A stretch of DNA of 35,243 bases, from the IMG/VR virus record IMGVR_UViG_3300049728_000207, positions 1 to 35,243 of that record; one strand, 5' to 3'. The DNA is from a virus. How positions within the stretch are numbered: the first letter of the stretch is position 1; each line of letters starts with the position of its first letter. Below the pieces are notes generated by a model. The model was not told the DNA's origin. It saw nothing but the letters and a program-made list of their open reading frames with translations, and ran no database searches. Shown in pieces: positions 1 to 35,243 of the stretch. Both the position numbers and the translations under genes were made by a program.

Positions 1-478
1 GAGCGTTGCCGGCGCGTTGTGCGATGAGTGCATCCAGCTCATCGTCCGTGAGTTCCTTCTTGGTGCGCCCGTCGCCGCCGTTCATGGTGACTTCAGTGCG
101 GTCACGGAAGATCTCCGGCTTCCGGCCTTTGAGGAGGAACGTCGTCAGTGCATCGCTGTATTCGAGGATGTAGCCGCAGATGTCTCCCTTGTAGAACACC
201 GGCTTGGTGCATCCCTCGAAGGCACGGCGCTGTGCACTTTCCTCGAGCTTGTCGTAGCCACGGGCGTATGCATACTCCCACTTCTCGTGGAATTCTTTGT
301 CGAACCGTTTTCGGTCATACGCCGTGAGCCGGTTGACGTTTGCAGCTTCACAGGCCTTCGTGACGTTTGCAGTCTCGCTGAGAACTTCGAAGAACACATC
401 CCAGTCCTCGGACGGAACAGGGACGCCCGGATTTCGCCGGGGTTTCTTTGTGTTCTTGTCGGTTGCAGGGTTGGCCAT
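1..478 (-). CDS. terS: Terminase small subunit, C-terminal end outside the window
   Basis: The minus-strand reading frame opens at an ATG at 478 and runs without a stop to the window edge, giving about 159 codons. The N-terminus is short and basic (MANPATDKNTKKPRRNPG). It is followed by a helix-turn-helix-like segment (VTKACEAANVNRLTAYDR) and then YSDALTTFLLKGRKPEIFRD, a pattern I recognise from phage small terminases of the HTH type. These proteins bind the packaging site and recruit the large terminase to the concatemer. An AGAGGA ribosome-binding site (490-495) lies 11 nt upstream of the ATG and a sigma70-like promoter lies just beyond. The gene is divergent from the early operon, as expected for a late packaging gene. 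The large subunit would be expected further left. Plus-strand frames over this stretch read as low-complexity shadows. Confidence 0.8.
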   Translation of the reverse strand, partial: MANPATDKNTKKPRRNPGVPVPSEDWDVFFEVLSETANVTKACEAANVNRLTAYDRKRFDKEFHEKWEYAYARGYDKLEESAQRRAFEGCTKPVFYKGDICGYILEYSDALTTFLLKGRKPEIFRDRTEVTMNGGDGRTKKELTDDELDALIAQRAGNA

Positions 479-510
479 GACTGGGTGGTTCCTCTACGAG
501 CGCACACGTA

Positions 511-539
511 AAAATAACCCGTCAAGATTCTCCTGTAAA
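511..539 (-). promoter_or_regulatory. Sigma70-like promoter for the small terminase gene
   Basis: On the minus strand TTTACA (534-539) and TATTTT (511-516) are separated by 17 nt and lie about 35 nt before the ATG at 478. The -35 element is overlapped by the palindrome at 536-559, so this promoter is probably repressible. This is inferred from sequence only. Confidence 0.5.
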
Positions 540-559
540 GTGCTAATTTATGCACTTTA
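536..559. promoter_or_regulatory. Palindromic operator candidate TAAAGTGC-N8-GCACTTTA
   Basis: A perfect 8-bp inverted repeat with an 8-nt AT-only centre overlaps the -35 hexamer of the minus-strand promoter. A second GTGCAC palindrome lies close by at 578-583. The half-site (TGCACTTT) resembles TTGCACT elements found in other control regions of the window (682-689, 864-872 inverted, 7287-7293, 7312-7318, 27130-27138 inverted). A phage-encoded or host repressor site is the simplest reading. Confidence 0.45.
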
Positions 560-799
560 TAAAATAGTTTTTGCGCAGTGCACCAGTGGGAAGCGCAATA
601 ACTCCTGTCGACGACGTTCTGAGCACCAAATGCATCGCTTATGGGAGGAATAATTACGGTGGTCAAAATGGCTCGGTAAAGTTGCACTATTGAGGCAGGC
701 CGAGGATTTGAGATAGCTTTCTTTACTCTATTACTCTATTACTATTTTTTGGAAATTAGTAAGAGAGAAATATAGAGGATATAGATATAGGAGGTTTAG

Positions 800-847
800 T
801 TGAAAACGTATAGAGTCTGGACTTCCTTGGTAATTAGAACTTCGTAA
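800..847 (+). CDS. Possible 15-residue leader peptide
   Basis: A TTG codon at 800 follows a perfect AGGAGG (789-794) with 5 nt spacing and opens a frame MKTYRVWTSLVIRTS before TAA at 845-847. The stop lies inside the 840-857 hairpin. It could be a leader peptide or simply an isolated ribosome-binding-site-like purine run. I do not recognise the peptide. Confidence 0.2.
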   Translation: MKTYRVWTSLVIRTS

Positions 848-1023
848 AATCACGAAGAATCAGAGTGCAAAGAATTCACGCGTCAATATTCCGCAGAGCG
901 ACGTTCCACGACCATCCGCACGAAACATATATCGCAGCCTAAATACGGGTATACTAACCTTCGCGATTACGAGTTCCGGGTATCCGCGAACTTAAAATTC
1001 CCAATTCTCAGAAAGGAGAACCT

Positions 1024-1365
1024 GTGCAAAACGCCAGAATAAACATTTTGATCGAGGTGGCGGAGGAAACTGTCACAGAAATTGAAGCTCTGAAGGAAAA
1101 GCTCAAGTCCGAAGGGCGAGCAAAAGAGCCGGAAGTTTCAATGGTCTTCGTTCCGACACTCACCGATGCAGAGCGCGCCGAGGCTCGAAAAATCAGCTAC
1201 GAAAAATGTCCTGAGGCAGCCAACGCTTGGTTGAAAGAGCTAATCCGCGGTAAGAAAAAGGCGCACATGGATCGTAAGAAGGCGCTGACGCAGCGGTGGT
1301 TCAGTCGTCGCGCCCTTATAGTACGTCTGATCGAGGTCGGACTGCAGCACGTGGACGAGGTGTAA
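1024..1365 (+). CDS. Hypothetical early protein, first gene of the operon
   Basis: A 113-residue protein starting at GTG 1024, preceded by AAGGAG (1013-1018). The N-terminal half is predicted helical and highly charged (EVAEETVTEIEALKEKLKSE), possibly a short coiled coil. The C-terminal third is basic (RGKKKAHMDRKKALTQRW) and could contact nucleic acid. I do not recognise a family. It ends at 1365, two bases before the GTG start of the primase-helicase gene, so the two are probably translated together. First-gene position beside the control region would fit a regulatory or replication-accessory role, but this is only inference. Confidence 0.65.
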   Translation: MQNARINILIEVAEETVTEIEALKEKLKSEGRAKEPEVSMVFVPTLTDAERAEARKISYEKCPEAANAWLKELIRGKKKAHMDRKKALTQRWFSRRALIVRLIEVGLQHVDEV

Positions 1366-1367
1366 TA

Positions 1368-3425
1368 GTGTCGATCGCTACGAAATTCGCCAACAAGAAC
1401 GAAGTGCACCAAGCACTGCTTGAGAAGCTCGAGGACAGTGGTCTGGACGACAAAGACGCGAAGAAGCTGGGCTTTGTCCCCACCATCGCTGAGAAGGCCG
1501 CAACGCTCCCCCTCCCAGCAGCCAAGGCCGGGTTCGTCATCCCCTACTTCGACCTTAAGGGTAGGAAGACCAGCTTCTGGCGCTTCCGTTACCTGGAGAC
1601 CGTCAAGGACGGATTCACCGCGCTCACGAACCGCAAGGACCTGCGGTATGCGCAGGCACCCAAGACACTCAACGAGCTCTACCTTTCGCCCGAAGTGCCA
1701 TGGGCGAAGCTCGCCGACATGACCAACGAGGCGCTCATAATCACTGAGGGAGAGCTCAAAGCCGCGTGCGCCTGCAAGATGGGACTCGCCACCATCGGAC
1801 TCGGAGGTGTGTGGTGCTTCAAGAGCGGAAAGCAGCTGATGCCATTGCTCCCCCAGTTCGCCGAGTTCAAGTGGAGTGGGCGGAACGTGTTCGTCTGCTA
1901 CGACAGCGATGCTGTAAGCAATCAGATGATCCTCAGTGCTGAGAACGCACTCGCTCGAGAACTACTCAAGCTGGGTGCGCAGCCCTTCATCGTCCGTCTT
2001 CCGTCCCTGAATCCACCAAAGAAGACCGGACTGGATGATTTCTTGGTGAGCGAGGGCGTCAAAGCATTTCAGTTGATTCTCGACAACGCCAGCCCGTTCT
2101 CCGAGGCACAGGCGCTACACGAACTCAACGAAGAGATCGTGTACGTGGAGGATCCCGGCCTGATTCTGCGACTCGACACCCTTCAGCGCATGGCGCCGAG
2201 AAACTTCGTTGACCACGCATACGCAACACGAACTTTCGACGTGGAGGTGCAAGTCGGTGAGAACTTCAGGATCGTGCGAAAGAGCGCGGCCAAAGAATGG
2301 CTCAAGTGGCCCCACCGTGCCGCAGTGCGACGAACGACGTATGCCCCTGGCCAGGAAAAGATCACGGAGAACGGAGAGCTGAACATCTGGTCCGGATGGG
2401 GCTGCCGGCCCGTTGAAGGCACAGTCGCGCCGTTCCGCAGACTTCTGGACTACCTGTTCGCGGAGGCCTCCCCAGAGAACCGGAAGTGGCTTGAACAGTG
2501 GCTTGCCTACCCGCTGCAGCACCCCGGCGCGAAGCTCGCCTCCAGCGTGGTAGTATGGGGCTTGGTTCAGGGCACCGGCAAGACGCTGTTGGGCCACACC
2601 ATGTTCAAGATCTACGGGAATAACGCGACCGAGATCACAGACCAGGCGCTGCAATCTGGCGACAACGACTGGGCCGAGAATAAGCAGTTCGTGATGGGCG
2701 ACGAAATCACGGGTGGCGACAAGCGCTCAGTCGCGGACCGGATGAAGAGCATGATCACGCAAAAGCAACTGCGGATCAACGTCAAGTACGTCCCCAAGTT
2801 CACCGTCCCGGACTGCATCAACTACTACTTCACTTCGAACCATCCAGACGCCTTCTTCCTGGAGGACACGGACCGACGCTTCTTCATCCACGAAGTGTGT
2901 GGCGTGCCGCTGCCCGACGCCTTCTACAAGGAATACATGGCGTGGCTGGAGAAGAGCGGCGCGCACGCGCTGTTCCACTACCTGCTGGGATTGGACCTGA
3001 CCGGCTTCAATCCGCAGGGCCACGCGCCGATGACCCAGTCCAAGCAGAATATGATCGACGACGGCAAGAGCGACGTAGCCATGTGGGTGGCTCAGCTGAA
3101 GCTTTCCCCGGAGACGGTGCTGCGACTGGGCGACGAACCCATTCTGCGCGATCTTTGGACGTGCACGGAGCTTCACGGCTTGTACGACCCCATGGGAAAT
3201 AAACGCGTTACAATTAACGGGCTGAGTCGGGAGCTGCGCCGTGCCGGCCTGATGCTGGTCTACAAGGGAATGGGCGTCCCCACCATGAGCGGCTGCCAGA
3301 AGCTGTGGGCGGTGCGCAACGCGGCGAAGTACGAGAAGATCACCAACGGTCCGGAGCTCGGACGGCTGTATAACGCAGAAAGGGGACACTATGAAAAAGC
3401 AAGCGGAAGCAAGCGGAAGTTCTAG
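1368..3425 (+). CDS. Phage primase-helicase (Toprim-like DUF3854 plus SF3-type helicase)
   Basis: A 685-residue protein. The start is taken as GTG 1368, with GAGG just upstream, rather than an earlier in-frame ATG that would overlap gene 1024-1365. Residues about 120-240 resemble the Toprim-like DUF3854 domain: ALIITEGELKA at 122-132 supplies the acidic metal-binding residue and VCYDSDA the second motif. The C-terminal half is a helicase of the D5/DUF5906 superfamily 3 type. It has the P-loop GLVQGTGKT at 398-406, the Walker B-like FVMGDE, and a sensor/motif C region ending YFTSNHPDAFFLEDTDRRFF with a likely arginine finger. Such proteins prime and unwind DNA at phage forks. It pairs functionally with the polymerase (16792), ligase (13592) and helicases downstream. 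Its 3' end overlaps the next gene by 35 nt across a 10-bp tandem duplication. Confidence 0.85.
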   Translation: MSIATKFANKNEVHQALLEKLEDSGLDDKDAKKLGFVPTIAEKAATLPLPAAKAGFVIPYFDLKGRKTSFWRFRYLETVKDGFTALTNRKDLRYAQAPKTLNELYLSPEVPWAKLADMTNEALIITEGELKAACACKMGLATIGLGGVWCFKSGKQLMPLLPQFAEFKWSGRNVFVCYDSDAVSNQMILSAENALARELLKLGAQPFIVRLPSLNPPKKTGLDDFLVSEGVKAFQLILDNASPFSEAQALHELNEEIVYVEDPGLILRLDTLQRMAPRNFVDHAYATRTFDVEVQVGENFRIVRKSAAKEWLKWPHRAAVRRTTYAPGQEKITENGELNIWSGWGCRPVEGTVAPFRRLLDYLFAEASPENRKWLEQWLAYPLQHPGAKLASSVVVWGLVQGTGKTLLGHTMFKIYGNNATEITDQALQSGDNDWAENKQFVMGDEITGGDKRSVADRMKSMITQKQLRINVKYVPKFTVPDCINYYFTSNHPDAFFLEDTDRRFFIHEVCGVPLPDAFYKEYMAWLEKSGAHALFHYLLGLDLTGFNPQGHAPMTQSKQNMIDDGKSDVAMWVAQLKLSPETVLRLGDEPILRDLWTCTELHGLYDPMGNKRVTINGLSRELRRAGLMLVYKGMGVPTMSGCQKLWAVRNAAKYEKITNGPELGRLYNAERGHYEKASGSKRKF

Positions 3426-4009
3426 GCTCACATGGGAAGAGAGAATTCAGAACTACGTCAAGATCACCAAGTTCCCGCGATCGCTGTTCGTTGGTGAGGA
3501 CGGTCGTGTGGTTGGCACGTGGATCATGGGCAACGACTACCGTGTCAGGAGCGGGCTGTATGGTGGATACCCGGCGGGCTACCTCAAGAGGATTAAGGCG
3601 CTATTCCCAGATAAAGATCAAGGGAGAGTCCTTCACCTTTTCTCAGGGTGCGTGGACTTGGCTGTTCTACCCGGCGACACGTGCGACATCAAGAGTGACC
3701 GCAAGCCTACCTATGTCGATGACGCGCAGCGCCTGGAGAAGGTTCCTCTTGAGAAGTATGCTCTTGTATTGGCGGATCCACCATACTCGGTCGAGGACTG
3801 CGACCACTACCAGACCAGCATGATCAAGCGCAACGTGGTGCTGAAGGCGCTCGGCGCGCGGATGAAGAAGGACGCGCGGCTTGTCTGGCTCGACCAGGTG
3901 CCCCCCAATGTATCGCAAGGATCAGTGGGAGATGGAGGCCGTCATCGGGATGTGTAAGTCGACAAACCATCGTTTTCGCGTAATAACTATTTTCAGGAGG
4001 CGGCGATGA
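3391..4009 (+). CDS. DPPY-type methyltransferase-like protein, interrupted by a +1 shift at a C6 run
   Basis: Frame 3391-3957 encodes an AdoMet-methyltransferase-like domain with HLFSG (cofactor loop) and LADPPYS (D129-Y132), the catalytic DPPY motif of N6-adenine or N4-cytosine enzymes. After WLDQV it enters CCCCCC at 3901-3906 and then an improbable tail (PPNVSQGSVGDGGRHRDV, stop 3955-3957). In the +1 frame the same DNA encodes PMYRKDQWEMEAVIGMCK and then STNHRFRVITIF, ending RRRR with TGA at 4007-4009. That is the C-terminus I expect for this phage family. The corrected stop makes a 4-bp ATGA overlap with the next gene at 4006, as for most neighbours. The shift may be programmed slippage on CCC-C, a real mutation or a sequencing error. 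Start ATG 3391 has AAAGGGG upstream. Confidence 0.7.
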
Positions 4010-4338
4010 ACGACCTACAAACTCGACACGGCTACTGGCAGCAGCGTGCGTTCGGCGACAGCCTGACGGACCAGGGACTCATCAGCCACATGAAGCGGGA
4101 GATCCTTGAGATAGAGAAGGCCACCCGCAACGAAGAGATCGAGGAAGAGTGTGCCGATCTGCTTCTCCTTCTGCTAGGGTTCGCCCACAAGAAGGGTTTC
4201 AGTCTGCTCGACGCGTCGGAAGCGAAATTCGCCAAGGTACAGAAGCGGACCTGGAACCAGCCCGATGCGGAAGGTGTGATCGAACATGTGCGGTCGCATT
4301 CGGAAGAGTACTACAAGAATCTGTACGAGCGAAAATAA
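4006..4338 (+). CDS. MazG-like (DUF550-type) nucleotide pyrophosphohydrolase
   Basis: A 110-residue all-helical protein. The conserved region HMKREILEIEKAT...EECADLLLLLLGFAHK carries the paired acidic motif (ExxE ... EExxD) that binds Mg2+ in all-alpha NTP pyrophosphatases. The later part (FSLLDASEAKFAKVQKRTW) is typical of DUF550/MazG-like phage members. The enzyme would hydrolyse (d)NTPs to (d)NMP and PPi, shaping the nucleotide pool. This links it to the thymidylate-synthase and HD-nucleotidase genes at 24404-25887. ATG 4006 is preceded by AGGAGG (3995-4000) and overlaps the frameshifted end of the methyltransferase-like gene. Substrate cannot be read from the sequence. Confidence 0.7.
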   Translation: MNDLQTRHGYWQQRAFGDSLTDQGLISHMKREILEIEKATRNEEIEEECADLLLLLLGFAHKKGFSLLDASEAKFAKVQKRTWNQPDAEGVIEHVRSHSEEYYKNLYERK

Positions 4339-4538
4339 TGAGCGACCTCATCGGAACGAAAGTCAAGATGCTCAACGCGGCGAACCTGCTGGCGACCGCA
4401 GAGAAGGGCGAGGACGCAGCCGCTGCGCTGTACGGACTCACCACGCAGCTCACCACACTCGCCAACAGCCTGTTCAAGAAGCAATCCGGCAAGAAGTACA
4501 TCGTGACGCTGGCCGTCATTGAGGAGGAGGGGAAATGA
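4338..4538 (+). CDS. Small hypothetical protein (66 aa)
   Basis: It begins at ATG 4338 inside the TAATG junction with the preceding gene and ends with an ATGA overlap into the next, so it is translationally coupled on both sides. Sequence MSDLIGTKVKMLNAANLLA continues as an Ala-rich helix and ends in a short strand-like segment (KYIVTLAVIEEE). I do not recognise a family. A longer frame upstream is rejected because it would overlap the MazG-like gene by almost 200 nt. Confidence 0.6.
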   Translation: MSDLIGTKVKMLNAANLLATAEKGEDAAAALYGLTTQLTTLANSLFKKQSGKKYIVTLAVIEEEGK

Positions 4539-5656
4539 GCGAGAGGATGCATCTTCGTGCTAGGTTGGCTATGGAGTTCTACAAGTTGACCGTCATGGCC
4601 CATTCCGAGGACGACCGTTCCCGGGATGCGTGCATTGCATGGGCTGTCCCTGCCGCTGATGCCCTCCTGGCTGAGCTTCAGAAAGGCGAGCTGGAGAAGT
4701 ATCCCACCGCGTTCGCATACGAAGCTGTGTGCAAGGCAAGGGATAAGTGGCAGGGTCGCGCCGAAGCCGCAGAGGCACGCGTCGCCGAGTTGGATACGCG
4801 TCTCCACAAACTTAATATTGAATACGGGCGCGTGACGGATGGGTGGTCCGCAGCATCTACGAATGAGCAGCGGCTACAGGCCCGCGTCAAGGAGCAGGAC
4901 GGTATCATCGAGGCCCGCAACAAGTCCCTGGGCGACGCCGAAGCCCGCGTCCGCGACCTTACGACGCAGGTCGAGGCGCTGAACCACCTGGACGAGGACA
5001 CGGCGGAAGAGTACCGCGAGTGGAGGGCGCGGGCGGAAAGGGCTGAGGCTCAGCTGAAGGACGCGGAGGCCATTCCGGCGAACTGGCTGGGCGTCTCCGA
5101 GAAGCTCAGGGAGTACGAGACCCGCCTCGCCGCCATCGACGCCGCCAAGGCCGGAGAGCCGCCCATTCCGGATGAGTTTTTCGGTGGCGCCGGCGAGGAT
5201 CCCGACAGGGTTCTTGAGCGCCGGACAGCCTGGGGCCGCCAGGGCTGGGACGCCGCCGCCGCGTTGCGGGTGGAGCTGACTCGATCGCAGGGTATGGACA
5301 GCGCCAGAGAACGAACTATCAAGTCCTTGTGGGATGTCTTGGATCCTGAAAATGATATGACTCCGGACGACATCGTGAAGGTGGCACAGGACAGGATGTC
5401 CAACATCGCTGAGCTGCGGGCAAAGTTGTCGGAGGAACAGGAAGGATCTCGTGGTGCCATCCAGGCGATGTCTTGGCAATGCACAAGGGCCCACGAGGAA
5501 GGCCGCCTGGAGGAGCGGGAGAGGATCGCCACCCTGCTGGATGGAGAAGCGGACAACGACTTGGTTCTCCGGGACATTTCCAGGAATCACAAAAGTGATC
5601 TGTTCGGAGACGACCTCCGAGCCGCGTTGGAGACGCCCACAAAGGAAGAGAAATGA
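4535..5656 (+). CDS. Hypothetical coiled-coil protein (373 aa)
   Basis: The central region, about residues 65-200, is rich in Ala/Glu/Arg heptads (RAEAAEARVAELDTRLHKLN, RAERAEAQLKDAEA) and should form a long coiled coil. A more compact segment follows with IPDEFFGGAGEDPDRVLERR and AWGRQGWDAA, reminiscent of phage proteins with repeated short helical modules. The C-terminus again has a helix of mixed charge. No catalytic motif or membrane segment is visible. It overlaps both neighbours by 4 nt (ATGA). Function unknown; a scaffolding or host-takeover role would be speculation. Confidence 0.7.
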   Translation: MSERMHLRARLAMEFYKLTVMAHSEDDRSRDACIAWAVPAADALLAELQKGELEKYPTAFAYEAVCKARDKWQGRAEAAEARVAELDTRLHKLNIEYGRVTDGWSAASTNEQRLQARVKEQDGIIEARNKSLGDAEARVRDLTTQVEALNHLDEDTAEEYREWRARAERAEAQLKDAEAIPANWLGVSEKLREYETRLAAIDAAKAGEPPIPDEFFGGAGEDPDRVLERRTAWGRQGWDAAAALRVELTRSQGMDSARERTIKSLWDVLDPENDMTPDDIVKVAQDRMSNIAELRAKLSEEQEGSRGAIQAMSWQCTRAHEEGRLEERERIATLLDGEADNDLVLRDISRNHKSDLFGDDLRAALETPTKEEK

Positions 5657-5874
5657 GCTTCAACAGCCCCGTCATGCGACGCTACGAACCGGAGTTCGAT
5701 CATCTCCATCCGCAGGTTCGTGGCGTCGCGCAGCACATTTTTGACACCGACACATCTCTGCAGAACTATCCTCGCGCTGAGCAGTTGGCCATCATCACCA
5801 GCCGCGCCCGCAAATATTGCGAGCGAGTTTACAAGCGTGAGTTTCCACCACTGAACGGTAAGGAGAAATCATGA
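5653..5874 (+). CDS. Small hypothetical protein (73 aa)
   Basis: ATG 5653 overlaps the previous stop (ATGA) and the stop overlaps the next ATG in the same way. The product is soluble and mixed-charge (MSFNSPVMRRYEPEFDHLHP), with a helical C-terminal half ending in basic residues. I do not recognise it. Its place in an uninterrupted coupled array is the main evidence that it is real. Confidence 0.6.
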   Translation: MSFNSPVMRRYEPEFDHLHPQVRGVAQHIFDTDTSLQNYPRAEQLAIITSRARKYCERVYKREFPPLNGKEKS

Positions 5875-6074
5875 GCGGCACCACTGCGCACACCGACAAA
5901 GACTACATCGAAATGCCGATCCGTCTCCCGAAGGAGATGTGGGACAATATCGCGCCGCTGGCCCACGCTGCCGGCCTCACCGTCGAGCAGATGTCGCAGG
6001 CGATTTTCACTCTCCAGGCCAATGCGGGTGGTTGGTTCGCGAAGGAGAAGGAAGACAAGAAGGAGCAGCCGTGA
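5871..6074 (+). CDS. Small protein with ribbon-helix-helix-like pattern (67 aa)
   Basis: Residues 13-50 (YIEMPIRLPKEMWDNIAPLA, then HAAGLTVEQMSQAIFTL) give a strand-helix-helix pattern, strand EMPIRLP followed by two helices, as in MetJ/Arc-type DNA-binding proteins. The C-terminus is a charged tail. This is a fold suggestion only; no diagnostic residue proves it. It is coupled to both neighbours by 4-nt overlaps (ATGA at the start, GTGA at the end). Confidence 0.55.
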   Translation: MSGTTAHTDKDYIEMPIRLPKEMWDNIAPLAHAAGLTVEQMSQAIFTLQANAGGWFAKEKEDKKEQP

Positions 6075-6379
6075 CACACTGTCCTCGCTGTGGCCACCCG
6101 CTTGAGCGCGACCACTGCCTGGCGTGCAACTGGCCCAAGACCATCCAGAACGTGCCACACCTTTGGCACCAACCGATGCTGCCGTGGCCGGTGTCGCCTC
6201 AACCCTTGGCGCCGTTCAACGCGCTCCATTCCGTCAACTGTGACTGCCTTCCCTGCCGGCGCTCGCGCAAGCAACTGGAGAGAGAAAATGAGCGAACGAA
6301 GAAGACTTCCCAATCGTCGTCGTGGTCTCCACTTGGTGATCGGCAGCGGGAAGGAGAAGCTACACGTCTCAACGGGTGA
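6071..6379 (+). CDS. Zinc-ribbon protein, 3' end overlapping the next gene
   Basis: It starts with GTG 6071 in a GTGA overlap. The N-terminus MTHCPRCGHPLERDHCLACN contains a CxxC-x10-CxxC zinc ribbon. A second CxC/CxxC cluster (NCDCLPCRRS) follows, so up to two metal sites are possible. The last 30 residues are low-complexity and share DNA with the first third of gene 6288-6614 in another frame, an unusually long 92-nt overlap. The ribbon part is convincing; the tail may be a by-product of the overlap or of a lost earlier stop. The role is presumably in nucleic-acid or protein binding. Confidence 0.55.
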   Translation: MTHCPRCGHPLERDHCLACNWPKTIQNVPHLWHQPMLPWPVSPQPLAPFNALHSVNCDCLPCRRSRKQLERENERTKKTSQSSSWSPLGDRQREGEATRLNG

Positions 6380-6614
6380 GTATCCGGAAGGGACGCTCGG
6401 CGAAATATTTCTTGATCATCAGAGGGAAGGCACCTTCGGACGCGCTATGCTTAATGCGTTCGCTATGTCCGTCAGCCTGGGCCTCCAATACGGAGTGCCG
6501 CTGGCTGCCTTCCAGAAAACTTTTCGCGACTTCCGCATGGAGCCGGATCTTCTGCGCCAGATGTTCCTGGAGCTCGCGAAGACTTACCCGAAAGAAGAGC
6601 CACCTAATGAGTGA
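6288..6614 (+). CDS. Free-standing TSCPD domain protein (NrdJ C-terminal-domain-like)
   Basis: A 108-residue protein from ATG 6288. After a basic N-terminus (MSERRRLPNRRRG) it reads STGEYPEGTLGEIFLDHQRE, then FAMSVSLGLQYGVPLAAF and FRMEPD. This is the signature of the TSCPD domain found at the C-terminus of adenosylcobalamin-dependent class II ribonucleotide reductases. Only this domain is present; no reductase catalytic barrel is seen in the window. It might modulate the host reductase, bind nucleotide or DNA, or be a relic of a phage reductase. It sits near the MazG-like enzyme in the same operon, which fits a nucleotide-metabolism theme. Stop 6612-6614 overlaps the next gene by 8 nt. Confidence 0.75.
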   Translation: MSERRRLPNRRRGLHLVIGSGKEKLHVSTGEYPEGTLGEIFLDHQREGTFGRAMLNAFAMSVSLGLQYGVPLAAFQKTFRDFRMEPDLLRQMFLELAKTYPKEEPPNE

Positions 6615-6888
6615 ACCAAAACGGCTGTACGTCGACTACATGGGCAAGAATCGCCTGCCCAGCAAACTCGACAAGATACTGCATCTTTCCGACGAAGAAC
6701 GCACGGAGGCTATCCGCCACGCGGAAGCTTCGCTTGCCGCACACCTGGGCACACGGCCGGGAACGGAGGACCTGAACAAGCTGGCCGCGTGGGTGCTCCA
6801 CAAGGATCGCCTCCGCGCGACGCTGCAACTACTGCGTGACAAGGAGGCGAACCGCTGGCATGATGTCCCGTTGAAGGAGAACGCATGA
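6607..6888 (+). CDS. Small hypothetical protein (93 aa)
   Basis: It starts at ATG 6607 within the end of the TSCPD gene and ends with an ATGA overlap into the DnaJ-like gene. The product is mostly helical and charged (MSEPKRLYVDYMGKNRLPSK, later TEDLNKLAAWVLHKDRLRAT). No family is recognised. The coupling on both sides supports expression. Confidence 0.6.
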   Translation: MSEPKRLYVDYMGKNRLPSKLDKILHLSDEERTEAIRHAEASLAAHLGTRPGTEDLNKLAAWVLHKDRLRATLQLLRDKEANRWHDVPLKENA

Positions 6889-7241
6889 GCGAGACACTCT
6901 ACCAGGTTCTGGGTGTGGCGCCGGCAGCAACACCGCAAGAGATTCGCGATGCCTACTGGGCGCTCGCCCTGAAACACCACCCGGACAAGATCTCCAAGGC
7001 GGACGCGAAAATCCCCGCCAAGGTTACGGCGCGTCACGACCGATTCTGCCGTATCACGGAGGCCTGGTCAGTCCTTGGCAGCGTCGAACGTCGCCGGGAC
7101 TACGATATGGCGCTCCAACTCTTGCGGACGCCCTGTGGGTCTTGCGTAGGGGAGGGACAGGTCTGGAAACAGAAGGGTTTCGGTCAGCGGATCGGCGCGC
7201 CCTGCCCGGCCTGTGGCGGCTCCGGGTACGCATCCAAGTAG
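6885..7241 (+). CDS. Minimal DnaJ-like co-chaperone with one zinc centre
   Basis: A 118-residue protein. Residues 4-75 form a J-domain (LYQVLGVAPAATPQEIRDAY) with the invariant HPD at 32-34, which stimulates DnaK ATPase. The C-terminus carries CGSCVGEGQ and CPACGGSG, two CxxCxGxG units, enough for a single zinc site where canonical DnaJ has four units and two sites. There is no Gly/Phe linker or substrate-binding C-terminal domain. It therefore probably recruits host DnaK to a phage process such as replication-complex remodelling or folding. It is the last gene before a promoter-bearing gap at 7242-7350. Confidence 0.8.
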   Translation: MSETLYQVLGVAPAATPQEIRDAYWALALKHHPDKISKADAKIPAKVTARHDRFCRITEAWSVLGSVERRRDYDMALQLLRTPCGSCVGEGQVWKQKGFGQRIGAPCPACGGSGYASK

Positions 7242-7279
7242 TGATGCAAGAAGAGATTGCGATTTCTGAAAATATCTCT

Positions 7280-7318
7280 TTGCGACTTGCACTTTGTCCT
7301 TTAGACTGGTCTTGCACT
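7280..7318 (+). promoter_or_regulatory. Promoter with two TTGCACT elements
   Basis: TTGCGA (7280-7285) and TAGACT (7302-7307) are 16 nt apart, about 45 nt before ATG 7351. An 8-bp direct repeat CTTGCACT occurs at 7286-7293 (within the spacer) and 7311-7318 (around the start site). Their 25-bp spacing places both copies on nearly the same face of the helix. This looks like a regulated promoter. Confidence 0.5.
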
Positions 7319-7350
7319 AATAAGGTGCCCACCACCAAAAGGAGAACACC

Positions 7351-7626
7351 ATGAGCAAAGCAAAATTCCCAAGTGACGCGAAAGTCACCATCCTTCACGA
7401 GACCACTTTCGAAACTTCCAAAGACCTTTCGGATGCGCAAGGCCAGACTATTGCTGAGAAGGGTTCACTTAACATTTATGAGTTCGTCAACGCGCCAGAC
7501 ACTCAGCAGATCTTCGTCACGGCCAACACACCGGAGGAAGCCTCAGCATTTCTGAACGAGATGACCCGGTTGTCGTCCACGCCACGACAGCTGCTTGCAT
7601 ACCCGGATTGGCTGAACAATTTGTAG
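7351..7626 (+). CDS. Small hypothetical protein (91 aa), first gene of a new unit
   Basis: ATG 7351 follows AAAGGAG and the promoter at 7280-7307. The protein (MSKAKFPSDAKVTILHETTF) is acidic and strand-rich at first, then helical at the C-terminus (NTPEEASAFLNEMTRL). No family is recognised. Its own promoter implies it is needed at a distinct time or level. It is followed by a UUCG hairpin. Confidence 0.65.
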   Translation: MSKAKFPSDAKVTILHETTFETSKDLSDAQGQTIAEKGSLNIYEFVNAPDTQQIFVTANTPEEASAFLNEMTRLSSTPRQLLAYPDWLNNL

Positions 7627-7631
7627 GCGAA

Positions 7632-7649
7632 ACACCGCTTCGGCGGTGT
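7632..7649 (+). terminator. UUCG-capped hairpin, possible terminator or processing site
   Basis: ACACCGC-TTCG-GCGGTGT is a perfect 7-bp stem with an extra-stable UUCG tetraloop just after the stop at 7624-7626. There is no U-run, so it may protect or process mRNA, or act as a weak attenuator, rather than terminate efficiently. Confidence 0.4.
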
Positions 7650-7710
7650 CCGCAGGATTCCGCCCTACCTGCGCTGATGAGCCAGGGCGCCACAACCAAA
7701 AGGAGGAAAG

Positions 7711-7974
7711 ATGCGAACACCAAGTGGGTTGGCCCACCAGTTCTACCACACCCTTTGTCACGACCTGAAGGTCGAGTTCCCCGTAACGGAGCAGCAGATG
7801 CGGCAGTTGTCGCTCGCGCTGTCCGCGATACAGGACGCAGGTTACGTGCGATTCACTCCGACCACCGTGCGTCGCTTGCTGTTCCCGGACGCCATGGACA
7901 CGAGGCTGTTCACTGGCAAGCCCGGTTACGCAGAATTCCGCAACATCGTCAACGAGATCGTAGGAGGCAAGTGA
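7711..7974 (+). CDS. Small hypothetical protein (87 aa)
   Basis: ATG 7711 is preceded by AAAGGAGG. Sequence begins MRTPSGLAHQFYHTLCHDLK and is predominantly helical, with a segment DAGYVRFTPTTVRRLLF. I do not recognise it. The TGA at 7972-7974 overlaps the next ATG (TGATG). Confidence 0.6.
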   Translation: MRTPSGLAHQFYHTLCHDLKVEFPVTEQQMRQLSLALSAIQDAGYVRFTPTTVRRLLFPDAMDTRLFTGKPGYAEFRNIVNEIVGGK

Positions 7975-8162
7975 TGGACGAAGAGATGGTTCGTATTCGC
8001 GATATGAGGACGAGGATCATGTCCGGGTTGCTGGCTCAGGTGCAGGAGCAGCTTGATATACTGTCGGTGCTTCCGCTTTGCGACAGCGAAAAGGTCGAGC
8101 TCGAGGCAGTGGGCGAGTTCGTGGAGATGGCACAGGATCGCATCGACATGGTGGGCAAATGA
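7974..8162 (+). CDS. Small helical hypothetical protein (62 aa)
   Basis: It starts at ATG 7974 in a TGATG junction, with GGAGG at 7963-7967. It consists of two helices (RTRIMSGLLAQVQEQLDILS and EAVGEFVEMAQDRIDMVGK). No family is recognised. It ends by ATGA overlap with the next gene. Confidence 0.55.
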   Translation: MDEEMVRIRDMRTRIMSGLLAQVQEQLDILSVLPLCDSEKVELEAVGEFVEMAQDRIDMVGK

Positions 8163-8362
8163 CCAGAAGAAACCGTATCCCGGGCTTGTCCTTCTCATGG
8201 AGACGCGCCATAGGAATTTCTGCCGCCAAGGCACGACTCTCCCGCCAGCTCGGCGTCCCTCTTACACGCAGTGGCCGGCAGCGTAAGGTTGGGCGATCGC
8301 TTGGCTGTTGCTGGATCCTACTCCTCCCCATCGTCGCAACGGCCGTTGCGCACTTCTGCTAG
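8159..8362 (+). CDS. Small basic protein with C-terminal membrane segment (67 aa)
   Basis: Residues 1-45 are very basic (MTRRNRIPGLSFSWRRAIGI, later RSGRQRKVGRS). A hydrophobic stretch CCWILLLPIVATAVAHF follows, long enough to span a membrane. The SWRRAIGISAAKARLSRQLG and GRQRKVGR pattern resembles a widespread family of tiny basic proteins in phages and bacteria that I remember without a known function. ATG 8159 overlaps the preceding TGA. It is probably membrane associated. Confidence 0.6.
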   Translation: MTRRNRIPGLSFSWRRAIGISAAKARLSRQLGVPLTRSGRQRKVGRSLGCCWILLLPIVATAVAHFC

Positions 8363-8370
8363 GAGATTTC

Positions 8371-8595
8371 GTGAGCGACAACAAACAGGTCTACTGGGCG
8401 AGCGCCGTCACGAAGAACTGCCAGGCGTGTGGTCGTAGCCTTCACGCTGCTTTCTACGACGCGCGGTTGAAGGACGGCGTCTGGGGCATCGTGTGCGACC
8501 CTTGCTTCCAGATCCGTGGCGTTGGTCTCGGTGTGGGTAAGGGACAGCGGTATACTAGACAAGCTGACGGACGTTGGCTGAAGACGGGAGGGTGA
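8371..8595 (+). CDS. Small treble-clef/zinc-finger protein (74 aa)
   Basis: GTG 8371 is preceded by AGGAG (8361-8365). The protein has NCQACGR and VCDPCFQ, two CxxC pairs 33 residues apart, as in small zinc-binding modules of phages. It ends in a basic tail (GQRYTRQADGRWLKT). Nucleic-acid binding is likely but unproven. Confidence 0.6.
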   Translation: MSDNKQVYWASAVTKNCQACGRSLHAAFYDARLKDGVWGIVCDPCFQIRGVGLGVGKGQRYTRQADGRWLKTGG

Positions 8596-8596
8596 G

Positions 8597-8785
8597 CTGG
8601 CGAAATCGAAAACGATCGACGAGACGCGAGTCGACCGAGCTGTGGCATCGTACATTAAACTTGCGCGAGCGCTGGATGACGGAGAGTTTCCCGAAGACTG
8701 GGAACCACAGGAAGTCGCCTACATTCTGCGAACGCTTGTCTCGGGCATAGAGGCTCTTCGCAAACATCTTAAGGAGCCGAAATGA
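8597..8785 (+). CDS. Small hypothetical protein with a probable CTG start (62 aa)
   Basis: The frame opens after an in-frame TGA at 8579-8581 and holds no ATG, GTG or TTG until GTG 8642. CTG at 8597 lies 4 nt after a strong GGGAGGG (8586-8592) and would give AKSKTIDETRVDRAVASYIK, then an amphipathic helical protein ending ALRKHLKEPK. The stop overlaps the next ATG (ATGA), which supports a coupled gene here. If CTG is not used, a 47-residue product from GTG 8642 is the alternative. Confidence 0.45.
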   Translation: MAKSKTIDETRVDRAVASYIKLARALDDGEFPEDWEPQEVAYILRTLVSGIEALRKHLKEPK

Positions 8786-9159
8786 ACCACACCGGATTTG
8801 CCTACCGTGTCATGGCGCGGGTCACGCTCACTCGCGAAGAGGTCGAGACCGCCACCGCACTCGCCCGAGCACACTACGATAACTTATGCAAGGACACGGC
8901 CCGTCCTGGTGGTTTGCTGTTCGGTCTTAATAACCGGCTTCACCTGGCGGGGAATCCGGGGTTGCCCGAGGATGAGATCGATGTCGCGCTAACATTCCGT
9001 GACGCCGATCTGCTGGCCAAGGTCACCGAGCAGCTGATGTATCCCGGAGAAGCACTGATTCCAGCAGCCTGCCGGCTTCATGCTGAGCTGATGCTGGTGA
9101 TGCACAAGATGAACGCTGAATACGAAAGAATGCATCCGAGAACTGAGGAGACGAAATGA
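8782..9159 (+). CDS. Hypothetical protein (125 aa)
   Basis: A soluble, largely helical protein (TREEVETATALARAHYDNLC; EQLMYPGEALIPAACRLHAE) with no catalytic motif I recognise. It starts by ATGA overlap with 8597-8785 and ends the same way into 9156-9323. Confidence 0.65.
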   Translation: MNHTGFAYRVMARVTLTREEVETATALARAHYDNLCKDTARPGGLLFGLNNRLHLAGNPGLPEDEIDVALTFRDADLLAKVTEQLMYPGEALIPAACRLHAELMLVMHKMNAEYERMHPRTEETK

Positions 9160-9323
9160 AGATCACGTTCACTATGTCAATAAAGCAACTTCGGCTGGTG
9201 CTCGCAAGTAAGGAGACCAGCGGCGCGTTCAGTAACGGGGGCGAAAAGGTCTTTTACTGGCAGAAGCGATCGCCGGCGGCTGGTGCCGTAATCGACATAT
9301 CAGACGAGCCTAATAGTTGGTAG
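9156..9323 (+). CDS. Small hypothetical protein (55 aa), last gene of the early array
   Basis: ATG 9156 overlaps the previous TGA, with GAGGAG upstream. The protein MKITFTMSIKQLRLVLASKE ends in DISDEPNSW. No family is recognised. A non-coding stretch follows. Confidence 0.5.
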   Translation: MKITFTMSIKQLRLVLASKETSGAFSNGGEKVFYWQKRSPAAGAVIDISDEPNSW

Positions 9324-9632
9324 CTACTTCGTATTTTCTTTACCGACGCCGCGTAGTATAGTGGCCGAGTAGTAGATCCTTACTATCGGAGCCACGCGCT
9401 CCACGCCAATCCCGAAGCCGCTGGGCAGCTTACACCGTAGTGCCTGGCCCGCAAGGGATTTTATGCACCCACCTTGAGTGGCGTTCGGATGGCCCACTAA
9501 AGTTTCAGTCCGAATGACAGCCGGGAAAGACCGGCAAGCCAGCGGGCGAAACGCGAGTTAATCTCATCATCTTTCGGGGTGTCGTCTAGCGGTCGGGCTG
9601 ATCACTCGACAGGACACGCTTGCTGGTAACCA
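9324..9632 (+). other. Non-coding stretch with dense secondary structure and tRNA-like fragments
   Basis: No convincing gene is present. A potential H-type pseudoknot has stem 1 AGTGG/CCACT (9477-9481 with 9494-9498) and stem 2 TTCGGA/TCCGAA (9484-9489 with 9509-9514), with loops of 2, 4 and 10 nt. A hairpin GCCGG-GAAAGA-CCGGC follows at 9520-9535, and GGAGC-CACGC-GCTCC lies at about 9388-9402. TAGTATAGTGG (9354-9364) and GGTGTCGTCTAGCGG (about 9578-9592) look like tRNA D-arm halves without matching T-arms. The region could be a structured phage RNA or decayed tRNA genes ahead of the intact tRNA. Confidence 0.45.
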
Positions 9633-9708
9633 GGGCCTGTAGCTCAGTTGGGAGAGCGGGTGCTTTGCAAGCATCAGGTCGCAGGTTCGATCCCTGTCAG
9701 GTCCACCA
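9633..9708 (+). tRNA. tRNA-Ala (anticodon TGC)
   Basis: A 76-nt cloverleaf. Acceptor GGGCCTG pairs with CAGGTCC (one G-U), the D-arm is GCTC-AGTTGGGA-GAGC, and the anticodon arm is GGTGC-TTTGCAA-GCATC with anticodon TGC. The T-arm is GCAGG-TTCGATC-CCTGT, with discriminator A and an encoded CCA at 9706-9708. It reads GCA codons. It probably supplements host tRNA, and the 3' end could also serve as an attachment site. Confidence 0.93.
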
Positions 9709-9887
9709 TTCCTTTGGCTGCACATGCCCGAATCCCGATCTGGTCAAGACATGTGCGGTGTCGTCCAGTGGCTACCTCGCCGGCAACGGCATCTCGACTA
9801 CGGAGCGCAGTAGGCAAACCTGGCAGCTTCAGTGGAATGCTGAAGCGTTTCATCCCACGCAACGAAGCACAACTGGGTGACAGATAC
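9709..9887 (+). other. Non-coding gap after the tRNA with repeats and a tRNA-like half
   Basis: GGTGTCGTCCAGTGG (about 9757-9771) nearly repeats GGTGTCGTCTAGCGG found upstream of the tRNA. Also present are the inverted repeat GCACATG/CATGTGC (9720-9726 with 9750-9756), the hairpin GCCG-GCAA-CGGC (9779-9790), and the perfect 7-bp hairpin GCTTCAG-N7-CTGAAGC (9826-9846). No convincing coding frame covers it. Confidence 0.4.
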
Positions 9888-10079
9888 ATGCTTCTCCTTC
9901 TTACCATCATCTTGGCGCTGCTCATTGTGGTGCTGGTCCTAGGGCACCTCTACGGTGGCGAGCGACAGCCTGAGCAGACGCCTTTCCTCGGTGAGGACGG
10001 CAGCTACCTTGCCGGACCGAGGCTCCTCACCGGTGTGCGGTGGACGCCGCCGGACTTCTGCTGCTTGGGTTGGCGGTGA
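9888..10079 (+). CDS. Small membrane protein (63 aa)
   Basis: ATG 9888 opens a frame whose residues 2-20 (LLLLTIILALLIVVLVLGH) are an N-terminal transmembrane helix. A hydrophilic tail follows (GERQPEQTPFLGEDGSYLAG) and ends DFCCLGWR. The ribosome-binding site is weak (GGGTGA), so expression is less certain. No family is recognised. A UUCG hairpin AACGC-TTCG-GCGTT follows at 10105-10118. Confidence 0.5.
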   Translation: MLLLLTIILALLIVVLVLGHLYGGERQPEQTPFLGEDGSYLAGPRLLTGVRWTPPDFCCLGWR

Positions 10080-10354
10080 GGGCTGCCGACCTGCCCTCCG
10101 GCACAACGCTTCGGCGTTCTCTTCAAGCCAGGGCCGTGCCTCTGGTCCTGCGTTGAATAGAATCCCTACCACAGAGACCACCGACATTGCCCGTGGAGTC
10201 CGGGCACTTGCCGTCTTTAAGAGCCACTAACGGAGTGGCAGTGTGTTGCATCGGTGGGCTGAGCCACCACGCCACAAACAGCCGGTCCATAGGAGGTCAC
10301 CATGCGCCTTAGTGCATAAACGGCGAACACCTGACATCGCCACCCTTTCCCTCC
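10080..10354 (+). other. Non-coding region with hairpins
   Basis: It contains the UUCG hairpin at 10105-10118 followed by a T/C-rich run, a perfect GCCACT-AACGG-AGTGGC hairpin at 10223-10239 and a GGTGG-GCTGAG-CCACC hairpin. Near its end an AGGAGG (10291-10296) leads a five-codon frame. Longer frames on either strand look like random shadows. Confidence 0.4.
10302..10319 (+). CDS. Possible five-codon minigene (MRLSA)
   Basis: ATG 10302 sits 5 nt after a perfect AGGAGG (10291-10296) and is followed by CGC CTT AGT GCA TAA. A strong terminator lies 36 nt beyond. Such minigenes exist in phages as leader or tRNA-titrating peptides. GCA, its last codon, is the codon read by the phage tRNA-Ala nearby. 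It may be coincidence. Confidence 0.25.
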   Translation: MRLSA

Positions 10355-10388
10355 ACGACCCTCCTTGCCCCCGGAGGGTCGTTTTCTT
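10355..10388 (+). terminator. Rho-independent terminator
   Basis: ACGACCCTCC (10355-10364) pairs with GGAGGGTCGT (10373-10382) across an 8-nt loop, giving a 10-bp stem followed by TTTCTTTG. It separates the early/tRNA region from the unit beginning at 10442. Confidence 0.8.
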
Positions 10389-10441
10389 TGTTGACCAAAC
10401 CAAGCTGATGCATAATTTATATGCGCTTAATAATTTTGTGC

Positions 10442-10469
10442 TTTACACGGTGCACTGGTGCCGTATATT
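10442..10469 (+). promoter_or_regulatory. Strong sigma70-like promoter
   Basis: TTTACA (10442-10447), 16 nt, TATATT (10464-10469). The spacer contains a GTGCAC palindrome, and the surrounding AT-rich sequence resembles the reverse complement of the terminase control region. It drives the gene at 10547 and probably more. Confidence 0.65.
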
Positions 10470-10546
10470 TACTACCTCGGGGTTGACCACCCGAGAAGAA
10501 CAGCTCCGGTCGTGAGGTAACCCTCCACCAACAAAAGGAGACCGCA

Positions 10547-10957
10547 ATGCTTACCGAACTGCACGCCATCACTGAGCCTGCCGGCGATTACCGCGCCTCA
10601 CTGGTGTTCCTCAAAGACCTGTCGCGAGCCCTTCCCATCGTCCTGGCGCGGGTGGACAAGAAAGCGGTGGCCGCTAGGGCAGCCAAGACCAAAAAACTGA
10701 CGGGCAAAGACGCTGGGACGACCCAGGCAGCGTCGAAGCCCGCGACCGAGCCCGCTACCCACCGTTCGAAGCCTGGGGACGACCGTAAGATCGTCGTGCT
10801 GGCCGAGAAGAACCCCAAGCGGCCCGGCACCGCTTCCTACAAGAGGTTCGCGCTCTACAAGAAGGCCGCCACTGTCGGAGAATACCTGGAGCTCGGTGGG
10901 AACCGGACCGACCTGAAGTGGGACCAGCAACGAAAGCACATCAAACTGACCAAGTAG
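10547..10957 (+). CDS. 'NPKR'-domain basic protein, copy 1 (136 aa)
   Basis: The N-terminal 40 residues are ordinary helical sequence (LVFLKDLSRALPIVLARVDK). Residues about 40-80 are a Lys/Ala/Thr-rich linker. Residues 81-136 carry the domain shared with genes 12944-13513 and 21530-22162: KIVVLAEKNPKRPGTASYKR, then FALYKKAATVGEYLELGG and a closing LKWD...IKL. A histone-H1-like basic linker followed by a small conserved domain suggests DNA or protein-DNA complex binding. It has its own promoter (10442) and terminator (10976), so it is likely made at high level. I have seen this domain in other phage proteins but know no function. Confidence 0.75.
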   Translation: MLTELHAITEPAGDYRASLVFLKDLSRALPIVLARVDKKAVAARAAKTKKLTGKDAGTTQAASKPATEPATHRSKPGDDRKIVVLAEKNPKRPGTASYKRFALYKKAATVGEYLELGGNRTDLKWDQQRKHIKLTK

Positions 10958-10975
10958 AACAGTTAAGTCAAAATG

Positions 10976-11016
10976 AGGCACCGGGGACTTAGGTTCTCGG
11001 TGCCTTTCTTTAACTT
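10976..11016 (+). terminator. Rho-independent terminator
   Basis: AGGCACCG (10976-10983) pairs with CGGTGCCT (10998-11005), with further G-U/A-U pairs inward, followed by TTCTTTAACTTTT. It ends the 10547 unit. Confidence 0.75.
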
Positions 11017-11102
11017 TTAAACTAATTCTAGTCTGCCACGATGCTCTCCGCCATACTCGAAGTTGCATGTAGATTCGCAACCGACAACAAAAGGAGAGAA
11101 CC

Positions 11103-12713
11103 ATGGCACTCAGCACTCAGCAAGAAGCGATCGTCGCGGCAGTCACGCAGGCTTTGCGCGCCGGCATCCGGACGGGGATCAATGTCGTGGCGCGGGCGGG
11201 CTGCGGCAAGACCTTCACGCTGGTAGAAGTGGCGAAGACGCTGGGTAGCGATCTCGCCGGGACGCGCGACGAGGTTCAGTTCGGAGCCTACAACAAGAAG
11301 ATCGCCGACGAGATCAAGCTGAAGCTGGCGAAGGCCGGGCTGGATTCCCGCCAGATCGCTGCCGGCACGATCCACAGCCTCGGGTTCTCCGCATGGCGCC
11401 GGGTAGCGCGGGACGTCAGGGTCGACGAGAAGAAGGTCAACTATATCGTCGAAGCGCTGAAGGTGGAACTTGCGAACCGCGCGCTCACCGAGCAGTGCAC
11501 CGCACTCCGCGAGAAGCTTCAGAAGAAGACCACTGCGTGTGCCACCTACGGCGGATTCGTGATCAAGGCCGTGTCCCTCGCCAAACAGCGCGCTTTCGGG
11601 TTCCTTTGCTCCTATGAGGACCTCAGCAAGTGGTATGAACTTTCCGACCACTTCGGTCTTGAGGAAGAGTTGGAAGAGGACGCGGTCGTGGATATGGACG
11701 AGCTCATGCGGCTGTGCATCCACGTCTACCGCGTGTCGCTCTCCCAGGACAAGGACATCATCGACTTCGACGACATGATTCTCGCGCCGATGGTTCACAA
11801 CGCCAAGGTTTGGCCGAAGCGCGTGGTGCTCCTCGACGAGGCCCAGGACACGAACCCAGCTCGTCGCGCCCTAGCGCTCAAGGTTCTGGCTCCGAATGGT
11901 GTCCTGGTCGCGGTGGGCGACCCTGCGCAGGCCATCTACGGCTTCACCGGCGCGGATGCCGACAGCATGGACCTCATCAAGAGGCAGCTCAACAGTAGCG
12001 AACTTTCGCTGAACGTCACCTACCGCTGCCCCAAGAAGGTCGTGGCGCTGGCGCAGAACTGGGTTCCCGACATCACGGCGCACAGTGACAACGGGGATGG
12101 CGTGGTGGAGACGGTTGACGAAGACCAGTTCTGGAAGACGACCTTCTCTTCGCTCACCAAGCAGGATGCCGTCCTCTGCCGCAACACCAAGCCGTTGGTC
12201 GCGCTAGCCTACAACTTCCTGCGCAAGGGTGTCGCCTGTCGCGTTGAGGGCCGAGAGATCGGTAACGGCCTCATCAAGCTGGCCACACGCTGGAAGGTCA
12301 GCACACTGAATCAGGTCGTGTCTCGGCTGGAGACCTACAAGGAGCGCGAGTGCCAGAAGTGGCTGGCCAAAGGTATGGAACAGAAGTGCCAGGGTGTGGA
12401 GGATCAGGTAGAGACCCTGCTGCTCCTCATTGAGCGCTTGACGGGCGAGGGCAAGCGCCAGCTCACCGATCTGGTGGACTTCATACGCGGCCTGTTCGAG
12501 GACACCACCGGACCGCAGCAGGTTCTGACGCTGAGCACCGTGCACAAGAGCAAGGGTCGCGAATGGTCGCACGTCGTCCTGTGGGGCCGCAACGCCTTCA
12601 TGCCCAGCAAGTACGCTCGGAAGGACTGGCAGGCGGACCAGGAGAAGAACCTGATGTACGTTGCCGTGACCCGCGCGATGTGCCGGCTGACCGAAGTCAC
12701 TGTCGTCAAGTAG
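11103..12713 (+). CDS. UvrD/Rep-like superfamily 1 DNA helicase
   Basis: A 536-residue protein with the complete SF1 motif set. Motif I is ARAGCGKT (30-37), Ia is FGAYNKKIADE, Ib is GTIHSLG, and DFDDMI precedes motif II LLDEAQDTNP. Motif III is VAVGDPAQAIYGF, IV is NVTYRCP, V is LSTVHKSKGREW, and VI is MYVAVTRAM. It is shorter than bacterial UvrD because domains 1B/2B are reduced, as in phage Dda/UvrD-type enzymes. It would unwind DNA at replication forks or during recombination. ATG 11103 follows AAAGGAG. A strong terminator follows, so it forms its own unit. Confidence 0.88.
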   Translation: MALSTQQEAIVAAVTQALRAGIRTGINVVARAGCGKTFTLVEVAKTLGSDLAGTRDEVQFGAYNKKIADEIKLKLAKAGLDSRQIAAGTIHSLGFSAWRRVARDVRVDEKKVNYIVEALKVELANRALTEQCTALREKLQKKTTACATYGGFVIKAVSLAKQRAFGFLCSYEDLSKWYELSDHFGLEEELEEDAVVDMDELMRLCIHVYRVSLSQDKDIIDFDDMILAPMVHNAKVWPKRVVLLDEAQDTNPARRALALKVLAPNGVLVAVGDPAQAIYGFTGADADSMDLIKRQLNSSELSLNVTYRCPKKVVALAQNWVPDITAHSDNGDGVVETVDEDQFWKTTFSSLTKQDAVLCRNTKPLVALAYNFLRKGVACRVEGREIGNGLIKLATRWKVSTLNQVVSRLETYKERECQKWLAKGMEQKCQGVEDQVETLLLLIERLTGEGKRQLTDLVDFIRGLFEDTTGPQQVLTLSTVHKSKGREWSHVVLWGRNAFMPSKYARKDWQADQEKNLMYVAVTRAMCRLTEVTVVK

Positions 12714-12721
12714 ACCGCTTC

Positions 12722-12765
12722 GCGGCCTGCCTCTTCGCTAGTTTTGGAGGCAGGCCGCTTCTTTG
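12722..12765 (+). terminator. Rho-independent terminator
   Basis: GCGGCCTGCCTC (12722-12733) pairs with GAGGCAGGCCGC (12747-12758), a 12-bp stem, followed by TTCTTTG. Confidence 0.82.
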
Positions 12766-12794
12766 TAGAAATGCTTTAAAAATTAAAATAGTTC

Positions 12795-12823
12795 TTGGTG
12801 AATCATAACTTCAAGAGTATTCT
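12795..12823 (+). promoter_or_regulatory. Sigma70-like promoter
   Basis: TTGGTG (12795-12800), 17 nt, TATTCT (12818-12823), in an AT-rich gap directly after a terminator and about 120 nt before ATG 12944. Confidence 0.5.
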
Positions 12824-12943
12824 GGTTTTGCACCAAGTTGAAAGCCCAACACCGCGCCACTGAGCGCGACCCCTCTCCGCGCTAACCAAAGCGCACAACA
12901 TCACCTGCGCCATGAGCGCACTCCACCACCACAAGGAGCAACA

Positions 12944-13513
12944 ATGTCCGAAGCCACCGTCGCCGTCCGCACCGCCACCGCCGCCGAACTCAAGGAACTG
13001 GTGAAGGCCCCGCGCTACTTCATCGTCTTCGAGGACAAGAAGGTTAAGCCGCTTCCCTTCAGCATGCGCGATGTCGCGGAGGTTGAACTGGCGAAGTTGG
13101 AGGTTGCTGCTGACCTCGTCGAGTCCGCTGATCGCAAGACTCCTGCCGGAAAGATCCTGGCCAGCAGCATCCCCGGCAAGAAGCCCGTCAAGGACCTCCT
13201 CAAGGCAGCGCAGGAACGGGCCGCCAAGGCGGATCCGAAGGAGCGCATCGAACGTGCCAAAAAGATCGCCGGCAAGGGCGAGAAGGCCGTGAAGGAGCCC
13301 AAGGCGAAGAAGGAGGCCGCTGCGCCCAAGGAGAAGGCCGCCGACACCCGCAAGATCACCCTGCTCGTCACCGAGAACCCCAAGCGCGGTGAGAGCGCGG
13401 AGCGGTTCGAGCTCTACAAGAAGGCCAAGACCGTGGCCGACTACGTCGCGGCTGGCGGACGCAAAGCCGATATTGCCTGGGATGCCGCGCACGACTACAT
13501 CAAGGTCGACTAG
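12944..13513 (+). CDS. 'NPKR'-domain basic protein, copy 2 (189 aa)
   Basis: Residues 1-75 are a folded-looking N-terminus (ELVKAPRYFIVFEDKKVKPL). Residues about 75-135 are a highly basic Lys/Ala/Glu-rich linker (GKGEKAVKEPKAKKEAAAPK). Residues 137-189 match the shared domain: KITLLVTENPKRGESAERFE, LYKKAKTVADYVAAGG, closing with IAWD...YIKV. It is transcribed alone between a promoter (12795) and a UUCG terminator (13539), implying abundant expression. The architecture suggests a nucleoid-like DNA-binding or DNA-complex-organising protein, an inference from composition only. Confidence 0.75.
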   Translation: MSEATVAVRTATAAELKELVKAPRYFIVFEDKKVKPLPFSMRDVAEVELAKLEVAADLVESADRKTPAGKILASSIPGKKPVKDLLKAAQERAAKADPKERIERAKKIAGKGEKAVKEPKAKKEAAAPKEKAADTRKITLLVTENPKRGESAERFELYKKAKTVADYVAAGGRKADIAWDAAHDYIKVD

Positions 13514-13538
13514 CCTCTCCCACCAACCCGAACCTGAG

Positions 13539-13564
13539 AACCGGCTTCGGCCGGTTTTCTTTTA
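13539..13564 (+). terminator. UUCG-capped rho-independent terminator
   Basis: AACCGGC-TTCG-GCCGGTT (13539-13556) followed by TTCTTTTA: a textbook 7-bp stem, tetraloop and U-tract. Confidence 0.9.
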
Positions 13565-13591
13565 TCCGCAACTTCTCGCAGGAGTCACGAA

Positions 13592-14491
13592 ATGTTCCGC
13601 CCCATGCTCGCCACGCAGCTTGAAAGCACCGCCACCCTCCGCTACCCTATCCTCGCCAGTGCGAAGCTCGATGGAGTCCGCGCGCTCATCATCGATGAAG
13701 GCAACGGACCGGTCGTCATGAGTCGCAACGGGAAGGCGATACCCAATCAGCACGTTCAGAAACTCTTCGCTCGGCCGGAGTTCGTCGGTCTGGATGGGGA
13801 GCTCATCGTCGGCGAGCCCACCGCTCCGGATGCCTACCGCAAGACGGTCAGTGGCGTCATGTCGGCGGATGGTGAACCACCTGTCACATACCATGTCTTC
13901 GACTGCGTAATTGACCGCGACGCACCGTTCAGCGCACGGTTGCTGCTCGCGAAGATGAAGATCAAGGGTGCTGCCAGCATCAAGCTTGTTCAGCACTACC
14001 AGGTCAAGACTGAGGAGGAACTTCTTCGCTACGAAGAGGTCTGCCTCGGCAAGGGCTTTGAGGGCGCGATGGTGCGCGATCCTAACGGTCCCTACAAGTT
14101 GGGGCGCAGCACGGTGAAGGAGGGTTGGTTGCTCAAGCTCAAACGGTTCTGCGACAGCGAGGCCGTCATCCTCGGCGCGGATCAGCTGCAACACAACACC
14201 AATGAGGCGCGGATGAACGCGCTGGGCCACACGGAGCGCAGCAGCCACAAGGCCGGCAAGGTTGGCGGTGGAGTGCTGGGCGCCATCCTCGTTGAGGACA
14301 CCAAAACCCATGTCCAGTTCAACATCGGCGCTGGTTTTGACGCCAAGGAGCGCGAGGCCCTGTGGGCGATGCACCTCGAAGGGAAGCTGGTTAAGAAGAT
14401 CGGCAAGTACAAGTTCTTCCCCACCGGGAATAAAGACAAGCCGCGTTTTCCAGTTTGGTGCGGTTTCCGCGATCCTCGCGATATTTCTTAA
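13592..14491 (+). CDS. lig: ATP-dependent DNA ligase
   Basis: A 299-residue phage-size ligase. The adenylation motif I is KLDGVR with nucleophile Lys25. Motif III is YHVFDCVID, motif IV EGAMVRDP, and motif V WLLKLKRF. The C-terminal part (VGGGVLGAILVEDTKTHVQF) is the OB-fold. It seals nicks between Okazaki fragments and works with the polymerase and primase-helicase of the same module. ATG 13592 has GGAG upstream and lies just after the terminator of the previous gene. No N-terminal DNA-binding domain is present, as in T7- or Chlorella-virus-type minimal ligases. Confidence 0.92.
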   Translation: MFRPMLATQLESTATLRYPILASAKLDGVRALIIDEGNGPVVMSRNGKAIPNQHVQKLFARPEFVGLDGELIVGEPTAPDAYRKTVSGVMSADGEPPVTYHVFDCVIDRDAPFSARLLLAKMKIKGAASIKLVQHYQVKTEEELLRYEEVCLGKGFEGAMVRDPNGPYKLGRSTVKEGWLLKLKRFCDSEAVILGADQLQHNTNEARMNALGHTERSSHKAGKVGGGVLGAILVEDTKTHVQFNIGAGFDAKEREALWAMHLEGKLVKKIGKYKFFPTGNKDKPRFPVWCGFRDPRDIS

Positions 14492-14601
14492 AATAAAGAT
14501 TATTTCTCCTATAAAATTCCCGGTAATATTAAATTTCAAACGTTACTTCATCAGCGAACCTACTGCTGATGGTTCCTACAACTAAGTGCTGAGGAGCAGA
14601 G
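14492..14601 (+). promoter_or_regulatory. AT-rich gap with alternative RNA pairings
   Basis: TATAAA preceded 17 nt upstream by CTTAAA may be a weak promoter. CATCAGC (14549-14555) pairs perfectly with GCTGATG (14565-14571), while GAACC (14556-14560) pairs with GGTTC (14571-14575). The two pairings interleave and could be alternatives. They lie 26-52 nt before ATG 14602 and may affect its translation. Confidence 0.35.
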
Positions 14602-15003
14602 ATGCCCGGAAAACCGAAGGACGAGTTCAAACTCCCGAAGACCCTCGCCGCATGCGCGGATCTTCTCTACCAAACCAAGGCCGCGCGCCTCCTGCTGGCG
14701 AAGCAGGTTGACGACCTCGCCAAGCGCGAGACGCTCCTCAAGGACCACCTGATCGACAACCTCCCCAAGGGCGACGCGAGCGGTATTGCCGGCAAGGTGG
14801 CACGGGTCAGCGTGGAGACGAAAGTCATCCCCAAGGTCGAGGACTGGGACAAGCTGCACACCTTCATCAAGAAGACGGGTGCGTGGGAGCTGCTGGGGCG
14901 CACGATCAGCGCGACGGCCGTGAAGGAAAGGTGGGAAGCGAAGAAGGTGGTCCCCGGCGTCGGGACCTTCAACGCTGTCACCGTGAGCTGCACGAAGGTG
15001 TAG
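14602..15003 (+). CDS. Conserved phage replication-module protein, function unknown (133 aa)
   Basis: A helical N-terminal half (LAACADLLYQTKAARLLLAK, VDDLAKRETLLKDHLIDNLP) is followed by a strand-rich part (GIAGKVARVSVETKVIPKVE) and a C-terminal WEAKKVVPGVGTFNAVTVSC. I remember similar proteins next to polymerase and Cas4-like genes in other phages, always unannotated. It may be part of the replisome or recombination complex. A stable hairpin follows its stop. Confidence 0.7.
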   Translation: MPGKPKDEFKLPKTLAACADLLYQTKAARLLLAKQVDDLAKRETLLKDHLIDNLPKGDASGIAGKVARVSVETKVIPKVEDWDKLHTFIKKTGAWELLGRTISATAVKERWEAKKVVPGVGTFNAVTVSCTKV

Positions 15004-15025
15004 CGCGCAAGAAGCATACCAACGT

Positions 15026-15055
15026 GGCGAGGGCATCGTGCTCTCGCCGCCTTTC
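15026..15055 (+). terminator. Stem-loop terminator or attenuator
   Basis: GGCGAGGGCA (15026-15035) pairs with TGCTCTCGCC (15039-15048) including one G-U, with a 3-nt loop, followed by the short pyrimidine run CCTTTCT. It is probably partial, since the next genes lack a visible promoter. Confidence 0.55.
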
Positions 15056-15081
15056 TGTCACTCTGCCATCAAGGAGACAAC

Positions 15082-15294
15082 ATGGCACCCAAGAAGACGG
15101 CTCCCGCACCGGAGCCCATCCCCGAGCCGAAGAGCCGGGAACCCTACCTCAGCGTGCTTCGCTCGCTGGACGCTGCGATGGAAGGAACGGGCGGCGCGCC
15201 CCTCACCGCCGAGCAGATCTGCACCATGACCGTCGACGAGCTCTTTGAGCTCCTCGGCCCCAACGACATCCGCTTCGCGATCAGCGAAGCCTAA
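15082..15294 (+). CDS. Small hypothetical protein (70 aa)
   Basis: ATG 15082 follows AAGGAGAC. A Pro/Ala/Lys-rich N-terminus (MAPKKTAPAPEPIPEPKSRE) precedes a compact helical part (LTAEQICTMTVDELFELLGP). The tail resembles those on other replication proteins of this window. Function unknown. Confidence 0.65.
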   Translation: MAPKKTAPAPEPIPEPKSREPYLSVLRSLDAAMEGTGGAPLTAEQICTMTVDELFELLGPNDIRFAISEA

Positions 15295-15308
15295 GAAAGG
15301 AGGACAGC

Positions 15309-16103
15309 ATGGCTGGTCCGAAGAAGGCCGCTCCCAAGATGAGCGTCAACAAGTGGGACGAAGACCTCGCGAGGTTCGCCCAGGAATCCGTCGCCACGGA
15401 AGAGTCCGTCGGCATCGGCGGCAACATGGTCTCCGTCAAGGGCGGACGCCTCAGCTACAACGGTGGCGAGGTCCCCGGCAACAAGATGAACGTTATCATC
15501 ATCGACTACGTTCTCGGCAATGCCTACTACGACGAGCCCTTCGACGTCGACAACCCGAGCAGCCCCGTCTGCTTCGCGTTCGGTCGCGACGACAAGCAGA
15601 TGGCGCCGCACGAGAAGTCCGCCATCCCGCAGCACCACAGCTGCAAGGGCTGCCCCATGAACGAGTTCGGCAGCGCCGACCGTGGGAAGGGCAAGGCCTG
15701 CGCCAATACCCGGCGTCTCGCCCTGATCACCGAGGACATGTTGGAGGACATGGAGAGCGCCCAGGTGGCGTTCCTCAAGGTGTCCGTCACCAGCGTGAAG
15801 GCGTGGGCGGGCTACGTCCAGCAGCTGAGCCAGGTCCTCAAGCGGCCTCCCTTCGCCGTCGTCACCGAGATCAGTGTGGTCCCGGACGCGAAGACCCAGT
15901 TCAAGATGCAGTTCAAGCTCGTCAGCCCGATCGACGACGGCGACTCCCTCGCCGCGCTCATGCAGAAGAACAAGGAAGTCAAGGAGATCATCGAGTTCCC
16001 CTACGCTCCTCCGGCGGAGAAGGAAGAGGAACCGCCCAAGAAGAACGCCAAGTTCGCCGGGAAAGCTGCTGTTCCCAAAGTCGCCCCCAAGGGCCGGAGG
16101 TAA
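15309..16103 (+). CDS. Conserved phage replication protein, possible ssDNA-binding protein (264 aa)
   Basis: It starts at ATG 15309 after AAAGGAGG. The N-terminal half is strand-rich (GGNMVSVKGGRLSYNGGEVP). A cysteine/histidine cluster HHSCKGCPMNEFGSADRGKG ending KACAN could bind zinc, as in T4 gp32-type proteins. Residues 150-240 form a second strand-rich part (FAVVTEISVVPDAKTQFKMQ), and the C-terminal 30 residues are Lys/Pro/Ala-rich. Position just before the polymerase matches the ssDNA-binding-protein slot in many phages. However, the tail is basic rather than acidic and I cannot verify the fold, so the call stays tentative. Confidence 0.55.
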   Translation: MAGPKKAAPKMSVNKWDEDLARFAQESVATEESVGIGGNMVSVKGGRLSYNGGEVPGNKMNVIIIDYVLGNAYYDEPFDVDNPSSPVCFAFGRDDKQMAPHEKSAIPQHHSCKGCPMNEFGSADRGKGKACANTRRLALITEDMLEDMESAQVAFLKVSVTSVKAWAGYVQQLSQVLKRPPFAVVTEISVVPDAKTQFKMQFKLVSPIDDGDSLAALMQKNKEVKEIIEFPYAPPAEKEEEPPKKNAKFAGKAAVPKVAPKGRR

Positions 16104-16106
16104 GTC

Positions 16107-16304
16107 ATGGCACGCGCATACACCGTCACTGAGAAGGATGGAACCGTTCTGGCCTGGGCAGCGACCCAGGGTGATGCGGTCGCCAAGAAGAAGGAGCTCG
16201 GCGCCAAGTCCTGGCAGCTGTGCGAGGTCCCCACCTCCCCGAAGGAGGACTTCATGGAATTCCTCAACCTGAACGTCGTCGGCAAGCCCGTCAAGATGCC
16301 GTAG
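16107..16304 (+). CDS. Small hypothetical protein (65 aa)
   Basis: It starts 3 nt after the previous stop. MARAYTVTEKDGTVLAWAAT continues with a helix (DAVAKKKELG) and a strand; a compact alpha/beta mini-protein is plausible. No family is recognised. Confidence 0.6.
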   Translation: MARAYTVTEKDGTVLAWAATQGDAVAKKKELGAKSWQLCEVPTSPKEDFMEFLNLNVVGKPVKMP

Positions 16305-16478
16305 CACCATCGCTGGCGAGTGTCTGCGTTCGGCGTGGATAACTCTGCGTCAGGGAACCCAGGCGACATCAGTACTGACGACCTGCGAGAAGCGGAGAAG
16401 AACGTCATCCTGGGGCCAGCTATTTCTTTTCTCAACCTGAAGCAGTGTTCTGCTTCCCACCAACACAAGGAGGCCATC

Positions 16479-16709
16479 ATGGCCAAACTCACTCCCGCCG
16501 AAGCCGCTGCCGAATTCAAGCGGCTGAACCTCGACCTCAAGAAGCTCAACAAGGACATCGCCCTCGCCCAGAAGAACGACGAGAAGGCAGCTGCCGTCGA
16601 CACCAAGGAAATGGCCGCCCGCGCCAAGGTTCGCGCCAAGGGCCTCGCCGACCTGGACAAACAGAAGGTCGCGCTGGACAAGCAGATCGCGAAGGTCATG
16701 CCCTTCTAA
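16479..16709 (+). CDS. Small coiled-coil protein (76 aa)
   Basis: ATG 16479 is chosen because it follows a perfect AAGGAGG (16468-16474). An in-frame GTG at 16320 would add 53 poorly structured residues. The product is almost entirely heptad-like (EFKRLNLDLKKLNKDIALAQ; LADLDKQKVALDKQIAKV), so it should be a coiled-coil oligomer. Function unknown. A strong terminator follows. Confidence 0.65.
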   Translation: MAKLTPAEAAAEFKRLNLDLKKLNKDIALAQKNDEKAAAVDTKEMAARAKVRAKGLADLDKQKVALDKQIAKVMPF

Positions 16710-16726
16710 GCGGTCATACGAATACC

Positions 16727-16768
16727 GTGGGGCAACGCGGTGAGGCTACGTTGTCCCACTTTTTCTTG
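16727..16768 (+). terminator. Rho-independent terminator before the polymerase gene
   Basis: GTGGGGCAACG (16727-16737) pairs with CGTTGTCCCAC (16749-16759), an 11-bp stem with one G-U pair and an 11-nt loop, followed by TTTTTCTTG. Confidence 0.85.
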
Positions 16769-16791
16769 TAACATTCTTTGGTGAGGCACTG

Positions 16792-18651
16792 ATGGCAATT
16801 CCGAAAGTACACATCCTTGACTTTGAGACCGCCGGTATTCAGAACCGCCCGGTCTACCCACCTGTGCCGGTGGGCTTCTCCCTGAAGAGTCCTGGCGACC
16901 GGAAGAGCCGCTACTACGCCTGGGGACATCCGATTGCGAACAACTGCACCTTCCAGGAGGCACAGGCTGCCCTCAAGGGCGCATGGACCAGTGGCCTTCC
17001 CATCCTCATGCACAACGCCAAGTTCGACTATGACGTTGCGACCATCCATATGAAGATGCCGGCGCTCGACTGGCGACTGCTGCACGACACCCTCTACCTC
17101 CTTTTCCTCAGCGATCCCCACGCCATGACGCTGGCCTTGAAGCCGGCATCAACGCGCCTGCTGAACATGCCTCCCGAAGAACGCGACGTCGTGCGCGACT
17201 GGCTTGTCGATCACAAGATCGTCAAGAAGGTGGGAAAGGATTGGGGCGCGCACATCTGCGACGCTCCGGGCGACATCGTCGGTGCCTACGCTGACGGCGA
17301 CGTGCTGCGCACCGAGAAGTTGTTCAAGCTGCTCTATCCGCAGATCCAAGAACGCGGCATGGTCTCGGCCTACGACCGGGAACGGCAGCTGATGCCGATC
17401 TTGCTGGAGAATGAGCGACAGGGTATTCGCGTCGATCTGAAGACGATGCGGTCTGACTTCAAGACCTACACCGAAGCCGTCGCCAAGACGGACGCATGGC
17501 TGCGGAAGCGACTGAAGACGAAGGACCTGAACGTCGACAGCGACAACGACCTCGCCGATGCCCTGGAGCGGGCCGGTGTGGTCACCCAGTGGGTCCTCAC
17601 GGCCACTGGGCAGCGGAGCGTGGCAAAGAAGAACCTCACGCCCGATATGTTCGAGGACCAGAAGGTCGCCTCAGCGCTTGGCTACCGTAACCGGCTCTCG
17701 ACCTGCCTGGGGACGTTCCTGGAGTCCTGGATAGCCACGGCGGAGGCCTCTGGCGGCATGATCTACACGAACTGGAACCAGGTTCGGCAGGCCGGAGACG
17801 GCTCCGGCTTCCGGGGCGCACGCACCGGACGACTGAGCAGCAACCCGAACTTTCAGAACATCCCAAAGATCTGGGATGACAAAGACGATGGCTACGTTCA
17901 TCCCAAGCATCTCGACGTTCTAGAGCTGCCGGCCATGCGGAAGTACTTCCTCCCCGATAAGGGTGGTCTGTTCTGCCACCGGGACTACAACCAGCAGGAG
18001 CTGCGAATCCTAGCGCACTTCGAGGACGCTTCCCTGTGCCAGGCCTACCGCGAAGATCCTCTACTGGATGTGCATACCTTCGTCCAGAATCAGATCAGCA
18101 CGCTGTTCGGTCTCCACCTTGAGCGCCGTGCGGTAAAGGTTCTTAACTTCGGAATGATCTACGGACTTGGGTTGGCGAAGCTTGCCATCGGCGTTCACAC
18201 GTCAGTGGAGGAAGCGCGCCGGATCAAGGATGCGCAGATGAAGGCCATCCCTGGTCTCGCCAACCTCAACCGACAGATCAAGGAAATCGGGAAGAGTGGG
18301 CAGCCCATCGTCACGTGGGGTGGTCGACAGTATTACACCGAGCCTCCGCGCATCATCGACGGGCGGAAGCAGACTTTCGAATACAAGCTACTCAACTACC
18401 TTGTGCAGAGTTCGGCGGCAGATTGCACAAAGCAGGCGTTGATAAATTACGACGCGGCCAAGAAGGACGGACGCCTTCTCTCAACGGTGCACGACGAAAT
18501 CAACCTCTCCGTGCCGAAGAGCGCAGTAAAGGGTGAGATGAAAATTCTGCGGGAGGCAATGGCCGACGTGGCCTTTGACGTTCCCATGATCAGCGACGGC
18601 AAGACCGGGCTCAACTGGGGTTGCCTTACCAAATTCAAGGATGAGGTGTAA
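16792..18651 (+). CDS. Family A DNA polymerase with 3'-5' exonuclease domain
   Basis: A 619-residue enzyme. The proofreading domain has Exo I LDFETA (Asp10, Glu12), Exo II HNAKFD (74-79) and Exo III YADGD. The polymerase domain has motif A DYNQQELR (398-405), motif B RRAVKVLNFGMIYG (445-458, with catalytic Lys449 and Phe453), and motif C TVHDE (565-569). Phe453 is the Pol I-type residue that discriminates against dideoxynucleotides. The 5'-3' exonuclease domain of bacterial Pol I is absent, as in T7-type phage polymerases. This is the replicative polymerase of the phage. ATG 16792 has GGTGAGG upstream. The 3' end is close to the GTG of the next gene. Confidence 0.93.
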   Translation: MAIPKVHILDFETAGIQNRPVYPPVPVGFSLKSPGDRKSRYYAWGHPIANNCTFQEAQAALKGAWTSGLPILMHNAKFDYDVATIHMKMPALDWRLLHDTLYLLFLSDPHAMTLALKPASTRLLNMPPEERDVVRDWLVDHKIVKKVGKDWGAHICDAPGDIVGAYADGDVLRTEKLFKLLYPQIQERGMVSAYDRERQLMPILLENERQGIRVDLKTMRSDFKTYTEAVAKTDAWLRKRLKTKDLNVDSDNDLADALERAGVVTQWVLTATGQRSVAKKNLTPDMFEDQKVASALGYRNRLSTCLGTFLESWIATAEASGGMIYTNWNQVRQAGDGSGFRGARTGRLSSNPNFQNIPKIWDDKDDGYVHPKHLDVLELPAMRKYFLPDKGGLFCHRDYNQQELRILAHFEDASLCQAYREDPLLDVHTFVQNQISTLFGLHLERRAVKVLNFGMIYGLGLAKLAIGVHTSVEEARRIKDAQMKAIPGLANLNRQIKEIGKSGQPIVTWGGRQYYTEPPRIIDGRKQTFEYKLLNYLVQSSAADCTKQALINYDAAKKDGRLLSTVHDEINLSVPKSAVKGEMKILREAMADVAFDVPMISDGKTGLNWGCLTKFKDEV

Positions 18652-18652
18652 C

Positions 18653-18901
18653 GTGAAAAAGAAGACCGCTGCGCAGTTCGCGAAGGAAGACGCTGAGCGT
18701 CTCAAGCAGTTCCGTATCGAGCAGTCGATGCGCAACCACCGGCCCGGCACGCACCACGAATTGTCCGGCACCCATTACGTGGTGATGCCGAACGGATCGT
18801 GGCTGCGTGTCACGAAGAAGCCGCACGAGAAGAAGGAAGTCTTCCAGGCGCATCTCGAGGCCGCGCGCACGAAGTTCCCCCGCGCAAAGGTGGGTGCCTG
18901 A
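18653..18901 (+). CDS. Small basic hypothetical protein (82 aa)
   Basis: GTG 18653, two bases after the polymerase stop, has GAGGTG at good spacing. An in-frame ATG at 18641 inside the polymerase gene is the alternative. The product is basic and hydrophilic (KKKTAAQFAKEDAERLKQFR). The middle (HYVVMPNGSWLRVTKK) is strand-like. Unknown function; position suggests a polymerase accessory role. Its TGA overlaps the next ATG. Confidence 0.6.
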   Translation: MKKKTAAQFAKEDAERLKQFRIEQSMRNHRPGTHHELSGTHYVVMPNGSWLRVTKKPHEKKEVFQAHLEAARTKFPRAKVGA

Positions 18902-19743
18902 TGCCTCCCAAGAAAGCCACGCCTGCCACCGTCGTCCCCACGACGAAGGTCGCTCCGAAGACGGCCACCAAAGTCGCGACGAAGCCCGCGCCCAAGACGG
19001 CCACGAAGGTCGCCACCAAGAAGGTGGCCGCACCCAAGGCACCGCTGCCACAGATCACCGCGTGGAGCTACTCCCGGTGGCGGGATTACGAGCAGTGCCC
19101 GGCCAAGGCCAAGTACAAGCACATCGACCGCATCAAGGAGCCCGGCTCCAAGGCGATGGATCGCGGCAGTGACATCCACAAGTCCGCCGAGAACTTCGTC
19201 CGTGGTGTCGCCAAGACGCTCTGTGCTGAGCTGAAGAACTTCGCCACGCACATCCGCAAGCTGAAGAAGGACAACGCCGAGGCAGAGGGCGAGTGGGCCT
19301 TCTCGGCGGGGTGGCGGTCCATGGTCAGCTGGTTCTCCGGCATGGCCTGGTGCCGCATCAAGATCGACGTCTCCGCGCTAAGCAAGGACAGGAAACGGTT
19401 CCGTGTGGTGGACTACAAGACCGGCCGCATCTATGATGACAATATCGAGCAGACCGAGCTCTACGCACTGGGAGCCTTCAAGAACCCGGCGCTGAACGAG
19501 ATCGAAGCGGTGGACGTCGAGCTGTGGTACGTCGACCAACCCATCCAGATCGGCGTCAACCCTGTCGTCAAGACATTCCCCCGCACCGAAGAATCGGCGC
19601 TCGAAGCTCTGTGGGAAAAGCGCACGAAGGCCATGTTCATGGACCGCCGGTTCGCGCCTCGTCCGAACGACAAGTGCCGCTGGTGCTGGTTCCGAAAAGG
19701 CAACACCGAGTACCCCGGTGGACATGGACCCTGTCAGTTTTGA
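18901..19743 (+). CDS. Cas4/RecB-like PD-(D/E)XK nuclease with H1-like N-terminal tail
   Basis: A 280-residue protein. Residues 1-50 are a Lys/Ala/Thr/Pro-rich tail with the decapeptide PKTATKVATK repeated at 19-28 and 31-40. The nuclease core follows: SYSRWRDYEQCPAK, GSDIHKSAE (catalytic His), RIKIDVSAL, VVDYKTGR (the D-x-K element) and QTELYAL (QxxxY helix). Cys66 with Cys259, Cys262 and Cys278 gives the four-cysteine arrangement of Fe-S-cluster Cas4/AddB-type exonucleases. Such phage enzymes process DNA ends for recombination. It overlaps the previous gene by one base and is followed by the VRR-NUC and SNF2 genes. Confidence 0.85.
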   Translation: MPPKKATPATVVPTTKVAPKTATKVATKPAPKTATKVATKKVAAPKAPLPQITAWSYSRWRDYEQCPAKAKYKHIDRIKEPGSKAMDRGSDIHKSAENFVRGVAKTLCAELKNFATHIRKLKKDNAEAEGEWAFSAGWRSMVSWFSGMAWCRIKIDVSALSKDRKRFRVVDYKTGRIYDDNIEQTELYALGAFKNPALNEIEAVDVELWYVDQPIQIGVNPVVKTFPRTEESALEALWEKRTKAMFMDRRFAPRPNDKCRWCWFRKGNTEYPGGHGPCQF

Positions 19744-19752
19744 GGAGGCAAG

Positions 19753-20094
19753 ATGGCAAAGATTCTTGAAGTACGCGACGTCGAGAATCCGGTAGTCCGG
19801 TGGTGGAAGAGCCTCGGACTACTGCCGTCTCGCAAGATGAACGGACTTGGCTACCGCGCGTGGCCGGACAGAATCTTCCCCATCCCCGGCGGGAGGCCTT
19901 TCTGGATCGAATTCAAGAAACCGGGCGCAGAGCCGACACCTCTGCAGGAAAACTTCCACAAGCTGATGCGCGAGCAAGGCTATGACATCGAGGTACACAG
20001 TGATAAAAAGGAAGCCATCGCCGCAATTCAGAAGCGCCTCGATGCCGTCGGCTATGATCGTAAAGCCCGAGGCTCAAAACTGGCGACCCCATGA
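19753..20094 (+). CDS. VRR-NUC domain nuclease (113 aa)
   Basis: A compact PD-(D/E)XK nuclease. GYRAWPDRIFPIPGGRPFWI then EFKKPGAEPTPLQ gives the PD...ExK catalytic triad and the following PTxLQ typical of phage VRR-NUC proteins. These are Holliday-junction or branched-DNA nucleases often placed directly beside an SNF2 helicase, as here. ATG 19753 has GAGGAGG upstream. The 3' end overlaps the helicase start. Confidence 0.85.
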   Translation: MAKILEVRDVENPVVRWWKSLGLLPSRKMNGLGYRAWPDRIFPIPGGRPFWIEFKKPGAEPTPLQENFHKLMREQGYDIEVHSDKKEAIAAIQKRLDAVGYDRKARGSKLATP

Positions 20095-21478
20095 CTACCA
20101 AAAGAAGGCCGTAAAGTTCCTTCTTGAGCATGGGTCTGCTGGACTCTTCCTTGACCCAGGGCTGGGCAAAACGTCAATAACGCTCGCCGCCATCAAGCTG
20201 CTGAAGCGCGAGGGAATCCTCAACCGTGTCCTCATCGTCGCTCCCCTCCGCGTGTGCTACTCCGTGTGGCCGCGCGAGGTGGAGAAATGGGCCGACTTCG
20301 ATCATCTGCGTGTCGAAGTTCTCCACGGGAGTGGGAAGGAGAAGGCACTCAAGCGGGACGCCGACGTCTACCTGATCAATCCTGAGGGCCTCGACTGGCT
20401 TTCCCGTGAGGGAAGGTTCAAGATCCTCAATCCGGACACGCTGGTCATCGACGAGAGCAGCCGGTTCAAGAACACCCAGACGCGCCGGTTCAAGGATCTC
20501 AAGCCCAATCTGGGGAAGTTCAAGCGCCGCTGGATTCTCACCGGCACGCCCGTCCCCAACGGCATGCTCGACCTCTTCGGCCAGATCTATATCTTGGACC
20601 AAGGCAACGCGCTCAGCCCGTTCATCACGCACTACAAGAACAAGTTCTTTGACCCTTACGGGTTTGGCGGCTATTCGTGGTCACTGAAGCCGGGTGCCGA
20701 GGAGCAGATCTACGAACTGGTGCGGCCGCTGACTCTGCGTCTGGAGGCTGGCGACTATCTGGAGCTGCCGGAGCTGGTAAACAGCACGGTGCGGATCGAC
20801 CTTCCGGAGAGCGCGAGGAAGATCTACGACGACCTGGAAGACCTGCTCATCGCCACGATCACCGGCGATGAGGTTGTCACCGCCATGAGCGCTGCGGCCG
20901 CCAGCATGAAGTGCCGACAAGTCGCGAACGGTGGGTTGTATCGGCAGCTGGAGGACGCCCCGGTCCTGGACTCGGATAAGTGGGTAACAATCCACGATCA
21001 GAAGACAGAGGCCGTCCTGGAGCTTCTCGAGGAGATCGGTGGCAGCCCTGTCATCGTCACCTACGAGTTTCACCATGATCGCGAGCGCCTCCTCAAGGCC
21101 CTGGGAAAGAACACTCCCTTCATCGGCGGTGGGGTCGCTCCCAAGCGATCCAGAGAGATCGAGGCAGAGTGGAACGCCGGCAACCTACCCGTCCTCCTCG
21201 GGCAGCCGCAGTCAATCGCCCACGGTCTGAATCTTCAGGAATCCGGGTATCATTTCATCTGGCACAGCATGACCTGGAATTATGAGGACTATGATCAGTC
21301 AATCAAGCGTATCCTAAGGCAGGGTCAGCGAAGTAAGACAGTATTCAACCACCATATCATCGCCAGGGACACGGTGGACGAAGTCTTGCTCCGCGCCATG
21401 GGATTCAAGAAAAAGAACCAGAACAACTTCCTCGACGCCTTGAAAGAATACGCAAAAACAAAGTCTCGGCGGCGATAA
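20054..21478 (+). CDS. SNF2-type superfamily 2 helicase/translocase
   Basis: A 474-residue protein from ATG 20054; in-frame ATGs at 19982 and 20042 lie deeper in the preceding gene. Motifs: Q-like HDYQKKAV, I DPGLGKT (34-40), Ia APLRVC, II VIDESS (DE at 133-134), III LTGTP, V SIAHGLNLQE, and VI QSIKRILRQGQ. Phage members of this family remodel or migrate branched DNA and pair with VRR-NUC nucleases. The overlap with that nuclease argues for joint action in recombination-dependent replication. The C-terminus is basic (KEYAKTKSRRR). Confidence 0.9.
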   Translation: MIVKPEAQNWRPHDYQKKAVKFLLEHGSAGLFLDPGLGKTSITLAAIKLLKREGILNRVLIVAPLRVCYSVWPREVEKWADFDHLRVEVLHGSGKEKALKRDADVYLINPEGLDWLSREGRFKILNPDTLVIDESSRFKNTQTRRFKDLKPNLGKFKRRWILTGTPVPNGMLDLFGQIYILDQGNALSPFITHYKNKFFDPYGFGGYSWSLKPGAEEQIYELVRPLTLRLEAGDYLELPELVNSTVRIDLPESARKIYDDLEDLLIATITGDEVVTAMSAAAASMKCRQVANGGLYRQLEDAPVLDSDKWVTIHDQKTEAVLELLEEIGGSPVIVTYEFHHDRERLLKALGKNTPFIGGGVAPKRSREIEAEWNAGNLPVLLGQPQSIAHGLNLQESGYHFIWHSMTWNYEDYDQSIKRILRQGQRSKTVFNHHIIARDTVDEVLLRAMGFKKKNQNNFLDALKEYAKTKSRRR

Positions 21479-21529
21479 ATTTCACCTTACTGCGAACATA
21501 TCGCGGTTATCATTTACTGGTGGCACGAC

Positions 21530-22162
21530 ATGAGCGATGAGGTTGTTTTCAAAGACGCGCACAGCCATGTCTGCATTCGTCTTTCAGTTGGTAAGCGACA
21601 TACGGAGTTCATCGAGAATGATGGGCACGATGTCGACGTTCACAAGATGCCGAACGAGACGTTCGATCGGCTCTTCTCCCCGATGCTCTACGATGTAGGG
21701 CGCGCAACCAAGCGGTATCTGGACAACATTGGTTGCTTTCGCATAACCGGACGCGCCTTCGCGCGCCTCACAACCATCCTCAAGGAGGATTCCATGGCCG
21801 AAAAGAAGACTGCGCCCAAGACCGAGAAGACCGCTCCCAAGAAGGAAGCGCCCAAGAAGACCCCTGTGGCCCCTGTCAAGGGTCAGGTGGCTCCGAAGTC
21901 CGCTCCCGCCCCCAAGGCCGAACCCAAGGCGAAGGCCGCCCCCAAGAAGGAAGAGGCCGCCGAGAAGACCATCGGCCGGAAGCGTGACAACCAGAAGATC
22001 AAGCTGCTGTCCGCCACCAACCCCAAGCGCACCGGATCGGCCAGCTTCGACCGCTTCGAGCTCTACAAGACCTGCAAGACCACCGACGACTTCCTGGCCA
22101 AGGGTGGCCGGACCGGCGATCTGCGCTACGACGAAGCGGCAGGGTTCATCGAACTGAACTAG
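21530..22162 (+). CDS. 'NPKR'-domain basic protein, copy 3 (210 aa) with internal start
   Basis: Full length from ATG 21530 gives an N-terminal domain of about 88 residues, with KMPNETFDRLFSPMLYDVGR in the middle. A Lys/Ala/Pro/Glu-rich linker follows (APAPKAEPKAKAAPKKEEAA). Residues 156-210 are the shared domain: KIKLLSATNPKRTGSASFDR, FELYKTCKTTDDFLAKGG, then LRYD...FIEL. Inside the gene AAGGAGG (21784-21790) precedes ATG 21794 in the same frame, so a shorter 122-residue basic form (MAEKKTAPKTEKTAPKKEAP onward) could also be made. A UUCG terminator follows. The paralogues are at 10547 and 12944. Confidence 0.72.
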   Translation: MSDEVVFKDAHSHVCIRLSVGKRHTEFIENDGHDVDVHKMPNETFDRLFSPMLYDVGRATKRYLDNIGCFRITGRAFARLTTILKEDSMAEKKTAPKTEKTAPKKEAPKKTPVAPVKGQVAPKSAPAPKAEPKAKAAPKKEEAAEKTIGRKRDNQKIKLLSATNPKRTGSASFDRFELYKTCKTTDDFLAKGGRTGDLRYDEAAGFIELN

Positions 22163-22194
22163 TCGCCGGCAACAACCAACCAGGATCCAACGCT

Positions 22195-22222
22195 GAGAGC
22201 GGCATTCGTGCCGCTCTCTTTG
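22195..22222 (+). terminator. UUCG-capped stem-loop terminator
   Basis: GAGAGCGGCA-TTCG-TGCCGCTCTC (22195-22218), a perfect 10-bp stem, followed by TTTGAT. The U-tract is short, so read-through into the modification cluster is possible. Confidence 0.7.
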
Positions 22223-22238
22223 ATGTAGGAGAATTCTC

Positions 22239-23042
22239 ATGTTACGAATCTATATCCCGACTTTCGGGCGGTCCGAGGACCAGAAGACGTTCCATGAACT
22301 GCCTCCCAAGCTACACGCCAATACCACGTTGGTCGTTGACAGCCGGGAGAAGAAGCTGTACGCCAAATATCTGGAGGAAGGCGCGGGCGTGCTTGTCTGC
22401 CCGCCCTCCGTCAACACCATCGGGAAGGTGCGCCAGTACGTGATGGAACGCCATGCGGTGGAGGTACACGGCCCGAAGATAGTCATGCTCGACGACGACC
22501 TGGGGTTCTGCACCCGGCGGACGGATGACCCCGGCAAGTTCTTGGCGTCGACGCAAAAGGACATCGCGGCTCTCTTCGCCACACTCGAAAAGACGCTGGG
22601 GAAGTATGCCCACGCGGGCGTGTGCGCGCGGGAGGGCGGAAACCGCTTCGCCGAGAGCGGTCCCATCGTGGAGTGCACCCGGCTGCTCCGGCTGCTGGCT
22701 TACGACGTCGAGGTCTTCCGCCGCGAGAAGATCCGGTTCGACCGCATCATCATCATGGAGGACTTCGACGTCGCGCTCCAACTTCTCCGGAAAGGTTACA
22801 AGAACGCACTGCTCACCGGCTGGTGTCAGGGCCAGGGCAGTAGCAACGCGCCGGGTGGATGCTCCACCTACCGGACCATGGAGAAGCAGCGGGAAGGTGC
22901 CCTTGGCCTCGCCAAGTTGCACGAGCCCTTCGTCCGCGTCGTGGAGAAAACCACCAAGGGCGCGTGGAATGGGCAGACCCGGACCGACTGCACTGTGTAT
23001 TGGAAGAAGGCATACGATTCTTCCCAGCGCGGTGCGAAATGA
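22239..23042 (+). CDS. TET-associated-type DNA glycosyltransferase (TAGT-like)
   Basis: A 267-residue GT-A-type protein. It opens RIYIPTFGRSEDQKT and has a Rossmann strand LVVDSRE. The metal/nucleotide-sugar motif VMLDDDLGF (Asp85-87) and a second acidic element MEDFDVALQLLRKGY (Glu174, Asp175) match phage TAGT-type enzymes that glycosylate 5-hydroxymethylpyrimidines in DNA. No TET/JBP dioxygenase is seen in the window, so the hydroxymethyl group would have to come from the thymidylate-synthase homologue at 24404 or a gene elsewhere. It overlaps the next gene by 4 nt (ATGA), which strongly links the two. ATG 22239 has TAGGAGAA upstream. Family recognition is by motif recall; the sugar and base specificity are unknown. 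Confidence 0.72.
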   Translation: MLRIYIPTFGRSEDQKTFHELPPKLHANTTLVVDSREKKLYAKYLEEGAGVLVCPPSVNTIGKVRQYVMERHAVEVHGPKIVMLDDDLGFCTRRTDDPGKFLASTQKDIAALFATLEKTLGKYAHAGVCAREGGNRFAESGPIVECTRLLRLLAYDVEVFRREKIRFDRIIIMEDFDVALQLLRKGYKNALLTGWCQGQGSSNAPGGCSTYRTMEKQREGALGLAKLHEPFVRVVEKTTKGAWNGQTRTDCTVYWKKAYDSSQRGAK

Positions 23043-23899
23043 TCAACCTCGAAAAGGAGTTGATCTATTTCATCAAGGAGCGGCATGCGGTCTACATGCG
23101 CAGGTTTCTTGAGCAACCCCGGCCCTGGACCAAGGACCCGCTCTTGCAGATGTATCGCTTCTGCAACATCTACCGAGAACTTGACGCGGTCACCGTGTGG
23201 ATCGCCAATAACTGGCGGGACAAGCACAAGGACGACAAGGATGTGTGGTTCGCCATGTGCGTCGCCCGCTGGATCAACCTGCCGGAGACCTTGGAGGATC
23301 TGGGATACCCGAAGACCTGGAACCCGGAGAAGTTCCGCGCCACCATGGAACGGCGGAAGCGCAACCATCAGAAGCTGATCAACGGTGCGTATATGATCAC
23401 CACCCACGGCGACAAGCAGCCGCTGCCGGAGTTTCTGACCGGCCTGTTCACCGTTCTGTGGAGTCGGCGTGCAGAACTGCGTCCTCGCACTGGGGACACT
23501 CTGAAAAGCTTCACCGAGCGGCTCGCGTCGGTCCACCACTTCGGCACGTTCATGGCCGCCCAGGTTACGGCTGACGTGAAGTATACGACCTGCCTGGCCG
23601 ACGCCACGGACTGGTGGACATGGGCGGCGAGCGGCCCTGGTAGCAGGCGCGGACTCAACCGTGTCCTGGGTCGTCCCCTGAACGCGCCCTGGTCGGAAGA
23701 GGAGTGGCTCTTCGAACTGCAGAAGCTTCACGCCACTGTCAACAAGGTCATCGAGAAACTCGGCTATCCCCGTCTTCACGCTCAAGACCTTCAGTCGTGC
23801 AATTGTGAAATCGATAAATATTTACGTGCAAAGAATGGTGAAGGACGGCCAAAATCTCGATATCCTGGAGGTGCGGAGTATGGGCCAGCGAGACGCTAA
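23039..23899 (+). CDS. Alpha-glutamyl/putrescinyl-thymine pyrophosphorylase / hmdU-kinase helical-domain protein
   Basis: A 286-residue all-helical protein. Signature segments are PRPWTKDPLLQMYRFCNIYR (27-46) with ELD after it, FGTFMAAQVTADVKYT (168-183), GPGSRRGLNRVLGR (199-212), and DLQSCNCEIDKYLRAKNGEG (250-269) followed by RPKSRYPG. This is the family of the 5-hmdU DNA kinase helical domain and the aG/PT-PPlases. These act on 5-hydroxymethyl-dU in phage DNA, either phosphorylating it (when fused to a P-loop kinase) or displacing pyrophosphate with an amino acid or polyamine. No P-loop is present here or adjacent. The domain is complete to its C-terminus. The HNH gene begins within its last 20 nt. 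Translation is coupled to the glycosyltransferase. Confidence 0.78.
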   Translation: MINLEKELIYFIKERHAVYMRRFLEQPRPWTKDPLLQMYRFCNIYRELDAVTVWIANNWRDKHKDDKDVWFAMCVARWINLPETLEDLGYPKTWNPEKFRATMERRKRNHQKLINGAYMITTHGDKQPLPEFLTGLFTVLWSRRAELRPRTGDTLKSFTERLASVHHFGTFMAAQVTADVKYTTCLADATDWWTWAASGPGSRRGLNRVLGRPLNAPWSEEEWLFELQKLHATVNKVIEKLGYPRLHAQDLQSCNCEIDKYLRAKNGEGRPKSRYPGGAEYGPARR

Positions 23900-24413
23900 A
23901 GACGGAGAAATGCGAATGCGTGGAGGGTATTTGCAGCGAAAGGTTGTCGCGCATGAAGAATTTGGAACTCGGTGGATAAGTGAGCATTACTACGTCTGGT
24001 GGAAATACCGGAAACTTCGCGTACCGCCGGGCCACATCCTCCACCATAAAGATGGTAATAAGCTCAATAACAAAGTAGGAAATTTGCGGGTAATGACTGC
24101 TGGTGCGCACACAACACTACATAAAACAGGACACGAGGTTACCGCATCTATGCGCGCACGAATATCCGCAGCGGCTGGCAGCATAAGCGACGAAACTCGC
24201 GCTAAGATGTCTACCGCGAAACTTGGTAAGAAGTTGAGCGCAGAAACACGCGCAAAGATGTCAGAATCTGGAAAGCGTAAGAAACTTATCGCCGAGCACC
24301 GCGCGAAAATAGGTAACGCAGTACGAGGAAAGAAGAGAAGTCCGGAGACCTGTGAACGCTGCCGTCAGGCCGCACTTAAACGCGCAGCAAAGAGGAGAGC
24401 ACAATGCACGTAA
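23880..24413 (+). CDS. HNH homing endonuclease with NUMOD3-like repeats
   Basis: ATG 23880 with GGAGG (23867-23871) is preferred over an in-frame ATG at 23805 that would overlap the previous gene by 95 nt. The 177-residue product has an HNH core (VPPGHILHHKDGNKLNNKVG, then NLRVMTAG). Three or four short repeats follow of the type SDETRAKMSTAKLGKK / SAETRAKMSESGKRKK, as in NUMOD3 DNA-binding modules of homing endonucleases. The gene is more AT-rich than its neighbours, indicating recent arrival. It lies freestanding between the two modification genes, overlapping each slightly, and is probably a selfish element rather than part of the pathway. Confidence 0.82.
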   Translation: MGQRDAKDGEMRMRGGYLQRKVVAHEEFGTRWISEHYYVWWKYRKLRVPPGHILHHKDGNKLNNKVGNLRVMTAGAHTTLHKTGHEVTASMRARISAAAGSISDETRAKMSTAKLGKKLSAETRAKMSESGKRKKLIAEHRAKIGNAVRGKKRSPETCERCRQAALKRAAKRRAQCT

Positions 24414-25390
24414 TTTCAGCTCGCAATGTAAATGGCGCATTTGCGCAGGGTCTTGAATACCTGCTGCATTTTGGCGAGGTGGAGGCCTCCCGCAACGGAA
24501 AGGTGCTGGTCGCCCCATCCGCCGTCACCACTGTCTACGAGCGCCCGTGGGAGCGCGTTCTTTTCTCACCTCTCCGCGATGCAAATCCAGTGTTCCATCT
24601 CATGGAAGCGCTGTGGATGCTGGGAGGTCGGAGAGACGTCGCCTTCCCAGCGCAGTTCAACAAGCGGTTCGTCGACTACAGCGATGACGGTGTGCTCTTC
24701 AACGCAGCCTACGGGTACCGTTGGCGGAGCTACTTCGACCGCGATCAGCTGGCGGACATCATCGGAGAGCTTCGTCGTAGTCCGGAGAGTCGGCGCTGCG
24801 TGCTGGGGATGTGGGATCCCTACGCGGATCTGGGCAGCAGCAGCCGGGACATTCCCTGCAATACGAACGTCTACTTCGATCGCCGGCATGGGAAATTGAA
24901 CATGACCGTGTGCAACCGGAGCAACGACATCATCTGGGGAGCCTATGGCGCGAACGTCGTTCACATGTCGATGATGCAGGAATACATCGCATCCGCGCTG
25001 GACTGCCCCATGGGCGTCTATCGACAGGTAAGCAACAACTACCACGCCTATACCGATGTCTATCCGGTGACGAAGTTCCAGGAACTGGCCAACGACGCCC
25101 TAGCCAACGACGAATACTTCTTCGATCGTGACGGCATCTTCGAGGAACCGCACGGCAACTTCACCAACGCGGCCCGCTTCGACCGCTGGAATGCAGACCT
25201 GCTGAACTTCCTCAACGGCAACCTCAGACAGTGCACGGAGGAATTTTTTATTGGTACCGCTATTCCGATGTATACTGCCTGGGTCGCCCGCAAGCAGAAG
25301 CAGAGCAACGGACTTTCCATCGCGGAGAGCATTGTTGCGCCGGACTGGCGCATCGCTTGCGTTGACTGGATTCTCAGGAGAGAGAAATGA
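24404..25390 (+). CDS. Thymidylate synthase family protein, possible dUMP hydroxymethylase
   Basis: A 328-residue ThyA-fold enzyme. Catalytic Cys152 lies in DIPCNTNVYF. The phosphate-binding arginines are in SPESRRCVLGMWDP, and NRSNDIIWGAYGANVVH is the counterpart of the ThyA QRSxD...N element. Asn184 at the pyrimidine-recognition position favours dUMP over dCMP, with a one-residue insertion before it. NNYHAYTDVY holds the conserved His/Tyr pair. The sequence differs from cellular ThyA in several loops. In hypermodified phages, relatives of this family make 5-hydroxymethyl-dUMP, so either thymidylate or hmdUMP formation is possible. It is followed with ATGA overlap by a nucleotidase. Confidence 0.82.
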   Translation: MHVISARNVNGAFAQGLEYLLHFGEVEASRNGKVLVAPSAVTTVYERPWERVLFSPLRDANPVFHLMEALWMLGGRRDVAFPAQFNKRFVDYSDDGVLFNAAYGYRWRSYFDRDQLADIIGELRRSPESRRCVLGMWDPYADLGSSSRDIPCNTNVYFDRRHGKLNMTVCNRSNDIIWGAYGANVVHMSMMQEYIASALDCPMGVYRQVSNNYHAYTDVYPVTKFQELANDALANDEYFFDRDGIFEEPHGNFTNAARFDRWNADLLNFLNGNLRQCTEEFFIGTAIPMYTAWVARKQKQSNGLSIAESIVAPDWRIACVDWILRREK

Positions 25391-25887
25391 ATATACAAGA
25401 GCGGCTCAACTTCCTCATTCGTGGGGGAGCAACCAAACGGTACCACACCGTTCAGACGCTGACGCAGGAAACCATCGCCGAACACAGCTTCTACGTCGCC
25501 ATGTTTTGCCAGCTGATCGCGTTCCCCGGCGCTTCGCTGCTTCTCGCGGCGCTTTCCCATGACCTGGCCGAGTACAAGACCGGTGACATTCCCTCCCCCA
25601 CCAAGCGGGCCTGCGCGATGGGCGACGCTGTGGAGGAGATGGAAGCGAAGCTTCTGAAGGAGCATGGCTTCAAGTTCCTTCTGAACGAATCCGAGCAGCG
25701 CATCCTGGTGATGGCGGACCGCATGTCCGGTATGCTGCGCTGCATCATCGAGCGTCGTCTCGGCAACGCCGGCATCGAATACGTCTACGTCAATTTCCGC
25801 GACTACGTTGCTGAGCTCAACCCCAACAAGGACGAGCTGGCCGTCTACGAAGAACTGAAGTCCCTTTGGGAGGAGGCATCCAAATGA
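25387..25887 (+). CDS. HD-domain 5'-deoxynucleotidase (YfbR-like)
   Basis: A 166-residue all-helical HD-domain phosphohydrolase. Arg18, His33 (TIAEHSFYVA), His58-Asp59 (ALSHDLAEYKTGDIP), Glu62 and Asp112 (VMADRMSGML) match the metal and substrate ligands of E. coli YfbR, a dNMP phosphatase. Coupling to the thymidylate-synthase homologue suggests it removes unwanted dNMPs, for example dTMP or dCMP, so that modified nucleotides are favoured. Substrate is inferred only. Confidence 0.82.
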   Translation: MNIQERLNFLIRGGATKRYHTVQTLTQETIAEHSFYVAMFCQLIAFPGASLLLAALSHDLAEYKTGDIPSPTKRACAMGDAVEEMEAKLLKEHGFKFLLNESEQRILVMADRMSGMLRCIIERRLGNAGIEYVYVNFRDYVAELNPNKDELAVYEELKSLWEEASK

Positions 25888-26867
25888 GCGCCAACAACAC
25901 ACAAATCGGCGGTGATCACTACCAGTCCGGGTATCAGCACTGGGACTTCGTTCAGCGCACCCTGCAGGGCCGGTATCTGGAAGGCTGCATCGCCAAGTAC
26001 GTCAGCCGGTGGCGGAAGAAGAACGGCTTGCAGGACCTGCAGAAGGCTTCCCACTACCTCACCAAGCTCATCGAGGAGTTCGGTGCGCGCCGGGTGGCAC
26101 CGCTCGGTCTCAACGCGCTGGCGTTCGAGGACGCCCGTCTGTTCAATGCAGTGAACAAGCTGGGGACCTACGAAAGCACCATCATCACGTGCATCGCCAC
26201 CTGGTCGGACGTACGAACACTCCTGAATGCGCAGACCGCGCTCAAGGAACTCACCGAAGATGCTGATCTGCACAAGGAGTGCCCAGCACCGAAGAAGCTG
26301 GGTGCCGGCGCACTGAAGGTCGCAATAAACATCGAAGACATTCCTGGAGTACAGAAAGTTCGTTCGGAAGCTGCCGAAGCAATCAAGATCAGCGAGCGTC
26401 TTGCCGTCGCCAACATGAAAGCTGACGTCGCCGACAAGAACTTTGGTATCGCTGCCGCTGAGTGCCATGAAGCCAAGATGGTCCTCAGTCGTATCCGCGA
26501 GGCCTTCGGGCTCCGCCCTGACGACGGAGCCTCGCTGGCTGAGTTCGCTGAGCTTCTCATGCGCTCGGACCGCTACTTCACCGAAAAGGCTGCTGCACTG
26601 GGAAATATGAACCACTCGCTCAACAAGCAGCTTCAGAAGCTGTCGGGTGAGAGCGCAAAGCTGGGTGGTCTGCTCAACAGCGAGCGCGACACCATCCGTC
26701 TGCTGCTGAAAACTCAGCGTGATCTCGTGGGAGAACACGACATGCTGCGCGCCGCGATGGAAGCACGGGAGAAGCAACCGCCCAAGAACGCCGAGGCCGA
26801 ACGCCTGGAAGCCGAGGTGACCCGCCTCGCCACCGAACTTAACCGAGTTCGAGGCGAAAAGGAGTAA
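25884..26867 (+). CDS. DUF3310 protein with coiled-coil extension (327 aa)
   Basis: ATG 25884 follows AGGAGG. Residues about 5-65 (GGDHYQSGYQHWDFVQRTL; LEGCIAKYVSRWRKKNGLQD, then LQKASHYL) are the DUF3310 domain, common in phage nucleotide-metabolism regions and sometimes suggested to be a nucleotide kinase or kinase-like protein. DUF3310 proteins are usually much shorter. Here about 250 extra residues follow, with Ala/Glu/Arg-rich helices and a C-terminal coiled coil (EAERLEAEVTRLATELNRVR). This fusion may tether the domain to a complex. Confidence 0.75.
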   Translation: MSANNTQIGGDHYQSGYQHWDFVQRTLQGRYLEGCIAKYVSRWRKKNGLQDLQKASHYLTKLIEEFGARRVAPLGLNALAFEDARLFNAVNKLGTYESTIITCIATWSDVRTLLNAQTALKELTEDADLHKECPAPKKLGAGALKVAINIEDIPGVQKVRSEAAEAIKISERLAVANMKADVADKNFGIAAAECHEAKMVLSRIREAFGLRPDDGASLAEFAELLMRSDRYFTEKAAALGNMNHSLNKQLQKLSGESAKLGGLLNSERDTIRLLLKTQRDLVGEHDMLRAAMEAREKQPPKNAEAERLEAEVTRLATELNRVRGEKE

Positions 26868-26869
26868 CC

Positions 26870-27118
26870 ATGAAAATACTCTACGTCAATTTCTGCCAGC
26901 ACGCTCGAGCCACGGAGGTCGCAGCGATGGTAGTGGGGAAGTTGCTTCCGGACGTTATCGTAACGGTCGAAGAAGGCTTACTCTGGCGGAGAAGAATTAG
27001 CACTTTTGAACGGTTCAGCGACTGCGGCCAGTGCTACTGGGTGTGTCGCGAGAACGGACAAGAAGTCTTCGACGAGCAGCGAATTATGCTGTTCAATATT
27101 GTCTCTGAGAAAATATAG
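26870..27118 (+). CDS. Small hypothetical protein (82 aa)
   Basis: ATG 26870 starts after AAGGAG overlapping the previous stop region. The protein begins with a strand (MKILYVNFCQHARATEVAAM) and contains DCGQCYWVCRENG, three cysteines that may bind metal. Not recognised. A GAGAAAA-TATAG-TTTTCTC hairpin (27107-27125) covers the stop codon. Confidence 0.6.
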   Translation: MKILYVNFCQHARATEVAAMVVGKLLPDVIVTVEEGLLWRRRISTFERFSDCGQCYWVCRENGQEVFDEQRIMLFNIVSEKI

Positions 27119-27184
27119 TTTTCTCGTGCAGTGCAAACAAGTAAACTAAAGTTCAACCGTAACACTCACCCATTGGGAGGTCTT

Positions 27185-28798
27185 ATGCAAAGCAAGCCGG
27201 TTCCGGGCAGCTCGCCCAAGGACGAACCTGACTACGACAATTTCCTTCAGCGGATACAGGTCTGGTTCATGGACCGGCTTGCGCTAGGCGGTGGGCAGCT
27301 GTTCACCACCGATGCCGCTGACCTCTTCGACGCCTACCTCTCGGGCTTCGACGGCGAGGAGCGGCAGTATCATAACTGCCACGCCTGTCGCCAGTTCTTC
27401 GAGCGGTACGCGGGCCTGGTGGTCATCGATGACAACGGAGTCACCCACTCCGCGATCTTCAGCTCGCCCGACGCGCCGCCCGAGTACCTTCGCGCCGTGC
27501 GGGAAGTGATACGCGCCGTCACCGAGGCCCGCGTCACGGGCGTCTTCTACGCGAAGGAGGCGATCCTTGGTACTCCGCAAGCTGGCGGGTGGCGCCACTT
27601 CTTCGTCACCCAGGTTCGGCCGCATCTGGAGATCACCAAGACGGTGGGTCATCACATGGCCGAGAAGCTCGAGGACCACAAGAACGTGCTCCGGGCGCTC
27701 AACGAATTCAGCATCCCGAACCTGGAACAGGCCGTCCGTCTCCTGGACGCCGACCAGCTCTACCGTGCCGAGGCCCTTCTTGGTGGCGCAAAGTGGTTGC
27801 TCGCACAGGCACAGGTCCAGGCACAGGCGCAGACCCACCGTGGTCGTAGCATCTACAAGACCAACCTTCTGTGGCGCGCCATCACACTGGCTCCCGCAGG
27901 GTTCTGTCACCCGCGCGCCGGCATGCTGGGAACCCTGCTCGAAGATCTGCAGGAAGGTCTTCCGTTCGACGACGTCAAGCGCCGATTCGACGCCAAGATG
28001 CATCCGCTTCGCTACCAGCGGCCACAAGCGCCTCCCAGCGTCGGGACGGTTCAGCAGGCCGAGAAGCTCTTCGAACAGATGGGGCTGGCTCCGGCGCTCA
28101 AGCGTCGACTGGCCACCATGGAAGACCTGGAGTGCCTGTGGAAGAGCACCGAAGAACAGCCCGCCGGTACCGGCCTCTTTGGGCACCTCAAGACCAAGGG
28201 TGCGTCCTCCAGTGCTCCGGTCGTCGACACGCCCGTGATCACCATGACCTGGGAAAAGTTCCAACGCAAGGTTCTCCCGCTGGCGGAGAAGATCGAGTTC
28301 CATGTTCCTCCCACGAACGCAGGCTTCTGCCAGCTGGTCACGGCTGTGGACCCCAGCGCTCCGCCCATCGTTTATTGGGACGCGATGGCCCACCGCAACC
28401 CAGTGAGCTGGTACGTCTACGACAACGGCTCGCGTCCGACGCAGTTTGGGCTCACTGTCAACGCCTGGACGGTTGTGGAAGCTGTCACGCTTCAGCCGAA
28501 CACGTGGGCTGGGAACTTCGGCCACACCGGCGAGGCCGTGATCTTCGCCCTGCGCGGCTGCCGCGACAAGGACTACATGTCCGCAGGGCTGGGTCTCTTC
28601 CCGTCCATCCTGCGTTCGGAGCTCCACGGTGTTCGTTCCGTGATCGAGGCCTTCAGCCGCGACGGGAAGATTCAGGACACGGAGTTCTCTGTCGCTGGCA
28701 TCCGACTGTCGAAGGGTGAGAACTTCGGACGTCACGCCCGCTTCCGTGTTCTTTCTGGTGGTGCCTGGCAGGTCTACGATCTTGACAGGTGGGACTAG
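27185..28798 (+). CDS. Conserved phage protein of unknown function (537 aa)
   Basis: ATG 27185 is chosen because GGGAGG lies 5-10 nt upstream; an earlier in-frame ATG at 27131 lacks one. The N-terminus contains YHNCHACRQFFERYAGLVVI, a CxxC-type segment. The C-terminal half contains IVYWDAMAHRNPVSWYVYDN and GLGLFPSILRSELHGVRSVI. I recognise both patterns from large unannotated proteins of many phages, with no known activity. No transmembrane segment or signal peptide is seen. An AGTGCAAAC element (27130-27138) upstream resembles the putative operators elsewhere in the window. Confidence 0.75.
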   Translation: MQSKPVPGSSPKDEPDYDNFLQRIQVWFMDRLALGGGQLFTTDAADLFDAYLSGFDGEERQYHNCHACRQFFERYAGLVVIDDNGVTHSAIFSSPDAPPEYLRAVREVIRAVTEARVTGVFYAKEAILGTPQAGGWRHFFVTQVRPHLEITKTVGHHMAEKLEDHKNVLRALNEFSIPNLEQAVRLLDADQLYRAEALLGGAKWLLAQAQVQAQAQTHRGRSIYKTNLLWRAITLAPAGFCHPRAGMLGTLLEDLQEGLPFDDVKRRFDAKMHPLRYQRPQAPPSVGTVQQAEKLFEQMGLAPALKRRLATMEDLECLWKSTEEQPAGTGLFGHLKTKGASSSAPVVDTPVITMTWEKFQRKVLPLAEKIEFHVPPTNAGFCQLVTAVDPSAPPIVYWDAMAHRNPVSWYVYDNGSRPTQFGLTVNAWTVVEAVTLQPNTWAGNFGHTGEAVIFALRGCRDKDYMSAGLGLFPSILRSELHGVRSVIEAFSRDGKIQDTEFSVAGIRLSKGENFGRHARFRVLSGGAWQVYDLDRWD

Positions 28799-28800
28799 CT

Positions 28801-29049
28801 ATGAAGATTCACGGCATCAACATTCCCGATCCGATGATTGTCATCGCCAATAGGGGTAGCCTTCCTGAGTTGCTTAACTGCCTTGTCAGCGGGCACCGAT
28901 GGCCGTCAGGTAATTCGTGGCCGTCTCCATGGTCTCGCGTTGTCGGCGCCGACGGCTTGGTGGAGGTGACGTGCGCCCATTGCGGACGACATCTTGTGCA
29001 GCAACAACACGAAGTCTCCCCTGGTGGCGTGCGGTTTCACTATGAATAG
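28801..29049 (+). CDS. Small hypothetical protein (82 aa) with CxxC
   Basis: ATG 28801, two bases after the previous stop. It contains VTCAHCGRHLVQQQHEV, with a single CxxC and two His, possibly a small metal site. No family is recognised. The 3' end overlaps the next gene by 8 nt. Confidence 0.6.
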   Translation: MKIHGINIPDPMIVIANRGSLPELLNCLVSGHRWPSGNSWPSPWSRVVGADGLVEVTCAHCGRHLVQQQHEVSPGGVRFHYE

Positions 29050-29254
29050 GTTCTGGAGGTTCGTCGATTCTTCCCTGGGCCGCTCTCTTTGCAGGGGACT
29101 AGCCTGGCTTGGGAAACTCAGCACCGCAGCCTATATCCTGCATTGCGCCCTTGTCTTATTTCAGGAACACAAGCCTTGGGTCGCCTGTTTCGCATTCGTG
29201 TTTTCCGTCAGCGTGGCTGCTGAAGCCGCAATCACTTACGCCAAAGAACCGTAG
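29042..29254 (+). CDS. Small membrane protein (70 aa)
   Basis: From ATG 29042: MNRFWRFVDSSLGRSLCRGL, then two hydrophobic stretches (TAAYILHCALVLF and WVACFAFVFSVSVAAEAAI), a likely helical hairpin in the inner membrane. Function unknown. Confidence 0.55.
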   Translation: MNRFWRFVDSSLGRSLCRGLAWLGKLSTAAYILHCALVLFQEHKPWVACFAFVFSVSVAAEAAITYAKEP

Positions 29255-29267
29255 ACAAGGAGCAACG

Positions 29268-29891
29268 ATGAAAGATGTCATGATCGATTTGCAAACTCTT
29301 GGAACTGGCCCGTCTGCCGCCATCATCGCGGTGGGCGCAGTCGTCTTCGCTCCAGAGACCGGAGAACTGGGCGAGACGTTCTACCACGTGGTGGACCTCG
29401 CCTCCAGCATGGGCGAGGGTGGTGTCGCCGGCGCTGCCACCATCCTGTGGTGGCTCGGGCAGTCGGACGAGGCGCGCAAGGCGCTGACCGATGCCGATAC
29501 GCTTCCCATCGAGGATGTGCTCCTGGACTTCGACGACTACATCCAAGCCTTCGCGGGCGGCACCGACAAGGCCCGGATCTGGGGCAACGGCGCGTCGTTC
29601 GACAACGTGATTCTAAGCACTGCGTATGCGCGCCTGCACATGCCGCAACCCTGGAAGTTCTGGAATGACCGCTGCTACCGCACGGTCAAGGCCATGTTCC
29701 CGCACGTCAAGATGGAGCGGGCCGGGACGCATCACAACGCACTCGACGACGCCATCTCGCAAGCGAAGCACCTGTGCGCCATGCTGAATCCTCCCACCGA
29801 CGAGTGCGATACCGAGATCATGGCGCTTCCGCTGAGCAATGAGCATCCCTTCGGGTGCCCTTGTGCGTTGTGCCAGGAGCGGCTGCGATGA
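29268..29891 (+). CDS. RNase T/DexA-like 3'-5' exonuclease with altered first motif
   Basis: ATG 29268 follows AAGGAGC. The 207-residue protein fits the DEDDh exonuclease fold of DUF5051/Rv2179c and T4 DexA relatives: VMIDLQTLGTGPSAAIIAVG at the N-terminus, WGNGASFDN (motif II) and THHNALDDAISQAKH (motif III His and Asp). The usual D-x-E of motif I is Asp7-Leu-Gln9 here (codon CAA where family members have Glu). This should weaken or abolish catalysis unless another residue compensates. The C-terminus adds a Cys-containing tail (FGCPCALCQERLR). It overlaps the phosphatase gene by 4 nt. Confidence 0.78.
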   Translation: MKDVMIDLQTLGTGPSAAIIAVGAVVFAPETGELGETFYHVVDLASSMGEGGVAGAATILWWLGQSDEARKALTDADTLPIEDVLLDFDDYIQAFAGGTDKARIWGNGASFDNVILSTAYARLHMPQPWKFWNDRCYRTVKAMFPHVKMERAGTHHNALDDAISQAKHLCAMLNPPTDECDTEIMALPLSNEHPFGCPCALCQERLR

Positions 29892-30352
29892 ACAACAGCG
29901 CGCTCTATATCTTCGACCTGGACGGAACGCTAGCAGGCTGCAAGCACCGCAAGCATTTCGTCTCCGATGGGAAGCACGATTGGGCGGCATTCTATGCGGC
30001 CTGTGTGGCCGGCACGCCCAACGTCGACGTGATTGACACGATGGAATACCTGCGGCTGGGCGGTGCGGACATTCGTGTCTGGAGCGGCCGCAGCGAGGAA
30101 GTTCGAAAGGACACGGAAACCTGGCTCTATGGCAACACCCCACTCGACAGTATCCAGGTTCATCGCGACCTCAAGATGCGCCCGGTAGGCGACTGCACTC
30201 CCGACGAAGAGCTCAAGAAGCAGTGGCTCGATGCGCTGGATGACCGAGATCGGGCACGCCTGGTAGCCGTGTTCGACGATCGTGACAAGGTCGTCGCCAT
30301 GTGGCGCGAGAATGGAGTGACCTGTTTCCAGGTGGCGCCCGGTAACTTCTGA
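29888..30352 (+). CDS. HAD phosphatase, polynucleotide 3'-phosphatase-like (T4 PseT C-terminal type)
   Basis: A 154-residue HAD-superfamily protein. Motif I is FDLDGTLA (Asp10, Asp12), motif II VWSGRSE, and motif III/IV VAVFDDRDKVVAMWRENG followed by VTCFQVAPGNF. This spacing matches the phosphatase domain of T4 polynucleotide kinase-phosphatase. It would remove 3'-phosphates from DNA or RNA ends, preparing them for the ligase; no kinase domain is attached. It is the last plus-strand gene before the bidirectional terminator. Confidence 0.82.
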   Translation: MNNSALYIFDLDGTLAGCKHRKHFVSDGKHDWAAFYAACVAGTPNVDVIDTMEYLRLGGADIRVWSGRSEEVRKDTETWLYGNTPLDSIQVHRDLKMRPVGDCTPDEELKKQWLDALDDRDRARLVAVFDDRDKVVAMWRENGVTCFQVAPGNF

Positions 30353-30370
30353 AACAGTCAGTAGAAACAC

Positions 30371-30410
30371 CAAGGGCCTCCGAGCTAAGTTCGGAGGCCC
30401 TTGATCTATT
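30371..30410. terminator. Bidirectional terminator between convergent operons
   Basis: CAAGGGCCTCCGA (30371-30383) pairs perfectly with TCGGAGGCCCTTG (30391-30403) across a 7-nt loop. Pyrimidine/T-containing flanks occur on both sides (ATCTATT on plus, GTGTTTCT on minus). Confidence 0.85.
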
Positions 30411-30419
30411 CGGAAAGTA

Positions 30420-31043
30420 CTACCAGCGAATGCCGAACTTGCCTCTTATGGCCCACTCGGTCTTAGCGGTAGTGTAGGTCTCTTTCGTAACCTCCACGCC
30501 TGTCCTTAAGAACTTCCAGTCGTGATCGACGAAAGCGCCGACGCTCTTTCCGCCACTCGTGTTCAAACCATAGATACCTCCAGCTGCCCATTTCAGCTCC
30601 TTCGGTGCGGGACGTTCAGAACCCACGGCGACGTCGGTCGCGGAGACTACCGTGCCGTCCGGAGACTTGACCACGAAGCGGTCGTCTCCAGCCTTCCCCT
30701 GTACGAGCTCCCAGTCCAGCGTGGTGGGCGACTGAATGGCGGGCAGTGGGTCGGCCACCCCTGGCTTGAGGTCGGTAGGGGTGGCTACCGGCTTCGGGGC
30801 GACGACCACAGAGCCCTGGTGGAGGACCCTGTATCCCGCCGGAACTTCCATGGGCGGTTTAGCCGACGGGTCTACCGTCCGCGCCACCACGAGGCTGCCA
30901 TCGGGCTGCACGATCGCTGCTGCAGGCTTTTCCGGGGGCATGGGTCGGGAGCGGAACAGCCTGTACCCCGCTCCGAGGCCCATCCCGAAGACCAGCACGA
31001 GCGCGACGACCCAGGCCCAGAACTTCGCGAGGAGGGCGCTCAA
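30420..31043 (-). CDS. Membrane-anchored protein of the lysis region (207 aa)
   Basis: TTG 31043 is chosen because it overlaps the previous TGA (TTGA), as neighbours do. The first 30 residues contain a transmembrane segment (FWAWVVALVLVFGMGLGAGY). A Pro/Ala-rich stalk and a strand-rich periplasm-sized domain follow (SLVVARTVDPSAKPPMEVPA; FVVKSPDGTVVSATDV). Topology resembles inner-membrane spanins or similar lysis-cassette proteins, but the coiled coil typical of Rz is missing. Function unproven. Confidence 0.6.
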   Translation of the reverse strand: MSALLAKFWAWVVALVLVFGMGLGAGYRLFRSRPMPPEKPAAAIVQPDGSLVVARTVDPSAKPPMEVPAGYRVLHQGSVVVAPKPVATPTDLKPGVADPLPAIQSPTTLDWELVQGKAGDDRFVVKSPDGTVVSATDVAVGSERPAPKELKWAAGGIYGLNTSGGKSVGAFVDHDWKFLRTGVEVTKETYTTAKTEWAIRGKFGIRW

Positions 31044-31231
31044 TGCCGCACCAGCTTGATGACGATCAGGATGGCCCACGCCACGGTGCAGAGAACAAGG
31101 GCACCGAAGGTGGGGACCATCTTGCCGAAGCTGTCCCAGTCCTCACTGACATGTGAGTTGTGGGCGATCCGGTAGACGCACACCAGCAGAAGAAACAGCA
31201 GGAATGAGAGAATACTGATGGCGATATTCAC
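31040..31231 (-). CDS. Small protein with two transmembrane helices, holin candidate (63 aa)
   Basis: GTG 31231 is preceded by AAGGAGG on the minus strand and overlaps the upstream stop (GTGA). Two hydrophobic helices (ILSFLLFLLLVCVYRIA and FGALVLCTVAWAILIVIKLV) with a short charged loop fit a class II holin or antiholin, but no sequence signature proves it. Confidence 0.6.
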   Translation of the reverse strand: MNIAISILSFLLFLLLVCVYRIAHNSHVSEDWDSFGKMVPTFGALVLCTVAWAILIVIKLVRH

Positions 31232-31545
31232 TGTGCACCTCCTTCGTCCTTGGGATCGTCGTGTTCAGAGGTCCGCTTTAAGGCCACGCCCGCGCCGGTG
31301 GCGCCAAGAACGACGGCGACGGCGACGGCGAGCTCCTTGGGCGTCGGGACGGGAACCGCAGCGGCCCCGTTCGCGACACCGTGGACGGACTGGTAGAGCT
31401 GGTAGAAGTGACTGGAGACCACGGAGAGCAGACCGATCCACCCTCCGTGCTTCACCAGATCATGCGTCTTGTTGTCGTGCTCCGTCACCATCCCACCGAT
31501 GGTCTTGCGAAGCCAGAGGAATAATTTCTTGATCCATTCGGGCAT
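31228..31545 (-). CDS. Putative holin or holin-like membrane protein (105 aa)
   Basis: ATG 31545 follows AGGAGG. MPEWIKKLFLWLRKTIGGMV precedes a weakly hydrophobic segment (WIGLLSVVSSHFYQLYQ). A clear transmembrane helix (ELAVAVAVVLGATGAGVALK) follows, and the end is charged and acidic. It shares overlapping stops and starts with the small two-helix gene, so the pair may be holin and antiholin. Confidence 0.55.
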   Translation of the reverse strand: MPEWIKKLFLWLRKTIGGMVTEHDNKTHDLVKHGGWIGLLSVVSSHFYQLYQSVHGVANGAAAVPVPTPKELAVAVAVVLGATGAGVALKRTSEHDDPKDEGGAQ

Positions 31546-31629
31546 CTGTACCTCCTGTTGGTTGAAGATCGTAGTAGTCAAGCTCGCCCAGATATGGGTC
31601 GGGCAGATAAGGATCAGGCGCGGCCACGG

Positions 31630-32727
31630 TCAGGGACCGACGACCGGCCAGATGACGAGCTGATTGATACACGCCATTTCGGTGGCCGCGCTGACCTGCC
31701 CCTGCATGCGAATGTCGCTCATGGGAGGAATCAGCGGGAAGAGCGCAGGCGTGATCGGAACGGGATTGTTGTTGCTCGAAAGACCACCGAGATCGAAGCC
31801 ACGGAAGATACCATTGCTTCCGGTGGTCATTCCCACGCGGCACTTGCCGAACTTGGGGGTGGCCGTGACGTCGTTGATGGCGGGTATCATCTGAAGCAAC
31901 ATGCCCTGGTAGCCAGCCGGAATGGTGTAGGCGCAGTTGGAGTCGACGTTGTCGCCCGCGACCGTGAAGTCGAACACCTTCGTGGTCGTGACAGGGACGC
32001 CGGCAGCGTAGGTGTTCGTACTGTCGCAGGCGTATAGGTTGCCAATGTTGACGAGGTTGGCGCCTGCGGTGAGTACTTCCATGCCATTCTGCCGCAGCAC
32101 GTTGCTGACCGCTCCACCCGCGCCGCCATCGATGCTGGCAGCAACGGTGACGGGAGTCGTGCCATTGAGAACGAAGATCGCGTAGTGCGACGCGTAGAGC
32201 GCGTCGAGGTAACTGATGAGCAGCGTGGCAGCACCCGGTGCTGCGGACGTCGCGATGGACTCTGCCACGATGGTGCCGGGCGAGGTGCTGAGGGTGTAGG
32301 TTGAGCCCACCTGGTTGATGGTGCCCGTTGCCAGCGCGGCGATGTAGGTTCCGGCTGCGACACCGGCAGCGGTGACGGCCTGCCCGATCTGGATAGCGCC
32401 GACGGTGGGCGCGACGGTGAGAGTCATCACGTTGGTGGCGAACGACGCAGAGCCGCCCGTAGCCGAGCCAGTGGAAATACCACTGTCGGCCGCACTGTCA
32501 GACACGACCGCCATGGCGTAGGCCGCTGTTGGAAGCACACGTACCGGCTGGCCAGCAGCGATGGCAGGATATCCCCAGATATCGGCGAGGTTCGCAGCGG
32601 GCATGGCTGCGTTGCGGCCGGTGAGAAGGACGCTCTGCACCGCGTTGTAGGCAAGTGCGTGCTGGTAGTTCGGCGCATTGGCCAGCGCCGCATTGGCTAG
32701 GCCGGAGATGGCGAGAGAAATGGGCAT
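31630..32727 (-). CDS. Virion structural protein (365 aa)
   Basis: An Ala/Gly/Thr-rich, strand-rich sequence. Residues about 95-165 form an immunoglobulin-like insert of the type seen in tail and capsid decoration proteins (APTVGAIQIGQAVTAAGVAA, GTYIAALATGTINQVGSTYT). The N-terminus (ISLAISGLANAALANAPNYQ) and C-terminus (IRMQGQVSAATEMACINQLV) resemble phage structural proteins. It has no signal peptide. It sits between the lysis genes, a normal late-gene arrangement. Exact virion role unknown. Confidence 0.65.
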   Translation of the reverse strand: MPISLAISGLANAALANAPNYQHALAYNAVQSVLLTGRNAAMPAANLADIWGYPAIAAGQPVRVLPTAAYAMAVVSDSAADSGISTGSATGGSASFATNVMTLTVAPTVGAIQIGQAVTAAGVAAGTYIAALATGTINQVGSTYTLSTSPGTIVAESIATSAAPGAATLLISYLDALYASHYAIFVLNGTTPVTVAASIDGGAGGAVSNVLRQNGMEVLTAGANLVNIGNLYACDSTNTYAAGVPVTTTKVFDFTVAGDNVDSNCAYTIPAGYQGMLLQMIPAINDVTATPKFGKCRVGMTTGSNGIFRGFDLGGLSSNNNPVPITPALFPLIPPMSDIRMQGQVSAATEMACINQLVIWPVVGP

Positions 32728-32739
32728 GGTTCAGCTCCT

Positions 32740-33276
32740 TCAAGCAGGAATGAGTGAGGCTCGGCGGAGCCAGGTATTGAGAAATTTGAGGTCGTTCGGA
32801 TGCGCCGAGGCGATGTTCTGATAGTGGTCATTACTGACGGAGACCAGCGCGTCCATCAGCTTGGTAGGGTCGCAGGCGTTCAGTGCGGCTTCCGTCCCGG
32901 GACCATAGTGGCCATCCTCGACGATGCCGGCACCAAGGTGGTTGGCGGCTTTCTGCGCAAGCAAGACACCGCTGGGCAGTCCCATATTGACGTCCATATC
33001 GAAGATCTTCGTGGCGCAGGGCTGGTCGTTGATCCCGTCAAATTTCCAGAACCCTATCCGGTAGACCGTGGCGATCTGGTCGTTGGAGAGCGCCCACGTG
33101 TCGCTGGGGAACCCGAGCTCCGGATGGCGAGAGTTGAAGTCGGCCAGTGCCGGAGTGGAGATGCCGTTGTTGGTGCGTCCCCCGCTGTCCCCGGGGATGT
33201 CGCACTTACCACCATGGGGAAGGTTGGCGCCCTCGTTGTTGAGCACGAAGGGCAGCGCCATCATGAAATCTGCCAT
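32740..33276 (-). CDS. GH108-type endolysin (N-acetylmuramidase)
   Basis: ATG 33276 follows GAGGGGT; a slightly longer in-frame start at 33294 is possible. The 178-residue protein has the catalytic Glu15 in VLNNEGA, then DIPGDSGGRTNNGIS, the conserved GGxTxxGI region of GH108/ZliS lysozymes. The C-terminal half (DMDVNMGLPSGVLLAQKAAN, GIVEDGHYGPGTEAALNACD) matches the associated peptidoglycan-binding type-3 domain. It cleaves peptidoglycan at lysis; there is no signal peptide, so it needs the holin. Neighbouring membrane genes complete the cassette. Confidence 0.88.
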   Translation of the reverse strand: MADFMMALPFVLNNEGANLPHGGKCDIPGDSGGRTNNGISTPALADFNSRHPELGFPSDTWALSNDQIATVYRIGFWKFDGINDQPCATKIFDMDVNMGLPSGVLLAQKAANHLGAGIVEDGHYGPGTEAALNACDPTKLMDALVSVSNDHYQNIASAHPNDLKFLNTWLRRASLIPA

Positions 33277-33277
33277 A

Positions 33278-33685
33278 TCAACACCCCTCATCACAGAAAT
33301 TTGGTTTACGGCGGCCCGCGCAGTTCGCGAGGTCGCGCCTAAGGTCGTCCTTGAGCTCCTTCTTCACGTCATTGAGTTCGTCGCGGGTGGCGTAGGAACG
33401 TCCGACGGTGACATTAAGATCACTGATCGCCGTACCAATGCTCTTCACGGTCTCATCCATGCGATCCATAGAAAGCTGGAACCTTTCTACGGTGTCCGTG
33501 AGCGCACCGTTGAAGCTCTTGCGCGTGTCCTCGAGTGCCTTCTGGTTCGTGCTCTGGTTTTCCTTGACGACCTTCCAGATGTCGTCCTTCTTGCTGACCT
33601 CGCGCCGTATGAACCACCAGAGCGCGCTCAGGAGTACAGCGAGCACGCCACGGTACACCCAGACCTCAAAACTAATTCCTTCCAT
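33278..33685 (-). CDS. Membrane-anchored coiled-coil protein (135 aa)
   Basis: ATG 33685 follows AAGGAGC. An N-terminal transmembrane segment (YRGVLAVLLSALWWFI) is followed by a long charged helix (KVVKENQSTNQKALEDTRKS; DRMDETVKSIGTAISDLNVT) and a C-terminus with two cysteines (NFCDEGC). Topology fits an i-spanin or related envelope-spanning lysis protein. It is coupled to the endolysin gene, two bases apart. Confidence 0.6.
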   Translation of the reverse strand: MEGISFEVWVYRGVLAVLLSALWWFIRREVSKKDDIWKVVKENQSTNQKALEDTRKSFNGALTDTVERFQLSMDRMDETVKSIGTAISDLNVTVGRSYATRDELNDVKKELKDDLRRDLANCAGRRKPNFCDEGC

Positions 33686-33842
33686 CTTCGTGCTCCTTTG
33701 TTTGAAATTGTCGTGGATCAAGCGTGGCTGCGAACTGTTCTTCCAAGGCGCGCGACGCGCGTAATCTGTCGAGCATCCTCTTCTGTATTTTCTCTTCCCT
33801 TGTTTCTGGTGATTTGATCGAGTGCTCTCGGGCCTTGGACAT
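33672..33842 (-). CDS. Small charged protein (56 aa)
   Basis: Minus-strand ATG 33842 to TAG 33672-33674. MSKAREHSIKSPETREEKIQ then a helical, charged sequence (RMLDRLRASRALEEQFAATL). It overlaps the start of the membrane coiled-coil gene by 14 nt and shows codon use like its neighbours, so it is probably the first gene of the minus-strand cassette. Upstream ACAGGT is a modest ribosome-binding site. Not recognised. Confidence 0.5.
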   Translation of the reverse strand: MSKAREHSIKSPETREEKIQKRMLDRLRASRALEEQFAATLDPRQFQTKEHEDGRN

Positions 33843-33956
33843 ATTTGTTACCTGTGCTAGTGTTATCAGCTGTGGTGGTTCGATATCGGGAGTAGGTGGT
33901 CTTTATCCAGACGCTAACAATATTTCCTGTGTGCGGCGTCGTAATGCACCTATAAT
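33835..33956 (+). promoter_or_regulatory. Promoter candidates for the lipoprotein gene
   Basis: TTGGAC (33835-33840), 17 nt, TAGTGT (33858-33863) with an extended TGC, and further on a perfect TATAAT at 33951-33956 without a good -35. Either could drive ATG 34007 on the plus strand, independent of the surrounding minus-strand genes. Confidence 0.45.
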
Positions 33957-34006
33957 TAATAGAGGCGCCACAGCTGTCTGCGTGCGCCCGAACGAGGAGC
34001 TAAACC

Positions 34007-34852
34007 ATGCGCACCCAATTCCTGTTGTCATTACTGCTGCTATCCACCGGCTGTGTCGGGCAGCACGGCACAGAGATGCCAAGCCCACAGAAAGCCCCTG
34101 TCATCGGCGTGACCGGCACTGGACCGACGCCGGTGTACATCTTGGCAGGGCAGTCCAACGCAGCGGGAGCGGGCCAAGTTTGTGAGTTGGACACCGAGCA
34201 AGCTAACCCGCCGTTGGACAGTTACCTCTACGACGGTGGAACCTGCGCGCCTGATGTTCTTGGGCACTGGACACCTATCACAACCGGTCTCGGGTGCAAC
34301 CACTCCTACATCGGACCTGAACTTGGTTTCGCGAAGTCTACGCCAGGACCGGTGTATCTTATCAAGTGCGCCGTGCCAAGCACTAGCATGGACACTTTCT
34401 GGCGGTCCCCGTCTGCCGGCGGGGCATTTCCCGGCTATGTCGCGCTTCTCAAGACTATCAAAGCCGGGCTTTCTGACGCCCAGATCTCCGGAGGTTTTCA
34501 CCTCGCGGGCCTTCTGTGGCTCCAGGGTGAGTCAGATGCAATTGCGGGGGGTGCGGCCGCTGCGCAGTATCATCAGAGGTTGGCGGCCTTCATCGAAGAC
34601 CTTCGACATGACGTGGGAGTACCCGCCCTTCCAGTGGTTATTGCCCAAATCCACCGTTACGTCGGCGAGGGATGTGGACAGCAGGTCCAAGATGCTGAGA
34701 CTGCCGTTGCGACCGAGGTCCCACACGTCGTTATTTTCTCGACCGATGATCTCACCCTTGGGCAGGGGCCAGACGAGGGAGGACAGGCTGAGTACGAAAT
34801 CGGATGCCGATTCGCAGCAGCGATGCAGTCACTTACCAATCCGGTCCCGTAG
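34007..34852 (+). CDS. SASA-type (GDSL-like) acetylesterase lipoprotein, moron candidate
   Basis: ATG 34007 with GAGGAG at 33994-33999. A lipoprotein signal (MRTQFLLSLLLLSTGC, lipobox LSTGC, Cys16) precedes a 265-residue SASA/DUF303-like domain. The nucleophile block is YILAGQSNAAGAG and the second block LLWLQGESDA. The expected C-terminal D-x-x-H is not evident: the region reads DDLTLGQGPDEGGQAEYEIG with no histidine, so activity may be altered. It is anchored to a Gram-negative membrane, and an O-acetyl esterase could change surface glycans. It is the only plus-strand gene inside a minus-strand late region. Confidence 0.72.
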   Translation: MRTQFLLSLLLLSTGCVGQHGTEMPSPQKAPVIGVTGTGPTPVYILAGQSNAAGAGQVCELDTEQANPPLDSYLYDGGTCAPDVLGHWTPITTGLGCNHSYIGPELGFAKSTPGPVYLIKCAVPSTSMDTFWRSPSAGGAFPGYVALLKTIKAGLSDAQISGGFHLAGLLWLQGESDAIAGGAAAAQYHQRLAAFIEDLRHDVGVPALPVVIAQIHRYVGEGCGQQVQDAETAVATEVPHVVIFSTDDLTLGQGPDEGGQAEYEIGCRFAAAMQSLTNPVP

Positions 34853-34869
34853 GTATTTGAGTCTCTTCC

Positions 34870-35196
34870 TCATGGCCATGCCGGGTGCTCCGGAACGGAC
34901 CCTGCGGCCCGGCCCGAGATCACATCGCGCAGCTGCTGCCGGTAGGTCACCCACGCGGCGGGGAGCGGCGCGCTCGTCTCATAGCAGCGCAGCACCTGGA
35001 TGTCGCTCTTATCCAGCGCCGCTTGGGCTGCGGCGATGATCGCCGCCGGGGAGGCTGAGGCGCGTGCAGTAGCTGTTGCCCGAATCTCTTCTGCCTCCGC
35101 ATCGGTGATCAGGACGCTCCCCTCCGGGAGGAGGTATTCGAAGGCGTCATCATCGAGAAAATGCAGATTATTCTGGGGATCCTTGAAAAAGCTCAT
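34870..35196 (-). CDS. Probable tail fibre assembly / tail chaperone-like protein (108 aa)
   Basis: ATG 35196 follows AAGGAG. The sequence starts MSFFKDPQNNLHFLDDDAFE and includes the acidic EGSVLITDAEAEEIRATATA, an Ala-rich helix, then LRCYETSAPLPAAWVTYRQQ. The LPAAWVxYRxxLR arrangement resembles XkdW/tail-assembly proteins placed after tail fibre genes. No catalytic motif. Confidence 0.6.
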   Translation of the reverse strand: MSFFKDPQNNLHFLDDDAFEYLLPEGSVLITDAEAEEIRATATARASASPAAIIAAAQAALDKSDIQVLRCYETSAPLPAAWVTYRQQLRDVISGRAAGSVPEHPAWP

Positions 35197-35208
35197 GTGA
35201 TTTTCTCC

Positions 35209-35243
35209 TTATCGCAGTTCAAACCAAGTGGTCAGCGTCTGGC
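35209..35243 (-). CDS. C-terminus of an upstream minus-strand gene (partial)
   Basis: The last codons read QTLTTWFELR before TAA (35209-35211), 12 nt ahead of the next start. A tail protein is likely from position, but only about 10 residues are visible. Confidence 0.35.
   Translation of the reverse strand, partial: QTLTTWFELR

Follow-up and report, generated by a model that had tools for sequence, protein, structure and literature searches.

Introduction

Base J of kinetoplastids is a glycosylated 5-hydroxymethyluracil in DNA; there, JBP dioxygenases oxidise T in DNA, and the glucosyltransferase differs from the phage enzymes considered below. The described phage systems close to the locus reported here include the M6/ViI type of thymidine hypermodification (Pseudomonas phage M6, the ViI-like SFP10 and PhiW-14), which shares with it a protein of family PF18723, here called HEL; in the 5-hmdU DNA kinase this protein makes up the helical half. 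In M6, gp54 (PF18748, the P-loop kinase) adjoins gp55 (PF18723), followed by two small genes, a thymidylate synthase (TS) homologue and an HD nucleotidase. M6 DNA contains hmdU-derived bases (PMC6449724), and a 5-hmU DNA kinase acts on hmU in DNA and not on hmC, according to the available part of PMC6457204, which does not say which subunits that kinase has. Glycosyltransferases of the TAGT family (PF20691) include the beta-glucosyl-HMC-alpha-glucosyltransferases of T2 and T6, which send sugar to phage DNA bases by adding a second glucose to glucosyl-hmC (available parts of PMC13216743 and PMC13390438). The HTVC023P-type pelagiphages combine TS, aG/PT-PPlase1, a deoxynucleotidase and a putative beta-glucosyl-HMC-alpha-glucosyltransferase, a set that matches ours by name, and the co-occurrence of such genes is thereby already in print (PMC9599517, accessible sections, which do not discuss the absence of kinase and ADDT, an exclusion between kinase and TAGT, or the fold of HEL). 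In 2019, glycosylated 5-hmdU was stated to be unreported in phage genomes (PMC6449724).

Here we describe a bacteriophage gene set whose probable function is to attach a sugar to thymines in the phage's DNA. The DNA analysed, called the window, is the whole of IMG/VR record IMGVR_UViG_3300049728_000207, a linear sequence of 35,243 bases that may be a fragment.

Results

A first-pass annotation of the window had described a GT-A protein with LDDD and MEDFD motifs, coupled through ATGA to a helical protein and followed by a TS homologue and an HD nucleotidase, and all of these are in place (Table 1). The ATGA overlap suggests that TAGT and HEL are translationally coupled. The gene order, TAGT-HEL-(HNH)-TS-HD, parallels that of M6, and both genomes have a TS of the same family, an HD nucleotidase, DUF3310 and a nearby PolA; a DUF3310 gene lies near TS in some TAGT-type loci as well. 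Unlike in M6/ViI systems, TAGT overlaps HEL. The HNH/NUMOD3 ORF between HEL and TS went unmentioned in the first-pass annotation; it is listed from a GTG at 23805, and the ATG at 23910 is the probable start. A related contig (L008) has the same TAGT-HEL-TS-HD order, with TAGT 78% and HEL 64% identical to those of the window, and its gene map has no homing-endonuclease-like ORF between HEL and TS.

Table 1. Coordinates of the candidate modification genes and their context in the window.
Feature	Position	Strand	Family and remarks
TAGT-family GT-A glycosyltransferase (267 aa)	22239..23042	+	PF20691; LDDD metal site, MEDFD motif
TAGT stop / HEL start overlap, ATGA	23039..23042	+	TGA 23040-23042, ATG 23039-23041
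HEL (286 aa)	23039..23899	+	PF18723 (HMUDK_hel, former aG/PT-PPlase clade 1); predicted DNA-glycosylase-superfamily fold
HNH/NUMOD3 homing-endonuclease-like ORF, between HEL and TS	23910..24413	+	PF13392 and PF07460
TS-superfamily protein, predicted dUMP 5-hydroxymethylase	24404..25390	+	PF00303, phrog_5131
HD-domain YfbR-like 5'-deoxynucleotidase	25387..25887	+	PF12917; ATGA overlap with TS
DUF3310-containing protein	25884..26867	+	PF11753; ATGA-coupled to HD
DNA polymerase A	16792..18651	+	PF00476; context only

Profile searches bear out the families proposed for the two coupled proteins. TAGT matches PF20691 at E 1.2e-21 (78 bits, cut-off 27.5; residues 3-207 against positions 2-205 of 205), and HEL matches HMUDK_hel at E 5.8e-43 (148 bits, cut-off 25; residues 7-267 against positions 6-277 of 281). 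The TAGT motifs are MLDDD (residues 83-87) and MEDFD (residues 173-177), with D85-D87 invariant among 25 aligned sequences, and the best structural matches of its AF2 model (pLDDT 94.2) are GT-A folds (GalNAc-T2, Z 15.9). Profile match, GT-A fold and acidic metal motif are those of a PF20691 glycosyltransferase, and no TET/JBP association was found in the window. Such an association is implied by the TAGT name, although the T2/T6 members need none. A tblastn search of the phage collection with the window TAGT returned nine records at E 1e-5, T2 and T6 not among them, and sequence search gave no credible solved relative for either TAGT or HEL. On this analysis TAGT is a putative sugar transferase onto 5-hydroxymethylpyrimidine in DNA.

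HEL carries the motifs PWTKDPLLQMYRF, GPGSRRGL and CEIDKY. Its AF2 model (pLDDT 92.8) is matched best by PUGT, gp46 of phage PaMx11 (5-PmdU glycinyltransferase, 8z2n, by its title active on a phosphorylated base; Z 10.8, 223 aligned residues, rmsd 4.1, only 11% identity), tied within 1 Z with MjOgg-DNA (3knt, Z 10.3), and further by EndoIII (Z 8.4). Ranks 1-27 (Z 5.8-10.8) contain nothing but DNA glycosylases, PUGT and DUF2419, a queuine-salvage enzyme, and the next match has Z 3.3, values to be read with the caveat that helical models may give Z near 13 without meaning; Foldseek E-values are weak (best 0.044). HEL is predicted from its model to have the fold of the DNA glycosylase (HhH) superfamily. 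Ten charged residues are invariant in the alignment (R15, D33, R46, E47, D49, R77, D179, D191, E257 and K260).

The pairing of TAGT with HEL recurs. Among 64 TAGT-seeded records (G005-G068, at least 33% identity to the window TAGT), PF18723 is present in 61, over the cut-off in 60, and in the other three TAGT lies at most 102 bases from a contig end. The two genes are directly adjacent in either order across loci. All 64 loci with both genes, a count that takes in the window and LuckyBarnes (gene order TS-TAGT-TAGT-HEL), also have a TS homologue; M6-like ADDT occurs in none of them and an M6-like kinase in one (L070). When HEL was the seed and partners were sought within ~7 kb, the best 80 of at least 583 viral loci comprised 33 with TAGT, 22 with kinase, none with both and 25 with neither, and the 62 cellular loci comprised 2, 7, 0 and 53, respectively, some loci with neither partner being truncated by contig ends. 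TAGT and HEL share a strand in 33/33 HEL-seeded loci with TAGT; 12 of the 33 viral ones were already in the TAGT-seeded set. Rows L001, L002, L007 and L087-L102 were removed as copies. Dereplication at 60% HEL identity leaves 11 loci with TAGT, 20 with kinase, none with both and 11 with neither (Fisher p 2e-4); at 50%, where clusters with differing partners are 'mixed' and count as 'both' in the Fisher test, the exclusion is not significant (p 0.18). Nor is it absolute, because L070 carries a kinase, HEL and two TAGTs.

TAGT can dispense with HEL: a circular 40 kb genome (MW202897) has TAGT-HMase-HD and no PF18723, and PF18723 is likewise missing from 12 more distantly related TAGT records, at 21-26% identity. 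In Microbacterium phage Pikmin, HEL is accompanied by no kinase match and by a TAGT match only below the cut-off. The 20 HEL-neighbour proteins scanned in loci with neither partner include sulfotransferase-like and radical-SAM cases (L121, L131); other neighbours there are a nucleoside hydrolase, a clamp-loader subunit, UvrD helicase, nucleases, regulators, ThyX or nothing clear. On the HEL tree, TAGT-type HELs occur at several places: six changes of the TAGT label are needed, at least three of them forced by starred branches, and a single clade of TAGT-type HELs (L070 included) is rejected (p-AU 7e-100). Phylogenetically independent pairs on starred branches number three, too few for a test.

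The first-pass annotation had also proposed a sugar- or amino-containing thymine analogue made via hmdUMP with no TET enzyme in the window, and called for a scan for TET/JBP and P-loop hmdU kinase genes; across the 35,243-base record, neither was found. TET/JBP dioxygenase (PF12851) was matched in 0 of 80 records, among them the window, which may be a fragment, while the positive control, Rhodococcus phage Tonitrus, matched just under the cut-off (E 7.7e-10); a TET-dependent TAGT route was set aside for want of any PF12851 match. The searches with PF18748, PF12851 and PF18724 covered all but four of the distant TAGT records. PF18748 under-detects kinases, with no match in PhiW-14, SH-Ab 15599, Montesquieu or PrincePhergus, and a wider kinase alignment (A3) was therefore used, which matches all four, none of them seeds. 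Among 47 records (40 of the 81 numbered G and 7 named ones), A3 matches one of the 39 with TAGT and HEL, namely L070, itself a seed, and not LuckyBarnes. Neither PF18748 nor A3 found a P-loop 5-hmdU kinase in the window, where HEL stands with no recognised P-loop half, fused or elsewhere in the record. The sole window ORF with the pattern [AG]xxxxGK[ST] is a UvrD helicase, and an ORF of ~500 aa with GPPGTGKT, turned up in many HEL-TAGT loci by a Walker-A scan near HEL, is a UvrD helicase in the four cases checked. ADDT, the amino-acid:DNA transferase (PF18724), and M6-like PLP and radical-SAM proteins were not found in the window either. Because ADDT and the P-loop kinase were not found, M6/ViI amino chemistry would lack its entry steps in the window, and the amino-containing half of the proposal is unsupported. 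The hmdUMP route fares better and is plausible from sequence, as M6 gp58 and the TS homologue share 45% identity. The GANxxH segment of the TS homologue keeps the Asn, as does M6. Asn at this site marks dUMP, and Asp dCMP.

Discussion

The reading that we prefer, at a probability of roughly 55%, is a cassette for thymine hypermodification in which HEL works with a glycosyltransferase, and not a kinase, as its catalytic partner and the product is a base-J-like glycosyl-5-hmdU. The TS homologue would make 5-hydroxymethyl-dUMP, which would pass via hmdUTP into phage DNA, with the HD nucleotidase trimming competing dNMPs and DNA polymerase A having to incorporate the modified nucleotide. HEL, judged by its fold and its kinship with the 5-hmdU kinase, would bind DNA and present, probably flip out, 5-hmdU, and TAGT, perhaps in a physical complex with HEL, would move a sugar from an NDP-sugar onto the 5-hydroxymethyl oxygen. 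The resulting base would shield phage DNA against nucleases. It would be of the same class as base J, but its hmdU would arise from the TS homologue at the nucleotide level; the predicted role of TAGT likewise differs from the second glucosylation in T2 and T6. No chemistry for the TAGT and HEL combination was found in the literature searched, which stopped short of the main pathway papers. Many HEL-TAGT-TS loci with PolA nearby may be the HTVC023P-type group.

An unlikely alternative, though the strongest, is that the two proteins act in sequence, HEL performing its own chemistry on 5-hmdU as a PUGT-like transferase and TAGT glycosylating the phosphorylated or activated base to give a phospho-sugar or mixed modification. 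PUGT, the top match of HEL by Z, is a genuine transferase, the many invariant charged residues of HEL perhaps exceed the needs of a passive clamp, and kinase and TAGT coexist in L070. In SP-15 DNA, moreover, a modified uracil bears both glucose and phosphoglucuronate (PMC5977210, available part). L070 is nevertheless the only one of the 64 TAGT and HEL loci with an M6-like kinase, and the window's one P-loop-pattern ORF is a helicase, which leaves this scheme with no known source of phosphate.

We consider it improbable that the modified base is cytosine, with the TS homologue a dCMP hydroxymethylase, TAGT glycosylating hmC as in the T-even phages and HEL incidental. PHROG and record labels do name the protein beta-glucosyl-HMC-alpha-glucosyltransferase, and the paper by the LuckyBarnes authors (PMC6588365) predicts a dCMP hydroxymethylase. 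The likeness of TS to M6 gp58 and its retained Asn, the hmdU-derived bases of M6, the hmU specificity of a 5-hmU DNA kinase and the near-constant presence of HEL next to the window's TAGT clade all speak against it.

Still less probable is that HEL is an active base-excising glycosylase directed at unmodified or host DNA, against which TAGT glycosylation protects the phage. Besides the predicted fold, the invariant D191 falls ~22 residues after a hairpin-like segment, and EndoIII has a similar spacing. Base-excising restriction enzymes are reported (PMC10273834). In M6 and elsewhere, however, HEL has a P-loop hmdU kinase adjacent or close by, a setting in which a self-damaging glycosylase is implausible, and PUGT is a non-excising enzyme with the same fold. 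Finally, GT-A folds are generic and the top Foldseek row for TAGT is TarP, a teichoic-acid enzyme, but a cell-surface or protein target with chance adjacency to HEL is very improbable given the pairing in 61/64 records, in either order and always on one strand in the HEL-seeded loci.

Returning to glycosyl-5-hmdU as the product, we tentatively extend it to the family: HEL could be a portable 5-hmdU-presenting adaptor whose partner phages have repeatedly swapped, between a P-loop kinase for amino bases, TAGT for glycosyl-thymines and perhaps the sulfotransferase-like or radical-SAM proteins, in which case many phages would carry TS-derived glycosyl-5-hmdU independent of TET/JBP. With a widespread cassette that predicts glycosyl-5-hmdU and a carrier in culture, Brevibacterium phage LuckyBarnes, the presence of base-J-like DNA in phages can be tested directly, and hmU-directed glycosyltransferases would serve as 5-hmU labelling tools. 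If HEL does have exchangeable partners, the 5-hmdU kinase's 'helical domain' would gain a role, and the HEL module would be a handle for discovering more thymine chemistries.

Results

The cassette is real and recurrent. The glycosyltransferase (TAGT) and helical-protein (HEL) reading frames proposed by the first-pass annotation are present and share an ATGA overlap, and Pfam bears out both families: TAGT scores 78 bits against a cut-off of 27.5, and HEL, as HMUDK_hel, 148 bits against 25. The thymidylate-synthase (TS) homologue and HD nucleotidase follow downstream as described, and ATGA overlaps join the TS, HD and DUF3310 genes successively. Absent from that annotation was a homing-endonuclease-like ORF between HEL and TS, which has no counterpart at the corresponding place in the nearest relative (L008). 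An annotated homing endonuclease also adjoins the HEL gene of phage PhiW-14. The 35,243-base contig is linear and possibly incomplete; a carbohydrate esterase gene lies close to its end.

Features of the window and of compared loci
Locus	Feature	Position	Strand	Basis or context
Window	TAGT	22239-23042		PF20691
Window	HEL	23039-23899		PF18723
Window	HNH/NUMOD3 homing-endonuclease-like ORF	23910-24413	+	Pfam; directly after HEL, before TS
Window	TS-superfamily protein	24404-25390	+	Pfam
Window	HD YfbR-like nucleotidase	25387-25887	+	Pfam
Window	DUF3310 protein	25884 (ATG)-26867	+	Pfam
Window	SASA-family carbohydrate esterase	34007-34852	+	PF03629
L070 (IMGVR_UViG_3300009101_000006)	HEL, two TAGTs, M6-like P-loop kinase	7458-10861
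L084 (NC_007809)	gp54, P-loop 5-hmdU kinase homologue	6405-6968
L108 (Pikmin)	gp45, TAGT-like protein	5642-6529		Below cut-off
L121	Sulfotransferase-like gene	7834-8613		E 2.7e-4, below cut-off
L131	Radical-SAM gene	4622-5545		Over cut-off
L122	Nucleoside hydrolase gene	6108-7004
L129	Gene with no family match	104-1054

Pseudomonas phage M6 has a match to PF18748, the P-loop 5-hmdU DNA kinase, in gp54 (recorded as a terminase small subunit) and one to PF18723 in gp55, directly after it. From its Pfam name we take PF18723 to be the helical half of that kinase; in the window, by contrast, a glycosyltransferase stands beside HEL where M6 has the kinase. Neither a PF18748 profile search nor an 11-sequence alignment of M6-like kinases found a P-loop half in the window, and the sole carrier of [AG]xxxxGK[ST] among window ORFs of at least 40 aa is a UvrD helicase. 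Beyond its seeds the kinase alignment reaches PhiW-14 (1e-25), SH-Ab 15599 (3e-25), Montesquieu (6e-6) and PrincePhergus (2e-4), the kinase lying far from HEL in the first two. It finds nothing in the HEL-bearing Microbacterium phage Pikmin, whose only TAGT-like protein scores below the cut-off and adjoins an annotated thymidylate kinase. The kinase homologues of NC_007809, L109 and L111 are labelled terminase small subunit in public records. A profile search of the window for the amino-acid:DNA transferase (ADDT, PF18724) found none. As proposed, no TET/JBP gene was found in the window either: PF12851 matched none of 80 records, the window among them. As a positive control, this profile recovered the TET-like gene annotated in Rhodococcus phage Tonitrus (E 7.7e-10, a little under the Pfam cut-off).

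Scanning IMG/VR with the window TAGT gave 77 loci, among them a near-copy of the window (L007). At 33% TAGT identity or more, PF18723 was found in 61 of 64 other records (G005-G068), 60 of them over its cut-off, and the three records without it (L039, L042, L053) are contigs that start within 102 bases of TAGT. Twelve TAGT records of lower identity (21-26%) gave no match to it. MW202897 carries TAGT-HMase-HD without HEL, so HEL is not always needed. With TAGTs clustered at 50% identity, HEL occurs in 11 of 14 clusters, in 5 of them adjacent within 150 bases. Both gene orders are present with zero or near-zero gaps; a distance of 0.6-6 kb separates TAGT from HEL in L015, L009, L060, L069 and L004. 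Among 64 loci with TAGT and HEL in the fetched DNA, window and Brevibacterium phage LuckyBarnes included, all have a TS homologue, none an M6-like ADDT and one (L070) an M6-like kinase. Applied to entire records, the 11-sequence kinase alignment matched 1 of 39 TAGT+HEL records tested, again that of L070, itself a seed. L070, in which ADDT was not found, is the single exception seen to the mutual exclusion of kinase and TAGT.

A second sample, not seeded on TAGT, was drawn with a HEL alignment, and partners were sought within about 7 kb. Of the best 80 of at least 583 viral loci, 33 carried TAGT (12 of these already in the TAGT-seeded set by contig name), 22 a kinase, none both and 25 neither; the 62 cellular loci gave 2, 7, 0 and 53. 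The kinase was present at every locus with an M6-like ADDT (7/7 among these 80 viral loci, 5/5 cellular). Dereplicating the 80 viral loci at 60% HEL identity left 11 with TAGT, 20 with kinase, 0 with both and 11 with neither (Fisher p 2e-4). When the threshold was lowered to 50%, TAGT-type and kinase-type members fell together in three clusters, so HELs that share 50% identity or more with one representative can differ in partner; with these clusters entered as 'both', p was 0.18.

At the 'neither' loci we scanned 20 proteins neighbouring HEL. Genes overlapping HEL, with no kinase or TAGT found nearby, occur in L121, L131, L122 and L129 (table); the sulfotransferase-like and radical-SAM proteins are possible further partners, each a single case. 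HEL homologues also occur in archaeal and bacterial contigs (part of L198-L259), such as Haloferax elongans (L235) and Woesearchaeota (L222), the latter with a Thy1-domain (ThyX) protein just upstream. No TS homologue was found at 47 of the 53 cellular 'neither' loci.

For the AlphaFold model of HEL (pLDDT 92.8, pTM 0.89), Foldseek listed first the 8-oxoguanine glycosylase of M. jannaschii (probability 0.99, E 0.044) and second PUGT, a phage 5-PmdU glycinyltransferase (probability 0.84, E 0.27), both with weak E-values. VIA-align ranked PUGT first (Z 10.8, 223 aligned, rmsd 4.1) and MjOgg with DNA second (Z 10.3), although helical models can reach similar Z without meaning. We trust the match because the first 27 ranks (Z from 10.8 down to 5.8) hold, without a break, DNA glycosylases, PUGT or DUF2419, an enzyme of queuine salvage; rank 28 is again a glycosylase (Z 3.3). 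Twenty columns, including D191 and GPG199-201, are invariant across 32 HEL sequences. On this model we read HEL as a putative base-flipping DNA-binding protein of glycosylase fold. The TAGT model is GT-A (pLDDT 94.2; GalNAc-T2, Z 15.9), with D85-D87 invariant across 25 rows.

Mapped onto a 38-sequence HEL tree, the TAGT label takes 6 changes, of which starred branches force 3 or more. The label nonetheless clusters beyond chance, with a mean of 12.7 changes after shuffling and none of 500 shuffles as low. A single clade of TAGT-type HELs, L070 included, is rejected (p-AU 7e-100, on a tree with long branches). Starred branches provide three independent pairs, a number at which significance is unreachable; kinase ran opposite to TAGT in an average of 2.4 of them and in the same direction in none. 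These results thus support, without proving, that HEL has changed partner more than once.

Discussion

Co-occurrence of such genes is not new, being already in print (PMC9599517). Its passages on these genes make no statement on kinase replacement or the HEL fold, though the main pathway literature may hold an earlier description. A 2019 paper stated that glycosylated 5-hmdU had not been reported in phage genomes (PMC6449724); among titles and abstract starts we recognised no later report of it.

Two observations run counter to an hmdU base: the LuckyBarnes authors predicted a dCMP hydroxymethylase (PMC6588365), and the TAGTs of T2 and T6 act on glucosyl-hmC (PMC13216743, PMC13390438). We favour hmdU because the window TS is 45% identical to M6 gp58, sharing its RSND...GAN segment, and a 5-hmU DNA kinase phosphorylates hmU in DNA, not hmC (PMC6457204); M6 DNA carries hmdU-derived bases (PMC6449724). 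The cassette is a variant of thymidine-hypermodification systems, and its product would most likely be a glycosyl-5-hmdU.
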